In this document: positions 1-64,000 of the stretch, piece after piece | How the letters are laid out: every line of letters starts with the position of its first letter | Position numbering within the stretch: the stretch's first letter is position 1 | From: Xanthomonas cucurbitae | Lineage (GTDB): Bacteria > Pseudomonadota > Gammaproteobacteria > Xanthomonadales > Xanthomonadaceae | DNA length: 64,000 nt | Direction: 5' to 3' | Assembly: GCF_002939885.1 (NCBI RefSeq) | Contig: NZ_MDED01000001.1 | Span: 62,001 to 126,000 of the forward strand | Made by a program: the position numbers and the translations under genes | The notes under the pieces: model-generated | Database searches by the model: none | Told to the model about the DNA's origin: nothing | Seen by the model: the letters and a program-made list of their open reading frames with translations, nothing else

Positions 1-101
1 TGGTCATAGGTCCGTTCGGTTACCAGTAAGGGGGGAAGTACACCGGAAACAAGCTGCCGGATTATCGCCGCAGGATGCCGGCTTGCCAAATGCCAGGGCG
101 A

Positions 102-935
102 TCAGACACCGTGTTCGAGGAAGCCGTTGCGCTTGGTGATGGTATCCAGTGCAAGCAGCGTCTCAAGCAAGGCTTCCATCTTGTCCAGCGGCCACGCATT
201 GGGTCCATCGGACAGCGCCTTGGACGGATCCGGATGGGTTTCGGCAAACAGGCCGGAGATACCGACTGCCACCGCCGCGCGCGCAAGCACCGGCACAAAT
301 TCGCGCTGGCCACCGGAGCTGCTGCCCTGCCCGCCCGGCAACTGCACCGAATGGGTGGCGTCGAACACCACCGGGCAGCCGGTGTCGCGCATCACGCTCA
401 ACGAGCGCATGTCGCTGACCAGGTTGTTGTAGCCGAACGAGGCGCCACGCTCGCAGACCATGATCTGTTCGTTGCCGGTGGACTTGGCCTTGTCCACCAC
501 CGGCTTCATGTCCCACGGCGCCAGGAACTGGCCCTTCTTGATGTTCACCGGCTTGCCGGCCGCGCAGACGTTCTTGATGAAGTCGGTCTGGCGTACCAGA
601 AACGCCGGGGTCTGCAGCACATCGACCACGGCGGCCACTTCGTTCATCGGGGTGTATTCGTGCACGTCGGTGAGCACCGGCACGCCAATCTGCCGCTTCA
701 CCTCGGCCAGCACCTTCAGGCCTTCTTCCAGGCCGGGGCCACGGAAGCTGGTGCCGGAGGTCCGGTTGGCCTTGTCGAAGCTCGACTTGAAGATGAAGTT
801 GATCCCCAGCTTGCCGGTGATCTCCTTGAGCTTGCCGGCGACATCGAGCTGCAGCTGCATCGACTCGATCACGCAGGGGCCGGCAATCAGGAACAACGGC
901 TGGTCGAGGCCGACTTCGAAGTCACACAGTTTCAT
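102..935 (-). CDS. kdsA: 2-dehydro-3-deoxyphosphooctonate aldolase (KDO-8-phosphate synthase)
   Basis: Cytoplasmic enzyme that condenses phosphoenolpyruvate with arabinose 5-phosphate to give KDO-8-phosphate, the precursor of the inner-core sugar of lipopolysaccharide. The 277-residue product has the usual family length. It begins [20 protein letters not shown] and carries the hallmark stretches IAGPCVIES near residue 18, [10 protein letters not shown] near residue 50 and [13 protein letters not shown] near residue 200. It is read from the minus strand downstream of pyrG, with about 220 bases between them that are filled with palindromic repeats. The ATG start at 935 fits the family. Confidence is high from sequence conservation. 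Confidence 0.97.
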
Positions 936-956
936 CAGATCACCTGTTGATTAAAG

Positions 957-992
957 CCCCTCTCCCGCCGGGAGAGGGGTAGGGGTGAGGGT
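957..992. repeat. Intergenic palindrome, C-rich/G-rich dispersed element
   Basis: Positions 957-967 (CCCCTCTCCCG) and 969-979 (CGGGAGAGGGG) form a perfect 11-base inverted repeat around one base, followed by TAGGGGTGAGGGT. The reverse complement of this arrangement recurs near 12371-12405. It lies between pyrG and kdsA and could act as a transcript-stabilising or terminating hairpin, but it has no T-run. Confidence 0.7.
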
Positions 993-1084
993 GCGAAGTA
1001 CTGCTGAAGCAAAATGGTTTGCCCTGGCTGGCGCGTAGCGACGCGTTCGTCATGGCTGCCATCTTCCAGTGCGTTGCGGCGCAC

Positions 1085-1151
1085 CCTCATCCGCCCCTTC
1101 AGGGCACCTTCTCCCCATAAAGGGGACCGAGGTCCCAAGGGGAGAAGGGAC
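1085..1151. repeat. Dispersed intergenic palindromic repeat, copy A
   Basis: Arms CCTTCTCCCC (1107-1116) and GGGGAGAAGG (1139-1148) form a long hairpin just past the pyrG stop codon. An inner GGGACC/GGTCCC pair is also present. The same 67-base arrangement, starting CCTCATCCGCCCC, recurs with a few differences at 5485-5551. Non-coding repeats of this type are common in Xanthomonas intergenic DNA, which is prior knowledge and was not tested here. Confidence 0.75.
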
Positions 1152-1154
1152 TGC

Positions 1155-2849
<1,695 letters not shown>

Positions 2850-2937
2850 TTAACGGGTGACGGGCGAATGCCCAAGGGTTGCGTGATGACCAGGTCATCC
2901 CGCGCGGCTGGAGCAGCGACAAACAACCGCAAATGCA

Positions 2938-2963
2938 GACGCCCCGGCCTGAGCCGGGGCGTC
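2938..2963 (-). terminator. GC-rich hairpin after the small periplasmic protein gene
   Basis: GACGCCCCGGC (2938-2948) and GCCGGGGCGTC (2953-2963) make a perfect 11-base stem with a four-base loop. It sits about 30 bases past the stop of the 2992-3234 gene and before pyrG on the same strand. The downstream T-tract is weak, so it may be a termination or mRNA-stabilising hairpin. Confidence 0.6.
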
Positions 2964-2991
2964 GATGGTGCAAGGTGCCGGTGCGCGTGGA

Positions 2992-3234
2992 TCAGGGCGC
3001 CGGCTTTTCCTCTTCTTCTTCCTCGCGCGGGGCGCTGTCGGCCTTGGGCTTCTGCGCGGCGGCGGCGGCGCGGCGCTCGGCCTTGCGCTCGGCTTCGGTC
3101 TTGGCCTTGGCGTCGTCGGCCTTTTGCGCGGTAGCGCCCTGCCCGGTCTGCTGCGGGGCGGCCTGGGCCAGCGCGGGCAATGCCGCCACGGCGGCCGCAC
3201 CCAGGGTGAGCATCAGCATCTGTTTGAACTTCAT
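2992..3234 (-). CDS. Small secreted Ala/Lys/Glu-rich protein, function unknown
   Basis: An 80-residue protein with a clear Sec signal peptide: MKFKQMLMLTLGAAAVAALP followed by an ALAQA-type cleavage site near residue 25. The mature part is highly charged and low in complexity. It is rich in Ala, Lys, Glu and Arg and ends in a run of six glutamates before KPAP. It is therefore probably periplasmic and disordered. The start is supported by a purine-rich GGAGGACACC just upstream. It is not in an obvious operon: a hairpin separates it from pyrG, and parE diverges. I do not recognise a characterised family. The coding call rests on the signal peptide and strand bias. Confidence 0.75.
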   Translation of the reverse strand: MKFKQMLMLTLGAAAVAALPALAQAAPQQTGQGATAQKADDAKAKTEAERKAERRAAAAAQKPKADSAPREEEEEEKPAP

Positions 3235-3396
3235 GGTGTCCTCCGGTTCGGTCACATCCCTAAGGTGGGGACGTTCGGCTCCGAAACCAACGCCAGGGTA
3301 GCCACGCGCACCCAGCCCTGCACTGAACGCCTGCCACGTGCAAAAAGTCGCCCCAGCCCGCACACTTGCGCGTCGTTTCACGTGCCAACGAGATGC

Positions 3397-5286
3397 ATGA
3401 ACACCCGTTATAACGCCGCCGATATTGAAGTGCTGTCGGGCCTGGACCCGGTCAAACGCCGCCCGGGCATGTACACCGACACCGCGCGCCCGAACCATCT
3501 GGCGCAGGAAGTCATCGACAACTCCGTCGACGAGGCGCTCGCTGGCCACGCCAGGCAGGTCGAAGTCACCCTGTACAAGGATGGCAGCTGCGAGGTGTCC
3601 GACGACGGCCGCGGCATGCCGGTGGACATCCATCCGGAAGAGAAGATTCCGGGCGTGGAACTGATCCTGACCCGCCTGCATGCCGGCGGCAAGTTCAACA
3701 ACCGTAACTACACCTTCTCCGGCGGCCTGCACGGCGTGGGCGTGAGCGTGGTCAATGCGCTCTCGACCAAGGTCGAGCTGTTCATCAAGCGCGAAGGCAG
3801 CGAGCACCGCATGGAGTTCCGCGATGGCAACGCCGCCTCCAAGCTCGAAGTGGTCGGCACCGTCGGCAAGAAGAACACCGGCACGCGGCTGCGCTTCTGG
3901 GCCGACCCGAAGTATTTCGATACGCCCAAATTCAATGTGCGCGCACTGCGCCACCTGTTGCGCGCCAAGGCCGTGCTGTGCCCCGGCCTGACCGTCAAGC
4001 TGCATGACGAGGCCACCGGCGAGCAGGACAGCTGGTATTTCGAGAACGGTCTGCGTGACTACCTCAAGGGCGAGATGGCCCAGCACGAGTTGCTGCCGGC
4101 CGAGCTGTTCGTGGGCAGCCTGAAGAAGGACACCGAGATCGTCGACTGGGCCGCAGCCTGGGTGCCGGAAGGCGAGCTGGTGCAGGAAAGCTACGTCAAC
4201 CTGATTCCCACCGCGCAGCACGGCACCCACGTCAACGGCCTGCGTTCGGGCCTGACCGATGCGCTGCGCGAGTTCTGCGACTTCCGCAACCTGCTGCCGC
4301 GCGGAGTCAAGCTGGCGCCGGAAGATGTGTGGGACCGGGTCACTTTCGTGCTCAGCCTGAAGATGACCGACCCGCAGTTCTCCGGGCAGACCAAGGAGCG
4401 GCTGTCCTCGCGCCAGGCCGCCGGCTTCATCGAAGGCGCCGCACACGATGCCTTCAGCCTGTATCTCAACCAGAACGTGGAGATCGGCGAGAAGATCGCG
4501 CAGATCGCCATCGACCGCGCCAGTGCGCGCCTGAAGACCGAAAAGCAGATCGTCCGCAAGAAGGTCACCCAGGGCCCGGCCCTGCCCGGCAAGCTGGCCG
4601 ACTGCATCAGCCAGGACCTGTCGCGCACCGAGCTGTTCCTGGTGGAAGGCGATTCGGCCGGCGGCTCGGCCAAGCAGGCGCGCGACAAGGACTTCCAGGC
4701 GATCCTGCCGCTGCGCGGCAAGATCCTCAACACCTGGGAAGTGGCCTCAGGCAGCGTGCTGGCCTCGGAGGAAGTGCACAACCTGGCGATCGCGATCGGC
4801 TGCGATCCGGGCAAGGACGACATTACCGGGCTGCGCTACGGCAAGGTGGTGATCCTGGCCGACGCCGACTCCGATGGCCTGCATATCGCCACGCTGCTGA
4901 CCGCGCTGTTCCTGCAGCATTTCCCCGCCCTGGTGGCGGCCGGCCACGTGTTCGTGGCGATGCCGCCGCTGTTCCGCGTGGACGTGGGCAAGCAGGTGTT
5001 CTACGCGCTGGACGAAGAAGAAAAGACCACGCTGCTGGACAAGATCGCGCGCGAAAAAATGAAGGGCCAGATCAGCGTCACCCGCTTCAAGGGCCTGGGC
5101 GAGATGAACCCGCAGCAGCTGCGCGAATCCACCATCCACCCGGATACGCGCCGGCTGGTGCAGCTGACCATCGACGATGGCGAGCAGACCCGTTCGCTGA
5201 TGGACATGCTGCTGGCCAAGAAGCGCGCGGGCGACCGCAAGCAGTGGCTGGAGAGCAAGGGCGATCTAGCTTCGTTGGAAGTTTGA
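3397..5286 (+). CDS. parE: DNA topoisomerase IV subunit B
   Basis: ATPase subunit of topoisomerase IV, which decatenates daughter chromosomes together with ParC. The 629-residue length fits ParE rather than the longer GyrB. Visible motifs are VKRRPGMYTD, the GHKL ATP-site segments DNSVDEALAGHA and DDGRGMPVDIH, and GGLHGVGVSVVNALS. The Toprim motifs EGDSAGGSAKQARDKDFQAI and DADSDGLHIATLL follow, and the C-terminus has RFKGLGEMNPQQL. The reading frame is open further upstream, but the family starts at MNTRYNAADIEVLSGLDPVK, so ATG 3397 was chosen. It is monocistronic here, followed by repeat-rich DNA. Confidence 0.97.
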   Translation: MNTRYNAADIEVLSGLDPVKRRPGMYTDTARPNHLAQEVIDNSVDEALAGHARQVEVTLYKDGSCEVSDDGRGMPVDIHPEEKIPGVELILTRLHAGGKFNNRNYTFSGGLHGVGVSVVNALSTKVELFIKREGSEHRMEFRDGNAASKLEVVGTVGKKNTGTRLRFWADPKYFDTPKFNVRALRHLLRAKAVLCPGLTVKLHDEATGEQDSWYFENGLRDYLKGEMAQHELLPAELFVGSLKKDTEIVDWAAAWVPEGELVQESYVNLIPTAQHGTHVNGLRSGLTDALREFCDFRNLLPRGVKLAPEDVWDRVTFVLSLKMTDPQFSGQTKERLSSRQAAGFIEGAAHDAFSLYLNQNVEIGEKIAQIAIDRASARLKTEKQIVRKKVTQGPALPGKLADCISQDLSRTELFLVEGDSAGGSAKQARDKDFQAILPLRGKILNTWEVASGSVLASEEVHNLAIAIGCDPGKDDITGLRYGKVVILADADSDGLHIATLLTALFLQHFPALVAAGHVFVAMPPLFRVDVGKQVFYALDEEEKTTLLDKIAREKMKGQISVTRFKGLGEMNPQQLRESTIHPDTRRLVQLTIDDGEQTRSLMDMLLAKKRAGDRKQWLESKGDLASLEV

Positions 5287-5700
5287 GGACACCGGAAGTT
5301 TTAAACGCCCGAGTAGCAAAAGCCCTTCCCCCAATGGGGCGAGAAGGCACGGGTTGCGCGCCACTGGCGCGCGTGCCTTGGAGCGCCCGCGCTGCGAGCG
5401 CTGGCCGGGGCGCGGAGCGGGGGTTGGGGTGAGGGGACGGGCGTAGCCACTCGTGAAGTGGGGAGCACGAGGCTTCGCCCATCCCCTCATCCGCCCCCGC
5501 GGGGCACCTTCTCCTCCATAAAGGAGGACAACGTCCCGAGAGGGAGAAGGACGTACTGTCGGTCGGCACTCACTTCAGCGGATCGCAGAAATCCGCCTCG
5601 CTTACCACCTCGTTGCACGCGACACCCCTGCCTTTCTGCACATTGACCAGGCTCTGCCGTGGACTAGCATCAGCACTCCCCTGTTCCGGCGTCGACACCC
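5287..5700. other. Intergenic stretch without a gene, repeat-rich
   Basis: This stretch of 414 bases lies between parE and the carboxypeptidase-like gene. It holds palindromic repeat copy B at 5485-5551 and a related G-rich segment (GGGGGTTGGGGTGAGGGG near 5418-5436). I see no convincing coding sequence or classical terminator with a T-run. Confidence 0.7.
5485..5551. repeat. Dispersed intergenic palindromic repeat, copy B
   Basis: It has the same layout as the copy at 1085-1151: CCTCATCCGCCCC, GGGGCACCTTCTCC, CATAAAGG, GTCCC, GGGAGAAGGA. The arms CCTTCTC and GAGAAGG can pair. The two copies are in the same orientation and differ at scattered positions, mostly in compensating pairs. Confidence 0.75.
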
Positions 5701-7215
5701 ATGCCCTTCTTTCTCCGCGCCAGCCTGCTGGCCTGCGTCCTGCTTAGCGGGGCGGCGCTGGCGTCCGCGCCAGATAAAGACGATCGTAAAAGCGACTCCA
5801 ACAGCGAGGCGAAACCCGATGCATCGGCGTCCAGGCCTGCGCCGTTGCCGGCCGATGCCAGCGTGCGCCAGAGCACGCGTGTGGCCGGCCGGACGCTGAA
5901 TTACACCGCCACCGTCGGCACGCTGCCGGTACGCGATGCACAGGGCAAGACCACCGGCGAGGTGGTCTTTACCGCCTACACCGTGGATGGCAAGGATCGC
6001 CCGGTGACCTTTGCATTGAATGGCGGTCCGGGCGCGGCGTCGGTGTATTTGAATCTGGGTGCGATCGGACCGAAGGTGGTCGGGTTCGGTGCCGAAGGCA
6101 ACAGCGCCTCCGCACCGGCCACCTTGCGTGACAACCCGGGCACCTGGCTGGATTTCACCGACCTGGTGTTCATCGACCCGGTCGGCACCGGCTTCAGCCG
6201 CGCGCTGATCGGTGACGACGCGGCCAAGAAGCAGTTTTACAACCCGCAGGCGGATGTGGAATACCTCTCGCGCGTGATCTACGACTGGCTGCTCAAGAAT
6301 CGCCGCCTGCAGACGCGCAAGTATCTGGTCGGCGAAAGCTATGGCGGCTTCCGCGGCCCGCGCATCACCCACTTTCTGCAGACCCGCCTGGGCGTGGCGA
6401 TGAATGGCGTGGTGCTGGTCTCGCCGTATCTGAATCCGACGCTGGACGACAACGGCGATGTCTCGCCGCTGGCGTGGATGCTGACGCTGCCCTCGATCGC
6501 TGCTGCACACCTGGAGCGTCAGGGTCAGCTCAGTGACAGCGCAATGCACCAGGTCATCGACTACACGCGCGGTGACTACGCGGTGACGCTGATGAAGGGC
6601 CGTACCGATCCACAGGCCACCGAGGCCATGCTGCAACAGGTCACGCGCATGACCGGACTGGATCCAGCCTATGTGCGCCGCTCCGGTGGCAGGCTGGAAA
6701 CCCAGGCGTATCTGCGCGAGGTGTTTCGCGACAAGGGCGAGCTGGGCAGCCGCTACGATTCCAACGTGACCGCGTTCGATCCGTTCCCCAACGACCCGGC
6801 GCAGCGCGCCAACGACCCGTTGCTGGATAGTGTCATTGCCCCGACCACCACCGCGATGGTGGACTTCGTCACCCGCGTGGTCGGCTGGAAGATCGATGCG
6901 CGCTATCAAGCCCTCAATTACGACATCAATGCCTTGTGGAATTGGGAAGACGAACAACGCAAGGGCGCGGTCACCCAGTTGCGCCAGTCGGTGGCGATCG
7001 ACCCCCAGCTGCGCGTGCTGATCGCGCATGGATGGAACGATCTCTCCTGCCCGTTCATGGGTTCGGTGCTCACCGTGGACCAGATGCCGGTCATGGGCAG
7101 CGATCCCACACGCGTGCAGGTGCGCGAGTATCCGGGTGGCCATATGTTCTACAGCCGCGCAGCCAGCCAGGCCGCGTTCCGCAACGACGTCAAGGCGATG
7201 TACGAAACGCGCTGA
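5701..7215 (+). CDS. Secreted S10 serine carboxypeptidase-like peptidase
   Basis: A 504-residue protein with a signal peptide (MPFFLRASLLACVLLSGAALA), so it is exported. It has the alpha/beta-hydrolase layout of peptidase family S10. FALNGGPGAASVYLNLGAIGP (residues about 104-124) resembles the oxyanion-forming NGGPG segment. VFIDPVGTGFSRA follows, then VGESYGGFRGPR with the nucleophilic serine near residue 216. C-terminally, LIAHGWNDLSCP and EYPGGHMFY supply the likely Asp and His. Family members release C-terminal amino acids from peptides. Its natural substrate is not evident, and the gene stands alone between repeats and a convergent gene. Confidence 0.88.
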   Translation: MPFFLRASLLACVLLSGAALASAPDKDDRKSDSNSEAKPDASASRPAPLPADASVRQSTRVAGRTLNYTATVGTLPVRDAQGKTTGEVVFTAYTVDGKDRPVTFALNGGPGAASVYLNLGAIGPKVVGFGAEGNSASAPATLRDNPGTWLDFTDLVFIDPVGTGFSRALIGDDAAKKQFYNPQADVEYLSRVIYDWLLKNRRLQTRKYLVGESYGGFRGPRITHFLQTRLGVAMNGVVLVSPYLNPTLDDNGDVSPLAWMLTLPSIAAAHLERQGQLSDSAMHQVIDYTRGDYAVTLMKGRTDPQATEAMLQQVTRMTGLDPAYVRRSGGRLETQAYLREVFRDKGELGSRYDSNVTAFDPFPNDPAQRANDPLLDSVIAPTTTAMVDFVTRVVGWKIDARYQALNYDINALWNWEDEQRKGAVTQLRQSVAIDPQLRVLIAHGWNDLSCPFMGSVLTVDQMPVMGSDPTRVQVREYPGGHMFYSRAASQAAFRNDVKAMYETR

Positions 7216-7292
7216 GCGTAGCCATCGCCGGCCGCACACGCGGCTGGCGACGCATCACGACGCACCAGCCGTTACGAATCCCCAATCCCGAA

Positions 7293-8057
7293 TCACAACG
7301 CACCAGGCTCGCTCGCCTTCACGTTCCAGCCCAGCCATTGGTAAAGCTGATAGCGCGCGATGCCCAGGTACTCGTGCAGGGCCACATCGGCCAGGGTGAA
7401 GTTGTAGCTCTGCGGCAGGATCGACCACGAGGCGGTCAGCCAATCGGCGCGTACCGGAACCGCATCGATGCCGAAGTGGCGGAAGTACAGCGCGGCGCGA
7501 CGCAAATGGGTGGCCGAGGACACCAGCACGATGCGATCGGGCCGATACGCGCGCAGCAGCGGTTGACTGAACTGGGCGTTCTGCCAGGTGTTCATACTGG
7601 ACGGCTCCATGATGAGGTCCGCGCGGTCGATCCCCAGCCCGATCAGCACGCGCTGGTACACCACCGCCTCCGATAGGCCCAGGCCGCGCGCATCGCCGCC
7701 ACTGATCTCGATCTTGCAGTCGCCACCGCCGTGGCGGCACTGCTGGTACAGCCGCGCCGCCTCGACGATGCGGCCATAGGCGAACAGATTGGCCTCGGCC
7801 ACCGCATCCCTGCCCTCCGGCCGCACCGTACCGGCGCCGAGCAGCACAATGACGTTGCGCGCACCCCAGTCATTGAAATCGTTGACTCCGGTGCGCTGCA
7901 GGTGTTGCAGCATCCACGATGGCAGCGGACCGCAGCCCACCGCCAACACCAGCACCAGTGCAATCGCGCCCAGCGCGCGGGAAAACCGCCTGAGGCCGCG
8001 GCGATCGATCCACCAGCCGAGCCCGAACAACACGCATACCAATGCCAGCATCATCAA
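7293..8057 (-). CDS. YdcF/DUF218-family membrane-anchored protein
   Basis: A 254-residue protein with an N-terminal membrane segment (MMMLALVCVLFGLGWW, then ALVLVLAVGCGPLPSW) and a DUF218/YdcF domain. The domain signatures are VIVLLGAGTVRPEGRDAV, KIEISGGDARGLGLSEA, EPSSMNTWQNAQFSQPLL and VLVSSATHLRRAALYF. In other bacteria members of this family (SanA, ElyC, YdcF) are linked to envelope integrity and peptidoglycan, but the exact reaction is not established. It is convergent with the carboxypeptidase gene and lies about 100 bases from pit on the same strand. Function is inferred from family only. Confidence 0.85.
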   Translation of the reverse strand: MMMLALVCVLFGLGWWIDRRGLRRFSRALGAIALVLVLAVGCGPLPSWMLQHLQRTGVNDFNDWGARNVIVLLGAGTVRPEGRDAVAEANLFAYGRIVEAARLYQQCRHGGGDCKIEISGGDARGLGLSEAVVYQRVLIGLGIDRADLIMEPSSMNTWQNAQFSQPLLRAYRPDRIVLVSSATHLRRAALYFRHFGIDAVPVRADWLTASWSILPQSYNFTLADVALHEYLGIARYQLYQWLGWNVKASEPGAL

Positions 8058-8161
8058 GAAGGGTCTCGCTCAAAGCGCGCCGGCTGTCCCGCCCACACGC
8101 AGGGTCTACACCAGATATCGCCACAGGGTGATCGCGGCGCATGACCGCACCGCGACACCAC

Positions 8162-9289
8162 TCAGGTCCAGCCGAACAGCTCGAAGGCACGCAGGATCAG
8201 GTACGCCACGCCGCCGGCAGCGGGAATGGTGAGGATCCACGCCCAGACGATGCGCTCGATCACGCCCAGGCGCAGCGAGCGCGGATTCTTGGCAAAGCCC
8301 ACACCCATGATGGCAGTGGAGATGCTGTGGGTGGTGGACACCGGCATGCCGAAATGCGCCGCCATGGTCAGCACGGTGGCCGAGCTGGTTTCGGCGGCGA
8401 AGCCATGGATGGGATGCAGTTTGACCATCTTGTGGCCGAGCGTCTTGATGATCTTCCAGCCGCCGGACGCGGTACCGGCGGCCATCACCACCGCGCAGGT
8501 CAACACGATCCACATCGGGATGCCGTCGCCGGCCGCCAGGCCGGTGCCCGGATGCAGGAAGGCCAGCCAGCTGGGCAGATTGTCCAGCGCACCGGCCGAC
8601 TGCGCGCCGATCAGGGTCATGGCGATGATGCCCATGGTCTTCTGCGCATCGTTATGGCCGTGCGCGTAGCCCATGTATGCAGCCGAAGCGATCTGTGCCT
8701 TGCCGAAGAAGGCGTTGACCCAGCGCGGCCGTGCCAGCCGCCCGATCGGGCCGCCCAGCCTGGACATGCCGGCGATGATCGCCCACAGCAGCACCATCAC
8801 CACGATGCCGAGCAGGAAACCGGCGATCGGCGAGGTAATCATCGGCACGAACACCTTCCACAACAGGCCCTTGTTCTTGGCCCAGTTGCCGATGTTCTCC
8901 GACCAGATCAACGCATCCCAGTTGTTGTGCGCAGCGGCCAGCCCGGCGCCGCACAGGCCACCGATCAGGGCATGCGAGGACGAGGACGGCAAGCCTTTCC
9001 ACCAGGTGATGAGGTTCCAGATGATGCCGCCCAACAGCGCGCACAGGATCACCTGTGGAGTGACATCCACCACGTTGGTGTTGAGCAGCCCCGAGGCGAT
9101 GGTCAGCGCCACCGCCGTGCCGGTGAGGGCGCCGATCAGGTTCATGCCAGCGGCCAGCATCACCGCCCAGCCCGGCGAGAGCACCTTGGTGGCGACCACG
9201 GTGGCGATGGAGTTGGCGGTGTCGTGGAAGCCGTTGATGAACTCGAACACCAACGCGGCCAGGATCACCACCAGGACAAGGGTAAGCAC
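8162..9289 (-). CDS. pitA: Inorganic phosphate transporter, PiT family
   Basis: Low-affinity phosphate permease of the inner membrane. The 375-residue protein has about ten hydrophobic segments. It carries the PiT signatures FEFINGFHDTANSIATVVAT near residue 15 and YMGYAHGHNDAQKTMGIIAM near residue 210, and later FAAETSSATVLTMAAHFGMPVSTTH. It starts with GTG at 9289, preceded by GAGG nine bases upstream. It follows the DUF47 gene with a nine-base gap, the usual Pit/DUF47 pairing, so the two are surely co-transcribed. Confidence 0.95.
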   Translation of the reverse strand: MLTLVLVVILAALVFEFINGFHDTANSIATVVATKVLSPGWAVMLAAGMNLIGALTGTAVALTIASGLLNTNVVDVTPQVILCALLGGIIWNLITWWKGLPSSSSHALIGGLCGAGLAAAHNNWDALIWSENIGNWAKNKGLLWKVFVPMITSPIAGFLLGIVVMVLLWAIIAGMSRLGGPIGRLARPRWVNAFFGKAQIASAAYMGYAHGHNDAQKTMGIIAMTLIGAQSAGALDNLPSWLAFLHPGTGLAAGDGIPMWIVLTCAVVMAAGTASGGWKIIKTLGHKMVKLHPIHGFAAETSSATVLTMAAHFGMPVSTTHSISTAIMGVGFAKNPRSLRLGVIERIVWAWILTIPAAGGVAYLILRAFELFGWT

Positions 9290-9298
9290 GCGGCGGCC

Positions 9299-9925
9299 TC
9301 AGCTGTTCTTCAACACGATCTGGTACACCACCACCCCTGCCTCGCGGCAACGGTCGATGGCTTTTTCCAGGATCTCGAAGAACTCCTTGAGCAGGAACAT
9401 CTGCAGGGTGTCCAGCCGGCCGGAATAGATGTCGCGGTACAGCTCCAGCATCAGCCGGTCGGCTTCGTTCTCGAGCATGCGCAGCTTGTCGTTGAGCGCG
9501 GTCATGCGATCGATGTTCATGCGCGGCAGCTCGTCGACCATCTCCACCACCACCGCGGCCGCCTGCTCCAGCATCGCTGCGCGCGGGGCGAAATCGATGT
9601 GTTCCAGGTGCTTGGTCGCCAGCGAATAGCGATCGGCGAACTTTTCGACCTGCTTGGGAATCTTGTACAGCGCCGAACCCAGCGCTTCGATGTCTTCGCG
9701 CTCGATCGGGGTCATGAAGCTGTCTACCAGGGCCTGGCCGATCTTGTCGGAGGCCGCGCGTTCGCGCAGGCGGGCGAGCTTGAAGGCGTCCAGCGCGGGC
9801 TGCCGGTCGGACTCGCGCATCATGGCGTGCAAGGCCTTGGTGCTGTCGTAGGCGGCCTGCGCCGCTTCGTTCAGGAGCGAATAGAACTGCTTGCCGGAAC
9901 CGAAGATGGTCTGCAACGAGAACAT
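9299..9925 (-). CDS. DUF47-family (PhoU-like) phosphate transport accessory protein
   Basis: A 208-residue all-helical protein starting MFSLQTIFGSGKQFYSLLNE. It has the paired helical repeats typical of DUF47/PhoU-like proteins (EREDIEALGSALYKIPKQVEKF, then LRMLENEADRLMLELYRDIYSG). Such proteins are encoded with Pit transporters and are thought to modulate phosphate uptake. Here pitA begins nine bases downstream. The frame is open for 76 codons upstream, but the family start and the ATG at 9925 decide the call. Confidence 0.93.
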   Translation of the reverse strand: MFSLQTIFGSGKQFYSLLNEAAQAAYDSTKALHAMMRESDRQPALDAFKLARLRERAASDKIGQALVDSFMTPIEREDIEALGSALYKIPKQVEKFADRYSLATKHLEHIDFAPRAAMLEQAAAVVVEMVDELPRMNIDRMTALNDKLRMLENEADRLMLELYRDIYSGRLDTLQMFLLKEFFEILEKAIDRCREAGVVVYQIVLKNS

Positions 9926-10193
9926 GGGTGGAGAACTTCCTGCCGTCGAGGGAGGACGGCACCAAGGGCGAATTATGACCGTTCCATGACCTGTCTGGGT
10001 ATCTCGATGCCGCCGAGCGCCTTCACACCGGCATTTCCCGGCGCCAACCACCCTGTGGTTTGCTACCATGCCCCCGCGCCTCGACAGGCGCACCCTATGG
10101 ACGACGACCCTAATCCCCCCGCTTGCCGCCCCGCCCCAGCGCGCGCCGGCCATCGCCGTGCACCCCCGCCCTCCTCTTCACTGACCGGGGACT

Positions 10194-11540
10194 GTGCCCG
10201 TGGTTGAGTTTTTGATCGTCATCGCCCTGATCGTGTTGAACGGCTTCTTCGCCATGTCGGAGATGTCGCTGATGACCTCGCGCAAGAGCCGCCTGAAGCA
10301 GATGGCCGGCTCCAGCAAGCGCGCGGCGCGGGCATTGGCGCTGGCAGAGAGCCCCGAGAATTTTCTGTCCACGGTGCAGATCGGCATCACCTTGATCGGC
10401 ATCCTGACCGGCGTGTTCGGTGGCGAGGCGATCGGCGAGGCGATCAGCAACTGGCTGCAGGGGCTGTTCCCGGCGTTATCGGCCACCTTTGAGCTGGTCG
10501 GCAAGCCACGCCCATATTCGGTGGTGATCGGCAGCACCCTGGCGGTGGCGCTGATTACCTTCCTGACGCTGATTTTCGGCGAACTGGTGCCCAAGCGGCT
10601 GGCGCTGCGCAATTCCGAGGACATCGCAGGCTTCGTCGCGGTGCCGATGGCCTGGCTGGCCAAGATTGCTGCGCCCGGGGTGTGGGTGTTGGCGCGCTCC
10701 ACCCGGCTGGTACTGCGCCTGCTGGGCATGGGCAAGGACGAATCGGCCTCGGTGACCGAAGAAGAGATCCGCATGCTGGTGGCCGAAAGCCACGAGGCCG
10801 GGGTGATCGACGCGCACGAGCGCGACATGATGAACCGCGTGATGCGGCTGGGCGACCGCACCGCCGACAGCCTGATGACGCCACGTAACCGCATCGCCTG
10901 GCTGGATGCCAACGCCGAGCCGGAACGCAACCTGGCGGTCATGCGCGAACACGAATTCTCGCGGTATCCGGTGTATCGCGGCAGCGACCAGGACATCGCC
11001 GGCGTGCTGGAGGTGAAGTCGCTGGTCACCCGCATGGATGGCCACGGCGCGCACCTGTTCCAGGCGCTGCGCGACACTTTGTTCGTGTCCGAATCCACGC
11101 ATGCGATGAAGCTGCTGGAGATCTTCCGCGAAGAACAGCAGTCGATGGCGCTGGTGGTGGACGAATACGGCGAGATCCGTGGCCTGGTGACCATCAGCGA
11201 CCTGATGGGCGCGGTGGTCGGCCGCCTGCAGGCGGTGGAAAACACCGACGAGGATGCGTTGGTGGTGACCCGCGCCGATGGCTCGCTGCTGATCGACGGC
11301 TCGCTGCCGGTGGAAGAGCTGCGCGAAGTGCTGGGCGCCGAGTTGCCGGACGCCGAAGATGGCGATTACCACACGCTGGCCGGGCTGTGCATCTACTACT
11401 TCGGGCGGATTCCGCAGGCCGGCGAGTTCTTCGACTGGGCCGGCTGGCGCATCGAGATCGTGGACCTGGACGGCGCGCGCGTGGACAAGCTGTTGCTGAG
11501 CCGGATCGGCGACGAGGACAGCGATGACATCGTCGGCTGA
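10194..11540 (+). CDS. CNNM/CorC (TlyC-like) transporter with CBS domains
   Basis: A 448-residue inner-membrane protein. The N-terminal DUF21/CNNM domain begins VEFLIVIALIVLNGFFAMSEMSL, with further membrane segments to about residue 165. EEEIRMLVAESHEAGVIDAHER precedes a CBS pair (VMTPR-like SLMTPRNRIAWLD, then SMALVVDEYGEIRGLVTISDLM). The C-terminal CorC/HlyC domain includes DYHTLAGLCIYYFGRIPQAGE. Family members are annotated as hemolysins or magnesium/cobalt efflux proteins; the substrate is not settled. GTG codons at 10194 and 10200 are both possible starts. The downstream exoD-like gene overlaps by 17 bases, so the two form an operon. Confidence 0.9.
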   Translation: MPVVEFLIVIALIVLNGFFAMSEMSLMTSRKSRLKQMAGSSKRAARALALAESPENFLSTVQIGITLIGILTGVFGGEAIGEAISNWLQGLFPALSATFELVGKPRPYSVVIGSTLAVALITFLTLIFGELVPKRLALRNSEDIAGFVAVPMAWLAKIAAPGVWVLARSTRLVLRLLGMGKDESASVTEEEIRMLVAESHEAGVIDAHERDMMNRVMRLGDRTADSLMTPRNRIAWLDANAEPERNLAVMREHEFSRYPVYRGSDQDIAGVLEVKSLVTRMDGHGAHLFQALRDTLFVSESTHAMKLLEIFREEQQSMALVVDEYGEIRGLVTISDLMGAVVGRLQAVENTDEDALVVTRADGSLLIDGSLPVEELREVLGAELPDAEDGDYHTLAGLCIYYFGRIPQAGEFFDWAGWRIEIVDLDGARVDKLLLSRIGDEDSDDIVG

Positions 11541-12195
11541 GGGCGGGCCGCCGCCCGGGGACGCGGACCAGCAGCAGATGCGGTATCGCAACGAGGGCAT
11601 TCGCAGCCTGTTGGCGGCCTTCAGCGATGGCGACCCGGAACAGGTGCTGCGTGTGCGCGAAATCCTGGCCGACCTGCAGCAGAGCGCGTTTGGCGTGTTT
11701 CTGTTCCTGGCGATCCTGCCTGCGTTCATTCCCATTCCCGGCGTGGCCGGCGGCATCAGCGGCCCACTGACGGTACTGATCGGGCTACAGACGATGTGCT
11801 GCCTGCGCAAGCCGTGGGTGCCGGCCTTCATCGGCGAACGCGGGCCGCGGCGGCGCACCAGCCAGCGCTTCGTCGCCAAACTCGCGCCCACCCTGCGGCG
11901 GCTAGACCGCCTGCTCAAGCCACGCCTGCATGGGGTGCTGGACCGGATGCCGGCACAGATGTTCACCGGCCTGCTGCTGGTGCTGGTGGGCATCCTGCTG
12001 ACCTTGCCGATCCCGTTCACCAACTATCTTTTCGGGCTGATCCTGCTGTTGTTCGCGCTGGCGTTGCTGGAACGCGACGGCGCCTTGCTGCTGGCTGCCT
12101 GGGCGGCGGCGCTGATCTCGGTGGCGGTGTTCGGCGTGACCTCGGATCAGCTGGTGGACCTGATTCGCGGTTGGTGGCCGGTGGCCTGGCGGTAA
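11524..12195 (+). CDS. ExoD-family membrane protein
   Basis: A 223-residue protein with a soluble N-terminal part (residues 1-55) and several hydrophobic helices. It carries ExoD family segments FGVFLFLAILPAFIPIPGVAGG and MFTGLLLVLVGILLTLPIPFTN. ExoD was named in rhizobia, where mutants are affected in exopolysaccharide and alkaline stress; the molecular role is unknown. The start overlaps the end of the CNNM gene, implying translational coupling. It is followed by non-coding DNA with a small palindrome. Confidence 0.88.
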   Translation: MTSSAEGGPPPGDADQQQMRYRNEGIRSLLAAFSDGDPEQVLRVREILADLQQSAFGVFLFLAILPAFIPIPGVAGGISGPLTVLIGLQTMCCLRKPWVPAFIGERGPRRRTSQRFVAKLAPTLRRLDRLLKPRLHGVLDRMPAQMFTGLLLVLVGILLTLPIPFTNYLFGLILLLFALALLERDGALLLAAWAAALISVAVFGVTSDQLVDLIRGWWPVAWR

Positions 12196-12370
12196 AGCCG
12201 GACAGGGCGCGTAGTCGTAGCGTCTTTGCTTACGCGTTCCTTGGCGCTGCGAGTGTCGGGGTTACCCGGTGCTGAGCTGTACGCCGGGCCGACGGCCGGG
12301 CGTGTAGGTCATTGCGTCAGGACTGGCCAGTCTTGAAGCGCAGGCGTTTGTAGCTTGCAGCAGTCCCGTA

Positions 12371-12405
12371 CCCTCACCCCAACCCCTCTCCCGCAGGCAG
12401 AGGGG
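12371..12405. repeat. Intergenic palindrome related to 957-992, opposite orientation
   Basis: CCCTCACCCCAACCCCTCTCCC, read on the plus strand, is close to the reverse complement of 971-992. Arms CCCCTCT (12383-12389) and AGAGGGG (12399-12405) enclose a nine-base loop. It lies just downstream of the convergent stress-protein gene and may serve both flanking genes as a bidirectional hairpin. Confidence 0.65.
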
Positions 12406-12431
12406 CTGACAACCAGTGGCCCATTGGGGCT

Positions 12432-12932
12432 TTACTTCAGATCGACCACGCGGTTGTCGGACAGGCTACCGGGGTCGTCGGTCACGGCGGTCATGACGAA
12501 ATACAACGCCTTGCCGAGCAGTCCACTCGGGCCATCCCAATACTCCGCCGACTCGGCGCGCACATGGATCAGGCGCAGGTTCGGATCGTCCTTGCCGCCG
12601 GGGAAGAACACCTTCATCGTCGGCGACCACAGTTGCTCGATCTTGGCGCGGTCGTGTACCAGCTGCGCAGTGCCGGCCACCGACACATAGGTGTTCTTCG
12701 ATGCCGAGGCGTAGGCCACGTTGACACGCGGGTCGGCGGCGATTTCCGCCACCTTCGGGCTGTCGGCAGCGGTGGCGAACCACAGGTCACCGTCGAACTC
12801 GACTTCCTGCGTGCCCAGCGGGCGGCTCACTAACTTGCCGTCGGCCGAGACGGTGGTGAACATGGCGATGTCCACCCCGCGGATCAATTCGGCCAACTGC
12901 TTGATGCTCTCGCTGCGTTCGTGAAGTTGCAT
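12432..12932 (-). CDS. General stress protein, FMN-binding split-barrel (pyridoxamine oxidase-like)
   Basis: A 166-residue protein of the general-stress-protein-26 type in the FMN-binding split-barrel fold. Visible segments are IAMFTTVSADGKLVSRPLGT, DGDLWFATAADSPKVAEI, VNVAYASASKNTYVSVAGTAQLV and KVFFPGGKDDPNLRLIHV. Relatives bind FMN or F420 and are stress-induced; a catalytic role is not shown. It is transcribed from the minus strand, about 60 bases downstream of the LLM oxidoreductase gene, and may share its transcript. Identification of the fold is firm, while the function is open. Confidence 0.9.
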   Translation of the reverse strand: MQLHERSESIKQLAELIRGVDIAMFTTVSADGKLVSRPLGTQEVEFDGDLWFATAADSPKVAEIAADPRVNVAYASASKNTYVSVAGTAQLVHDRAKIEQLWSPTMKVFFPGGKDDPNLRLIHVRAESAEYWDGPSGLLGKALYFVMTAVTDDPGSLSDNRVVDLK

Positions 12933-12992
12933 GCGTGCCTTCCCAATGGATATGCACGCATCTGAGCGGATTGCCGTGCAAAGCGACGTGAA

Positions 12993-13994
12993 TCACGCCG
13001 TGGTCACGTCCAGCTCGCGCATCGCGGCGGCGGCAATTTCGAACGAACGCAAACGTGCGCGGTGCTCGTAGATGTTGGCGGTGAACAGCAACTCATCGGG
13101 CGCATGCCGCTCGATGAAGGCCGCCACGCCCTGCGCCACCTGCTCGGCGTCGCCCAGCACCGTGCACGCAAGCGCGCGTTCCACACCGGCACGCTCGTGC
13201 GGCTGCCAGAAACTGTCGATATCGTCGATCGGCGCTGGAATCTTGCCCGGCGTGCCGCGCCGCAGATTGACGAAGCTCTGCTGCTGGGTGGTGAACAGCC
13301 GGCGTGCCTGCGCCTGTGTTTCGGCGGCCACCACGTTCAAGGCCAGCATGACATGCGGCTTGGACAACTGCGCGGACGGGCGGAATTCGCGGCGGTAGAT
13401 CGCCACCGCTTCCTCCATCGCATCGGGAGCGAAATGCGAGGCGAAGGCGAACGACAAGCCCATGGCCGCCGCCAGCCGTGCACTGAACAGGCTCGAGCCC
13501 AGCAGCCACACCGGCACGTCGAGGCCGGCACCGGGGACGGCCTGCACCAGCTGCCCCGGCACGGCCGGCGCGAAGTAGCGCAGCAACTCGGCCACGTCCT
13601 GCGGGAACTGGTCGGCGCTGTCGAAATAACGACGCAGCGCGCGCGCAGTGGGCTGGTCGGTGCCGGGCGCGCGCCCTAGGCCCAGGTCGATACGCTGCGG
13701 ATACAGCGAGGCCAGCGTGCCGAACTGTTCGGCCACCTGCAGCGGTGCGTGGTTGGGCAGCATGATGCCGCCTGCACCGACGCGAATGGTCTTGGTGCCG
13801 CCGGCCACATGGCCGATCAGCACCGCAGTGGCGGCGCTGGCGATGCCCGGCATGTTGTGATGTTCGGCCAACCAGTAGCGCTGGTAGCCCCAACGCTCGG
13901 CGTGCTGCGCCAGATCCAGCATGTTGGCAAAGGCGTGGGTGGTGTCGCTGCCTTCGCAGACCGGCGCCAGATCGAGCACGGAAATGGGGGTCAT
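12993..13994 (-). CDS. LLM-class flavin-dependent oxidoreductase (luciferase-like)
   Basis: A 333-residue member of the bacterial-luciferase-like monooxygenase superfamily, group similar to YhbW/MsnO8. It begins [20 protein letters not shown]. It has the characteristic [40 protein letters not shown] and [13 protein letters not shown]. Such proteins use reduced FMN or F420; the substrate cannot be told from sequence. An in-frame ATG six codons upstream (14012) is less consistent with the family. It is probably co-transcribed with the following FMN stress protein gene. Confidence 0.9.
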
Positions 13995-14291
13995 GGAATG
14001 ACTCCGAATCAAAGTGGATGTGCCAGAGATGGGGCTGACCGGTGGCTTTGCCAGTCGCCTTGCCGCCGCCGCGCAGGATTACAGCATTCCAGCCATCGAA
14101 CACCGGGTCGGTAAAGCAGCGGCCTCGGCCATGCACGGGCGGGCGTCCAATGCGTCTGCGGCCCCTTTCCAGCGCAGGCACCTGGTCCACACGCACGGCG
14201 TTACGAACCCATCGAGCAGCCGACGAAGCACCGGCCGGGCCGCATGCCGCCGCTGGCTATGCTGGCGTTCACTTGGCTGCCCGGTACGACC

Positions 14292-15695
14292 ATGGTCTCT
14301 CCTACTGTCTCCGCGCAAGGTGCCGACGTTGCACGGATTGGCGCGCGCATCGATCGCCTGCCTGCCAGCGCCAGCGTGTGGCGGCTGGTCGGCCTGTTGG
14401 CATTGGGCGGCTTTTTCGAGCTGTACGACCTGTTCCAGACCGCCTATATCAGCCCGGGGCTGATCGCCGACGGTATCTTTGCCCAGGGCGCCGATGGTGC
14501 GTTCGGCATGCCCGACCAGGCCGCGTTTGCCGCCGCTACCTTTCTCGGGCTATTCGTCGGCGCCGCGCTGCTGAGTCCGTTCGCAGACCGCTTCGGTCGT
14601 CGTCCGGTGTTCACCTTCGCGCTGGTCTGGTACACCGCCGCCACGGTGATGATGGGACTGCAGGACACGGCCACCGGTGTGATCGTGCTGCGCTTCGTGG
14701 TTGGCATCGGGTTGGGCATCGAACTGGTGACCATCGACACCTATCTGTCCGAACTGGTGCCGCGGCACATGCGCAGCGCGGCGTTCGCGTTTGCGTTCTT
14801 CGTGCAGTTCCTGGCGGTGCCGGCGGTGGCCCTGACCGCCTGGCTGTTGGTGCCACATGCGCCGCTGGGCGTGAGCGGTTGGCGCTGGGTGGTCTTGCTG
14901 AGCGGTGTCTTCGCACTGGCAATCTGGTGGCTGCGCAATCGGCTGCCGGAATCGGCACGCTGGCTGGTCACCCGCGGCCGCCACGCGGAAGCAGACGCAG
15001 TGCTGGCGCAATTGGAGGCGCGTTGCGCGCGCGACCTTGGTCGGCCGCTGGCTGAGCCGGAGCCGGCCACCATCGTGTCCGCCAGCCCGGCGCAGGCATC
15101 GTTGCTGTGGCGCCCGCCGTACCGGGGTCGCATCGGCATGCTGGTGGTCTTTCATGTCTTCCAGGCGATCGGCTTCTTCGGCTTCGGCAACTGGTTGCCG
15201 GCCCTGATCGCCGCGCAGGGCACCGGGGTGACCAAGAGTCTGGCCTATTCGTTCGCGATCTCGCTGGCTTACCCACTGGCCCCCCTCTTGTTGCTGCGCT
15301 TTGCGCAGCGCTGGGAAAACAAATGGCAGATCACCGCCTCGGCGCTGGGCGCGGTGCTGTTCGGCGTGCTGTTTTCGCTGCAACACCAGGCCGTTGGCAT
15401 GGTGATGTGCGGGGCGATGATCGCGTTCTGCAATGCCTGGATGAGTTTTGCCTATCACGGCTACCAGGCCGAGCTGTTTCCCACCGGGCTGCGCGCGCGC
15501 GCAGTGGGGTTCTGCTATTCGTTCAGCCGCTTGTCCACAGCCGTGAGCAGCGTGCTGATCGGCTGGCTGCTGGCGCAGGTCGGCAGCCATGGCGTGCTGA
15601 CCTTCATTGCCATCAGCCTGTCGATCGTGGCGAGCGTGATCGCGGTGTTCGGGCCACAGACGCGCAATCGAGCGCTGGAGGAAATCGCCGGGTGA
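14292..15695 (+). CDS. MFS transporter, metabolite:proton symporter type
   Basis: An inner-membrane transporter of about 467 residues with twelve predicted hydrophobic helices. It shows the MFS inter-helix motif SPFADRFGRRPVFTFALVWY between helices 2 and 3, a conserved YLSELVPRHMRSAAFAF segment and NRLPESARWLVTRGRHAEA before the central loop. It resembles the metabolite/sugar:H+ symporter subfamilies (NiaP or aromatic acid type), but the substrate is not predictable. ATG 14292 was taken as the start; an upstream ATG at 14244 is possible. It is convergent with the ABC exporter gene, with only about 25 bases between the stops. Confidence 0.88.
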   Translation: MVSPTVSAQGADVARIGARIDRLPASASVWRLVGLLALGGFFELYDLFQTAYISPGLIADGIFAQGADGAFGMPDQAAFAAATFLGLFVGAALLSPFADRFGRRPVFTFALVWYTAATVMMGLQDTATGVIVLRFVVGIGLGIELVTIDTYLSELVPRHMRSAAFAFAFFVQFLAVPAVALTAWLLVPHAPLGVSGWRWVVLLSGVFALAIWWLRNRLPESARWLVTRGRHAEADAVLAQLEARCARDLGRPLAEPEPATIVSASPAQASLLWRPPYRGRIGMLVVFHVFQAIGFFGFGNWLPALIAAQGTGVTKSLAYSFAISLAYPLAPLLLLRFAQRWENKWQITASALGAVLFGVLFSLQHQAVGMVMCGAMIAFCNAWMSFAYHGYQAELFPTGLRARAVGFCYSFSRLSTAVSSVLIGWLLAQVGSHGVLTFIAISLSIVASVIAVFGPQTRNRALEEIAG

Positions 15696-15720
15696 CCACC
15701 GTGCGCTAAGCCGGCGCGAT

Positions 15721-17445
15721 TCATGCGCCGCAGCGCGTTGCCGCCACTGCGGCCTTGCCCTGGGGCGGCACGCCGGGCGCATGACCCAGCGCAACCGTGC
15801 GATCAGCCACGGCGGCCAGGCTGGTACGGTGCGACACCACCACCAAGGCGGTCTGCGGCAACCGCTGCCGCAGCGTTACCAGGACCTGCTGTTCGGCCTC
15901 TGCATCCAGGGCGCTGGTTGCCTCGTCCAGCACCGCCAGGGTCGGGGCGCGTAGCAATACCTGCGCCAGCAGCAGGCGTTGCAATTCACCGCCGGACAGG
16001 CGGCCCTCCGGGCCATGGATGACAGTCTCCAGCCCCTGCCCTTCGCGTTGCAGCCGTGCGCTCAGCCCGACATCGCACAACACGTCCCACATGCGGGCAT
16101 CGGACGTCCCCGGCAGCGCCCAGTCCAGGCAATCGCGCACGCTGCGTTGCCAGGGCCGCACCGCCTGGCTGACGTAGGCGCTATGGCGGATCAGCTTTCG
16201 ATACGCCGCAAAGTCCAGCCGGCGCCCGCTCATGTGCGCTTCGAACAGCAGCGGCGGCGTTTGCCCGGACAGGACATCCATCAGACTGCTCTTGCCGATG
16301 CCCGATGGGCCTACCACCAAGGTCATTTGCCCTGCCACCAGCAGCAAGCCGTCGATCGCCAGCGCGGGCAGCGGCGGTGCCAGATCGATGCGCTCCAGGT
16401 GCAGAACGGCCGGCAGTCGTGTGGCTTCCTCGTCGGGCGCATGCGTGCCCGCCGTGCCCAGATCCACGTAACGCCGCCACAACTGCAGGGCCGGCCAGGC
16501 CGATCGCAACTGCTGCACGCTTTGCCGCGTGGTAATCAGATACGGCAGCAGGCGGCCGAGCAACAGACTGACCGTGATGAGCGCCGCGCGGTCGGCACCC
16601 TGCCACAGGTTGGCGAGCACCAGAATGCCGGCGATGGCCGCCACGGCAGTCAGCTCCAGCACCATCCGGCTGGCCGCCACCAGTTCCTGCTGCTGCGCGT
16701 AGCCTTGCCCCAGGCGGGTAGACATGCGCTCGTACTGCCGGGTTTCCACTGCTTCGCGCTGAAACGATCGCACATGGCGCAGACGGCGCGGAAAGTCCTC
16801 GCTCAACCAGAACAGCTGGGTCATGTCGGCCACGTAGCCACGGCTGATGCGCGCCTGCGCATCGCTGCTGGAGATGCGCAGGCCCAGCCAGGCCAGCAGT
16901 ACAAGCAGCGGTGTCGCAAGCAGCAGCTCAGGCACGATCAAGACCGCCACGCACACGCTGACCAGTGCAGTGATGCCGGCCACCAGCAGTTGCAACACCG
17001 CACTGAAGCCCTGCGTTGCAATTTCGATGTTGTAGGTCAGCACATTGGCGATCTCCGCCGAACTGGCGCCCGACAAGGCCGGTAGCGGCGCATCCATCAG
17101 CGCGGCGTGGACGCGGTGGCGCAAGCCGATCGCGTAGCGGCTGGTCAACCGCGCAGCCAGCCGCGCGCCGTACCAACGCAGCAGCGCGAACAGCACGCTG
17201 ACGACCACGAACAGCCCGGCCTGCATCGGCAGGCCACCTGGCAAGGCCAGCCGATAGCCGGCCAGCTGCACGCTGTGCCCGGGTTGCACCAGCGGCAACA
17301 GGCACACCGCCACGATGCTGCCGACGAAGGCGGCCGCCAGCGACAACACCACATACGCCGCGACGGCCGGCCGGTCCGCCGGCACCAGCGTCTGGACGAA
17401 GCTGTGCAGCACCACCCGCATCCGCTTGCGTGCGTCCGGATCCAT
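15721..17445 (-). CDS. ABC exporter, fused membrane and ATP-binding domains
   Basis: A 574-residue half-transporter. Residues 1-320 hold about six membrane helices, and residues about 350-570 are the nucleotide-binding domain. Walker A is GPSGIGKSS near residue 380, the signature LSGGE is near 485, Walker B is TLAVLDEATSALD near 505, and VVSHRTS is the H-loop. It resembles export-type half transporters of the lipid or peptide export class; there is no C39 peptidase domain. ATG 17445 is chosen because the upstream in-frame residues are low-quality. It starts 55 bases past the HPr-kinase-like gene on the same strand, so the two are an operon. Confidence 0.9.
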   Translation of the reverse strand: MDPDARKRMRVVLHSFVQTLVPADRPAVAAYVVLSLAAAFVGSIVAVCLLPLVQPGHSVQLAGYRLALPGGLPMQAGLFVVVSVLFALLRWYGARLAARLTSRYAIGLRHRVHAALMDAPLPALSGASSAEIANVLTYNIEIATQGFSAVLQLLVAGITALVSVCVAVLIVPELLLATPLLVLLAWLGLRISSSDAQARISRGYVADMTQLFWLSEDFPRRLRHVRSFQREAVETRQYERMSTRLGQGYAQQQELVAASRMVLELTAVAAIAGILVLANLWQGADRAALITVSLLLGRLLPYLITTRQSVQQLRSAWPALQLWRRYVDLGTAGTHAPDEEATRLPAVLHLERIDLAPPLPALAIDGLLLVAGQMTLVVGPSGIGKSSLMDVLSGQTPPLLFEAHMSGRRLDFAAYRKLIRHSAYVSQAVRPWQRSVRDCLDWALPGTSDARMWDVLCDVGLSARLQREGQGLETVIHGPEGRLSGGELQRLLLAQVLLRAPTLAVLDEATSALDAEAEQQVLVTLRQRLPQTALVVVSHRTSLAAVADRTVALGHAPGVPPQGKAAVAATRCGA

Positions 17446-17500
17446 CAACCGCTCACATCGCCTGTGCCGACACGCGCATGCTGCCGGTTGCCTGGCGGCC

Positions 17501-18565
17501 TCATCGCAGCACCTGCAGCAAGGCATCCAGCGAGGCTTGCGGATGCGGGCCGCGGTGCAGGGTGAACATGCCGATGCGCTGCACCTGGGCCACAAAGCGT
17601 TGCCACCCCGGCTGGCCGGCGGCATAAGGCTGATCGCGCTGCAGGCACTCGGCGATCTGCGCAGCCGGCACCGGCACCAGCGCGTTGGCCGAAGTGCTGG
17701 CCGGCAACTTGGACAGCATCACCACGGCACACAGCTGCAAGGGCGTGGGTGCCAGCGTGGCATGGCCATGACGGATGTCGACTTCGAACTTTTCCACGCC
17801 ACTGCGGCGACGAATGGTCGGTGACGCGCGAACCCATGCATGCGTTTGCGCATCGACCAGACCCAACGCCTCGGGCCGCAGATGCAGGAAGTTGGCAACA
17901 CCGGTGGTCAGCAGGCTGTCCGGTGCCACGAAGACACCATCTTCGGCGATGAACTCCAGCCCGTGCAGCAGGCTGTGCAACGCCAGCGTGGATTTGCCCG
18001 CGCCGCTGGCGCCGAGCAACAGCACGCTGCGGCCGCGTCGGCCCACGCAGGCGCCATGCAGCGGCACCAGCCCCGTGCCACGCGCGGCCAGCAGGAATAC
18101 CGCAAACTCGATCAGCTCGTAGCGCACATGATACGCATGCGCCAGCATGTCCTCGGAGACCACCAGCATGGCGCGGCGCTCCGAGATCGACAGCATCAGA
18201 TGGTTGCAGGCATCCATCACGCCACAGACCAGCCCACCCACCGCGTGCGTGCGCACCGGCGGCGGCTCGGCGGCCACATTGCCCGACGCCCGCAGCACCA
18301 GGTCCAGGGTGAGATGGAACTGCGGCGCACCGGGCAGATGGTGCGCCGGCAAGCCGGCATAGGCGGCATCGACCAGGGCCAGCAGTGCCGGGCTGTCGCT
18401 ATGAAAGTGGAACAGCGCACCGAGGATCTGCCGCTGCACACTCAAAGCGCGCGAGCGTTGCTCGCCGAACGGGTCCGCCGCCACGGCGACTGGCGCGGTG
18501 TCGCCTGCACGCTCGCCCAGCGGCGGGTATTGCGCCATCGCAGCCGACTGCGGCATGCCTGTCAT
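17501..18565 (-). CDS. HPr kinase-like (HprK-related) P-loop protein
   Basis: A protein of about 354 residues with a C-terminal HPr-kinase-like fold. GACVGRRGRSVLLLGASGAG followed by KST is the P-loop near residue 185. LHGLEFIAEDGVFV follows, matching the acidic strand of the HprK family. The first 150 residues have no recognisable domain. True HPr kinases phosphorylate a serine on HPr; relatives in lasso-peptide and exosortase-type polysaccharide clusters act on other substrates. No HPr, PqqD-like or PTS gene is near, so the substrate is unknown. The start is uncertain: ATG at 18565, 18556 and 18538 are all possible, none with a good ribosome site. It is divergent from the radical SAM gene and in operon with the ABC exporter. 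Confidence 0.82.
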   Translation of the reverse strand: MTGMPQSAAMAQYPPLGERAGDTAPVAVAADPFGEQRSRALSVQRQILGALFHFHSDSPALLALVDAAYAGLPAHHLPGAPQFHLTLDLVLRASGNVAAEPPPVRTHAVGGLVCGVMDACNHLMLSISERRAMLVVSEDMLAHAYHVRYELIEFAVFLLAARGTGLVPLHGACVGRRGRSVLLLGASGAGKSTLALHSLLHGLEFIAEDGVFVAPDSLLTTGVANFLHLRPEALGLVDAQTHAWVRASPTIRRRSGVEKFEVDIRHGHATLAPTPLQLCAVVMLSKLPASTSANALVPVPAAQIAECLQRDQPYAAGQPGWQRFVAQVQRIGMFTLHRGPHPQASLDALLQVLR

Positions 18566-18765
18566 CCATTGCACCAATCAGCCGGTGTGTGCCGATTGCG
18601 CGCGCAAAGGTTGCATCACTGCACGCGATGGACAGGCACCACCGTGCGCATCGCGACAGCGCAACCAAAAACACCTACAGGCGCACCTACTGCCGAGCCG
18701 AATGCCGGTGTCTGCGCACGCCGCCGTTGCGCGCCACCCGGCGACAGAACGAGAGCCTTGTGCAG

Positions 18766-20256
18766 ATGCTAAAGATCCAGGTCAGTCATTCGTATTTCCT
18801 GCGTTACGACCCCAAACAATGGGAACGCGGCAAGCCGTACCCCCCGCTGGCCACCTTGCAGATCGCGGCATTGCTGCGCGAACGCGGGCATGTCCTGAGC
18901 CTGTTCGACGCCATGCTGGCCGACGATGTGCAGGACTACACCGGTGCGCTGCACGCTGCGCAGCCGGAGCTGGTGGTGTTCTACGAGGACAATTTCAACT
19001 TCCTCACCAAGATGTGCCTGAGCCGGATGCGCGAGGCGGCCTGCCGCATGATCGCTCAGGCGCGCGCAGCTGGCTGCCGGGTGCTGGTGGCCGGTTCCGA
19101 TGCATCCGACAATCCGGACGTCTTCCTGGCCGCAGGCGCGCATGCGGTGCTGATCGGCGAAGGCATCGCACCGTTGCTGACGTTGATCGAGCGCCTCGAG
19201 GCCGACCCGCAACTGGAAGTTCCCACCTGGCTGGCAGACGTACCGCGCATCGCCACCAGCCAGCCCGGCGAGGCGCGCACGCATCCCGGCGCGCAACCAC
19301 CGGACGCGCGCCTGAGCGGGCTGCCGGCCTGGGATCTGGTGGATATGGCGCGCTACCGGCAGTTCTGGAAGGAACGGCACGGCTACTTCAGCCTCAACAT
19401 GGCCGCCTCGCGCGGCTGCCCGTTCCGCTGCAACTGGTGCGCCAAGCCGATCTGGGGCAACCACTATGCCCGTCGCGGTGCCGAGGACGTGGCGGCCGAG
19501 GTGATCCACCTCAAGCGCAGTTTCCAGCCGGATCATCTGTGGATGGCCGACGACATCTTCGGCTTCCATATCGACTGGGTGGAGACCTTCGCGCAACGGC
19601 TGGACGACGCCGATGGCGTCATCCCGTTCACCATCCAGACCCGTGCCGACCTGGCCAGCGACCGCATGGCGGCGGCCCTGGCACGCGCCGGGTGCGCCGA
19701 AGCCTGGATCGGCGCGGAAAGCGGCAGCCAGCGCATCCTGGACAAGATGACCAAGGGGACCGAGGTGGCCGAGGTGATCGCGGCACGCCAACGACTGGGG
19801 GCGCACGGTATCCGCGTGGGCTTCTTCATCCAGCTGGGCTATCTGGGCGAGGAGCTGGACGACATCCTGGCCACGCGCGCGTTGGTGACGCAGGCCAACC
19901 CGGACATCATCGGCGTCAGCGTCTCCTATCCCCTGCCCGGCACCAAATTTTACCAAGAGGTGAAGAATCAACTGGGCGGCAAGACGCACTGGCAGGACAG
20001 CGACGACCTGGCGATGATGTTCCATGGTGCCTACGACTCGGAGTTCTACCGCAGCGTGCGCGACCTGTTGCACACCCAGGTCGATCTGCAGCAGGCACGC
20101 GCGCGCATGAGCGCCGATGCGCTTGCGCAGGCCTGCGAGCAGTTGGAAGCGCGCTGGTCTGCGTTGATCGCCTCCGAACACCTGCACCGCACCGAGCCGC
20201 TGGTCAGCCCAGCCACGCGACCGCCGCGACAGCTGACGACCGTGCTGGTCGGCTGA
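18766..20256 (+). CDS. B12-binding-type radical SAM protein
   Basis: A 496-residue protein. Residues 1-150 look like a cobalamin-binding Rossmann domain (PPLATLQIAALLRERGHVLS, LVAGSDASDNPDVFLAAGAH). The radical SAM core follows with AASRGCPFRCNWCAKP, the CxxxCxxC cluster site near residue 220, then DHLWMADDIFGFHIDW and AEAWIGAESGSQRILDKMTK. Class members carry out methylations, ring contractions or other difficult C-C chemistry. No substrate can be deduced. GTG 18760 is an alternative start; GAGAG lies just before it. It is followed 110 bases later by the nucleotidyltransferase-like gene on the same strand. Confidence 0.88.
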   Translation: MLKIQVSHSYFLRYDPKQWERGKPYPPLATLQIAALLRERGHVLSLFDAMLADDVQDYTGALHAAQPELVVFYEDNFNFLTKMCLSRMREAACRMIAQARAAGCRVLVAGSDASDNPDVFLAAGAHAVLIGEGIAPLLTLIERLEADPQLEVPTWLADVPRIATSQPGEARTHPGAQPPDARLSGLPAWDLVDMARYRQFWKERHGYFSLNMAASRGCPFRCNWCAKPIWGNHYARRGAEDVAAEVIHLKRSFQPDHLWMADDIFGFHIDWVETFAQRLDDADGVIPFTIQTRADLASDRMAAALARAGCAEAWIGAESGSQRILDKMTKGTEVAEVIAARQRLGAHGIRVGFFIQLGYLGEELDDILATRALVTQANPDIIGVSVSYPLPGTKFYQEVKNQLGGKTHWQDSDDLAMMFHGAYDSEFYRSVRDLLHTQVDLQQARARMSADALAQACEQLEARWSALIASEHLHRTEPLVSPATRPPRQLTTVLVG

Positions 20257-20365
20257 GCATGCCGGGCGCGCGTAACCGGCGCCCGGCAACCGGCGCACAG
20301 ATCCAGCCCAGCCAGGCATCTCGCAGCAGCCTTGTCACCCCTCTTCGATTCGTCGGGACACCCCC

Positions 20366-21580
20366 ATGCAGCCTTCCCTCCGCGCCATCAAACATGGTCT
20401 GCGCACCACCACCGAACGGCTCGCGCACGAGCTGGCGCAACCCGGCGGCGACGCGCCACGCTGGGATCGCTTGCAATGGCAGCTGGCCGCCGCCGCCGCC
20501 GCTGCGCATGGCGTCTCGCCGCTGTTGCAGCGACGCTCGCTATGGCAGGACGCCGACTGGACCGACTTCCTGAGCGAACAACGCCGCCATGTCGAAGACC
20601 GGCATCGGCGCATCGCGCTGCTGCTGACCCGCATCGACAGTGCCGCGCGTAGCGCAGGCATCGCGCTGGTAGGCTTGAAAGGCACCGCGCTGCATCGGCT
20701 GGGGGTGTACCTGCCCGGCGACCGCCCGATGGCCGATATCGATTTGCTGGTGGCCCCGGACGATGCGCCGGCGGCCGCCGAACTGCTGTGCGCGCTCGGC
20801 TACGTGAACGCATTCGAACAGTGGAAGCACCAGGTGTTCACGCCGGTGGGCGGCGGTGCGGTCGCCGGCCTGGGTGAGCACCGCGACGCACCGATCAACA
20901 TCGAACTGCACACCCGCATCCAGGAACGCCTGCCGGTGCACAGCGTGGATATCACTGCACATATCCAGCCCGAGCACCCGCAGCCGGGCCTGAACTCCTA
21001 TCCCAGCATCGGCGCGCTGATGTGCCATCTGCTATTGCATGCCGCCGGCGGCATCTGCCACCGCAGTATCCGGCTGATGCATCTGCACGACCTTGCACTG
21101 CTGGCCACACGCATGGGACCACGCGACTGGGAACAGCTGTGGGAAGATCCTGCCGTGACACCGTGGTGGGCGTTGCCACCGCTGTTGCTGCTGCAGCGTT
21201 ACTACCGCGCCGTGGTGCCCGCGGAAGTGATGATGCGCCTGCACGCACACTGCCCACGCCTGCTGCGGCTGCGTGCAGACCGCCAGACGCTCACCGCCGC
21301 ATCGTGCTCCAACCTGTGGCTGTCCGCGCTGCCGGGCATCGCCTGGTGCGGCTCGCTGGCCGAGGCGCGGCAGTATCTGCGTCAACGTGTCGCGCCATCG
21401 GCCGAAAGCCGCAAGGAGCGCGCGGACATGTTGCAGACCCAGTTGTGGCTGCAGGATCAACCGTGGGTGCGCCAGACCCAGGCGCGCCGCCTGATGACGC
21501 GCCTGACACGGCCGGTACCGCGCACCGACATGCTCTACGTGGTTCGCGCGGCGCTGACGGGGTATCTGCGGCCGGCGTAA
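20366..21580 (+). CDS. Uncharacterised nucleotidyltransferase (NTP_transf_5 type)
   Basis: A 404-residue cytoplasmic protein. The family's diagnostic stretch is GIALVGLKGTALHRLGVYLP followed by GDRPMADIDLLV (residues about 95-130), a DxD-type nucleotidyltransferase active site. The domain occurs in lasso-peptide clusters and in HPr-kinase-related polysaccharide loci, where its substrate is mostly unknown. Here it follows the radical SAM gene and lies near an HPr-kinase-like gene, a pairing that recurs in known clusters. It ends convergently with the glycosyltransferase operon. The family assignment is strong and the role is open. Confidence 0.82.
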   Translation: MQPSLRAIKHGLRTTTERLAHELAQPGGDAPRWDRLQWQLAAAAAAAHGVSPLLQRRSLWQDADWTDFLSEQRRHVEDRHRRIALLLTRIDSAARSAGIALVGLKGTALHRLGVYLPGDRPMADIDLLVAPDDAPAAAELLCALGYVNAFEQWKHQVFTPVGGGAVAGLGEHRDAPINIELHTRIQERLPVHSVDITAHIQPEHPQPGLNSYPSIGALMCHLLLHAAGGICHRSIRLMHLHDLALLATRMGPRDWEQLWEDPAVTPWWALPPLLLLQRYYRAVVPAEVMMRLHAHCPRLLRLRADRQTLTAASCSNLWLSALPGIAWCGSLAEARQYLRQRVAPSAESRKERADMLQTQLWLQDQPWVRQTQARRLMTRLTRPVPRTDMLYVVRAALTGYLRPA

Positions 21581-21792
21581 CGCCTGGCACGGGACAGCGC
21601 ACGAAACCTGCCGGGCCATCGCTGCCTGGCCGCCGCACATCTTCCAGCGCGGGCGCCGTGCTTCCTGCCGTACCGCGCGGGGTGCGGCCTGCGGCATCGG
21701 CGCATCCCTTGCGCATGCTGCGCTGCAAAGGATGACCGGGAATGACGGGGACGAATCGTCGATCAGCGGCAGGGTGACAGCAGTTCGCGCAC

Positions 21793-22905
21793 TCAGCGCA
21801 GCGGACGCCGCTCGCACAGCTGCCGATAGAGTCGTTCGAACGCATGCGTGGTGAAGCCGGCATCCTCGCGTACCGCCCGGCATTGCGCTGCCCAGGCCAG
21901 GCGCAGGCGCAACTCGTCGTCGGCGATGACCTGACGGATCGCCTCGGCCATGCCGGCCCAGTCGCCCGGCGGCACCGCCAGTGCCGCGACCGGAGCCCAT
22001 TCCAGCAGATGCCCGACGCCGGTGCCGACCGTCGGCACGCCGGCGACCGCCGCCTCCAGCAGCACCATCGGCCCGGCTTCGTGCAGCGACGAATGCACCA
22101 GCAGATCGGCCGCCAGCATGAGCGGGCGCAGCTCCCGCTGCGTCTTGAACCCCAAGAAGCGTACCTGTTGCTGCAGGCCCAGCTGCTGCACCAGCCGCTG
22201 GATCGCGCCATCCAGGGTGTCGACACCCACCATGTCCAGCGTGAAGGCCACCCCGGCGCGATTGAGCGCGGCCATTGCCTGCAGCAACGTGGCCTGGTCC
22301 TTGACCGGGTTGAGGCTGGCGACGTGCAACAGCCGCGCGACACCGCCGGCGCGCGCGCGCGGTGGCGCCACCGGCCATGCGCGCAGATCCACACCCAGCG
22401 GCACCCGCTGTGCGCCAATGCCCAGCGCCTGCAGCGAGGCGATGATGGGCGCACTGGCCGCCGTCACACAGTCGGCCATGCGCAGGGTCAGCGCCTCGCG
22501 CGCGCGTCCGCGCCACTTGCGACGGCCGCCATAGCCGATGGCATGCAGCGCCACCAGTTCGCCACCGGCGATGTGCACCATGCTGGGCCGACGCAGCAAC
22601 GTGGCGGCAGCCACCGCCACCAGGCTGCAGTAGCCGGAGAAGATCGCCTGGATCACATCGAATGGCGCGCGCCCATGTTCACGGCCGATGGCGGTGATCG
22701 CCCGCCACCGCGTGCGCTGCTCGCCAATGTTGTGGATGGTGGCGCCCCGCAACATCCAGCTGGCCGGCAAGGGCTCCTGGTGCAGGACGAACACGTGCAC
22801 CTCATGGTGGCGCGCCAAGCCTTCGATGAGCGTCAATATCACCGGGATCACTCGCCGGTCGCCGCTGCGGTCCACGCCACCGGGCACCACCAGGGCCAGC
22901 TTCAT
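21793..22905 (-). CDS. GT4-family glycosyltransferase (a)
   Basis: A 370-residue GT-B glycosyltransferase. MKLALVVPGGVDRSGDRRVI is the N-terminal glycine-rich loop, VARLLHVASLNPVKDQATLL opens the donor-binding domain, and SSLHEAGPMVLLEAAVAGVP is the conserved E-x7-E-type motif near residue 285. The family transfers sugars from nucleotide-sugars with retention, acting at the cytoplasmic face of the membrane. Its ATG overlaps the stop of the upstream glycosyltransferase (ATGA), so the two are translationally coupled. It is the last gene of the minus-strand run. Acceptor and donor are unknown. Confidence 0.9.
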   Translation of the reverse strand: MKLALVVPGGVDRSGDRRVIPVILTLIEGLARHHEVHVFVLHQEPLPASWMLRGATIHNIGEQRTRWRAITAIGREHGRAPFDVIQAIFSGYCSLVAVAAATLLRRPSMVHIAGGELVALHAIGYGGRRKWRGRAREALTLRMADCVTAASAPIIASLQALGIGAQRVPLGVDLRAWPVAPPRARAGGVARLLHVASLNPVKDQATLLQAMAALNRAGVAFTLDMVGVDTLDGAIQRLVQQLGLQQQVRFLGFKTQRELRPLMLAADLLVHSSLHEAGPMVLLEAAVAGVPTVGTGVGHLLEWAPVAALAVPPGDWAGMAEAIRQVIADDELRLRLAWAAQCRAVREDAGFTTHAFERLYRQLCERRPLR

Positions 22906-24032
22906 GCGCGATCGCCGGGCACGCGCTGCAGCAACCGTGCATACGCCTGTGCCCAGCGTTGCCCCACAGCCACAAATGACAGACGCGCATCGAAATGCGC
23001 GCGGACCTGCACCCGCCTGGGCGGTTGCCGCGCGACCCGCAACAACAGGCTCGCCAACGCCTGCGCATCGCCCACCGGCCACAGCTCGCCCATCGCGCCG
23101 GTATCGCTGAGCGCGCGAAAGGCCGGGATATCGGTGAGCAAGGGCAGCGTGCCACAGGCATAGGCTTCCAGGGCGGCGTAGCCACAGCTTTCGGTGTGGC
23201 TGGCAGACACGAACAGATCGCTGGCACGCATCAGTTCCTGCACCTGCGCATGCGCGACCTTGCCGAGCAGGTGAACGCGACCGGCCAGCAGCGGATCCTC
23301 GCGCAGACGCTGGCGGACCTGCTCCAGCAAGGGTGCCTGGTCGAATACGCACCAGAGCCGCGCGTCGGGCAACTGGCGCACGACGGTGGCGAACGCCTCC
23401 AGCACGCACAGCGGATCCTTGGCCGGGCTCAGGTGCCCGACCCACAGCACGCAGGGCTCGCCATGCAGCTGCGTATGCGCGCGCGCCGCCAGCCGCTCGC
23501 CAGCCGTGAAGCGGCTACTGGATTCGGGAATCGCAAATAGCGGCGTGTCTGCACGAAACAGCCGCGCGCGCTGGAACGGATGCGCCAGCGCCAACGACGT
23601 AAACGCGATACCGGCCACGGCGCGGTACCGGCCACGCCACAGCCATCGGCTCCACCAGCGCGGTGGTCGATTGGCATGGTCCTGCAGCAGGATCGGCGGC
23701 GTCGGCAGCAGCCGTGCCAGCCGCTGTGCATCGGTGGCAAATTCCAGCCCATGCACATGGATGACGTCGCAGTCGATCTGCCGCAGCAGCGTTGCCAGGG
23801 TTTCGGCGCGCACCTTGCTGCCACGCGCACCCAGATCGAGAAAGTGGTAATGCACGCCGCCGCGCACGCATTGCTGCGCGCGCCGGGAGGCCTGGATCAC
23901 GGTGACGCGCACGCCGGCACTGGCCACCGCCTCGGCGATGTCGGCCAGCGAGGGCCACTGCGCGAATACTTCTTCCACGCTTGCACCGTCCGGGGTGACG
24001 ACCAGGTTGAGCTGGGCGACATGCAGGCTCAT
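22902..24032 (-). CDS. GT4-family glycosyltransferase (b)
   Basis: A 376-residue GT-B glycosyltransferase starting MSLHVAQLNLVVTPDGASVE. It has DVIHVHGLEFATDAQRLARL, VLWVGHLSPAKDPLCVLEAF and the late donor-site segment SASHTESCGYAALEAYACGT. It lies upstream of glycosyltransferase (a) and overlaps it by four bases. A 133-base gap separates it from the upstream methyltransferase gene, with no obvious gene or terminator in it. The likely role is adding a sugar to a lipid-linked or small-molecule acceptor made by the same run; this is inferred from context. Confidence 0.9.
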   Translation of the reverse strand: MSLHVAQLNLVVTPDGASVEEVFAQWPSLADIAEAVASAGVRVTVIQASRRAQQCVRGGVHYHFLDLGARGSKVRAETLATLLRQIDCDVIHVHGLEFATDAQRLARLLPTPPILLQDHANRPPRWWSRWLWRGRYRAVAGIAFTSLALAHPFQRARLFRADTPLFAIPESSSRFTAGERLAARAHTQLHGEPCVLWVGHLSPAKDPLCVLEAFATVVRQLPDARLWCVFDQAPLLEQVRQRLREDPLLAGRVHLLGKVAHAQVQELMRASDLFVSASHTESCGYAALEAYACGTLPLLTDIPAFRALSDTGAMGELWPVGDAQALASLLLRVARQPPRRVQVRAHFDARLSFVAVGQRWAQAYARLLQRVPGDRA

Positions 24033-24165
24033 GCAACGCCGCTCGCAGCCAACTGGCGCACGCGGTGCAGGCAACACGGCGCACGCACGCCTCGCGAGGG
24101 TGCACTCGCCTGGCTGCCTGCGCACCGTGCACGGCCGCCAGGCACGGCATGGAACGCGGCCCTGG

Positions 24166-24864
24166 TCACGCGATGCGCCGCAGCCGCAACACCAACGCCA
24201 CCGGCACCTGCAGCGCGGTGCGGTCGAAGCGCGCGCCGGCGGGAATGTCGGCCGGGTCCAGCATGGGTTCGACCACCGCCTCGATGGCGAATCCCAGCGC
24301 GGTGCACGCGCAGTGCCAGTCACTGTAGAGATGTTGGGTATGGCGCACGGCGTAACGCTCGCCGCCAGCCTTGAAGTCACGGCGCCAGCCCAGCGCATGA
24401 CCGATCGGATGCACGTCGCTGCACAACACGATGCCATTGATGCGCGTGACGCGATGCAACTCTTCCAACGCCGGCCAGAGCTGCTCCAGATGCCCGACCA
24501 CCAGCCCGCAGATGCTCAGGTCGGCGACGGCGTCGCCCAGCGGAAGCTGGTCCAGGCGCCCCTGGCGCAGGCTGATGCGCTCGGCTGGCCATTGCTGTGT
24601 CAGTTCCGTCTGCGCACGCTGCAGCATCTGCGGTGACAGGTCCACGCCGGTCACATGCCAGGCGCCACGTTGCAAGGCATGCAGCATGTAGCGGCCGCTG
24701 CCGCAGCCGGCATCCACCACATGCTGGCAATGCAGGCTGGCCGGCAGCAGCCCAAGCATGGCGCGTTGCTCGGCCAGCATCACCGGATTGTGTGCATGCG
24801 GCGGATAGCTCTGTGCCCAGAGCGCGTAAGCCGCCGCTGGCTCCAGTAGCGCGACCTCGCTCAC
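24166..24864 (-). CDS. Class I SAM-dependent methyltransferase (a)
   Basis: A 232-residue protein with the Rossmann methyltransferase fold: HVVDAGCGSGRYMLHALQRG (motif I) near residue 50, VTGVDLSPQMLQRAQTEL, then GDAVADLSICGLVVGHLEQL (motif II) and NGIVLCSDVHP. The start is GTG at 24864, overlapping the amidohydrolase stop (GTGA). Methyl acceptor unknown. UbiE-like methyltransferases of this size act on small molecules, and context suggests a sugar or lipid intermediate of the same cluster. Confidence 0.88.
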   Translation of the reverse strand: MSEVALLEPAAAYALWAQSYPPHAHNPVMLAEQRAMLGLLPASLHCQHVVDAGCGSGRYMLHALQRGAWHVTGVDLSPQMLQRAQTELTQQWPAERISLRQGRLDQLPLGDAVADLSICGLVVGHLEQLWPALEELHRVTRINGIVLCSDVHPIGHALGWRRDFKAGGERYAVRHTQHLYSDWHCACTALGFAIEAVVEPMLDPADIPAGARFDRTALQVPVALVLRLRRIA

Positions 24865-26093
24865 GATGCGGCCCCCATCGCGGCCCTGGCCGCGTGCGGC
24901 GCGCGCGTTGCAGCCGGCACGCAGTGCAGCCCGGGCTCCAACGCCAGCACGGCCGGGTCTGCGAGCGCGGCGTCCAGCAACTTGGGCCGGCCATCCAGCA
25001 CCACCGAGACGGTACGCAGCCCGGCTGCCTCGAACCACGGGGCGAAATCCGGGTCGGCAATGCGCGGTCTACCGTCGCGGATCACCGCGCGTAGTTCGTT
25101 GCGTTCGCAGCCAACGATGCTGGCGGCGGGCTCGCCACCGCGGTCGCGCACGATGACCAGATCGGCCACTGCCCCCGGCGCGATGCGTCCGCGTGCCGGC
25201 AGACGCAGGATGCGCGCGCTGTGGTCGGTGACCAGGCCCAGCAACAGATCTGCGGCCAGACCGCTGTCGGCAGCGATACGCAGTTCCTCCAGCAGATCGC
25301 GTGCACCACTGATGCGCGAGTCGCTGCCGAGTGCCAGCCGCCCGGCCATGCACAGCCGCCATGGATCGAGCGTACGGCCCAGCAGTGCCAGGTTGCTGGA
25401 CGGGCACCACACCACCGCTGCACCCCGCGCGATGATCCGCTCGACATCCTGCTCGCCCATTCCCACCCCATGGATCGCCACGGTGTTGGACGCAAGACAG
25501 CCGAGCCGATCGAGTTCGTCCAGCTCGGCACCCGCCACCGCATCGGTCCCCTCGGCCAGATGGATCATCCATGGATGGGCGGACGGGGTGGCGGCGAAGC
25601 TGCCCTGCACCGGGGGACCGTAACCGGTCCAGCCCAGCGCATAACTCCATCCGAAGTCGCGCAGCAATCCAACCGGAAAGCCTGGCTCGTCCAGGGTGGC
25701 GTGCCAGGGGTCGTGCTGCGCCACGCAGGTCACCCCGGCCAGCAGATTCTTCAGGCCGCCATGGCGCAGGCGCACCGCCTTGGGGATGCGCAGCGCGGCC
25801 GCCACGTCGGGATGCCGGAAGTGCGCCTGGAACGCCTCGATCCACGCGTAGCTGTTCGGAAAAGGCGCACCCTGCGGCAACGGGGGCACGCAGTTCACCT
25901 GCAGGTGATCGTGGGCGTTTATCAATCCTGGCAGCAGCACGTGGCCACGCAGATCCAGCCGCAGGGTGCCGGTGCCGAGCGTGCCACCGAAGCGGCCCGC
26001 ACGCAGATGCAGCGGCGCGTGCGACGGACCGGCCAGGGTCAGCGAGCGCGCGCCCTGCAGGCAGACATCGGCCATGGACATCGACATGTTCAC
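24861..26093 (-). CDS. Amidohydrolase/deaminase-like metal-dependent hydrolase
   Basis: A 410-residue protein of the amidohydrolase superfamily. LPGLINAHDHLQVN has the HxH metal ligands near residue 60, NTVAIHGVGMGEQDVERI carries a ligand histidine, and GRLALGSDSRISGARDLLEE has the metal-site aspartate. The flanks form the beta-sandwich typical of cytosine deaminase/chlorohydrolase relatives. The expected reaction is hydrolytic removal of an amine or halide from a ring compound; the substrate is unknown. The start is GTG at 26093, beside the upstream methyltransferase stop. It overlaps the downstream methyltransferase start by four bases. A hydrolase of this type is unusual in a glycan operon. 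Confidence 0.87.
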   Translation of the reverse strand: MNMSMSMADVCLQGARSLTLAGPSHAPLHLRAGRFGGTLGTGTLRLDLRGHVLLPGLINAHDHLQVNCVPPLPQGAPFPNSYAWIEAFQAHFRHPDVAAALRIPKAVRLRHGGLKNLLAGVTCVAQHDPWHATLDEPGFPVGLLRDFGWSYALGWTGYGPPVQGSFAATPSAHPWMIHLAEGTDAVAGAELDELDRLGCLASNTVAIHGVGMGEQDVERIIARGAAVVWCPSSNLALLGRTLDPWRLCMAGRLALGSDSRISGARDLLEELRIAADSGLAADLLLGLVTDHSARILRLPARGRIAPGAVADLVIVRDRGGEPAASIVGCERNELRAVIRDGRPRIADPDFAPWFEAAGLRTVSVVLDGRPKLLDAALADPAVLALEPGLHCVPAATRAPHAARAAMGAAS

Positions 26094-26936
26094 TCAGCGC
26101 TTGCGCATCACGATCAAGAAGTGGTCGCCCATCTCGCGCAAAAGGGGCCATCCGCCCAGACGGTCATCCAGCCACCCCAGGCCTGCCGACAGGCGCGGGT
26201 TGCGTTCGCAAACATCCACCAGGTACGGGGGCGGCAGGAACAGGCTCAATGCGCGGTAGCTTTCCAGCGCGAAATGCGGCGCGAACGCCCGGTAAAACTC
26301 GCGCGGCAGGTGGTACCAGGTCCAGATGGTATGGCCGTTCATACCGACCGCCGTCGCTCCCCGGGCAGCCCGCACCGCCGCGCGCTTGAAGCGTCCGCGC
26401 AGTGCATAGTGGCCCACTTCCCACGGGCAGATGCGCCCGATCACCGAAAACACCAGGCAGCCATCGGCACGCAGCAGGCGCGCGCACTGCGCCGCCACCG
26501 CCGGCAGATCCGGCGCGCAATTGAGCGGGCCGAAGTTGGAATACATGCCATCGAACGGACCTGCCAGCTGATCCAGTTGCTGGATGCCCACGTGCGCGGC
26601 GGCCAGCCGCGTTTCCAGTCCCAGCGCAACGGCACGCTCACGGGTGCGTTCGACCATGGCCGGCGACCAGTCGGTGGCCAGCACACGGTAGCCGCGACGG
26701 GCGAATTCCCCGGCATCCAGGCCAGTACCGCACCCCAGATCCACCAGCGAAGAGCCGACCGGCAGCTGCGCGGCCAGCGTGTCCCACAAGGTGGTGCGCA
26801 TCCGCTGGATCAGCGCATTGTTTCCGCGCGGGCCATCGTAGTCGGGCGCCACGCTGTCGAAGGCGCGCTGGGTTTCCAGCAACTGCTCCGGCGCAACCGA
26901 GCCGCCGCGTGCCGCATGTTCACTGGCCAACGCCAT
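26094..26936 (-). CDS. Class I SAM-dependent methyltransferase (b)
   Basis: A 280-residue protein. SSLVDLGCGTGLDAGEFARR (motif I) near residue 65, VLATDWSPAMVERTRERA and FDGMYSNFGPLNCAPDLPAV identify a methyltransferase of the UbiE/Methyltransf_25 type. The start at 26936 is well supported: AGGAAGGGAG lies just upstream. It opens the second half of the minus-strand run, with a 270-base gap to the Wzz-like gene upstream. It is probably the first gene of its own operon, unless transcription reads through. Substrate unknown. Confidence 0.88.
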   Translation of the reverse strand: MALASEHAARGGSVAPEQLLETQRAFDSVAPDYDGPRGNNALIQRMRTTLWDTLAAQLPVGSSLVDLGCGTGLDAGEFARRGYRVLATDWSPAMVERTRERAVALGLETRLAAAHVGIQQLDQLAGPFDGMYSNFGPLNCAPDLPAVAAQCARLLRADGCLVFSVIGRICPWEVGHYALRGRFKRAAVRAARGATAVGMNGHTIWTWYHLPREFYRAFAPHFALESYRALSLFLPPPYLVDVCERNPRLSAGLGWLDDRLGGWPLLREMGDHFLIVMRKR

Positions 26937-27206
26937 GCACTCCCTTCCTCATCCATCTTGCTGACTTCACTGCACTCTCCAGGCGCGGTGCCGCCACTGC
27001 GGCATCGCTCGATAGGCAGGTATGTGCCACCTGCGGCCGGTTTGGTTGCAGCGCTGCGGCACCCATCCGTTGGACGACGATCGTGCGACGACCGGGCAAC
27101 CATCGGCGCCCCTCGCCCAGCGCGCGCCGGCCGCAGAACACGCGTACCCAGAGACGTTGCCTCGTATCCCACCGTCTTTACACACGGCATCGTCTGGCGC
27201 AGGAAA

Positions 27207-28061
27207 TCAGGCGGTGACGCTTCCGACACCGACCCGCGCGCGCCGACGCCAGGCATTGCGCATCACCGCCGCCAGCACACCCAGCCCCACCCCGGCGAGC
27301 AGGCCGGCCGCGCCGACCACGATCGCGTTCGGAAATGCCCGCTGCTCGGGCACGTACAACGGCCATGCCAGCGAGGTCTGGTAGGTGTAGCGCGCGGTGA
27401 GGCGTGCGATCAGATCGTCGCGCTCGGCCTTGATCGCGCGGATGGTGGTATTGCTGTCGGTCAGCAACACCCCTGCCAGCACCTGTCCAGGCGTGGCGGT
27501 AGCGCCACCGGTCACGGCCTGCAACTGCCGCTGCAGCTGCGCGCGATTGAGCAGGGCCACGCGCAGGTCTTCGTTCAGGCCCTGCAGGCGGGTCTGCGCC
27601 AGCGCCAGCGCCGCCGTATTGGTCTGGCCATGCAGGGTCTGCAGCTGGGTCAGTGTCGCCGTTGCCAGCACGCGCGCCTGCTGCGGCGACGCGGCGCGAA
27701 TGGTGATGCCGATCAGGTTGGCATACGGGTCCGGATCCGGCTTCAGGCTGCCACGGTACAACTGCGCGGCACGGCTCTTGAGCGGCACCCCGGCCTGGCG
27801 CAACACCGCATCCTGGAACAGCCGGGTCTTCATGCGATCGATCACCCGTTGGAACGGTTCGACCTTGGGATCGCGCCCGGCCGGCGTCGGGCCGATCTCG
27901 CCCACCTGGATCCAGGCCGTGGCTTCCCATTGCGGCTGGGCCACGCGCAGGAACGCAAAGGTCATGCCCAGCACCAGCACCAGGGCGGCCAACGCCCAAC
28001 GCCACTCGCGACGCAGGATGCGCCACAGGTCGATCAGGTAGATTTCATCGTGTTGGGTCAT
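27207..28061 (-). CDS. Polysaccharide co-polymerase (Wzz-like chain-length determinant)
   Basis: A 284-residue inner-membrane protein with the Wzz architecture: short cytoplasmic N-terminus (MTQHDEIYLIDLWRILRREW), TM1 about residues 22-41 (LVLVLGMTFAFLRV), a long periplasmic coiled domain and TM2 near residues 250-270 (VVGAAGLLAGVGLGVL). It lacks a cytoplasmic tyrosine kinase domain. Such proteins set the chain length of polymer made by the Wzy pathway. It is the last gene of the tight block with the flippase and polymerase-like genes, 43 bases past the polymerase gene. Confidence 0.85.
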   Translation of the reverse strand: MTQHDEIYLIDLWRILRREWRWALAALVLVLGMTFAFLRVAQPQWEATAWIQVGEIGPTPAGRDPKVEPFQRVIDRMKTRLFQDAVLRQAGVPLKSRAAQLYRGSLKPDPDPYANLIGITIRAASPQQARVLATATLTQLQTLHGQTNTAALALAQTRLQGLNEDLRVALLNRAQLQRQLQAVTGGATATPGQVLAGVLLTDSNTTIRAIKAERDDLIARLTARYTYQTSLAWPLYVPEQRAFPNAIVVGAAGLLAGVGLGVLAAVMRNAWRRRARVGVGSVTA

Positions 28062-28104
28062 GGTGCGCAGGCTCGAAGACGGAATGGACGGAGAGTGGGC
28101 GTGG

Positions 28105-29238
28105 TCATGCGGCAGACCGCTGTGCCGTGTGGCGGTTCGGCAGCAGCAACGTGCAGGCGTGCAGCACCAGGCACAGCGCAATGAAGCCGAAGTTGGTCCA
28201 GGTGAATGCCTGTGGCGCAAACGGCGACATCAGGCAGGCGTAGGCCAGGCGCAAGAAGATCAGCACGTGGAAGATCGACAACGACCCATTGAGCCGGCGC
28301 ACGCTCCACACCAGCCCGGCATACAGGGCCAGCAGCGCGATCACCGCGCCCGGTGCGCCCCAGGCCATCAGGAACGGAAAGAATTCGGTGCCCACGTTGA
28401 TATTGGGCGCATCCAGCGGGATGCTGGTCCCGGCAGTGGCGATCGACCCGGTGAACGGCACGATCTGGTTGACCAAAAAGCTCGCGTTGACGTAGCCCTT
28501 TGCCAGGATCGCGCTGAAGTTGTAGGGCCCGGCACTGATATACAACAATAGCCACTGCACGCCCTGTGGCATGGCCCGGTAGAACGCACCGAACGGCAGC
28601 GCAACGCTGGCCAGGGAGCCGGAGCGCAACGCACCCAGCACCGAGAACACCGCGCCACCGGCCACCACCAACAGACCGATGCGCTTCCACGGCAGCTTGC
28701 GTCCTGGATCGCGCCGCAGCAGCATCACCAGCACGAAGGAGAACAGCCCGGCAAAGATGCGGTTGCGGTCGATCACCATGATCGGGAACACGAATCCCAG
28801 CACCACCATCGCCGTACGCAGCCCCCGGTGCCGCACGCACAGCAATGCGATCGGCGGCAGGATCCAGCACATATTGGAGACGTGCCGCACATGCGAGCGC
28901 AATGGACTCAAGCTCGCGTATGAAGACGGATCACTGAACAACGGAATCGGGAACAGCAGCAGGTCCACCATGCAGAACGCCGTCACCCCCGCCGCCAGCG
29001 CCAGCGCCAGAAACGCATCGCGCGTGCCGGCATAGTGGTAGTTGCGGAAGCGCTCGGCGGGAGGCAACCTTATACGCAGTAGAGTATCGAGAATGGGCGT
29101 CAACAGCGAGATAACGACCAACAATGCAACACCTTCGAGATAACCGACTGGCAACTCATAAATCAACCAGGTCACCGCGCAGCTGACCACCGTTGCTGGA
29201 AGCAGATAGAACGCAGGCCATCGCAAACATTCAGTCAT
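28105..29238 (-). CDS. Polytopic membrane protein, candidate O-unit polymerase (Wzy-like)
   Basis: A 377-residue protein with about ten hydrophobic segments (for instance VVLGFVFPIMVIDRNRIFAG and a long C-terminal series). It has no close recognisable motif. Wzy polymerases are so diverse that they are usually called by topology and position. It sits between a GT2 glycosyltransferase and a Wzz-like protein in a locus that has a flippase. The ATG at 29238 overlaps the end of the glycosyltransferase gene by eight bases. Polymerase is the best guess; an oligosaccharide ligase or membrane acyltransferase is an alternative. Confidence 0.7.
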   Translation of the reverse strand: MTECLRWPAFYLLPATVVSCAVTWLIYELPVGYLEGVALLVVISLLTPILDTLLRIRLPPAERFRNYHYAGTRDAFLALALAAGVTAFCMVDLLLFPIPLFSDPSSYASLSPLRSHVRHVSNMCWILPPIALLCVRHRGLRTAMVVLGFVFPIMVIDRNRIFAGLFSFVLVMLLRRDPGRKLPWKRIGLLVVAGGAVFSVLGALRSGSLASVALPFGAFYRAMPQGVQWLLLYISAGPYNFSAILAKGYVNASFLVNQIVPFTGSIATAGTSIPLDAPNINVGTEFFPFLMAWGAPGAVIALLALYAGLVWSVRRLNGSLSIFHVLIFLRLAYACLMSPFAPQAFTWTNFGFIALCLVLHACTLLLPNRHTAQRSAA

Positions 29239-30184
29239 GCACCGAAACTCCACGCATCAGACCTGATCGCGCCGCTACCGCCCAGAATCGCTTTAATGTG
29301 TAAAGCGTCATCCAGTAAACCACCTGAAGAGGCCGCCGCTGCAAGAATGCAATCTTTGCAGCAATGTAATCGGCTTGCGCATGCAACAGGCTCCGTTCCG
29401 GACTCCCGAACAGACCGCGATGACGCAGCGCGACCATCCTGGACTCGGAAAGGTTAGCAACCCGTCTTTGCACATCGCGGGTTTTACTGGCATTACTCCC
29501 GTGCAAGCGATAGGCACATACTGTAATGTCCACGAATGCCAGCGCGTCGCGCGAGACCAGCCTGAGAAAGAAATCCCAGTCCTCAATGCGTAAGGTTTCG
29601 TCCCAGGAGATGCGCGCATCAAAATCGCTAGCCTTGAGCATAGTGACTGCGCCGCTGACTGCCCATTGACTGATGACGGCGCGACGGATCCCGACGTTGG
29701 ACAGATAGGGCTGCTTCCGTACGCCATGCAGCCCCACCATCGCACTGGCGTGCAGCAACCGACCATCCTGATCCACGACACACGCATCGCCAATCACAGC
29801 GCTCTTGGAGGGATTCGCAATGAGCACCGCAACCTGCACGGCTAATCCTCCAGGGATCAGATAATCGTCACTAGCCAGAACACGCAAAAACTGGCCCTGC
29901 GCGCGCCGCGCAAGCTCGTTCAAAGTCGCTGCAACACCTCGATTTCCGCGCCGCAGGAAATTCACAGCAATATCGCCACCACGCGCTGCGATCCATTGCT
30001 CTATCACGGCACCAGTCTCATCATTCGAACCATCATCAATGATGACGATCTCCTTCTCCGGATAAGGCTCTTCCAGAACACTATCCAGACAATTTGCAAC
30101 AAACGCTGCATGATTGAAAGCAGGAATCAGAACCGAGACCAGAGGCCAGTGCACCAGTGCTTGATGGCAAGACAAATCATTCAT
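29231..30184 (-). CDS. GT2-family glycosyltransferase
   Basis: A 317-residue GT-A glycosyltransferase: VSVLIPAFNHAAFVANCLDS at the N-terminus, IVIIDDGSNDETGAVIEQWI with the first aspartates, and FLRVLASDDYLIPGGL holding the DxD-equivalent SDD near residue 107. The family makes inverting transfers from nucleotide-sugars. Its start (ATG 30184) overlaps the flippase stop (ATGA). GC content here is visibly below the rest of the window. It is the only GT2 in the cluster, so other sugars of the repeat unit must come from the GT4 genes or from outside the window. Confidence 0.9.
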   Translation of the reverse strand: MNDLSCHQALVHWPLVSVLIPAFNHAAFVANCLDSVLEEPYPEKEIVIIDDGSNDETGAVIEQWIAARGGDIAVNFLRRGNRGVAATLNELARRAQGQFLRVLASDDYLIPGGLAVQVAVLIANPSKSAVIGDACVVDQDGRLLHASAMVGLHGVRKQPYLSNVGIRRAVISQWAVSGAVTMLKASDFDARISWDETLRIEDWDFFLRLVSRDALAFVDITVCAYRLHGSNASKTRDVQRRVANLSESRMVALRHRGLFGSPERSLLHAQADYIAAKIAFLQRRPLQVVYWMTLYTLKRFWAVAARSGLMRGVSVHD

Positions 30185-31437
30185 TCCAGCCGCACCAGGT
30201 GACGCCGCACCACTACAAGATTGAACAGAAAGTACAATACGTAATTGACAATGAAAGCGTACACTGCCCCGATCACGCCAAAGTTTGCACTCATAATAAA
30301 TACGAGAAAAATGTAACTTACAGCAAACACGCACTCCGAAATGACGAAAACACGCGTCATCGCCTTGGCCAACATTACATACGAAAGTAAAAAAGCTGCA
30401 ATCTTTACCACATCACCAAACAGTTGCGCCCCATACAAGGGTACAGCCGCAGAAAATTCGGCATCGAAAAGCAACCAAGTCACCCACTCACGGCATATAT
30501 AAACCGCGAGTGCAGCAAGGATCACCGACGGCATCAGATAACAATAAGCCCCCCACAGTTCGCGCGTGATGGCATTACGTCCGTGCAAAGACGCCAGCCT
30601 GGGGAGGTAGTACACGTTGATGACGGTAGTGAAGAACAGCAGATAGGCATCGGACACGCGACTGACAGCCTGCCAGTATCCGACTTGATGCCAGCCGAAG
30701 CCTTCAGCCAGGTGATCCCTCACCAACATGGTAGCCAGTTGCGGCACCAGCGTGGATGTCAGGGTCATGATCGAAAATGTGGCCAGCTTACGCACCATTA
30801 TTGGGTCGTACCGGACACGCAGCATTGCGTTGGAAAAGTACGCACTGCGCGAGAGCACCAGCGCGCCTGACAGCAACCAAAACAGCTGACCCGACACCCA
30901 CGCTATCAGCACACCGTGCAGGTGCCAGCGACCGGATGCGTACGCAACCAGCAATACACTCAGTACAGAGCCGCCCACCTGCACGATCGCCAAGCCACGG
31001 AAATCGCTGAAGCCGTTTATCACTGCCAGGATATAGTTCACCAAGGCGATACCCATCTGCGCCAGGGCAAGTGCGCAGATCACTGGCTGATAACTGCGAT
31101 CTGCAAATAGCCAGTGGGCCAGTGGACCACTGAACAGCAGAACCAACATCGAGATGACTACCGAAGCGCATCCCGTGTACCAGAGGGACGTCCCGAACAG
31201 ACGCCCTAGCGCTGCTGCATCATTGCGATACTCTGCGACGTACTTTACGACTCCCGTTGCAATACCGCCCCCGGCCAACACCGCCAGCACCGACATCAGC
31301 GCTAGGAACTGACCAAGCCGCCCGACGCCTTCAGGCCCTGCATAAAGCGCGACAAGCTTGAGCACCACTAACGCCGCAAGCAACTTAGTGAGCGTCGCAA
31401 TGCTGGTATAAACGCTGCTACGCAGCACATTCATCAC
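30181..31437 (-). CDS. wzx: Lipid-linked oligosaccharide flippase (Wzx family)
   Basis: A 418-residue protein with about twelve membrane helices of the MATE/MOP flippase superfamily, nearest in appearance to WzxE: MMNVLRSSVYTSIATLTKLL at the start, then LVALYAGPEGVGRLGQFLAL and GIATGVVKYVAEYRNDAAAL. It moves undecaprenyl-linked oligosaccharides from the cytoplasmic to the periplasmic face. It overlaps the aminotransferase stop by four bases and the next gene by four bases, so it is translationally coupled on both sides. The line 30241-30300 has 25 G or C in 60, far below the GC-rich norm of the window, which suggests acquired DNA. Confidence 0.88.
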   Translation of the reverse strand: MMNVLRSSVYTSIATLTKLLAALVVLKLVALYAGPEGVGRLGQFLALMSVLAVLAGGGIATGVVKYVAEYRNDAAALGRLFGTSLWYTGCASVVISMLVLLFSGPLAHWLFADRSYQPVICALALAQMGIALVNYILAVINGFSDFRGLAIVQVGGSVLSVLLVAYASGRWHLHGVLIAWVSGQLFWLLSGALVLSRSAYFSNAMLRVRYDPIMVRKLATFSIMTLTSTLVPQLATMLVRDHLAEGFGWHQVGYWQAVSRVSDAYLLFFTTVINVYYLPRLASLHGRNAITRELWGAYCYLMPSVILAALAVYICREWVTWLLFDAEFSAAVPLYGAQLFGDVVKIAAFLLSYVMLAKAMTRVFVISECVFAVSYIFLVFIMSANFGVIGAVYAFIVNYVLYFLFNLVVVRRHLVRLE

Positions 31438-32717
31438 GGCGCCACGAACGCCTGGCAGGCGGCAATGACGCGCTCTATCGCTTCATCCTCTAACGTAGGC
31501 CCCATGGGCAGACTCAACACTTCGCGATGTAAAGACTCGCTGGTTGGCAAACAGGTAGCGGCCAGCATGGCATAAGCGGGCTGCTGGTGAGGCGGTACCG
31601 GATAATGAATCAGGGTCTGGATGCCATGCGCGGCCAGGTGCGCTTGCAGGGCGTCGCGAAAGGGGCTGCGGATAACAAAAAGATGCCAGACATGCTGGAC
31701 TTCCGACATAGCCGTGGGTAGCGTGATTAAGGGGTGATCGATCCCATCCAGATAACGCTTTGCCACCTTACGTCGGCAATCGATCTCCTCATCAAGATGT
31801 TCAAGCTTCACCAGTAGCATTGCCGCCTGCAGCTCGTCGAGTCGAGAATTGACCCCCTGATATAGGTGTTGATACTTCAACTGCGACCCATAGTTGCGCA
31901 ACGCGCGTAGACGCTCGGCCAAGGCGGCGTCGGAGGTCGTGATCGCCCCGCCATCGCCCAACGCCCCAAGATTCTTACTGGGAAAGAAACTAAACGCCGC
32001 GGCATCACCAAACGCCCCGGCCCGGACACCATTGCTACTCGCACCATGTGCCTGTGCAGCATCTTCGATCAGCAACAGGCCATAGCACCGCGCAAGCCTC
32101 TGCAGCGCAGCCATGTCAGCCAGCTGACCGTATAGATGCACGGCCAGTATCACGCGTGTCCGCGGTCCGATGGCCTTTTCGACGGCCAGCGGATCAATAT
32201 TGAACGTAACCGGATCCGGCTCCACGGGTACCAGCACAAGATTGTTGTGGGTAATCGCCAGGAATGTGGCGATGAATGTATTGGCCGGGACAATGACTTC
32301 GTCGCCTTCGCGAAGGATGCCAAGCTCTCGATATCCTTTCAGGATCAGCGACAAGGCATCCAATCCGTTACCTGTTCCCAGGGAATATGCAGTGCCGCAG
32401 TAGGCGGCAAACTTCTGCTCGAACTGTTGCAGTTCCTGACCAAGTACATACATGCCTGAATCGATTACACGGGCTGCGGCCGCCTTGAGTGCGTCTGCAT
32501 AACGGGCATTGACCGCACGCAGGTCCAGAAACTGGACATCCCCCACGGGGCTACTCATGCCTGATCTACTTAATTCTGCGCCGGCTTTATTGGCAACTTT
32601 GTCACCACCAGCCGGCGAGCAGGTATCGGAACGCGCACGGTCTTTTTCATCGGTGTGCAGAGAATCGTTCAACCTGCCATAACTCGTTACTGCGTCAATC
32701 TTTGGCGACTTGCTCAC
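31434..32717 (-). CDS. fdtB: Sugar 3-aminotransferase, DegT/DnrJ/EryC1 family (FdtB-like)
   Basis: PLP enzyme that aminates C3 of a dTDP-3-keto-6-deoxyhexose, giving a 3-amino-3,6-dideoxyhexose (Fuc3N or Qui3N type). The 427-residue protein has VQFLDLRAVNARYADALKAA, SLGTGNGLDALSLILKGY, DAAQAHGAS and the PLP-lysine segment AFSFFPSKNLGALGDGGA. The start is GTG 32717 with an excellent GGAGG seven bases upstream. This gives an N-terminal extension of about 53 residues of unclear use. The internal ATG at 32558 would match the family start but has no ribosome site. It follows the FdtA-like gene by two bases. Confidence 0.87.
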   Translation of the reverse strand: MSKSPKIDAVTSYGRLNDSLHTDEKDRARSDTCSPAGGDKVANKAGAELSRSGMSSPVGDVQFLDLRAVNARYADALKAAAARVIDSGMYVLGQELQQFEQKFAAYCGTAYSLGTGNGLDALSLILKGYRELGILREGDEVIVPANTFIATFLAITHNNLVLVPVEPDPVTFNIDPLAVEKAIGPRTRVILAVHLYGQLADMAALQRLARCYGLLLIEDAAQAHGASSNGVRAGAFGDAAAFSFFPSKNLGALGDGGAITTSDAALAERLRALRNYGSQLKYQHLYQGVNSRLDELQAAMLLVKLEHLDEEIDCRRKVAKRYLDGIDHPLITLPTAMSEVQHVWHLFVIRSPFRDALQAHLAAHGIQTLIHYPVPPHQQPAYAMLAATCLPTSESLHREVLSLPMGPTLEDEAIERVIAACQAFVAP

Positions 32718-32719
32718 GA

Positions 32720-33142
32720 TCAGGCCTCCAATCGGCTGAGGCCGTGGACTTCACTTAAAAACTGATCGTAGTCCACGATGTAATCAGCCGGATCATACAG
32801 CTGGTCGGCCAGCACCATCAGCACGCAGTCGGGGCTGAAGCGATGCAGGTCGCGCCAGACCATGCGCCCCAGCAACAGACCTTGCGAGGGATCGTCCAGC
32901 ACCACTTCGGTCGGGCCCTCGCCCTTTCCCTCGTCCACCAGGATGGCCACCGACCCATGCAGCGCCACGGCCAGTTGATTGAGTTGGCGGTGGGCATGCT
33001 GGCCGCGATGGACACCGGCACGGGTTCCGAACAGGTAGTACACGCGGCGGATCTCAAACGGGACATTGCGCGCCTGCTCCAAGGAAATGAGCAGGCCACG
33101 ATCGTCGCCGTGGGTATGCAACTGGATACGTTCGATGGCCAT
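32720..33142 (-). CDS. fdtA: dTDP-4-keto-6-deoxyhexose 3,4-ketoisomerase (FdtA-like, WxcM-type cupin)
   Basis: A 140-residue cupin: MAIERIQLHTHGDDRGLLIS, FEIRRVYYLFGTRAGVHRGQ and HAHRQLNQLAVALHGSVAIL carry the conserved histidines. Family members isomerise dTDP-4-keto-6-deoxyglucose to the 3-keto form, the step before the aminotransferase encoded next. This pair fixes the sugar as a 3-amino-3,6-dideoxyhexose. Whether FdtA (galacto) or QdtA (gluco) cannot be told by eye. It is the first gene of the run, divergent from the cytochrome b561 gene. No N-acetyltransferase is adjacent. Confidence 0.85.
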   Translation of the reverse strand: MAIERIQLHTHGDDRGLLISLEQARNVPFEIRRVYYLFGTRAGVHRGQHAHRQLNQLAVALHGSVAILVDEGKGEGPTEVVLDDPSQGLLLGRMVWRDLHRFSPDCVLMVLADQLYDPADYIVDYDQFLSEVHGLSRLEA

Positions 33143-33449
33143 GATCGGTGAGGCGTTAGCGCTGACTGCACATAGTGCGACATGGCTGAGTGCGCCACGA
33201 TGCGGGAAAGGTTGCACGGCCCCGCAACCCACGAAGCGGTGCACGTAAAAGCGCAGCAGCAGACCAATATCCCCCTCCAATCTCTCGACGACACCTGCGG
33301 GCATCACGAGGATGCAACCTTTCGCAGGCATTGCCGCACATATCCATGCACGTTCACCTGGCCGCTGTCCGGCCGGCGTGGGGAGCCAGGCCTGGCCGCG
33401 CATCGCGCGGCCGGAACCAACGATCACCACCGGTGAGGACACCGACGCA
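33143..33449. promoter_or_regulatory. Divergent intergenic region between fdtA and cytochrome b561
   Basis: About 307 bases without a supportable gene. It must carry the promoters for the glycan run (minus) and for the heme genes (plus). I cannot identify a specific promoter or operator motif. Confidence 0.5.
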
Positions 33450-34070
33450 ATGCATTCTTCCCCCCAGCCCCCCGAGGTGGTGGCCACCGTTGGCGCCACA
33501 ACCACGCCAGCACCGCAGCAGGCCGACGCGCGTCCGCACGTCGTCCCCTTACCCAAGCCGATGCGCGTCCTGCACTGGCTTACCGTGGTCTGTCTGGTTA
33601 TGGCAGCCACCTTGATCCTGCTGCGTGCCGAACTGGATGGACGCGCGTTGCGTCAGTGGCTACTGGAAGGGCATCGACACTTCGGCCTGATGGTTCTGCT
33701 GTTGTTCGTCCTGCGGGTTGGCCTTCGCCTGCGCTTGCGCAAGCTGCCGCCGGGCCCGCCATCGCCACTGCTGCTGCGATTGGCCGCCGGCGGCACCCAC
33801 CTCGCCATGTACGGCTTGATGCTGGCCCTGCCACTGATCGGCTGGTCGCTCAGCAACGCCTACGCCAAACCGGTCTATCTATTCGGCGTGACCCTGCCGT
33901 CCCTGGTCGCGCCGGATGCAGATCTGGGCGACACCTTGGGCACCTGGCACCTGAATGCCGCCTGGGCGCTGCTGGCGCTGGTGCTGATGCACATCCTCGC
34001 TGCGCTATGGCACCACCTGGTGCTGCGCGACGGCCTGCTGCACCGCGTACTACCGCGCCGGCAACCGTAA
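33450..34070 (+). CDS. Cytochrome b561-family protein
   Basis: A 206-residue protein with four membrane helices, from about residue 45 to residue 190. It has the histidine pattern of b561-type diheme cytochromes: PMRVLHWLTVVCLVMAATLI (helix 1), LLEGHRHFGLMVLLLFVLRV (helix 2), GGTHLAMYGLMLALPLIGWS (helix 3) and LALVLMHILAALWHHLVLRD (helix 4). It is an inner-membrane electron carrier, likely passing electrons from quinol or to a periplasmic partner. The N-terminal 30 residues are Pro/Ala-rich. ATG 33450 was chosen. The heme-barrel and cytochrome c genes follow in the same direction. Confidence 0.9.
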   Translation: MHSSPQPPEVVATVGATTTPAPQQADARPHVVPLPKPMRVLHWLTVVCLVMAATLILLRAELDGRALRQWLLEGHRHFGLMVLLLFVLRVGLRLRLRKLPPGPPSPLLLRLAAGGTHLAMYGLMLALPLIGWSLSNAYAKPVYLFGVTLPSLVAPDADLGDTLGTWHLNAAWALLALVLMHILAALWHHLVLRDGLLHRVLPRRQP

Positions 34071-34142
34071 GCGCCAGCGCCTCCCGTTCTCCCCGTTCGT
34101 TTCCACACCGTCGAAACCCGCACCGTCGAACAAGGACTTTAC

Positions 34143-35495
34143 ATGTCTACCTACCCGCCTGCCTCGCGCCGCGCCGCCCAATCCCGCACCGCATCCCTGA
34201 CCTCGCTGTTATGCGTGTCCGGCCCCTTGCTGTTGCTGGCCAGTACGCAAGCGCAGGCGATCCCCTCCTTCGCACGCCAGACCGGCTCGTCCTGCGCTGA
34301 CTGCCACATCGGCTCCTACGGTCCCTCGCTGACGCCATACGGCATGCGTTTCAAACTCGGCGGTTTTACCGACACCGACGGCGAAGGCACCAAGATTCCC
34401 GCCTCCGGCCAGCTCACCTGGTCGCGCCGCAATCCGAACCGTGGCGACAGTACCGCGCGGATCACCCAGGCCGATCTGTATCTGGCCGGCCGGGTCAACG
34501 ACAACATCGGCGGTTACTCCAAGATCCGCTCCAACAACAGCGGCAACGCGACCTTCAACACGCAGCTGGACGATGTCGATCTGCGTTTTGTCAGCAAGCC
34601 GTTCCAGCTCGCCGGCAAGGACACCATGGTCGGCGTTAGCGTCAACAACAACCCCGGCATCTCCGACCCGATCCACGTGCTGCCGAACGCGTCCACCTTC
34701 ACTCCGGCCACGGCGAGCAATGCCTCGGCCACCATGCTCAGCTCCTCCTCGCTATCGAATCGGGTGATCGGCGCCAGCGTGTATGGCCTGTACGACCGTA
34801 ACTGGTACGGCGAAGTGGGAAGCTACAGCGCACTGTCGGTCGATGCGCAGGATCACCTGGGCTGGCAGCCCAATGGCGACCCGGGCAAGCTCAGCGACAC
34901 CGGCTACGCACGGCTGGCCTACATGAAGGACATGAAGCGGCAGTTCTTCTCGGTCGGCATGACCGCCCTGACCACGCGCCGCCAGCGTCCGCGCATCGGT
35001 CCCAGCGACGAGTTCACCGACCTGGGCTACGACGTGACCTACCAGTTCCTGGGCACCCGCGAACATGTGCTGTCGCTGGCCTACGTCAACATCTACGAAC
35101 GCCGCAACTACGGCAGCCCGCTGATGTCGAGCGACCCGACCATGGCCCCGCTCAGCCGCGGCAGCGTGCGCGATCAGACCATCAGCATGAACTATGCCTT
35201 CAAGCAGACCTATGGCGTGCTGGCGGCGCACATGATGAACACCGGTTCGTTCGACGCCGCGCGCTACCAGCCCTACGGCCTGCCGGACACCACCAGCAAT
35301 CTGATCCTGCTGTACTGGACCCCGTTCGGCAAGGAAGGCAGCTACACCTCCATCGCCAACATGCGCCTGTCGGCCAGCTGGTTCCGCTTCGACAAGTTCA
35401 ACGGCAGCACCACCAATGTCTTCGGTGGCGGCAACCCGATCACCAATCCGCGCGATCTCGACAGCTTTGCGTTGTCGTTGAACGTGTCGTTCTGA
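34143..35495 (+). CDS. Outer-membrane beta-barrel protein with one N-terminal c-type heme site
   Basis: A 450-residue protein with an extended signal peptide ending at about residue 39 (STQAQA). The mature protein opens with IPSFARQTGSSCADCHIGSY, so CxxCH lies at residues 51-55, followed by LTPYGMRFKLGGF. The rest is a long series of alternating strands (for instance DVDLRFVSKPFQLAGKDTMV and NMRLSASWFRFDKF) ending in NVSF, a typical outer-membrane barrel C-terminus. Proteins with this IPxFARxxG-CxxCH start are known as uncharacterised cytochrome-type barrels. Its context (b561 before, cytochrome c after, ccm operon close) suggests electron transfer at the outer membrane; that is inference. 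Confidence 0.85.
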   Translation: MSTYPPASRRAAQSRTASLTSLLCVSGPLLLLASTQAQAIPSFARQTGSSCADCHIGSYGPSLTPYGMRFKLGGFTDTDGEGTKIPASGQLTWSRRNPNRGDSTARITQADLYLAGRVNDNIGGYSKIRSNNSGNATFNTQLDDVDLRFVSKPFQLAGKDTMVGVSVNNNPGISDPIHVLPNASTFTPATASNASATMLSSSSLSNRVIGASVYGLYDRNWYGEVGSYSALSVDAQDHLGWQPNGDPGKLSDTGYARLAYMKDMKRQFFSVGMTALTTRRQRPRIGPSDEFTDLGYDVTYQFLGTREHVLSLAYVNIYERRNYGSPLMSSDPTMAPLSRGSVRDQTISMNYAFKQTYGVLAAHMMNTGSFDAARYQPYGLPDTTSNLILLYWTPFGKEGSYTSIANMRLSASWFRFDKFNGSTTNVFGGGNPITNPRDLDSFALSLNVSF

Positions 35496-35520
35496 TCCCC
35501 CAGCACGTCCAAGGACCTCC

Positions 35521-35910
35521 ATGAAGTCATTCCACATCCGCTCGTTGTGCGCGCCGCTGGCCGGCCTGTTGCTGGCTGGCGCAATGCTGGCCCCGCCGGC
35601 CTGGGCGGCCGACGGCAAGGGCACCTTCCTCACCGAATGTGCCGAATGTCACAGCGCCGCACAGGGCAAGAACAAGAAAGGCCCGTCCATGTTTGGTGTG
35701 GCCGGGCGCCCCGCCGCCAGCGCACCGGGCTACAGCAACTACTCCGATGCACTCAAGGCCAGCAAGTGGCAGTGGACACCGGCGCAGTTGAAGGCCTATC
35801 TGTCGCAACCCTCGTCAAAGGCGCTGCCAGGCACCAAGATGAAGTACGACGGCCTGGACGACCCACAGGAACTCGATGCGCTGATCGCCTACCTCAACAC
35901 CCTGCGCTGA
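35521..35910 (+). CDS. Class I cytochrome c, periplasmic
   Basis: A 129-residue protein with a signal peptide (MKSFHIRSLCAPLAGLLLAG to PPAWA). The mature domain begins ADGKGTFLTECAECHSAAQG, with CAECH at residues 40-44, KGPSMFGVAGR and a likely axial methionine at residue 107 (LPGTKMKYD). The C-terminal helix is ALIAYLNTLR. This is the cytochrome c2/cytochrome c-555-like fold, soluble and periplasmic. It is 25 bases downstream of the heme-barrel gene and is surely in the same operon. Function as a shuttle between the inner membrane and the barrel is inferred. Confidence 0.92.
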   Translation: MKSFHIRSLCAPLAGLLLAGAMLAPPAWAADGKGTFLTECAECHSAAQGKNKKGPSMFGVAGRPAASAPGYSNYSDALKASKWQWTPAQLKAYLSQPSSKALPGTKMKYDGLDDPQELDALIAYLNTLR

Positions 35911-36229
35911 GCGGGGTCGTTGCGGTTGCGCGGCCGCCGGACCGGCATACCGGCGGCCGCCCCGGCATGCCGGCCCGTAGTGCCTGAATGGGCACCTTCG
36001 CCTATACGGACGGAACCATCGCAGCGGCAGCGGTTCCGTTCTACGCTGCGGGGCACTATCGTGTCCCGCTTCGCGCTCGTGTTCCACGCCATTGCCGACA
36101 GTTCCTCTTGCCAGGCCAGTCCCCCTCCACCCGCCGCGCCATTGCGCTGACGGCGGCAAGGCGTGGGACGTTAGCCGCATTGCCGGCGTACGCCCCTGCC
36201 GCGCGCCCCTGCGCTTCCCCCTGCACATC
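35911..36229. other. Intergenic stretch with strong hairpin
   Basis: About 320 bases without a supportable gene. It holds an 11-base perfect inverted repeat (35930-35960) right after the cytochrome c stop, then CCGGCATGCCGG near 35963. It probably separates the cytochrome unit from the next genes. Confidence 0.6.
35930..35960 (+). terminator. Hairpin after cytochrome c gene
   Basis: GCGGCCGCCGG (35930-35940) and CCGGCGGCCGC (35950-35960) pair perfectly around nine bases, 20 bases past the cytochrome c stop. There is no T-run, so the role as a terminator is likely but not certain. Confidence 0.55.
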
Positions 36230-36961
36230 ATGCAGGTCGTCTTGCCTGCGCCACGGCGGCCCGGCCGGTTGCCGTGCTGGCTGCTGCTGGCGTTGGTCAT
36301 GGCCCCTGGCAGCGCAGCCTCGGCCGATAACGCCGGTGGCACGGTGGCGGTGGCCTCGGCCCTGATCGACCGCGGCATCTCCATCGCCCCAGATCGCGTC
36401 ACCCTGCAGGCAGCAGGCTACTGGCTCCCATCGCCCGGCTGGTCGGTGTCGGCCGCAGTGGCGGTGCAAGCGCCCTCGCTGAGCCAACCGGTCGCACTCA
36501 CCGCACAGGCCGCACGCGCCTGGATGCTGGACGATCGCTGGCAGATGCAAGCCAGCGTGCTGTACTACGTCTACCCCGAGGACGGCCGCTCGCGCACCTT
36601 CAACCGGCAGGAAGCCAGCCTGGCCTGGTCGTACCGGGATGTCCTCACCTTCTCGCTGTCCACCTTCCGCTTCCCGCGTGCGCAGCAAGCGCCCTGGAAT
36701 ACGGCCATCGACATCACCGGCAACCTGCCTCTCTCGGCAGCGTTCAGCCTCACCGGCGGGGCCGGCGTGTCGGAATTTCCGGCCATGGCCTACGGGGCGG
36801 CCCGGGGCGGCCGCTATCAGTACGGGCAATTGGGCCTGAAGTGGAGCCGCGCGCGATGGACCGTGGAACTGCAGCGCGTCTTCACCAGCAGCAGCACCCC
36901 CCGTGCGCAGGGTGGACCAGGCCAGCTGCCATGGCTGGGCATGCTGTCCCGGACGTTCTGA
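36230..36961 (+). CDS. Exported protein, probably outer membrane, gcw_chp (TIGR02001)-like
   Basis: A 243-residue protein with an N-terminal signal (MQVVLPAPRRPGRLPCWLLL, AxA cleavage near residue 31). VAVASALIDRGISIAPDRVT recalls the RGIS start of TIGR02001-type outer-membrane proteins. Alternating strands follow, and it ends in LSRTF, as outer-membrane barrels do. The reading frame is open further upstream, but ATG 36230 is followed at once by a signal peptide. It is a candidate surface protein of the ECF regulon, since the sigma gene begins only 51 bases downstream. The family identification is tentative. Confidence 0.72.
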   Translation: MQVVLPAPRRPGRLPCWLLLALVMAPGSAASADNAGGTVAVASALIDRGISIAPDRVTLQAAGYWLPSPGWSVSAAVAVQAPSLSQPVALTAQAARAWMLDDRWQMQASVLYYVYPEDGRSRTFNRQEASLAWSYRDVLTFSLSTFRFPRAQQAPWNTAIDITGNLPLSAAFSLTGGAGVSEFPAMAYGAARGGRYQYGQLGLKWSRARWTVELQRVFTSSSTPRAQGGPGQLPWLGMLSRTF

Positions 36962-37012
36962 TTTTCCCGCAACCTTTTGCCCGTCCGCGGGCACTGACTA
37001 GCGTCCAATGCC

Positions 37013-37606
37013 ATGTCCGATGCGATGAATGATTCCACCACCCTGGGTGACGCCACCGACCGGATGCTGCTGCGTCGCATGGCGGCAGGCGATCGCGATG
37101 CCCTGGCGAGCATGTACCACAGCTATCACGGGCGGCTGTGCCGGTTTCTGTCGCGGCTGACCCGGCGCCCGGACATCATCGAAGAAGCCATCAACGATTG
37201 TTTCTGGATCGCCTGGCAGAAGGCCGGCGACTTCCGGGGCGATTCGCAGGTTTCCACCTGGATCATGGGCATCGCCTACCGCTGCGGGCTCAAATGCCTG
37301 CGCCAGCACGACGGCGACAGCATCGACGACACCGCGCAGGTGGAAGACCATGCCCCCAGCGCCGACGACAATGACGACCGCGAGCTACGCGACTGGCTGG
37401 ACAAGGGCATGGAGCGGCTGTCGCCGGACCAGCGCCTGGTCATCGAACTGGTCTACGGCGTTGGACACAAGCTGGAAGAAGTTGCCGACATCATGCAGTG
37501 CCCGCTGGGCACCATCAAAGCCCGGCTGTTCCATGCGCGGGTCAAATTACGCAATGTGCTGCCCGGACTGGCCGGCAGCGCCCCCTACACGGAGACACAG
37601 CTATGA
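37013..37606 (+). CDS. ECF-type RNA polymerase sigma factor
   Basis: A 197-residue sigma-70 family protein with only regions 2 and 4. Region 2 is YHSYHGRLCRFLSRLTRRPD to VSTWIMGIAYRCGLKCLRQ, and region 4 is LSPDQRLVIELVYGVGHKLE to CPLGTIKARLFHARVKLRN. The linker is acidic (SADDNDDRE). ECF factors are held by a partner anti-sigma and released by a signal. Here the next gene overlaps by four bases and is a zinc-finger anti-sigma, which fits. ATG 37013 was taken; ATG 37025 is an alternative. Confidence 0.93.
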   Translation: MSDAMNDSTTLGDATDRMLLRRMAAGDRDALASMYHSYHGRLCRFLSRLTRRPDIIEEAINDCFWIAWQKAGDFRGDSQVSTWIMGIAYRCGLKCLRQHDGDSIDDTAQVEDHAPSADDNDDRELRDWLDKGMERLSPDQRLVIELVYGVGHKLEEVADIMQCPLGTIKARLFHARVKLRNVLPGLAGSAPYTETQL

Positions 37607-38250
37607 AGACCCTCTTCATCGCACCTGGCAAGGAGTGCTCGCACGCCTGGGAGTTGATGCCAGCAGTGTTGCTGGATAACGCAACCGAGGAAGCAAGCAG
37701 CTGGCTGATCGCGCATGTGGCCAAGTGCGCCTCGTGCAGCGCCGAGTTTGCCCAACAAAGCCGTCTGCGCCAGGCATTGGCGCTGCCCTCGGCGGTGGCG
37801 GTGGATGCCGATGCCGGTCTGCAGCGCCTGCTCGGTCGCCTCGACACGGTGGAACGGCCGATGGCCGCAGCGCCGCTCGCGCGCCGCTCCGGCAGCTGGA
37901 CGGTACGTGCGCTGGCTGCCGCGGCGCTGGTGCAGGCCATCGGCCTGGGCGTCATGGGCGTCAAGCTGGCCGCACCTGCGCCCTCGCAGGACTACCGCAC
38001 GCTCAGCAGTGCCGCCGCCGTACCGGTGGCACAAGGCACCATCCGCGTGGTGCCCGATGCCAGCATGACCTTGGCCGACTGGGATCGGCTGCTGCAGGCG
38101 CAGCACTTGCAGGTCGTCGGCGGCCCCAACGCGATGGGTGCCTATACCGTGGTGCCCGCCGCACCGCAGCCCATGCAACCGCAGCAGACCCTGCAACAGC
38201 TACGCGCCAATCCGGGTATCCGGCTGGCCGAGATCGTGTCGGCTCCATGA
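37603..38250 (+). CDS. Zinc-finger-type transmembrane anti-sigma factor
   Basis: A 215-residue protein. The N-terminal cytoplasmic part has the ZAS pattern, LIAHVAKCASCSAEFAQQSR (HxxxCxxC, residues about 37-44). A single membrane helix near residue 105 follows (VRALAAAALVQAIGLGVM), then a periplasmic domain of about 95 residues. It binds and silences the sigma factor encoded just before. ATG overlaps the sigma stop (ATGA), and its own stop overlaps the subtilase start, so all three are translationally coupled. The periplasmic domain could be the sensor; its ligand is not visible. Confidence 0.88.
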   Translation: MKTLFIAPGKECSHAWELMPAVLLDNATEEASSWLIAHVAKCASCSAEFAQQSRLRQALALPSAVAVDADAGLQRLLGRLDTVERPMAAAPLARRSGSWTVRALAAAALVQAIGLGVMGVKLAAPAPSQDYRTLSSAAAVPVAQGTIRVVPDASMTLADWDRLLQAQHLQVVGGPNAMGAYTVVPAAPQPMQPQQTLQQLRANPGIRLAEIVSAP

Positions 38251-39566
38251 AGCGCCTTCTCATCCTGGGCGGCCTCGCCGCACTGATCGGCCTGGGCGCG
38301 CAGACCCGTGCACAGGCCACAACGACCCTCCAGGCACCCGCGCAGCCCGCCGAATCCACGCAACCGGCAGCCGAAGCGATCACGCCGGACAGCAGTCGCG
38401 ACATCCTGCTGGCGGTTGCCAATCCGCTCAGCGCACCGCCGGCGCGGGCGGGTTCCAGCCTGATCGGCTACGCCTCCAGCTACTACGGTGCGGGCCAGAA
38501 GGCGGCCGTGCGCATGCAGGCCATCAAGCAGCGCTACAACCTGCGCGAGGTGTCCAGCTGGCCGATCACCTCGCTGGGTCTGTACTGCGCCGTGCTGCAG
38601 CCCGCCCCCGGCGTGTCGCGCGACGAACTGGTCAGCGCGCTGGCCGACGATGACGGCGTGGAACTGGTGCAGCCGGTGCAGGAATTTTCGGTGTTCTCCG
38701 CCAATGCCGCAGACAAGCACACCCCGCTGTCGAGCTACAACGATCCGTACGTGGACATGCAGCGCGGCTTCATCGCCACCGATGCGGCCAGCGCGCAGGC
38801 CGTCACCCAGGGCCGCGGCGTGGTGGTGGCCGTGGTCGACACCGGCGTGGACACCCGCCATCCCGACCTGAAGGCACGCATTCTCGACGTGCACGACCTG
38901 GTCGGCGAGACCCAGGCCATGCCCGGCAGCGATTCGCATGGCACCGAAGTGGCCGGGATCATCGCCGCCGGCAGCAACAACCACCAGGGCATCGTCGGCA
39001 TGGCGCCCAAGGCCATGCTGAGCATCTACAAGGCGTGCTGGTACGCCCCTACCGTCGGCGCCACCGCACGCTGTAACACCTTCACCCTGGCCAAGGCATT
39101 GGCAGCGATCAACAACAGCTCCGCGCGGGTGGTCAATCTGAGCCTCGGTGGCCCGGCCGACCCGTTGCTGAGCAAGATGCTGCTGCACCTGGTCAAGCAA
39201 GGCCGCATCGTGATTGCGGCGATGCCGCCGAACGGGCAGCTGGACGGCTTCCCCAACGATGTACCGGGCGTGCTGGTGGTCCGCAGCAGCGGCGCCGGCA
39301 CCGTCATGCCCGGCGTACTGAGCGCGCCCGGCGACGACATTCTGACCACCCAGCCAAACGGCCGCTACGACTTCACCTCCGGCTCGTCGATGGCCACCGC
39401 GCATGTCAGCGGCACCGCCGCGCTGCTGTTGTCGTTGTCACCGTCGATGGATGCCGGCGCGCTGCGCGATCTCCTGCAGCGCACCAGCAAGGTCAGCGAC
39501 GGCCAGCTGCAGGTCAATGCCGGCGCTGCGGTCGATGCGTTGTCGCCCTCCAGACGTTCCAACTGA
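38247..39566 (+). CDS. Exported S8 subtilisin-like serine protease
   Basis: A 439-residue protein with an N-terminal signal (MKRLLILGGLAALIGLGAQT). A prodomain follows, residues about 65-150, with ALADDDGVELVQPVQEF, like the I9 inhibitor fold. The catalytic domain has Asp in VVAVVDTGVDTRHPDL (about residue 198), His in SDSHGTEVAGIIAAGSNN (about 231) and Ser in SGSSMATAHVSGTAALLLS (about 381). The triad looks complete. It starts on the anti-sigma stop (ATGA). Coupling to an ECF pair suggests either regulated proteolysis of the anti-sigma or simply a regulon product. Confidence 0.93.
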   Translation: MKRLLILGGLAALIGLGAQTRAQATTTLQAPAQPAESTQPAAEAITPDSSRDILLAVANPLSAPPARAGSSLIGYASSYYGAGQKAAVRMQAIKQRYNLREVSSWPITSLGLYCAVLQPAPGVSRDELVSALADDDGVELVQPVQEFSVFSANAADKHTPLSSYNDPYVDMQRGFIATDAASAQAVTQGRGVVVAVVDTGVDTRHPDLKARILDVHDLVGETQAMPGSDSHGTEVAGIIAAGSNNHQGIVGMAPKAMLSIYKACWYAPTVGATARCNTFTLAKALAAINNSSARVVNLSLGGPADPLLSKMLLHLVKQGRIVIAAMPPNGQLDGFPNDVPGVLVVRSSGAGTVMPGVLSAPGDDILTTQPNGRYDFTSGSSMATAHVSGTAALLLSLSPSMDAGALRDLLQRTSKVSDGQLQVNAGAAVDALSPSRRSN

Positions 39567-39579
39567 GGACGACATCGGT

Positions 39580-40338
39580 ATGGCCAAGTGGATCCCGTTA
39601 TGGCTGCACAAGCTCAGTTCACCGCCGGTGTTCTACCGCGTCGCCGGCAAGGTGCGCCCCTGGGCGCTGGCGCTGGCATTGCTGCTGGGCGCAGTGGCCG
39701 CCTACGGCGGCTTGGTGCTGGCGCCGCCGGACTACCAGCAGCACGATGCCTATCGCATCATCTTCATCCATGTGCCCAGCGCCTGGATGAGTCTTTTCAT
39801 CTACGCGGCGATGGGCGTGTCAGCGCTCATCGCGCTGGTGTGGCGGATCAAGCTGGCCGAGGTGGTGACCATGGCCTCGGCACCGATCGGCGCGGCCTTC
39901 ACGTTCATCACCCTGTGCACCGGGTCGCTGTGGGGCAAGCCGATGTGGGGCACCTGGTGGACCTGGGATGCGCGGCTGACCTCGGAGTTACTGCTGTTGT
40001 TCCTGTACCTGGGCGTGCTCGGCCTGTATCACGCGGTGGAAGATCGCCGCCAGGCGATGCGTGCCGCCGGCTTGTTGGCGCTGGTCGGCTTGGTGAACCT
40101 GCCCATCGTGCATTACTCGGTGGTGTGGTGGAACACCCTGCATCAAGGCTCCACCGTGCGCCTGCTCGGTCCCTCCAAGATGAGCGCAGACATGTTGTGG
40201 CCACTGCTGACCATGACGCTGGCGACCAAGCTGTACTACATCGCCAGCCTGTTCGGACGCGTACGGGTGGAGTTGCTGGCGCTGGAAAGCGGCAAGGACT
40301 GGGCACGCCGCATCGTGTTGACCGAGCGCACCGCATGA
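39580..40338 (+). CDS. ccmC: Heme exporter/handling protein CcmC
   Basis: A 252-residue inner-membrane protein, six helices, with the tryptophan-rich heme-binding motif [20 protein letters not shown] near residue 127 and flanking conserved histidines in [20 protein letters not shown] and [20 protein letters not shown]. It delivers heme to CcmE in system I cytochrome c maturation. It starts only 13 bases past the subtilase stop and overlaps ccmD by four bases. The normal upstream partners ccmA and ccmB are not here. The ATG at 39580 matches the family start. Confidence 0.95.
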
Positions 40339-40535
40339 GCAACTTCCTGGCGATGGGGGGATACGGGCAATACGTGTGGACGGCCTATGCCGTGTTCGTG
40401 CTGGTCTTGGGGGCCGACCTGGCATCCCCATGGCTGCGCCGGCGGCGGCTGCCGCGCGAGCTGCGCGGGCAATTGCAGCGGCAACAGCCGCGTGGCCGTC
40501 GCACACCGACGGCATTGGACCGGGACACGCCATGA
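40335..40535 (+). CDS. ccmD: Heme exporter accessory protein CcmD
   Basis: A 66-residue protein with one membrane helix: [20 protein letters not shown] then a basic C-terminus rich in Arg. The GGYGxYVWxAY start is the family signature. It stabilises the CcmC-CcmE interaction. It overlaps ccmC by four bases and ccmE by four bases. Small genes like this are often missed but are clearly in frame. Confidence 0.93.
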
Positions 40536-41002
40536 ACGCCACCCGCAAACAACGCCTCTGGCTGGTGATCGGTGTGCTGGCTGCCGCCGTACTGGCGGTG
40601 ACCCTGATCGTGCTGGCGCTGCAGCGGAACATGAGCTACCTGTTCACGCCCAGCCAGGTACATGCTGGTCAGGCCGCTGGTTACCAGCAGTTTCGCCTCG
40701 GCGGCATGGTCAAGGCCGGCTCGATCCAGCGCGCCAACGACTCGCTGAAAGTCAGCTTCACCGTCATCGACAAGCATGCCGCCACCCAGGTCGATTACTC
40801 GGGCATCCTGCCGGACCTGTTTCGCGACAACCAATCGGTGATCGCCAACGGGCGCATGCAGGGCGAACGCTTCGTCGCCACCGAAGTGCTGGCCAAGCAC
40901 GATGAGACCTACATGCCGAAAGAGCTGAAGGACGCGATGGCCGAGGGGCATGTCGGCAAGCCGATTCCCGCCGCTGCTGCGCCGCTGTCGGTGCCGCGCT
41001 AA
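40532..41002 (+). CDS. ccmE: Cytochrome c maturation heme chaperone CcmE
   Basis: A 156-residue periplasmic protein anchored by an N-terminal helix ([20 protein letters not shown]). The covalent heme ligand is His123 in [15 protein letters not shown], with the conserved Tyr127. It carries heme from CcmC to CcmF/H. A beta-barrel OB fold is expected for the rest. It lies four-base-overlapped with ccmD and 56 bases before ccmF. Confidence 0.95.
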
Positions 41003-41058
41003 CCTGCGCCGCCGCACTCCCTTCCCGATGACGCCCCTGCCCTACGTGCCATTCGCCC

Positions 41059-43047
41059 ATGACGCCTGAACTTGGCCAGATCGCATTGATCCTGGCACTG
41101 CTGCTGTCGCTTTGCCAGGGCGTGTTGCCACTGGTCGGGGCCTGGCGCGGCAATACCGCCTGGATGGACATCGCGCGGCCTGCCGCCGCCGGCCAGGCGG
41201 TATTCGTGTGGCTGGCGTTCGGGCTGTTGGCCTGGTCGCTACTGTCGTTGGATTTTTCGGTGGCCTATGTCGCCGCCAACGCCAACCACGCCCTGCCCTG
41301 GTATTACCGCTTTGCTGCAGTGTGGGGCGCACATGAAGGCTCGTTGCTGCTGTGGATTGCCATCCTTGCCACCTGGACGGTGCTGCTGGCCGCGTTCAGC
41401 CGGCATCTGCCGCAGCACTTCGCCGCGCGCGTGCTGGCGGTGCTGGGGCTGATCTCGGTGGGCTTTCTGGCCTTCATCCTGCTCACCTCCAATCCATTCG
41501 GACGGCTGTCGCCGATTCCGCTGGACGGCAACGAGCTCAATCCGGTGCTGCAGGATCCGGGCATGACCTTCCACCCACCGGTGCTGTACACCGGTTATGT
41601 GGGGTTCTCGGTGGCCTTCGCGTTCGCGGTCGCCGCGCTGCTCGGTGGCGAACTGGAACAGGCCTGGGTGCGCTGGGCACGGCCGTGGACCAACGTGGCC
41701 TGGGCCTGTCTCACCGCCGGCATCGTGGCCGGCAGCTGGTGGGCCTACGCGGAACTGGGCTGGGGCGGCTGGTGGTTCTGGGACCCGGTGGAAAACGCCA
41801 GCTTCATGCCGTGGCTGGTGGGCACCGCGCTGATCCACACCCAGGCGGTCACCGAAAAACGCGGCAGCCTGCGCGCCTGGACCATCCTATTGTCGATCCT
41901 GGCGTTCTCGCTGTCGCTGCTGGGCACCTTCCTGGTGCGCTCGGGCGTGCTGACGTCGGTGCATGCGTTCGCCGCCGACCCGCGGCGCGGGTTGTACATT
42001 TTGATCTTCCTGATCGCGGTGGTCGGCGGTTCGCTGCTGCTGTACGCCTTGCGCGCACCCAAGATCGCCAGTGGCAAACCCTTCGCCGCCGCCTCGCGCG
42101 AGACCGGCATCCTGATCGGCAACCTGCTGCTGACCGTGGCCGCAGCGATGGTGTTGCTGGGCACGCTGTTTCCGCTGATCGCCGATGCGTTCGGCATGGG
42201 CAAGGTCTCGGTTGGCACGCCTTACTTCGGCCTGCTGTTCCCGCTGCTGATGCTGCCGGTGGTGCTGGTGCTGCCGTTCGGCCCCTACCTGCGCTGGGGC
42301 AAGGCCGAGGCCGCACCGTTGAAGGCGCTGGGAACGCGTGCCGGCATCGCCGCGATCGCCTGTGCGCTGGCTGGCAGCCTGGTTGCCAACGGCCAGGCCA
42401 AGGCGATCGCCGGCATCGGTGTGGCCGCCTGGGTCGCCGCCGGCACCGCGTTGTACGTGGTCAAGCGCTGGCGCGAGCTGCCGCGCGGCCGGCGTTTCCC
42501 GGCCGAAATGGCCGGCATGCTGATCGCACACGCAGGGGTGGCGGTGTTCGTCGCTGGCGTGCTGGTGTCCGAAAGCCTGTCGGTCGAACGCGACGTCCGG
42601 CTGGCGCCGGGCCAAAGCGCCGACGTCGCCGGCTACCGCTTCCGCTTCGATGGCGTGCAACTGGTGGACGGGCCGAACTGGAAAGCCGAACAAGGCAGCG
42701 TGCAGGTCAGCCGCGACGGTCGGGTGGTGGCGCAGTTGCATCCGCAAAAACGCCTGTACAGCAGGGACCGCATCCAGACCGAGTCGGCAATCGACCCCGG
42801 CCTCACCCGCGACCTGTACGTGGCGCTGGGCGAGCCGCTGGACGATCAGCACATCGAATACGACTGGACCTTGCGGCTGTACTACAAACCGCTGATCCGC
42901 TGGATCTGGGCGGGCGGCCTGTTAATGATGCTGGGCGGTTTCGTCAGTGCCTGCGCCCGCCGCTTCCGCGCGCCGGCGCCCGCCGGCACGCCCGTTACCG
43001 CGCCAATTCCAGGTGGCCAGGTCATCGCGCAGGAGTCTTCCCCATGA
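41059..43047 (+). CDS. ccmF: Heme lyase subunit CcmF
   Basis: A 662-residue inner-membrane protein with about 15 helices. It has the tryptophan-rich motif ELGWGGWWFWDPVENASFMP near residue 235 and the conserved FHPPVLYTGYVG and VWGAHEGSLLLWI segments. It transfers heme from CcmE to apocytochrome CxxCH sites with CcmH. Length is as usual for the family. Its stop overlaps the dsbE start (ATGA). Confidence 0.96.
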   Translation: MTPELGQIALILALLLSLCQGVLPLVGAWRGNTAWMDIARPAAAGQAVFVWLAFGLLAWSLLSLDFSVAYVAANANHALPWYYRFAAVWGAHEGSLLLWIAILATWTVLLAAFSRHLPQHFAARVLAVLGLISVGFLAFILLTSNPFGRLSPIPLDGNELNPVLQDPGMTFHPPVLYTGYVGFSVAFAFAVAALLGGELEQAWVRWARPWTNVAWACLTAGIVAGSWWAYAELGWGGWWFWDPVENASFMPWLVGTALIHTQAVTEKRGSLRAWTILLSILAFSLSLLGTFLVRSGVLTSVHAFAADPRRGLYILIFLIAVVGGSLLLYALRAPKIASGKPFAAASRETGILIGNLLLTVAAAMVLLGTLFPLIADAFGMGKVSVGTPYFGLLFPLLMLPVVLVLPFGPYLRWGKAEAAPLKALGTRAGIAAIACALAGSLVANGQAKAIAGIGVAAWVAAGTALYVVKRWRELPRGRRFPAEMAGMLIAHAGVAVFVAGVLVSESLSVERDVRLAPGQSADVAGYRFRFDGVQLVDGPNWKAEQGSVQVSRDGRVVAQLHPQKRLYSRDRIQTESAIDPGLTRDLYVALGEPLDDQHIEYDWTLRLYYKPLIRWIWAGGLLMMLGGFVSACARRFRAPAPAGTPVTAPIPGGQVIAQESSP

Positions 43048-43586
43048 ATCGCATGCTGCCATTGCTGGCGTTTCTGCTGGTGGCCGGCCTGTTCGGCTTC
43101 GGCATCTACTGGACCACCCAGCACAATCCGCGCGAGGTTCCCTCTCCGTTGATCGGCAAGCCGGCGCCGGCATTTTCGTTGCCGCTGCTGGACCATCCCG
43201 AGCGCCGTGTCACCCGCGAGCAGCTGTTGGGTAAACCCTACGTCCTCAACGTGTTCGGCAGCTGGTGCGCCGAATGCGTGCACGAGCACCCGGTGCTGAT
43301 GGCGCAGGCTGGCCGTCTCGGAGTGCCGCTGATCGGCTACAACTACAAGGACGCGCCGGCCGATGCCACCGCCTGGCTGGCGCAATACGGCAACCCCTAT
43401 GCGCTGGTGATCGCCGACGAGCAAGGGCAGACCGCGATCGACTTCGGCGTCTATGGCGCACCGGAAAGCTTCCTGATCGATGCGCAGGGCAGGATTCGCT
43501 ACAAGCACATCGGCGTGCTCACCCCCGAGATCATCGATAGCGAACTGCTGCCGGCCATCGCCGCGCTGCGCAAGGCCGCCCCGTGA
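43044..43586 (+). CDS. dsbE: Thiol:disulfide interchange protein DsbE/CcmG
   Basis: A 180-residue membrane-anchored thioredoxin-like protein. It has one N-terminal helix, then the active site GSWCAECVHEHP near residue 70 and the cis-proline region YGAPESFLIDAQG. It keeps the cysteines of apocytochrome c reduced for heme attachment. It overlaps ccmF by four bases and the next gene by four bases. Confidence 0.95.
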   Translation: MNRMLPLLAFLLVAGLFGFGIYWTTQHNPREVPSPLIGKPAPAFSLPLLDHPERRVTREQLLGKPYVLNVFGSWCAECVHEHPVLMAQAGRLGVPLIGYNYKDAPADATAWLAQYGNPYALVIADEQGQTAIDFGVYGAPESFLIDAQGRIRYKHIGVLTPEIIDSELLPAIAALRKAAP

Positions 43587-44068
43587 GCGCGCAACATCGC
43601 GCTGTGCGCTGCTACTGGCAGCGGCAAGGCCGGCAATTGCGCCTGCTGTTGATCCTGCTGCTGGGCATGCTGCTGGCCCCCTCGCTATCGGCGCAGGCCG
43701 TGGACCCGCTGCCGTTCAAGAACCCCGCCGAGGAAGCACGCTTCCAGCGCCTGACCGCGCAACTGCGTTGCCTGGTATGCCAGAACGAGAACCTCGCCGA
43801 TTCCAACGCCAGTCTCGCCCGTGACCTGCGCCATCAGGTGTTCGCGCAACTGCAGGCCGGCAGGAGCGATGCGCAGATCAAGCAGTACATGGTCGAACGC
43901 TACTCGGATTTCGTGCTGTACGACCCGCCGGTCAAGCGTGGTACCTGGCTGCTGTGGTTCGGGCCGCTGCTGCTGCTGGGCGCCGGCGCGGGCATGGTGA
44001 TCCACACCGTGCGCCGGCGCGCACGCCTGGGCACCCCGGCGGCACCACAGGCGGAGGACGAATGGTGA
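43583..44068 (+). CDS. ccmH: Cytochrome c maturation protein CcmH (CcmL/CycL type)
   Basis: A 161-residue protein with an N-terminal signal/helix, the redox pair in RLTAQLRCLVCQNENLADSN and a C-terminal helix (TWLLWFGPLLLLGAGAGMVI). It works with CcmF and DsbE on apocytochrome thiols. The start is GTG at 43583 overlapping the dsbE stop. It is short, lacking the TPR half that is a separate gene here. Confidence 0.94.
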   Translation: MSAQHRAVRCYWQRQGRQLRLLLILLLGMLLAPSLSAQAVDPLPFKNPAEEARFQRLTAQLRCLVCQNENLADSNASLARDLRHQVFAQLQAGRSDAQIKQYMVERYSDFVLYDPPVKRGTWLLWFGPLLLLGAGAGMVIHTVRRRARLGTPAAPQAEDEW

Positions 44069-44775
44069 TGACCGGATTCTTGCTCGCCAGTGCCGCGCTG
44101 GTGGTCGTGGCGGTGCTGCTATTGCTGCTGCCACTGCTGCGCCATCGCGCCGGCAGCAGCGGCACCTCGCGCACCGCGCTGCCGTTGGTGCTGGCGCTGG
44201 GCCTGCCGCTGGCCACCGCCGGGTTGTATTGGCTGGTCGGCGCGCCGCAGGCGATCACCCAACCCATCGCCGCAGCGCCGGCGGCCCGCAGCGCCGCACC
44301 CGCTGACGCCGACGGCGCACCGGCAGCCGCACCAGACACGAGCGCGGCAGAACAGGCGCAATGGCAGGCACTGGAAGAATGGATGCAGCAGGCCAAGACG
44401 CACGAGCGCGACGGCCAGCCCGCGCAGGCGCGCGATGCCTATGCGCAGGCGCTCAAGATTGCGCCCGACACCAGCGCTGCCATCGTAGGCTGGATCGCGG
44501 CCGACATGGCCACCCGCAGCGACTTCGCCATCGACACCGACGCGCGCGCGCGCCTGCAACACGTAGTCGCGCAGGAACCGGACAACCAGCGCGGCTTGTG
44601 GCTGCTGGGCATCAGCGATTTCCAGCAGCACGACTACGCGGCCGCCACGGCGCACTGGCGCCACCTGCATGGTTTGCTGGACGCCGGCTCGGCGATGCAG
44701 CAAGCCGTGGCAGAAAAGATCGCCGTGGCCGAATCGATGGCACGTGCACGGCAATCGCCGCCTGCCAGGCGCTGA
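44062..44775 (+). CDS. ccmI: Cytochrome c maturation TPR protein CcmI
   Basis: A 237-residue protein with two N-terminal membrane helices and a periplasmic TPR domain (HERDGQPAQARDAYAQALKI, DNQRGLWLLGISDFQQHDYA). It binds the C-termini of apocytochromes and feeds them to CcmF/H. ATG 44062 was chosen; ATG 44068 is an alternative. It ends convergently with the hybrid kinase gene. Confidence 0.9.
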   Translation: MVMTGFLLASAALVVVAVLLLLLPLLRHRAGSSGTSRTALPLVLALGLPLATAGLYWLVGAPQAITQPIAAAPAARSAAPADADGAPAAAPDTSAAEQAQWQALEEWMQQAKTHERDGQPAQARDAYAQALKIAPDTSAAIVGWIAADMATRSDFAIDTDARARLQHVVAQEPDNQRGLWLLGISDFQQHDYAAATAHWRHLHGLLDAGSAMQQAVAEKIAVAESMARARQSPPARR

Positions 44776-44843
44776 CCGCGGCGAACGGGCACGCTACTGC
44801 GCCCGGAGCCTTGGCTTGTCGGCATCACCCGCACGGTGCGGCG

Positions 44844-47708
44844 TCACGTGGAGCGACGCTCCAGCAGCCGCGCCACGCGCCGCTTCAGCTCGGCGGCCTG
44901 GAACGGCTTGGTCAATACCTCCATGCCGGCGTCCAGTTGCCCCGCGCCTACTGCCGCACTGGCCGCGTAACCGGTCACGAACAGCACCGGAAGCGTGGGC
45001 CGCGACTGTCGGCCCGCATCGGCGATCTGGCGTCCGTTCAAGCCTCCGGTCAGCCCGACATCGGTGACCAACAGGTCAATTGCTTCCTGCGAGCGCAACC
45101 GCTCCATCGCCGCGCTGCCTTCGGCCGTCTCGATCACCCGGTAGCCGGCATCGCCCAGTACCTCACGGATGAGCGTGCGGATGGCGATCTCGTTCTCCAC
45201 CAGCAGCACCGTGCAAGCGTGCACCGGCGACCGCGACGGCGGCTGCACGAGCGCAGGTACCGCCACTTCCTGCGACCGCGCACCGATCACACGCGGCAGA
45301 TACACCGACATGGTGGTGCCCACGCCCACGACCGAGTCGATCCGCACATGCCCGCCGGATTGCCGGGTAAAGCCATAGATCATCGACAAGCCCAGGCCGG
45401 TACCCTGACCGATGGGCTTGGTGGTGAAAAAGGGTTCGAACACCTTGGCCATGACCTCGGCCGTCATTCCGGTCCCGGTGTCCTGCACGCACAGGCACAC
45501 ATAATCGCCCGCCGGCAGATCCAGCGGCGCGGCCGCGTCTGGATCCAGCGACAGGTTGTGCAGGCTGACGGTCAAGGTGCCGCCGTCGGGCATCGCATCG
45601 CGTGCGTTGAGGCATAGGTTGAGCAGCACGTTCTCCAGCTGCGGCGCGTCCACCAGCACCTTCCACGACGGCGGCGACGGCGCCACCTGCAGGCTGATCG
45701 AAGGCCCCAGCGTGCGCGCAATGATCTCGCGCATCCCCTCCACCAGCGCATCCACCGCCACTGCACTGGGTGCCAGTGTCTGCCTGCGCGAGAACGCCAA
45801 CAGCCGCTGGGTCAATGCCGCCGCACGCCCTGCGCTGGCCTGTGCCATCTCCACATAGCGCTCCAGGCGCTCGTAACGGCCCTGCGCAACGCGTGCTTGC
45901 AGCAATTCCAGGCCCATCGTGATGGAGGTCAGCAGATTGTTGAAGTCGTGCGCCAGCCCGCCGGTCAGTTGCCCTACTGCTTCCATCTTCTGGCTCTGGC
46001 GCAGCTTCTCCTCGGCCAACAGCAACGCGGCGCTGCGCTCGCGCACGCGCTCTTCCAGGGTGTTGGTAAACAGCTGCAATTGTTCTTCGGCCTTGCGTCT
46101 GTCGGTGACGTCCGATGCAGTACCGAACCATTGCTCGATGGCGCCGTGCGCATCCAGCAGCGGCACCGCGCGCAGCAGCATCCAGCGCAGGCGCTGGTCG
46201 CTATGCCTCACGCGCACCTCCAACTCCAGGCTGGTCTTGCCATCGATCGCTGCGGTAATGGCATTGGCCAGCTGCGCGCGGTCGCCCGCATGGATCCATT
46301 CCTGCTGCCAGCCCACCTTTCCCGGCAGATCGCCGCCTTCCAGCAGGCCTTCGCCCACGTGCAGACGCAATGCACCCCAGTCGGCAGTGGCTGAGAAGAT
46401 CGATTGCGAGGACGCACGCACCAGGGCATCCAGCCGGCGCTCGCTCTTCACCAGCGCCTCGCTGGCCAACCGCTCGGCCGTGCGGTCACGCAACACCTTG
46501 ACGAACCCGATCGCCATGCCGGTCTCCTCGCGCAGCACCATCAGCGACCCATTGGCCCAGAAGCGCTCGCCAGACTTGCGCACGTGCCAGCGCTCGTCCA
46601 TGCCACTGCCACTCTCCAGCGCCGCAGCCGCCTCGATCAACAGCTGGCCACGCGCGACGTCTTCAGGCGTGAACGCACGTTCCAGCGTCTGTCCCAGCAT
46701 TTCGGCCTCGCTCCAGCCCAGCGTCCGCTGCGCCCCCTCGTTCCACAGGGTGACGCGCCCGTCCAGATCGGTGGCGACGATGGCGTAGTCCATCACGCTA
46801 TCCAGGATCTGCCGGTTGCGTATCTCCGCCACGCGCACGGCGCGTTCAAGATTGATGCGCTCGGTGATGTCCAACCCCTGCACGAAGATACCGGACACAG
46901 CGCCGTCGGCACCGGCGATCGGCTGATAGAACAGGTCCAGCAACCGCCGCTGCGTCGGCCCGCCGGGCGTGACCTGCACGTGGTACTCCACCGCATTGGC
47001 CGCGTACGCCTGCCCGGAGCGATACACCTCGTCCAGGTGCCGCAGATGCCCCTGCTCCACCGCATCCGGCAACGCCTCGGCCAATGGCCGCCCAATCACA
47101 CTGCGGTGGCCGATCAGGCGCGAATAACAGGGGTTGGCGAATTCCACACGATGCTGCGGCCCGCTCAGGAATGCCATGAACATCGGCGCCTGCTCGAACA
47201 GCCGGATCAGGCGTTCGTGCTCGTCCGCCAGCCGTGCCTGCGCCACCATGCGCGCGGTGACCTCGTTGGTGACGCAGAAGGCGCCGCCCACCTTGCCATC
47301 GTCAAGATAGATCGGAGAAAACGAAAACGTCCACCAAGTCTGCTCGGGCGTGCCATAGCGGTTCATGCCGATCGGCATTTCCTCGAAACGCGAGGCCCGC
47401 CCGGCGAACGCCGCCTCGATCGGCTCGCGCACCGCGTCCCAGGCATCGGCCCACAACGCCTTCAGCGGGGCGCCCAGCGCCTGTGCCCGGCGTGGCCCCA
47501 GGATCGGGGCGTACGCATCGTTATAGAAGAAGATCAGTGCATCGCCCCACACCACATACATGCTTTCCGGCGAGGAAAGCATCAGGTCGAGCGCATTACG
47601 CATGGCGGGAGGCCATTGCGCACTCGGCCCCAGCGGTGTGGAGTTCCAATCGTACGTGCGTATCGCATGGGCCATGGCACTGTCGCCGTGCGGGAAGGAG
47701 GCGCTCAC
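44844..47708 (-). CDS. Hybrid PAS sensor histidine kinase with C-terminal receiver
   Basis: A 954-residue soluble protein without clear membrane helices. There are several PAS-type domains in the first 550 residues (MYVVWGDALIFFYNDAYAPI; VEFANPCYSRLIGHRSVIGR; AIVATDLDGRVTLWNEGAQR; a fourth before residue 550). A coiled segment precedes the HisKA domain (GGLAHDFNNLLTSITMG, phosphorylatable His near residue 586). The HATPase domain has ENVLLNLCLNARDAM and GTGLGLSMIYGFTRQSGGHV. The receiver is TVLLVENEIAIRTLIREVLG with its Asp in LLVTDVGLTG near residue 884. The output partner is not visible. It is divergent from the chemoreceptor gene. Confidence 0.93.
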   Translation of the reverse strand: MSASFPHGDSAMAHAIRTYDWNSTPLGPSAQWPPAMRNALDLMLSSPESMYVVWGDALIFFYNDAYAPILGPRRAQALGAPLKALWADAWDAVREPIEAAFAGRASRFEEMPIGMNRYGTPEQTWWTFSFSPIYLDDGKVGGAFCVTNEVTARMVAQARLADEHERLIRLFEQAPMFMAFLSGPQHRVEFANPCYSRLIGHRSVIGRPLAEALPDAVEQGHLRHLDEVYRSGQAYAANAVEYHVQVTPGGPTQRRLLDLFYQPIAGADGAVSGIFVQGLDITERINLERAVRVAEIRNRQILDSVMDYAIVATDLDGRVTLWNEGAQRTLGWSEAEMLGQTLERAFTPEDVARGQLLIEAAAALESGSGMDERWHVRKSGERFWANGSLMVLREETGMAIGFVKVLRDRTAERLASEALVKSERRLDALVRASSQSIFSATADWGALRLHVGEGLLEGGDLPGKVGWQQEWIHAGDRAQLANAITAAIDGKTSLELEVRVRHSDQRLRWMLLRAVPLLDAHGAIEQWFGTASDVTDRRKAEEQLQLFTNTLEERVRERSAALLLAEEKLRQSQKMEAVGQLTGGLAHDFNNLLTSITMGLELLQARVAQGRYERLERYVEMAQASAGRAAALTQRLLAFSRRQTLAPSAVAVDALVEGMREIIARTLGPSISLQVAPSPPSWKVLVDAPQLENVLLNLCLNARDAMPDGGTLTVSLHNLSLDPDAAAPLDLPAGDYVCLCVQDTGTGMTAEVMAKVFEPFFTTKPIGQGTGLGLSMIYGFTRQSGGHVRIDSVVGVGTTMSVYLPRVIGARSQEVAVPALVQPPSRSPVHACTVLLVENEIAIRTLIREVLGDAGYRVIETAEGSAAMERLRSQEAIDLLVTDVGLTGGLNGRQIADAGRQSRPTLPVLFVTGYAASAAVGAGQLDAGMEVLTKPFQAAELKRRVARLLERRST

Positions 47709-48205
47709 GAAAGCGGCCTCCCCCAGATTCGCAGGTACGTGCGCGCCTTGCCGCGCGAGATCGCCGCATAGGCAGTGAGAACCCTACCAGTCATACACAG
47801 ATGCATCGTTTCAAACCATGGAAAGAACTGAAAGACAGGGGCCCCCGCATTACGGCGGCGGGTGCCCGCAGGCGCCCATCATCTGGCGTGCTGCGGGTCG
47901 CGTCCAGCAGCACATTGCGCAGTCGCTGAATCGCGCTCCTCAACACCGCGCGTCGCCTACGACACCGGTTGGCAGGCTACAACTGTGTTGTACGGCACGA
48001 ATCAGCGAGGACAGCCCCTTCCCGCCCCAAATGGACCCCTCCCAGCGAGTCAAGAATCGGCTGCCGAGGCCGCTAACCAACAAGTTGCCATCAGTCCCTT
48101 GCACGCGCCCCGCGTGTCAATGGCAGCATCATCTCGTGTGCGTCACGCCCTTGCCGCCGCCGGGGCGCCCTGCTCTCCCGTCAGCCGGATCGTGGATCAC
48201 TCCCT
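47709..48205. other. Divergent intergenic region, no gene seen
   Basis: About 500 bases between the hybrid kinase (minus) and chemoreceptor (plus). Open frames exist but show no coding features, no signal peptide or ribosome site. I see no sigma-28 or sigma-54 consensus that I would trust. Confidence 0.55.
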
Positions 48206-50317
48206 ATGCACTTCCTTTCGAATCTACGCATCGGCCAACGCCTGGCCCTTGGCTTTCTCACCATCATCGTGCTGATGGTGATCCTCACCGTGGTCGGCAT
48301 CCAGCGCGTGCGAAGCATCGACCGGCAGCTCACCGCCATCAACGAAGTCAATAGCGTCAAACAACGCTATGCAATCAACTTCCGCGGCAGCGTGCACGAT
48401 CGCGCGATCGCCTTACGCGACGTGGTCCTGCTGGACGACCCGGCAGAGCGCCACGCCGCCGAGCAGTTGATCGACAAGCTTGCCGCCGACTACGCACGCT
48501 CGGCGCAGCCGCTGGACGACATGCTGGCCGCCTCCACCGACACCAACGAAAAAGCCATCCTCCAGCGGATCAAGACCGTCGAACAACGCACCATGCCGTT
48601 GATCGCCCAGGTGCGTGGGTTTCGCGAAGCCGCCGACAAACCGCACGCCGAGCAGCAACTGCTGCAACAGGCACGCCCGGCCTTCATCGACTGGCTGGCC
48701 AGCATCAATGCCTTCATCGACCTGCAGGAGGCCAAGAACCGTGCGGCGGCCAAGGATGCCGTTGCCACCGCACGCGGTTTTGCGATGCTGATGGTGCTCT
48801 CCACCGTCGTCGCCCTGCTGCTCGGCGCCACCATTGCCCTCCTGCTGACCCGCAGCGTGGTGCTGCCGCTGCGCCAGTCGCTGCAGCTGGCACAACGCAT
48901 CAGCCAAGGCGATTTGCGCAGTAAAGACGCCCAGGCCGGCAATGACGAGTCCGGCCAACTGCTGCGCGCGATGCAGCAGATGCAACTGCGCCTGCACGAA
49001 GTGATCTCGGCGCAACGCGACATGGCTGCCCGCCATGACGCCGGCCAGACCAGCTACCGTACCGACGCGCAGCGCTTTCCCGGCGAATACGGCCACATGG
49101 TGCAGGACACCAACGCACTGGTGGACGCGCATGTGCAGACCCAGCTGCGCATGACCGAGGTGATGGGTCGCTACGCGGTGGGCGACCTGACACCGGAGAT
49201 CGAGCAGTACCCCGGCGAAAAGGCCGTCATCACCACCACCATGCAGCAGGTAAAACAGAACCTGCGCGCCATCAATGCGCAGATCCATGCTCTCACCCAG
49301 GCAGCCTGCGCCGGCAACTTCGCATTGCGTGGCCACCCAGACCACTTCGAGCACGACTTCCGCCTGATGGTGGAGAACCTCAACACCATGATGGCCACCG
49401 CCGACACCAACCTGGCCCGGTTCTCCGAGCTGCTGCGCGCCATCGCCGACGGCGACCTCACCGTGCGCATGTCCGGCAATTTCCACGGCGTGTTCGCCGC
49501 CATGCGCGACGATGCCAACAGCACCGTGCACCGGCTCACCGACATCGTCACCCAGATCCAGACCACCTCCAACAGTATTGGTTTTGCCGCCGAAGACATC
49601 GCCAGTGGCAATCAGGAACTGGCGCGCCGTAGCGAACAACAGGCCGCCAGCCTCGAAGAAACGGCGGCCTCGATGGAAGAGCTGACCTCCACCGTCAAGC
49701 AGAATGCCGAGCACGCCAGCCGCGCCAATCAGCTCGCGCTTGGTGCTGCCGCCATTGCCTCGCAAGGGCGCGATGTGGTCGACCAGGTCATCGACACCAT
49801 GTCCGGCATCGAAGACGCCTCAAAGCGCATCGCCGACATCATCTCCGTCATCGACGGCATTGCCTTCCAGACCAACATCCTCGCCCTGAATGCCGCCGTC
49901 GAAGCCGCACGCGCAGGCGAACAAGGCCGCGGATTCGCCGTGGTTGCATCGGAAGTACGCACCCTCTCGCACCGCTCCTCCGATGCCGCCAAGGAAATCA
50001 AGCGACTGATCGACGACTCGGTACAACGCGTCACCGACGGCTCGGCACTGGTGCACACCGCCGGCACCACCATGGGCGAAGTCGTCACCAGCGTCCAGCA
50101 CGTCACCGACATCATGGCCAACATCTCCGCCGCCTCGCAGGAACAGGCCGGCGGCATCGAACAGGTCAATCACACCATCGCCCAGATGGATGAAACCACC
50201 CAGCAGAATGTACGCCTGGTAGAAGCCGCGAGTACCGCCGCACATGCGCTGGAAGAACACTCCGTGCAACTCAACCGCGCGGTGGAAGTGTTCAAGGTCA
50301 ATGCAGTGGTGATGTGA
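48206..50317 (+). CDS. Methyl-accepting chemotaxis protein
   Basis: A 703-residue chemoreceptor. TM1 is near residues 10-32 ([20 protein letters not shown]). A four-helix-bundle type periplasmic domain of about 160 residues follows, then TM2 near 193-215 and a HAMP domain ([20 protein letters not shown]). An unusual additional linker precedes the long signalling coil. The tip is [20 protein letters not shown], then [20 protein letters not shown] (near residues 550-590). It sends ligand signals to CheA/CheW. There is no CheB/R pentapeptide at the C-terminus. Confidence 0.95.
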
Positions 50318-50431
50318 CCCATGGAAGCGCTGCCTGCAGGCGATCATGCAGGCGCGTAAGTGAGAGGCATCAGATGCAACAGATGGACGAGACCTGAGGA
50401 CAAGGGTGGTCTCGATGCCTTGCACTCCAGT

Positions 50432-50521
50432 TGGCGGAGAGAGTGGGATTCGAACCCACGGAAGGTTTGACCCTTCGCCGGTTTTCAAGACCGGTGCCTT
50501 AAACCGCTCGGCCATCTCTCC
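50432..50521 (-). tRNA. tRNA-Ser, anticodon TGA
   Basis: Read on the minus strand, GGAGAGATGG starts the acceptor stem and TCTCTCC closes it, followed by discriminator G and encoded CCA. The anticodon stem-loop CCGGTCTTGAAAACCGG has TGA as anticodon, reading UCA codons. A long variable arm (GCGAAGGGTCAAACCTTC) marks it as a class II tRNA. The T-arm is GTGGGTTCGAATCCCAC. Ninety bases with CCA. Confidence 0.97.
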
Positions 50522-50906
50522 GATGCTGCTGTGCGTAACCGCCGAAGGCATCGGCTGTCACGCTGGCGGCCCGCGTTGCGCGGGTGACGCCTGACGGTAG
50601 CCGCACGGGCATCTTGTGCGGATCCACCACTCCCAGGATTGCTCCCGGGCGCGCATTCTCGCATGCCCGGGCGCGTTCTGCTTGGTGACGCCACTCGCTT
50701 CTGGGGCTGGCGCAGTCGCCGTGCGACGCGGCGCTGTTAGTAGCCGGCCGCTATACGTTGTGGTTGGCGGGCTGCATCTACGCACCCGTGCAGCCTGCCG
50801 AAGCCTGAAGCGAACTGACTGACGAGCAGCTCGCGGACTGCCGACTAACCGGTCCGCCAGCCGCGGCGGCCAAACACCGTGCTCAGCCGACTGCGGCCAC
50901 CACTGC
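50522..50906. other. Intergenic region upstream of tRNA-Ser, no gene seen
   Basis: About 385 bases. It holds a direct repeat of CCCGGGCGCG near 50647 and 50668. Short frames exist but none is convincing. It contains the promoter of the minus-strand tRNA gene, not identified. Confidence 0.5.
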
Positions 50907-51914
50907 TCAGCCAGCCTCGGCCACGGCCACTGCCAAGCGCGGCGCAGTGCCGGCGGCACGCTTGAGCTTTTCCGCCAGTTCGGCGCAGTTGCCGCCGCAA
51001 TCCAGGCGCGAGCGTTCGATCTCCTGCGGCAGGTGTTCGGCCAGGAAGTCGATGAACACTCGCACGGCCGGCAGCAGGCCGCGACGCGAGGCGAACACGG
51101 CGTGGCAGATGCCCTGCGGCAGCGACCAGTGCGGCAGCACCACTTCCAGTTCGCCACTGCGCACTGCTTCGGCGCAGACGGTTTCCGGCAGCATGGTGAT
51201 GCCGAAGCCATCGCGCGCCATCGATTGCAGCAGCGGGAAGTCGAATCCGGCCAGCCGCGGCTGCAGGTCCACGCGGCGCATTTCGCCGTTGGGGCCGTGT
51301 AGTTCCCAGCGTTGGTGCGCTTCGTCCTCACTGGTGCTCATGGTGGTGTGGTTGGCCAGTTCGCTGGGGTCCTTGGGGCGCCCGGCGCGATCCAGGTACT
51401 TGGGACTGGCCACCAACAATTCCTGTACCTGGCCGAAGCTGCGCATCACCAGGCTGCCGTCGTCATCCAGGCGCGAACGCACGCGCAGGGCGATGTCGTA
51501 GCCTTCGTTGATGACATCCACACGGCGGTTGCTGATATTGAGCTGCAGCCGCACCTTGGGGTACTTGGCCAGGAATTCCGGCAGCAGCTTGGGCAACTGG
51601 ATCTGCGCGAGCGAGACAGGAACGCTCACCCGGACAAGACCGCGCGGCTCGGCGCTGAGACGATCCACCACCTCGCGCGCGGCCTGGGCCTCGGCCAGCA
51701 TGGTCTGGGCATGGCGGTGCACGCTGGTGCCCACGTCGGTCACCGCGAAGCGGCGCGTGGAGCGCTGCAGCAGGCGTACGCCCAGGTCGGTTTCGAGCTG
51801 GCTGATGCGCCGACTCAGGCGCGATTTGGGGATGCCGAGCGCGCGCTCGGCGGCGGCGAAGCCGCCGTGGTCCACCACCATCGCGAAGTAATACAAGTCA
51901 TTCAGGTCGTGCAT
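50907..51914 (-). CDS. LysR-family transcriptional regulator
   Basis: A 335-residue regulator: N-terminal winged helix-turn-helix (MHDLNDLYYFAMVVDHGGFA, GIPKSRLSRRISQLETDLGV) and a C-terminal periplasmic-binding-like effector domain (LVRVSVPVSLAQIQLPKLLP). It is divergent from azoR with about 115 bases between starts, the usual LysR-target arrangement. Likely controls azoR and responds to a quinone or electrophile, an inference from similar pairs. ATG 51914 fits the family; ATG 51929 is also possible. Confidence 0.92.
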   Translation of the reverse strand: MHDLNDLYYFAMVVDHGGFAAAERALGIPKSRLSRRISQLETDLGVRLLQRSTRRFAVTDVGTSVHRHAQTMLAEAQAAREVVDRLSAEPRGLVRVSVPVSLAQIQLPKLLPEFLAKYPKVRLQLNISNRRVDVINEGYDIALRVRSRLDDDGSLVMRSFGQVQELLVASPKYLDRAGRPKDPSELANHTTMSTSEDEAHQRWELHGPNGEMRRVDLQPRLAGFDFPLLQSMARDGFGITMLPETVCAEAVRSGELEVVLPHWSLPQGICHAVFASRRGLLPAVRVFIDFLAEHLPQEIERSRLDCGGNCAELAEKLKRAAGTAPRLAVAVAEAG

Positions 51915-52030
51915 GGCGCAGACATCCATGGATAGAACGATAAGTTATATTTAACCACCTTTATCCCAACAGAGCAACGACCTAGGCTGCCCCCCTCCGC
52001 GGCACTGCCGCATGTCATCAGGTCCTCGCC
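51915..52030. promoter_or_regulatory. AT-rich LysR/azoR divergent control region
   Basis: The stretch 51935-51970 (AACGATAAGTTATATTTAAC and on to CACCTTTATCC) is AT-rich in GC-rich surroundings. It contains ATAAG and CTTTAT in opposite orientation. This is a plausible LysR operator and core promoter for azoR, not proven. Confidence 0.45.
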
Positions 52031-52609
52031 ATGAAGCTGCTCCATCTCGATTCCAGCGCCCTGGGTGCCAACTCCATCAGTCGCGAACTCAGTGCTGCCG
52101 TGGTGGCGCAGCAGCGCCTGCTTCATCCGAACCTACAGGTGAGCTACCGCGATCTGGACCGGGACCCGATCCCCCATCTCACCGGCCAGTCGCTGGTGCA
52201 GGCCGATGCGGCCGAGGCTGCCGCCGCCGAGCAGGTGATGCAGCAATTTCTGGAGGCCGACGTCATCGTGATCGGGGCGCCGATGTACAACTTCAGCATT
52301 CCCTCCACGCTGAAGGCGTGGATCGACCGGATCGCGGTGGCCGGGCGCACGTTTCGCTACACCGCCACGGGAGCGGAAGGCTTGGCCGGCGGCAAGCGCG
52401 TCATCATCGCCAGCGCGCGTGGTGGCATCTATCCCGAGACGAGCAACGATTTCCAGGAACCGTACCTGCGACAGGTATTCGGCTTTCTGGGCATCGCCGA
52501 GGTGAGCTTCGTGCGTGCGGAAGGCGTTGCCTACTCGCCGCAGCATCGCAGCGACGCGCTTGCGCAGGCACTGGCAGCGCTGCGGCAGCCGGAAGAAGTG
52601 CTGGCTTGA
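52031..52609 (+). CDS. azoR: FMN-dependent NADH:quinone/azo reductase
   Basis: A 192-residue flavodoxin-fold protein. MKLLHLDSSALGANSISREL is the FMN-phosphate-binding start, IGAPMYNFSIPSTLKAWIDR is the isoalloxazine-contacting motif near residue 90, and ARGGIYPETSNDF is the cap region. It reduces quinones and azo dyes, protecting from thiol-reactive stress. It is divergent from the LysR regulator, convergent with serS. Confidence 0.93.
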   Translation: MKLLHLDSSALGANSISRELSAAVVAQQRLLHPNLQVSYRDLDRDPIPHLTGQSLVQADAAEAAAAEQVMQQFLEADVIVIGAPMYNFSIPSTLKAWIDRIAVAGRTFRYTATGAEGLAGGKRVIIASARGGIYPETSNDFQEPYLRQVFGFLGIAEVSFVRAEGVAYSPQHRSDALAQALAALRQPEEVLA

Positions 52610-52705
52610 GCGCGCAGTTTCAAAGCCATCGTCACAGCACTTCGCGCACTGCGCGAATCGCGTGATTCATGTGCGGATGCGCGCCCCTGGGCTGCCCAAG
52701 TGGCA

Positions 52706-54094
<1,389 letters not shown>

Positions 54095-54096
54095 CT

Positions 54097-54756
54097 ATGC
54101 CCGCGCCCCGCCCTGCGTCCGATCGCCAGATCGTCCTGCGTCTGCCCCGCCATACCCTGAAAATTGCCGGCATTGCCTTCGGCGCCGGCCTGCTGCTGTT
54201 CCTGTTGGTCTGGGCCACCGGCCGCAAGGACGACTTCTACAAGGCGGCGCCGGCGCCGCCGAGCGCCAGCGCGCCGACGGACGCGCAAGCCATCCAACCG
54301 CTGCCGGCGCCGTTGCCCGCGCAGGATGGCGCCAGCGATATGCCGCAGGCCAAACCGCCGGAAGACACCCCCGCCCTGGTGGAAACCGCGCCCCCCCCTC
54401 CGCCAGCACCGGCCCCGCTGCCCGAAGACGCGGTTGCTGGTGCGCCAGGCACGCCGACCGCCGCGCCGGTGGCCGGCGGCCACCGTCCGGTTCCGATGCA
54501 GGGCCAGATGCCGCCACCGCGCTATCCGTCGGCAGCATTGCGGCGCGGCGATGCCGGCGAGGTGGTCGTGCGCGTGGATGTGGACGCAGCCGGTAATCCG
54601 GGCGGGGTCACCCTGGTGCAGCGCAGCGGCTCGCGCGACCTGGACCGCGCGGCGATGGAGGCGGTGCGGCACTGGCGTTTCCATCCGGCGCAGAACAGCG
54701 GCCAGCCGGTGGCCGGTAGCCTGGATGTCCCGTTCCAGTTCAAGCCGGCGCAGTAA
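54097..54756 (+). CDS. TonB-like energy transducer (a)
   Basis: A 219-residue protein: N-terminal cytoplasmic basic part, one membrane helix (IAGIAFGAGLLLFLLVWATG, about residues 22-41), a Pro/Ala-rich periplasmic linker (PPPPPAPAPLPED) and a TonB C-terminal domain (MPPPRYPSAALRRGDAGEVV; AMEAVRHWRFHPAQN). It couples proton-motive force to outer-membrane receptors. No exbB/exbD nearby. ATG 54097 is supported by AGGTGA eight bases upstream. A second TonB-like gene follows 247 bases later. Confidence 0.9.
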   Translation: MPAPRPASDRQIVLRLPRHTLKIAGIAFGAGLLLFLLVWATGRKDDFYKAAPAPPSASAPTDAQAIQPLPAPLPAQDGASDMPQAKPPEDTPALVETAPPPPPAPAPLPEDAVAGAPGTPTAAPVAGGHRPVPMQGQMPPPRYPSAALRRGDAGEVVVRVDVDAAGNPGGVTLVQRSGSRDLDRAAMEAVRHWRFHPAQNSGQPVAGSLDVPFQFKPAQ

Positions 54757-55003
54757 GCTGGGCTAACAGCGCGCGTAGTGCGAGTTCGAAGCCGGCAAGC
54801 GTCGGCAACCGATGCTCGGTAAAAGACTGTTAAAACGTGAACTGAAACGGTTACCGCACGCTGCGCCGGGTGTCCCGTTAGCGTCACTAAGCTGAATCCC
54901 GACCCCGCTTGCGTGCATCGACACGGCCCTCGCCTTAGCTGCCCCTCAGGCAACGCCGAACAGACTGGCCCGGTCATCCCACCGATGTGCCAGGAGGCCG
55001 GCC

Positions 55004-55570
55004 ATGTCCTTCACCTCGAATCCCTCATCGCATCGCCCCGCTTTGCCAAGGGCCGCCACCGCGCGCAGGCAGGAGACGCCCAGTGACGGGGCCTCACCGT
55101 GGCTGTGGGCGACCCTGGTCGCGTTGCTGGTGGTGATTCCCAGCTGGTGGTGGGCACGACATGCCGACGAATCGTTCGCCACCGATACCGCCCCTGCGCC
55201 GGCGGCCAGCCGTCAGATCCTGCCTAGCGCCGATGGACCCCACGCGATGACCATGGTGCCGCACCAGCCGGCGCGCGCGCCGGTCAGCAGCGGGGAGGCA
55301 ATTCCGCTACCCGGCAATGCATTGCCAACCTACCCGGCCGAGCTGGCGCGTGCGGGTCTGCAAGGCAGCCGGACTGCGCGGCTGCAGCTGGATGTGCAAG
55401 GACGCGTGAATGAGGTGACCATCGTCGAGCGCGCGGGCAGCAACGACCCTCGTCTGGATGCGGCGGTGGTGCGCAGCCTGCAGCAATGGCGTTTCGAGCC
55501 CGCCACGCGCGACGGGCATGCGGTGGTCAGCACCGTGCAGGTGCCGGTGGAATTCAGCGCGCAGCGCTGA
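55004..55570 (+). CDS. TonB-like energy transducer (b)
   Basis: A 188-residue protein with one membrane helix (WLWATLVALLVVIPSWWWAR, near residues 33-52), a linker of about 55 residues and a TonB C-terminal domain (LPTYPAELARAGLQGSRTAR; RLDAAVVRSLQQWRFEPATR). It has a short linker for a TonB, so it may act on a nearby periplasmic partner rather than reach the outer membrane. Its 3' end overlaps the 3' end of aroA by 17 bases (convergent). Confidence 0.88.
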   Translation: MSFTSNPSSHRPALPRAATARRQETPSDGASPWLWATLVALLVVIPSWWWARHADESFATDTAPAPAASRQILPSADGPHAMTMVPHQPARAPVSSGEAIPLPGNALPTYPAELARAGLQGSRTARLQLDVQGRVNEVTIVERAGSNDPRLDAAVVRSLQQWRFEPATRDGHAVVSTVQVPVEFSAQR

Positions 55571-56870
55571 GTCCGAAACCGGTGCCCTGCGCCAGGGTGT
55601 CGAAATCCGGGAACGAGGTGGCCACGTTCGCCACATCGTTGATCTGCACCTTGCCGGTAGACAGCTGCCCGGCAATCGCAAAGGCCATTGCAATGCGATG
55701 GTCGCCATGACTGTCGATCACGCCGCTGCCGATGGCCCCGCCATGAATGGTGGCGCCATCGGGCGTTTCGTCCACTTGAATGCCCAGCTTGCGCAGTCCG
55801 GTCGCCATCGCGGCCAGACGGTCCGATTCCTTGACCCGCAGTTCGGCCGCGCCGCTGACCACGGTCTGACCGGAGGCTGCGGCCGCTGCCACGAAGAGCG
55901 CGGGAAACTCGTCGATCATGTCCGGCACCAGCGCTTCGGGAATCTGCGCGCCATGCAGCGGGGCATAACGTACGCGCAGGTCGGCGACCGGCTCGCCGCC
56001 ATGTTCGGCATGGTGTTGCTCGCTGATATCCGCGCCCATCAGGCGCAGCGCTGCCAGCAGCCCGGTGCGGCGTGGATTCAGGCCCACCGCACGCAACACC
56101 ACCTCCGAGCCTGGAACGATGCTGGCGGCGACAATGAAGAACGCCGCCGACGAAAAATCGGCCGGCACCGCGATGTCGGTGGCACGCAGGCGCTGGCCAC
56201 CGCGCAGGCGCGCCTTGCCGGGCGAAAAGTCGATCTCCACGCCGAACGCCGACAGCATGCGTTCGGTGTAATCGCGCGTGGGATGCGGCTCGCTCACCGA
56301 GGTCTCGCCCTGCGCGTACAACCCGGCCAGCAGCACCGCCGATTTGACCTGGGCACTGGCCACCGGCGAGACGAAGTCGATGCCGTGCAATGCCTGCCCG
56401 CCCTGCACCTGCAACGGTGGCGTGCCATCGTCCCGGGTCTGGATCTTCGCGCCCATTTGCGCCAGCGGGCCGGTCACTCGCCGCATCGGCCGCTTGGACA
56501 GGGACTCGTCGCCCACCAGCACGCTGTCGAAGCGTTGCGCCGCCAGCAGGCCGGCCAGCAGCCGCATGCCGGTGCCGGCATTGCCGCAGTCCAGCGCCTC
56601 GAACGGCGGCTGCAAGCCATCCACACCCACGCCATGCACGATGCGCCGCGAGGCCGATGGCGTTTGGATACGCACACCCAGCTTGGCGAAAATGGCTGCC
56701 GTTGAACGCGTATCTTCGCCTTCCAGAAAGCCGTCGATCTGCGACACGCCATCGGCGAGTGCGGCGAACATCACCGCCCGATGCGAGACCGACTTGTCGC
56801 CGGGAATGGCCAGGGTGCCGCGCAAGGCACTGCCTTGCTGCGCGATCCAGTGTTGGGTGCTGCTGCTCAT
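55554..56870 (-). CDS. aroA: 3-phosphoshikimate 1-carboxyvinyltransferase (EPSP synthase)
   Basis: A 438-residue enzyme of the shikimate pathway that joins shikimate-3-phosphate and phosphoenolpyruvate. Hallmarks are LAIPGDKSVSHRAVMFAALA near residue 20, LDCGNAGTGMRLLAGLLAAQ near residue 85, and RVKESDRLAAMATGLRKLG. ATG 56870 (MSSSTQHW) was chosen; an upstream in-frame ATG has poor quality sequence. It follows pheA, 120 bases apart, on the same strand: serC-pheA-aroA form a serine/aromatic amino acid unit. Confidence 0.96.
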   Translation of the reverse strand: MSSSTQHWIAQQGSALRGTLAIPGDKSVSHRAVMFAALADGVSQIDGFLEGEDTRSTAAIFAKLGVRIQTPSASRRIVHGVGVDGLQPPFEALDCGNAGTGMRLLAGLLAAQRFDSVLVGDESLSKRPMRRVTGPLAQMGAKIQTRDDGTPPLQVQGGQALHGIDFVSPVASAQVKSAVLLAGLYAQGETSVSEPHPTRDYTERMLSAFGVEIDFSPGKARLRGGQRLRATDIAVPADFSSAAFFIVAASIVPGSEVVLRAVGLNPRRTGLLAALRLMGADISEQHHAEHGGEPVADLRVRYAPLHGAQIPEALVPDMIDEFPALFVAAAAASGQTVVSGAAELRVKESDRLAAMATGLRKLGIQVDETPDGATIHGGAIGSGVIDSHGDHRIAMAFAIAGQLSTGKVQINDVANVATSFPDFDTLAQGTGFGLSAAR

Positions 56871-56990
56871 GCAAATGATCCGAATGCTGCGGCATCGCCG
56901 TATAGGGCGATGCGCTTGATAAGAAATGGCGGCGCCGTCATCGCCGAAGCGCCAGCGCGCCGGTGACTGCCCGGAACCGGGCATGCAGGC

Positions 56991-58202
56991 TCAGGGGATG
57001 GCCACCGGATACGAACCCAGCACCTTGATCTGTGCCGAATGCGCTTCCAGCTCGGCCAGCGCCTGCATCATCGCCTCGTCGTCCACATGGCCGACCAGAT
57101 CGATGAAGAAGCCGTATTCCCACTTGGCCTGATGCGAAGGCCGCGATTCGATGCGGTTCATGCTGATGCCATGCCGCGCGAACGGGCTGAGCACGTCGAA
57201 CAAGGCGCCTGGCTTGTCGTGGATGAACACCAGCACCGAGGTGCGGTCGTGCCCGGACGAAGGAAAGATCTGCCGGCCGATCACCAGGAAGCGCGTGGTG
57301 TTGTCGTCGTCGTCTTCGATCGACTTCATGATGACCTTCTTCAGGCCATACACATGCGCGGCGCTCTCGCCGCCGATCGCCGCCGCGTCTTCGGCGTTAC
57401 GCGCGCGGCGCGCACCTTCGGCATTGCTGGAGACCGCGATCTTTTCCACCTTGGGCAGGTGCGAACGCAGCCAGCCGGCGGTCTGTGCGAAGGATTGCGA
57501 ATGCGCGTAGATGCGTTCGATATCGTCCAGCCGGCCGTTGCGCGAGAGCAGGTACTGATGCACGCGCAACTCGACTTCGCCGCAGATCTTGAGGTTGGAG
57601 GTCAGGAACATGTCCAGGGTGACCTGGATGGTGCCCTGGCCGGAATTTTCCACCGGCACCACGCCGAAATCGGCGTTGCCGGCTTCCACTTCCTGGAACA
57701 CTTCTTCGATGGTCGCCATCGGCAAGCCCACCGCCGAGCGCCCGAAGTGCTTGAGCACCGCCTGCTGGCTGAAGGTGCCTTCCGGCCCCAGGTAGCCGAT
57801 CTTCAACGGCTCCTGCTGGGCCAGGCACGCGGACATGATTTCGCGGTACACGTGCACCAGCACTTCATCGCTGAGCGGGCCTTCGTTGCGGTCCACCACC
57901 ATGCGCAGCACCTGCGCTTCGCGCTCGGGGCGGTAGTAGTCCACGGCAGCGGCCAGCTTGCCCTTGGCCTTGCCGACCTGATGGGCAAAGTTGGCGCGCT
58001 CGGCGATCAGCGCCTGGATGGTGCGGTCGATCTCGTCGATCTTGGCGCGCACATCGGCGAGCACCGGTGCCGCGGTGACGGGCTTGCCGGCCGGCTTGGC
58101 CGGCTTGGCCACCGGCGCGCGCGCTGTGGCCTGCCCGGCGGCATCTGCCGACTGACGCTTGCCGCCGGTGGCGGGCCTGGATTTGCTGGATTTGGGTGCC
58201 AT
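56991..58202 (-). CDS. pheA: Bifunctional chorismate mutase/prephenate dehydratase (P-protein)
   Basis: A 403-residue enzyme making phenylpyruvate for phenylalanine. The N-terminal 45 residues are Lys/Ala/Pro-rich and low complexity. The AroQ chorismate mutase helix bundle follows (ADVRAKIDEIDRTIQALIAE). The prephenate dehydratase domain has IGYLGPEGTFSQQAVLKHFG, VVPVENSGQGTIQVTLD and NTTRFLVIGRQIF. A C-terminal ACT domain (LVFIHDKPGALFDVLSPFAR, ESRPSHQAKWEYGFFIDLVG) gives feedback control by phenylalanine. It follows serC by about 65 bases. Confidence 0.96.
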   Translation of the reverse strand: MAPKSSKSRPATGGKRQSADAAGQATARAPVAKPAKPAGKPVTAAPVLADVRAKIDEIDRTIQALIAERANFAHQVGKAKGKLAAAVDYYRPEREAQVLRMVVDRNEGPLSDEVLVHVYREIMSACLAQQEPLKIGYLGPEGTFSQQAVLKHFGRSAVGLPMATIEEVFQEVEAGNADFGVVPVENSGQGTIQVTLDMFLTSNLKICGEVELRVHQYLLSRNGRLDDIERIYAHSQSFAQTAGWLRSHLPKVEKIAVSSNAEGARRARNAEDAAAIGGESAAHVYGLKKVIMKSIEDDDDNTTRFLVIGRQIFPSSGHDRTSVLVFIHDKPGALFDVLSPFARHGISMNRIESRPSHQAKWEYGFFIDLVGHVDDEAMMQALAELEAHSAQIKVLGSYPVAIP

Positions 58203-58268
58203 TGCTGGGCGTTCCTCGAAAAGACGGCGCGTGCGCCTGCGCGGCCTGCGCCGCAGTTGGAAATGGGC

Positions 58269-59354
58269 TCAGCCGTGACGCTGCCGGAAGTCGTGCATGA
58301 AGGTCACCAGCGCCTGCGCGCCGGCCACTGGCATGGCGTTGTAGAGCGAGGCGCGAATACCGCCCACCGCCTTGTGGCCCTTCAATGCGAGCAGGCCGGC
58401 GGCCTTGGATTCGCTGACGAACAACGCATCGAGTTGCTCATCGGGCAGAAAGAACGGGATGTTCATGCGCGAGCGCACCGCCGGCTTGACCAGGTTGCGA
58501 TAGAAGCCGCCGGAACGATCGATGGCGCCATAGACCAACGCGGCTTTTTCCGCATTGCGCCGCGCGAATTCGTCCACCCCGCCCTGCTCCAGCATCCACT
58601 TCACGGTCAGCCCGAGCACATACCAGTTCCAGGTTGGCGGCGTGTTGAGCATCGAATCGCGTGCCAGGTGCGAGGCATAGTTGAAGATATCCGCGCGCGG
58701 CTGGCCGGCGCGTTCCAGCAGGTCGCGCCGCACGATCACCACCGAGATCCCCACCGGCCCCAGATTCTTCTGCGCGCCGGCATAGATCAGCCCGTAGCGC
58801 GAGATCTCCAGTGGCTCGGAGGCGATGGAGGAACTGAAATCGGCGAACAGCGGCAGCGTTCCCACGGCCGGAACGTCGCGGAATTCGACGCCGTGGATGG
58901 TCTCGTTGGCGGTGATGTGCACATAGGCCGACTGCGGCGACAGGGTCCAGCTGGCCACCGGCGGAATGTCGATAAAGCCTTCGGCCTGCGCATCGGCGGC
59001 GATGCGCGCATCCACGTACGGCGCGGCCTGCTTGATTGCGGTCTTGCCCCAGTGCCCGCTGATGACGTAGTCGGCGGCCTGGCCGGGCGCGGCGAAGTTC
59101 AGCGGCAACAGTGCCTGGATGGTGGTGGCGCCCCCGGCGGTGAACAGCACCGCATAGTCATCGGGAATCGACAACAAGCTGCGCAAGTCAGCCTCGGCTG
59201 CAGCTGCAACGGCAATGAAATCGGCGCTGCGGTGGCTGATTTCCACGATCGAGGCGCCCACGCCATTCCACTCCATCATCTCCGCCTGCGCCTGGCGCAG
59301 GACCGATTCCGGCAATGTCGCAGGGCCGGCACTGAAATTGAACGCGCGAGTCAT
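58269..59354 (-). CDS. serC: Phosphoserine/phosphohydroxythreonine aminotransferase
   Basis: A 361-residue PLP enzyme: [20 protein letters not shown] at the start, then [20 protein letters not shown] and [12 protein letters not shown] with the PLP lysine at residue 196. It makes 3-phosphoserine for serine synthesis and 4-phosphohydroxythreonine for pyridoxal phosphate. It is the first gene of the serC-pheA-aroA set. Start ATG 59354 fits the family. Confidence 0.97.
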
Positions 59355-59529
59355 GGCACACCTTGTCGAGCTAGCCTTCTAGTATGCCGCAGTGCTTCAG
59401 GCTTGGCAGCGGCTAAACAAGTTGCAGCTGCATCCTTTTGACCAGGCATGACGTAACGTGATGGTGCGCCGGAGCGAACTTTTGTCCCGGTTGGTTACTC
59501 TCACGTTGCAGCCACTGCCGGAGCCTGCC

Positions 59530-60498
59530 ATGTCGTTTCGCGATGCCTTCCAACTGCCCGCCAGCCAGATCACCGATGAGTCCGTCTACCGCGAGCGGCG
59601 TCGGCTGCTGCAACTGATGGCGTTGACCCCGGCATTGGGCGTGGCCGGCTGCGCCGACGCCGATCCGCCACCGCCGCCCAAGACCGTGGTGAGCCCGGCG
59701 CAGGCGCGCAGCGGCTTCCGCACCGCTGAAGAACTGACCAAGCTGGAGGACGTCACCAGCTACAACAATTTCTACGAGTTCGGCACCGACAAGACCGACC
59801 CATCGAAGGCGGCCAAGACGCTCAAGCTGTCACCGTGGTCGGTGAAGGTCAGCGGCGAATGCGAAAAGCCCGGCAGCCTGTCGCTGGATGAGCTGCTCAA
59901 GGGCACTGCGTCGGAGGAGCGCATCTACCGGCTGCGCTGCGTGGAAGGCTGGTCGATGGTGATTCCGTGGACCGGCATGCCGCTGGGCGAGGTGCTCAAG
60001 CGGTTTGCGCCGACCTCCAAGGCCAAGTACGTGGCCTTCACGACGTTGGCCGATCCGCAGCAGATGCCCGGCGTACGCTACCGCTCGATCAACTGGCCGT
60101 ATCGCGAAGGCCTGCGCATCGACGAGGCGATGCACCCGCTGACCCTGCTGGCCACCGGCCTGTACGGCAAGCCGCTGCCGCAGCAGAACGGTGCGCCGCT
60201 GCGCCTGGTGGTGCCGTGGAAGTACGGCTTCAAGAGCATCAAGTCGATCGTGGAAATCCGCTTCGTCGAGAAGATGCCCGAAACCGCCTGGCACGATCTG
60301 CAGCCGTCCGAATATGGGTTCTTTTCCAACGTCAATCCGGCCGTGGATCACCCGCGCTGGAGCCAGAAGACCGAGCGCCGCATTGCCGGCACCGCCAGCA
60401 AGCTGTTTGCCGAGCGGATTGCGACCAAGCCCTTCAACGGCTACGCCGATCAGGTGGCGTCGCTGTATGCGGGCATGGATCTGAAGAAGTGGTTCTAG
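59530..60498 (+). CDS. msrP: Protein-methionine-sulfoxide reductase catalytic subunit
   Basis: A 322-residue periplasmic molybdoenzyme. [20 protein letters not shown] is a twin-arginine signal near residue 23. The sulfite-oxidase-type fold shows [20 protein letters not shown], with the molybdenum-ligand cysteine at residue 137, and [20 protein letters not shown]. It repairs oxidised methionines in envelope proteins, with electrons from MsrQ. ATG 59530 was chosen; the earlier in-frame start has no family support. msrQ follows 106 bases later, separated by a palindrome. Confidence 0.95.
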
Positions 60499-60511
60499 GC
60501 AGTCGACCTGT

Positions 60512-60580
60512 CGTAGGAGCGCACCCGGGCGCGACAGGCATTTCCGGGAAAGCCCTGTCGCGCCCAGGTGCGCTCCTACG
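60512..60580. repeat. GTAG-type REP palindrome between msrP and msrQ
   Basis: CGTAGGAGCGCACCCGGGCG (from 60512) pairs with CGCCCAGGTGCGCTCCTACG (to 60580). The arms are 28 to 29 bases long, and I noted one mismatch, around a 12-base loop. It begins with the GTAG tetranucleotide of REP elements spread by RAYT transposases in Xanthomonadaceae (known family). It lies inside an operon and could shape msrQ expression. Confidence 0.8.
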
Positions 60581-60604
60581 CCTCATCTTCTTTTTCGAGA
60601 TCGC

Positions 60605-61261
60605 ATGGCCAAGACCTCCACACCGCTGATCGCCGCCAAGACCCTGGTGCACGGTGCCGCGCTGCTGCCGATCGCCTTGCTCGCCTGGCAGTTCTGGCAG
60701 GTGTGGCAGACCGGCAGCGATGCGCTGGGCGCCGACCCGGTGGCCGAGATCGAGCACCGCACCGGGCTGTGGGCGCTGCGCTTCGTGTTGATGACCCTGG
60801 CGATCACCCCACTGCGCCAGCTCACCGGCCATGCGGTATTGGTCCGCTTCCGGCGCATGCTGGGGCTATATGCGTTCTTCTATGCCAGCGTGCATCTGGC
60901 GGTGTACCTCAGCCTGGACCTGCGCGGCTTCTGGACGCAGATCCTCGAAGAGATCCTCAAACGCCCCTATATCACGGTGGGCTTTGCCGCGTGGCTGCTG
61001 TTGCTGCCGCTGGCGATCACCTCCACCCAGGGATGGATGCGCCGGCTCAAGCGCAACTGGGGCCGGCTGCACCAGCTGATCTACCCGATCGGGGTGCTGG
61101 CGGTGCTGCACTTCTGGTGGCTGGTGAAATCCGACATCCGCGAGCCGGCGCTGTATGCCGGCATTCTTGCGGCCCTGCTGGGCTGGCGGGTGTGGAAAAA
61201 ACTCAGCGCGCGCCGAACCACAGCAAGGCGCTCAGCGCCGCCGCCAGCAGCACCGCGCTGA
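60605..61261 (+). CDS. msrQ: Protein-methionine-sulfoxide reductase heme-binding subunit
   Basis: A 218-residue inner-membrane heme protein of the ferric-reductase-like type: RTGLWALRFVLMTLAITPLR, YAFFYASVHLAVYLSLDLRG (heme ligand histidine) and WGRLHQLIYPIGVLAVLHFW (two more). It passes electrons from the quinol pool to MsrP. Its last 20 codons overlap the 3' end of the convergent FHA gene by 59 bases, an odd C-terminal extension rich in Arg, Ala and Pro. Confidence 0.94.
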   Translation: MAKTSTPLIAAKTLVHGAALLPIALLAWQFWQVWQTGSDALGADPVAEIEHRTGLWALRFVLMTLAITPLRQLTGHAVLVRFRRMLGLYAFFYASVHLAVYLSLDLRGFWTQILEEILKRPYITVGFAAWLLLLPLAITSTQGWMRRLKRNWGRLHQLIYPIGVLAVLHFWWLVKSDIREPALYAGILAALLGWRVWKKLSARRTTARRSAPPPAAPR

Positions 61262-62054
61262 GCAGCAGCCACGGCCAGCGGGCGACCTTCATCGGCGCAC
61301 GCGCCGGTTCGGCAGCCACGCGCGGCGACGGTGGTGGCGGTTCGGGATCGGGGAGATCCCAGGTGGTGCCGTGATGGATGCGCGGCACTTCCACCACGAA
61401 CCGGTGGCGGGCATCGAACACCACCTGGTCGCCGGCCTGCAGCCAGCCATCGCGCACCTGCACGCCATTGATCCAGCTGCCCTCTTCCGAGCCGAGATCG
61501 CGAATCAGCACGCGATCGCCATGACGTTCCAGGCGCGCGTGCTGGGCAGCGAAGGCCGGGTCGTCGATGACGATGTCCGCAGCCGGGTCGCTGCCGACCA
61601 GGCGCGGGCGATCCAAGGTGAAACTGCGCCCGTGATGGCGCCCACCCAGCCCGCGCAGCAGCAGGCAGACTTCGCTCAAGCCGGCATCGTCGGCCGGCAG
61701 ATCGTTGGCTGGCGCACTGGACGGCGCACTGCGCAGCAGCATCTCCACGCCATCGGCATAGATCGCATCACCGGGCCGCAACAAGGCCATGCGGCGCACC
61801 GGGCGTCCGTTGACGTGGATGCCGCGGATGCCATTGGCCACCTGCAGCCACAGGCCGCGCTGGTCCAGGCAGAACTGCGCCAACAGCAGCGCCCCCTGCG
61901 CATCGGCCACCACCCGCACGCTGCCGGAGGCATGCCGTACGATCCGGTGGACGCCGGGCTTGAGGGAATGATCCGGCTGCTGCCGGTGGGTGAAATGAAC
62001 TTGCAGGTCGCGCACCGGCCGCAGCCTAGCAGGTTTGCCGTTCAGAGCGGCCAT
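61203..62054 (-). CDS. FHA-domain membrane protein
   Basis: A 283-residue protein. A degenerate FHA-like region (GIRGIHVNGRPVRRMALLRP) occupies residues about 20-110. A canonical FHA domain follows at residues about 145-225: VGSDPAADIVIDDPAFAAQH, then DLGSEEGSWINGVQV. One C-terminal membrane helix (WPWLLLSAVLLAAALSALLW) anchors it, with the FHA domains likely cytoplasmic. FHA domains bind phosphothreonine. No Ser/Thr kinase or secretion genes lie nearby. ATG 62054 was chosen. Confidence 0.85.
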   Translation of the reverse strand: MAALNGKPARLRPVRDLQVHFTHRQQPDHSLKPGVHRIVRHASGSVRVVADAQGALLLAQFCLDQRGLWLQVANGIRGIHVNGRPVRRMALLRPGDAIYADGVEMLLRSAPSSAPANDLPADDAGLSEVCLLLRGLGGRHHGRSFTLDRPRLVGSDPAADIVIDDPAFAAQHARLERHGDRVLIRDLGSEEGSWINGVQVRDGWLQAGDQVVFDARHRFVVEVPRIHHGTTWDLPDPEPPPPSPRVAAEPARAPMKVARWPWLLLSAVLLAAALSALLWFGAR

Positions 62055-62239
62055 CGACCTCACCACACCGGCGCGGCGGTGGCCAGTGCGTGTCGATGAT
62101 GCGCCGTGCAGGCAGCCATCCCTGAGCCTTGCGACTATTCGAAGCATCCGCTGGCGAGGCGCCATGTACCGCCGCACTTGGAGCCGGGCGCGTGCATGCG
62201 CACAATGCGCGCCTACGTTCCGTCTCACCCAGGCCGCTC

Positions 62240-62515
62240 ATGTCCAGCATCGATCTCCGCCACGACCATTCCCTGACGCCGGCACAGGCCCGCGCGGCGA
62301 TCGACGAGGCGGCGCGCAAGCTCACCGATCGCTACGGCGTGGCCTCGCACTGGGAAGGCGACACCTTGCGTATTTCACGGTCCGGCGTGGAGGGCGCGAT
62401 CGCCTTGCTGCCGCAGCAGGTGCACGTAACGGCCGAGCTCGGCTTCCCGCTGTCGGCGATGCAGCCGATGGTGGAATCGGAAATCCGTCGGCTATTGTCG
62501 GAAAAGCTGGCCTGA
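62240..62515 (+). CDS. Polyhydroxyalkanoic acid system family protein
   Basis: A 91-residue protein beginning MSSIDLRHDHSLTPAQARAA, then LRISRSGVEGAIALLPQQVH and MQPMVESEIRRLLSEKLA. This is the PHA_gran_rgn (TIGR02610) family found next to phasin genes. Function is unknown. It lies 160 bases before the phasin-like gene on the same strand. Start chosen at ATG 62240. Confidence 0.87.
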   Translation: MSSIDLRHDHSLTPAQARAAIDEAARKLTDRYGVASHWEGDTLRISRSGVEGAIALLPQQVHVTAELGFPLSAMQPMVESEIRRLLSEKLA

Positions 62516-62674
62516 GCACGTCGTCGCTGCCGCTGCTTCAGCGCCAAGTCACCCGCCCCTCGCCGGATGGGCGGATGCTTGGATAGGCTTGCCCGCGCCA
62601 CGTTTCACTTGCCCGATGCAGGGCCGGCACTAGGGTGAACCCAACGTCACTTCGGCAATCGACAGGAGCATCGC

Positions 62675-63238
62675 ATGACGACCGGATACGATCAGAACGG
62701 TAACCGCGACACCGCCGCTTCGGGCTTCCAGGCCCAGGCGGAGCAGATTTCGCGCCGGCTCGGCGAATCGGCGCAAACCGTGTGGCTGGCCGGGCTAGGT
62801 GCACTCGGGCGCGTGCAAAGCGAGGGCGGCAAGTTGTTCGACTCGCTGGTGCGCGAAGGCGCCGCCTACGAGCGTACCGGCCAGCGCAAGGCAGCCGAGA
62901 GCGTGGACGAGCTGCGCGAAGAGGTGGAAACCCAGTTCGAACAGGCCCGCGACACCGCGGTGCGTGGCTGGGACAAGCTGGGCAAGGCCTTCGACGAGCG
63001 CGTCAAGGGCGTGCTGCGCACGCTCAATATCCCCGAGCAGGAGGAGCTGGAAAACCTGCGCCGCGAGGTCGAATCGCTGAAGGCCCAGGTGCGCGCCAAT
63101 ACCGCGGCGACCAAGCGGGCCAACCGCACCGCCAACCAGGCCGCGCAGGCCGCCGGTGGTGATTCCGCAGGCAGTGGCCCGGCCGGTCCCAGCGGTGCCT
63201 CCACGTCCGGCAATGCGGCGGCTTTCGACGGGGAATAA
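62675..63238 (+). CDS. Phasin-like granule-associated protein (PhaI/PhaF type)
   Basis: A 187-residue protein, helical and coiled-coil in its first 145 residues: SAQTVWLAGLGALGRVQSEG and EELENLRREVESLKAQVRAN. An Ala/Gly/Ser/Pro-rich tail with Lys/Arg follows. It resembles the poly(hydroxyalkanoate) granule-associated proteins of pseudomonads, which coat carbon-storage granules and, in PhaF, also bind DNA. GACAGGAGCATCGC is its ribosome site. A perfect terminator follows at 63356-63380. Confidence 0.88.
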   Translation: MTTGYDQNGNRDTAASGFQAQAEQISRRLGESAQTVWLAGLGALGRVQSEGGKLFDSLVREGAAYERTGQRKAAESVDELREEVETQFEQARDTAVRGWDKLGKAFDERVKGVLRTLNIPEQEELENLRREVESLKAQVRANTAATKRANRTANQAAQAAGGDSAGSGPAGPSGASTSGNAAAFDGE

Positions 63239-63355
63239 GGCCTGCTTGGTACCGGAGGCGGTGCGAGCGTTCGCTCCGCCGCCGCGCCTGGAACCGGGCG
63301 CGGCGGCGGGTGCTGCCGTCTTCATGGAACAGCGGAGGCAGCGCCACCGCCTTTG

Positions 63356-63380
63356 ATGTTGCAAAGCAACATGGTTTTTT
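63356..63380 (+). terminator. Rho-independent terminator after phasin-like gene
   Basis: ATGTTGC (63356-63362), loop AAA, GCAACAT (63366-63372), then GG and six T. Stem and T-run are classical. It lies about 120 bases past the stop of the phasin-like gene. Confidence 0.88.
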
Positions 63381-63570
63381 GGACAATCGGGCACGGCCCG
63401 CCAGTCCTGCTTCACGAAGTCCGTTTGCTCCCCTCCCCTCACGGCTTCGGACTGGCGGGTCTTTCGCTGCCTGGGTCACGGCGCGTGATATCGCCGCTCG
63501 CGATCCATTGACGAATCCCGCCTGAAGGATTCTTCTAAGAGCATCGACTCGTAATACGCGTCATACCTTG

Positions 63571-64000
63571 ATGCTTATGCCTTCCTGGATTCTGGCGCTG
63601 ATCGCTGCATTGCTGCTCTGGCTGGCGGTGTGCGCCTATGTGTGGTTGGTGCGGCGCCGCGCCGACGAAACCACCGAAGGCATCCGCGCCCTGGCGGCCA
63701 TGCATTGGCGCGACTTTTCCGCCGTGGTGCTGCGTGTCCTGCAGGACCAGCGCGGCTGGCAGCCGACCCATGTACCGCAGGACGGCCTGCCGACCGCCGA
63801 CTTCATGATGCAAACCGACCATGGCACCCGCCTGGTGGCCTGCAAGCACGGCCGCGGTTACCGCATTGGCGTGGCCGCGGTGAATGAGCTGGGCGCGATG
63901 GCCCGCCTGGCCGGCGCCAGTGGTGGCGTGATGGTGACCGAAGGGCGCATGGAGCGCGAAGGCCTGGCGGCGGCCGAAAAGCAGTCCATCGAAGTGCTGG
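63571..64000 (+). CDS. Membrane-anchored Mrr-type restriction-endonuclease-like protein, partial
   Basis: Open to the window end; the C-terminus is outside. The first 143 residues show an N-terminal membrane helix (MPSWILALIAALLLWLAVCA) and then a Mrr_cat-like nuclease fold: HWRDFSAVVLRVLQDQRGWQ, DFMMQTDHGTRLVACKHGRG with a possible catalytic D...xCK, and GVMVTEGRMEREGL. In this family the typical catalytic motif is D-x(n)-(E/Q)-x-K; here Cys replaces Gln/Glu, so activity is uncertain. ATG 63571 or 63577 could be the start. Confidence 0.75.
   Translation, partial: MLMPSWILALIAALLLWLAVCAYVWLVRRRADETTEGIRALAAMHWRDFSAVVLRVLQDQRGWQPTHVPQDGLPTADFMMQTDHGTRLVACKHGRGYRIGVAAVNELGAMARLAGASGGVMVTEGRMEREGLAAAEKQSIEVL

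Follow-up and report, generated by a model that had tools for sequence, protein, structure and literature searches.

A conserved locus of Xanthomonas and its relatives for the probable synthesis of a cell-surface sugar polymer with unusual decorations

Pseudomycoidin is a lasso peptide whose phosphorylation and glycosylation are the work of a kinase together with a nucleotidyltransferase (PMC8498205). The lasso genes for these modifications (a paeninodin-type kinase and the pseudomycoidin nucleotidyltransferase; PMC8498205) resemble the locus described here, which also combines an HprK-like kinase, a nucleotidyltransferase and an ABC exporter. The locus differs in lacking a precursor, the B and C maturation proteins and PqqD, and in its glycan setting with a radical SAM enzyme, GT4 glycosyltransferases and methyltransferases. 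In the PqqD-HprK-NTP_transf_5 cassette (TIGR04352, HprK_rel_A; system name HPr-rel-A), HprK-like and NTP_transf_5 genes adjoin as well; in our locus, however, hprK is divergent from the NTP_transf_5 gene, a radical SAM gene lies between the two and no PqqD-like ORF is present. Of 20 hand-picked NTP_transf_5 loci, 16 had an ORF labelled as HprK-like. With the Enterobacterial common antigen locus, ours shares a WzxE or WzxE-like flippase, Wzz, a DegT aminotransferase and a spread over an order, but its flippase scores below the WzxE cut-off of 325, it has no WzyE match, it carries an extra kinase/radical-SAM module and FdtA (PF05523) replaces the 4-amino-6-deoxygalactose enzymes; HprK, moreover, was found in only 70 of 348 genomes of the order sample. 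FdtA presumably implies a 3-amino, not a 4-amino, 6-deoxyhexose. Both radical SAM proteins considered (enzyme 1 of the locus and rSAM2 of the locus L049, whose family scan started 20 residues late, L049:2401) match, among others, the B12-type radical SAM families HpnJ, AprD4 and TIGR04072, but at 33-96 bits against cut-offs of 360-577.6, and no equivalog was assigned. rSAM2 used as a query against the own genome gave no match, in a search that had no positive control. Full-text searching, with most subscription papers outside its scope, found no description of the locus; the accessible parts of PMC11467524 and PMC12826051 do not describe it, and that of PMC12275187 concerns an unrelated cytidylyltransferase.

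The initial annotation of the window (the whole stretch of 64,000 nucleotides of Xanthomonas cucurbitae DNA that was analysed) had named nine gene families at 15721..27206. All nine genes are real and of the families named, as judged by Pfam profile searches and, for the HprK-like kinase, by fold. The left edge is formed by an ABC exporter with fused transmembrane and ATPase domains (15721..17445, minus strand). PF00005 matched it with 67 bits, over the cut-off, and PF00664 below the cut-off, in a search on a longer ORF to 17625; the start was set at the ATG at 17445. No gene to its left is common to the 18 listed loci. The HprK-like kinase follows on the minus strand (17501..18577, true start probably 18565) and reaches 25.0 bits for PF07475 (cut-off 33.3). 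B12-type radical SAM enzyme 1 (18766..20256; PF04055 over the cut-off with 53.2 bits on a longer ORF from 18385, PF02310 below the cut-off) and the NTP_transf_5 nucleotidyltransferase, NTP5 (20366..21580; PF14907, 94.1 bits), lie on the plus strand. The other five genes return to the minus strand: the GT4 glycosyltransferases GT4a (21793..22905; PF00534, 87.9 bits on the longer ORF 21793-23445) and GT4b (22902..24032; PF00534, 72.1 bits on the longer ORF 22902-24437), which overlap by 4 bases, the SAM-dependent methyltransferase MTa (24166..24864; PF08241, 74.1 bits on the longer ORF 24166-25038), an amidohydrolase, AmH (24861..26093; PF01979, 56.3 bits), and the SAM-dependent methyltransferase MTb (26094..26936; PF13649, 57.9 bits). 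Median gaps in Xanthomonas of -1 base for MTa-AmH, 3 bases for AmH-MTb and 11 bases for GT4a-GT4b make co-transcription likely.

Residues of active-site type are conserved in three of these enzymes. In the HprK-like kinase, the P-loop GxxGxGKST and E212-D213 are invariant in 11 sequences. An AlphaFold model searched with Foldseek showed a PEPCK/HprK fold; by family profile the protein scored 35.6 bits for TIGR04355 and 32.2 bits for TIGR04352, both with cut-offs of 200. A sequence search of the PDB returned HPr kinase at an E value of 2.7e-4, ranked below designed repeat proteins, which were rejected as chance matches; NTP5 had no match in the PDB sequence search. C218, C222 and C225 (CxxxCxxC) of radical SAM enzyme 1 are likewise invariant in 11 sequences, and its nearest solved structures are 9ccb and AprD4 6fd2. 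So are H61, H63, H178, H208 and D258 of the amidohydrolase, which gave no PDB match at 1e-8 and 53.7 of 532 bits for 8-oxoguanine deaminase; its sequence weakly suggests that TRZ/ATZ-type deaminases are its closest relatives.

The conserved unit is not the standalone set ending at 27206 that had been proposed; it runs from the ABC exporter to fdtA, about 15721-33142. All genes of the right arm lie on the minus strand. A Wzz-like chain-length protein (27207..28064; PF02706, 39.6 bits, cut-off 25.5), whose ORF extends to 28220 and whose start was placed by a homologue, is followed by a probable Wzy polymerase (28105..29238), assigned by position and hydrophobicity with 7 hydrophobic segments in a simple scan; the ORF at 28105-29253 had no Pfam or NCBIfam match, WzyE included. 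Then come a GT2 glycosyltransferase (29231..30184; PF00535, 86.3 bits on an ORF to 30334), a WzxE-like Wzx flippase (30181..31434; PF01943, 33.6 bits, cut-off 28.2) with 290.2 bits for the lipid III flippase WzxE model NF011679, and a DegT-type sugar aminotransferase (31434..32717; PF01041, 357 bits; 79% to X. dyei, start by homology near 32546). The right edge is an FdtA-like 3,4-ketoisomerase (32720..33142; PF05523, 151.3 bits; 86% to X. dyei); the plus-strand ORF h328 (32843-33151) is antisense to fdtA and was rejected as a gene. No initiating sugar transferase was found within the window's locus. In place of an undescribed pathway we therefore speak of a tailoring module, itself undescribed, that is part of a surface-glycan locus: no description was found, as had been supposed, but the nine genes are the left two thirds of a Wzx/Wzy-type glycan locus. 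Of the observations that the initial annotation named as refuting its view, a known locus of equal content, one has thus come true in part: the setting is recognisable, yet no described locus with the same content was found. On balance, and by a small measure only, we believe that the nine genes are the tailoring arm of this surface-glycan locus, with a phosphorylated and capped product.

The grouping is not a matter of chance. HprK and AmH occupied an identical set of 33 of 297 sampled family genomes, both being present or both absent in all 297. In all 26 classical Xanthomonas loci, tblastn located the nine genes on the strand expected, and their order was unchanged across those listed, which bears out the co-occurrence that had been proposed for checking; ABC in L064, NTP5 and GT4a in L078 and rSAM in L084 were split into two pieces. 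Wzz and the probable Wzy accompany them in all 26. Xanthomonas shares gene order and strand with Luteibacter, Dyella, Rhodanobacter, Frateuria, Lysobacter and Pseudoxanthomonas. For 46 further loci (L085-L130), we counted those with room for a gene by a rule of our own, and the counts are lower bounds because a gene pushed beyond the fetched end by an insert was scored missing: HprK 45/45, NTP5 45/45, ABC 43/44, GT4a 40/43, GT4b 40/43, MTa 36/42, AmH 35/42, MTb 33/42, and Wzz and Wzy 25/41 each, the 16 of 41 without them being due in part to inserts that displace these genes past the fetched end. The locus sets L040-L059 and L060-L139 overlap (e.g. L054/L114, L053/L095, L055/L129) and are therefore not independent. 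The probable Wzy was found in 10 of 12 chosen genomes searched whole and unfound in 2. A class-level HprK search matched the own genome alone among 369 genomes, so that the range outside Lysobacterales rests on few MAGs.

In some distant relatives, a nucleus of B12-type radical SAM enzyme, NTP_transf_5 and HprK recurs beside different glycan genes. L128 has the ABC-HprK-rSAM-NTP5 quartet without GT4s, next to an initiating transferase (PF02397), GT2 and Wzt; the trio of L136 adjoins GHMP kinase, NTP_transferase, SIS, transaldolase and GT2 (a heptose-type set), and that of L133 a GT2-type protein and a polysaccharide deacetylase. Near the trio of the distant MAG loci L132, L134 and L137, no glycan genes were found except GT4a in L132 and L134 (L134 and L137 are short). 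L138 is labelled Eremiobacteraeota, yet its rSAM is 71% identical to that of the window; mis-binning is possible. Variable inserts lie between NTP5 and GT4a in some relatives: in Lysobacter enzymogenes (L114; L054 has identical proteins) they comprise GTP cyclohydrolase II and a methyltransferase, and in L095 tryptophan dioxygenase, aminotransferases and an FAD enzyme. Such small-molecule-type genes, the retention of a dedicated ABC exporter in nearly all further loci with room and the GT4-free quartet of L128 would suit a small-molecule natural-product pathway that merely neighbours the polysaccharide locus and whose product, a glycoside bearing phosphate and methyl groups, would leave the cell through the ABC transporter. 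We hold this to be rather unlikely, since Wzz and the probable Wzy are syntenic in every classical Xanthomonas locus and in 25 of 41 further loci, and the L128 quartet and L136 trio themselves adjoin different glycan genes. Less probable still is that the ABC-HprK-rSAM-NTP5 genes form a module of their own, with no relation to the glycan operon running from GT4a to FdtA, and that the two have stayed adjacent through vertical descent. The opposite strands, the inserts between NTP5 and GT4a and the quartet without the rest in L128 agree with such a history, but HprK on the left and AmH on the right share their presence or absence in 297 of 297 genomes, the distant MAG loci L132, L134 and L139 carry GT4a together with HprK and rSAM, and L132, L133, L134 and L137 carry MTb (55-58%).

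Peptide, PqqD and exosortase systems were also searched for. The lasso B-type protease (Transglut_core3) is absent from the locus, its sole genome match being on contig C34 while the window is on C1, and Pfam searches of the locus gave no asparagine-synthetase-like lasso C protein. Short ORFs (20-120 aa) lying in the gaps, with in-frame tails of neighbouring genes removed, were compared among the 26 Xanthomonas loci and, separately, among the 46 further loci. No short ORF was widely common to the 46 further loci, the widest family reaching 6 further loci, left of ABC or HprK. Within Xanthomonas, families left of ABC, which fall inside the neighbouring MFS region, reached up to 24 further loci, those of the MTb-Wzz gap up to 17 and those of the HprK-rSAM gap up to 10; their same-gap counterparts among the 46 others covered at most 3 further loci, except left of ABC (6). 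No PqqD was found next to HprK, and the single genome match lies on contig C12; the Pfam model detects proteins of this kind poorly, since of 7 PqqD-like ORFs from other cassettes 2 scored above its cut-off. Exosortase PF09721 had no match in the own genome, with a control search positive in 1 of 14 genomes. The absence of lasso B and C proteins, PqqD and precursor claimed in that annotation thus holds for the locus, the genome having PqqD and Transglut_core3 matches elsewhere. We rejected a lasso peptide locus, as B, C and precursor are missing, an exosortase/PEP-CTERM locus, as PF09721 has no match in the genome, and a PqqD cassette, given 32.2 of 200 bits for TIGR04352 and the PqqD match on C12. 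It is very improbable that a lasso-like RiPP pathway with its precursor encoded elsewhere uses HprK and NTP_transf_5 in the manner of pseudomycoidin (PMC8498205): the genome does have a lasso-B-type protein on C34, but the gaps hold no widely common small ORF, the sole PqqD and Transglut_core3 matches lie on other contigs and HprK is far below the TIGR04352 cut-off.

The best reading of the locus is an order-wide surface glycan in which the HprK-like kinase would phosphorylate the repeat unit or a carrier, NTP_transf_5 would cap the phosphate, and radical-SAM and methyl tailoring would be added; the methylated, glycosylated, possibly phosphorylated exported product first proposed fits the parts. 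Gene families, conserved active-site-type residues, synteny, co-occurrence, the lack of a linked peptide precursor and the glycan setting come from the data; all substrates and the order of steps we infer. DegT and FdtA, with host dTDP-sugar enzymes, would make the 3-amino-3,6-dideoxyhexose that we predict in the glycan. An initiating sugar transferase encoded elsewhere would prime undecaprenyl phosphate, GT2, GT4a and GT4b would assemble the repeat unit, MTa and MTb would methylate it, and the radical SAM enzyme may modify an unreactive carbon. The kinase would act on a hydroxyl group, either in the repeat unit or in a small carrier, and the resulting phosphate would receive a nucleotidyl or glycosyl group from NTP_transf_5. 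The WzxE-like protein would flip the unit for polymerisation by Wzy and Wzz; the ABC exporter might transport the tailored piece or a substrate for a periplasmic step, and the amidohydrolase might de-acylate or deaminate an intermediate, or clear 5'-deoxyadenosine or S-adenosylhomocysteine.

The right-arm families FdtA, WzxE-like, DegT, GT2 and Wzz speak for this surface-glycan reading. Against it stand an ABC exporter that is redundant if Wzx flips the unit, the lack of an initiating transferase in the window's locus, the loci and whole genomes without Wzz or Wzy, the small-molecule-type genes inserted in some relatives and the trios of L132, L134 and L137 with no glycan gene beyond GT4a nearby. 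A further point against it is that we know of no tested homologue of the locus enzymes with a glycan substrate in the literature consulted. The precedents for HprK with a nucleotidyltransferase act on peptides (PMC8498205). More specifically, an HprK-family kinase may phosphorylate a lipid-linked sugar whose phosphate NTP_transf_5 caps and which the B12-type radical SAM enzyme tailors, giving a 'Lysobacterales common antigen' with a new phosphodiester decoration, a glycan counterpart of peptide phosphoglycosylation; we offer this tentatively, as a possibility that we lean against.

NTP_transf_5 occurred in 129 of 349 sampled Pseudomonadota genomes. The HprK and NTP_transf_5 pair is known from lasso clusters and PqqD-type cassettes; here it lies among glycan genes, with neither a peptide nor PqqD. 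In the literature examined, the pair has been tested only on lasso peptides (PMC8498205), and a co-inherited, peptide-free pair in a surface-glycan locus is a defined system for learning whether it acts on glycans. The sugar polymer that this conserved gene set probably makes at the cell surface of Xanthomonas and its relatives would thus carry unusual decorations. Since 32 of 35 genomes from the genus carry the locus marker, as do many records of Dyella, Luteibacter and Rhodanobacter, plant-associated and soil bacteria would have the product as a common surface feature, one that may matter for phage receptors and for recognition by plants.

The nine genes named in the initial annotation were all found, at 15721-26936 of the window: an ABC exporter (ABC), an HprK-like kinase (HprK), a B12-type radical SAM protein (rSAM), an NTP_transf_5 protein (NTP5), two GT4 proteins (GT4a and GT4b), two SAM methyltransferases (MTa and MTb) and an amidohydrolase (AmH). 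ABC and HprK point leftward, rSAM and NTP5 rightward, and the remaining genes form a tight leftward run. The locus extends further right than the cluster end first assigned, through FdtA (32720-33142; PF05523, 151.3 bits), which is masked by an antisense ORF. Right of the nine genes lie a Wzz-like protein, a probable Wzy lacking a family match and having seven hydrophobic segments in a simple scan, a GT2 protein, a flippase (290.2 bits with the WzxE model, below the cut-off of 325) and, between flippase and FdtA, a DegT aminotransferase. Median gaps in Xanthomonas are 108 bases for ABC-HprK, 202 for HprK-rSAM, 61 for rSAM-NTP5, 295 for NTP5-GT4a and 293 for MTb-Wzz; all other intergenic medians are at most 139 bases. 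The source genome (G000) comprises 4.42 Mb on 181 contigs.

FdtA, DegT and an acetyltransferase constitute the gene set for a dTDP-3-acetamido-3,6-dideoxyhexose. In the X. dyei locus (L140), DegT and FdtA are separated by three extra genes, encoding a GNAT-type acyltransferase (PF13480), a protein that is glycosidase-like by eye and has no Pfam match, and a NeuD-type acetyltransferase scoring above cut-off; searching the window for these three gave no match. Third-position GC at 30181-32717 is 0.64 in the flippase and 0.61 in DegT, with about 0.8 in the surroundings. From the low GC and the three missing genes, the right end of the locus looks recently exchanged. Beyond FdtA, 33312-41002 encodes cytochrome b561, a CxxCH protein, cytochrome c, an ECF sigma factor and ccm genes; one or both of the first two also come after FdtA in a number of loci from Dyella, Luteibacter and Rhodanobacter.

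Relatives were taken from a named rSAM scan, the best 80 of 135 being kept; among these, the nearest named relatives of rSAM are Xanthomonas species, at no more than 90% identity, and the window is assigned to Xanthomonas on that basis. In the classical Xanthomonas set (L060-L084 and L131, n=26), tblastn placed the nine genes, Wzz and the probable Wzy on the expected strand in 26/26 loci. A few genes lie in two pieces (ABC in L064, NTP5 and GT4a in L078, rSAM in L084), perhaps through frameshifts or errors in sequencing. In a further set (L085-L130, n=46, L120 being labelled Gammaproteobacteria only), counted over loci with room, HprK and NTP5 were each present in 45/45, ABC in 43/44, GT4a and GT4b each in 40/43, MTa in 36/42, AmH in 35/42, MTb in 33/42, and Wzz and Wzy each in 25/41; the Luteimonas record L126 stops at GT4a. 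The left-side MFS, luciferase-like and pyridoxamine-oxidase-like genes have matches in classical Xanthomonas only. A second B12-type radical SAM protein lies between GT4b and MTa in 38/42 further loci with room and in 0/26 classical Xanthomonas; a search of G000 for it, run without a positive control, was empty. By eye, L050 seems to keep a mere remnant of this gene.

The locus is inherited as one unit. HprK occurs in 32 of the 35 genomes of the genus, in 33/297 sampled family genomes (4/54 genera), in 70/348 order genomes (10/94 genera) and in 1/369 class genomes, namely G000 itself. AmH, the sixth gene beyond HprK and on the other arm, is present in the identical 33/297 family genomes and no others, bearing out the expected co-occurrence, although the 33 cases are not independent events since the genomes are related. 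The pattern nevertheless takes in two same-genus genomes without either gene (G003 and G018), and genera g3 and g16, in which few members have both and some sampled sisters (G036, G049) have neither.

Gene order is broken in seven gammaproteobacterial MAG loci (L132-L137, L139), in which rSAM and HprK stay together in 7/7 and NTP5 in 6/7, only as pieces in L133 and L137. After this trio (the nucleus), L136 encodes a GT2 protein and transaldolase, SIS, nucleotidyltransferase and GHMP-kinase proteins, of which the latter four are interpreted as an NDP-heptose set; a HAD protein and, by eye, genes resembling that set occur in L135. L133 encodes a polysaccharide deacetylase and a GT2-type protein that scores just above its cut-off (28.5 against 27.5 bits). 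In the Lysobacterales MAG locus L128, ABC-HprK-rSAM-NTP5 lacks the GT4 arm and adjoins an initiating sugar transferase (PF02397), a GT2 protein and a Wzt-type ABC protein. The neighbourhoods of L136, L133 and L128 thus place the nucleus beside glycan genes in additional, differing settings. Apart from GT4a in L132 and L134, no glycan genes were found around the nucleus in L132, L134 and L137, of which L134 and L137 are short.

A peptide product finds little at the locus. The initial annotation had reported no obvious precursor, PqqD or lasso B protein there, and this holds: small ORFs, compared inside the 26 Xanthomonas loci and inside the 46 further loci separately, gave no widely shared family among the latter, the widest extending to 6 further loci, left of ABC or HprK; within Xanthomonas alone, a MTb-Wzz small ORF extends to 17 further loci. 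The single PqqD match of G000 is on contig C12 and the single Transglut_core3 match on C34; exosortase had no match in G000. The Transglut_core3 protein, of lasso-B type (L202:1489-2241, on C34), suggests a separate lasso-peptide locus.

According to the review PMC8498205, lasso precursors are phosphorylated on their C-terminal serine by HPr-kinase homologues, and in the pseudomycoidin cluster a nucleotidyltransferase attaches one or two hexoses to the phosphate. An HprK-like ORF is labelled in 16 of 20 NTP_transf_5 loci picked from Pseudomonadota matches. In 7 of the 20 (L185-L189, L192, L195), an ORF of 90-116 residues lies immediately upstream, matching Pfam PqqD above cut-off in two, below it in one and not at all in four. 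Compared with the kinase of these PqqD-HprK-NTP_transf_5 cassettes, the window HprK falls far under the model TIGR04352 (32.2 bits, cut-off 200). A recurrent protein of 165-241 residues, with a twin-arginine-like start by eye, stands upstream of HprK-NTP_transf_5 cassettes in L185, L186, L187, L193 (directly upstream of HprK) and L195, and could be the cassette's substrate. From the lasso and cassette comparisons, the kind of enzyme pair and the kind of glycan locus are each already known, and their combination is undescribed in the literature as far as searched.

The main rival reading is a small-molecule pathway. Its chief support is the ABC exporter, the part least accounted for by glycan decoration, together with small-molecule-type inserts at the NTP5-GT4a point. 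Lysobacter enzymogenes has a methyltransferase and GTP cyclohydrolase II there (L114:12700-14200, with L054:5068-6602 being the same contig judging by length; PF00925, 173.8 bits), resembling an inserted pteridine or azapteridine branch. The 7-kb insert of Xanthomonas sp. GPE 39 (L095:13085-19423) is a separate small-molecule set of tryptophan 2,3-dioxygenase, two aminotransferases, an SDR, a FAD enzyme and a glyoxalase. In Dyella nitratireducens (L107:12962-16414) an autotransporter occupies the same gap, and in Luteibacter yeojuensis (L118:13169-17482) the occupant is an RHS-repeat protein; the gap accepts varied inserts. A mobile accessory pair, a methyltransferase (tested in L096) and its partner protein, flanks ABC on the left in the Dyella loci L096 (5169-6732) and L109 (5464-7150) and, by eye, lies in the gap of a Rhodanobacter (L123:12742-14377).

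On balance we lean towards glycan decoration, given which genes are present, that they are probably intact and inherited together, and that they sit among glycan genes. The presumed substrate would be a lipid-linked oligosaccharide bearing an amino-dideoxyhexose, which would be methylated, modified by radical chemistry, and phosphorylated with the phosphate capped; the decorated oligosaccharide would subsequently be flipped and polymerised. The locus is real, conserved and undescribed as far as searched; it is less exotic than a stand-alone pathway would be, yet holds more interest than a common polysaccharide cluster.
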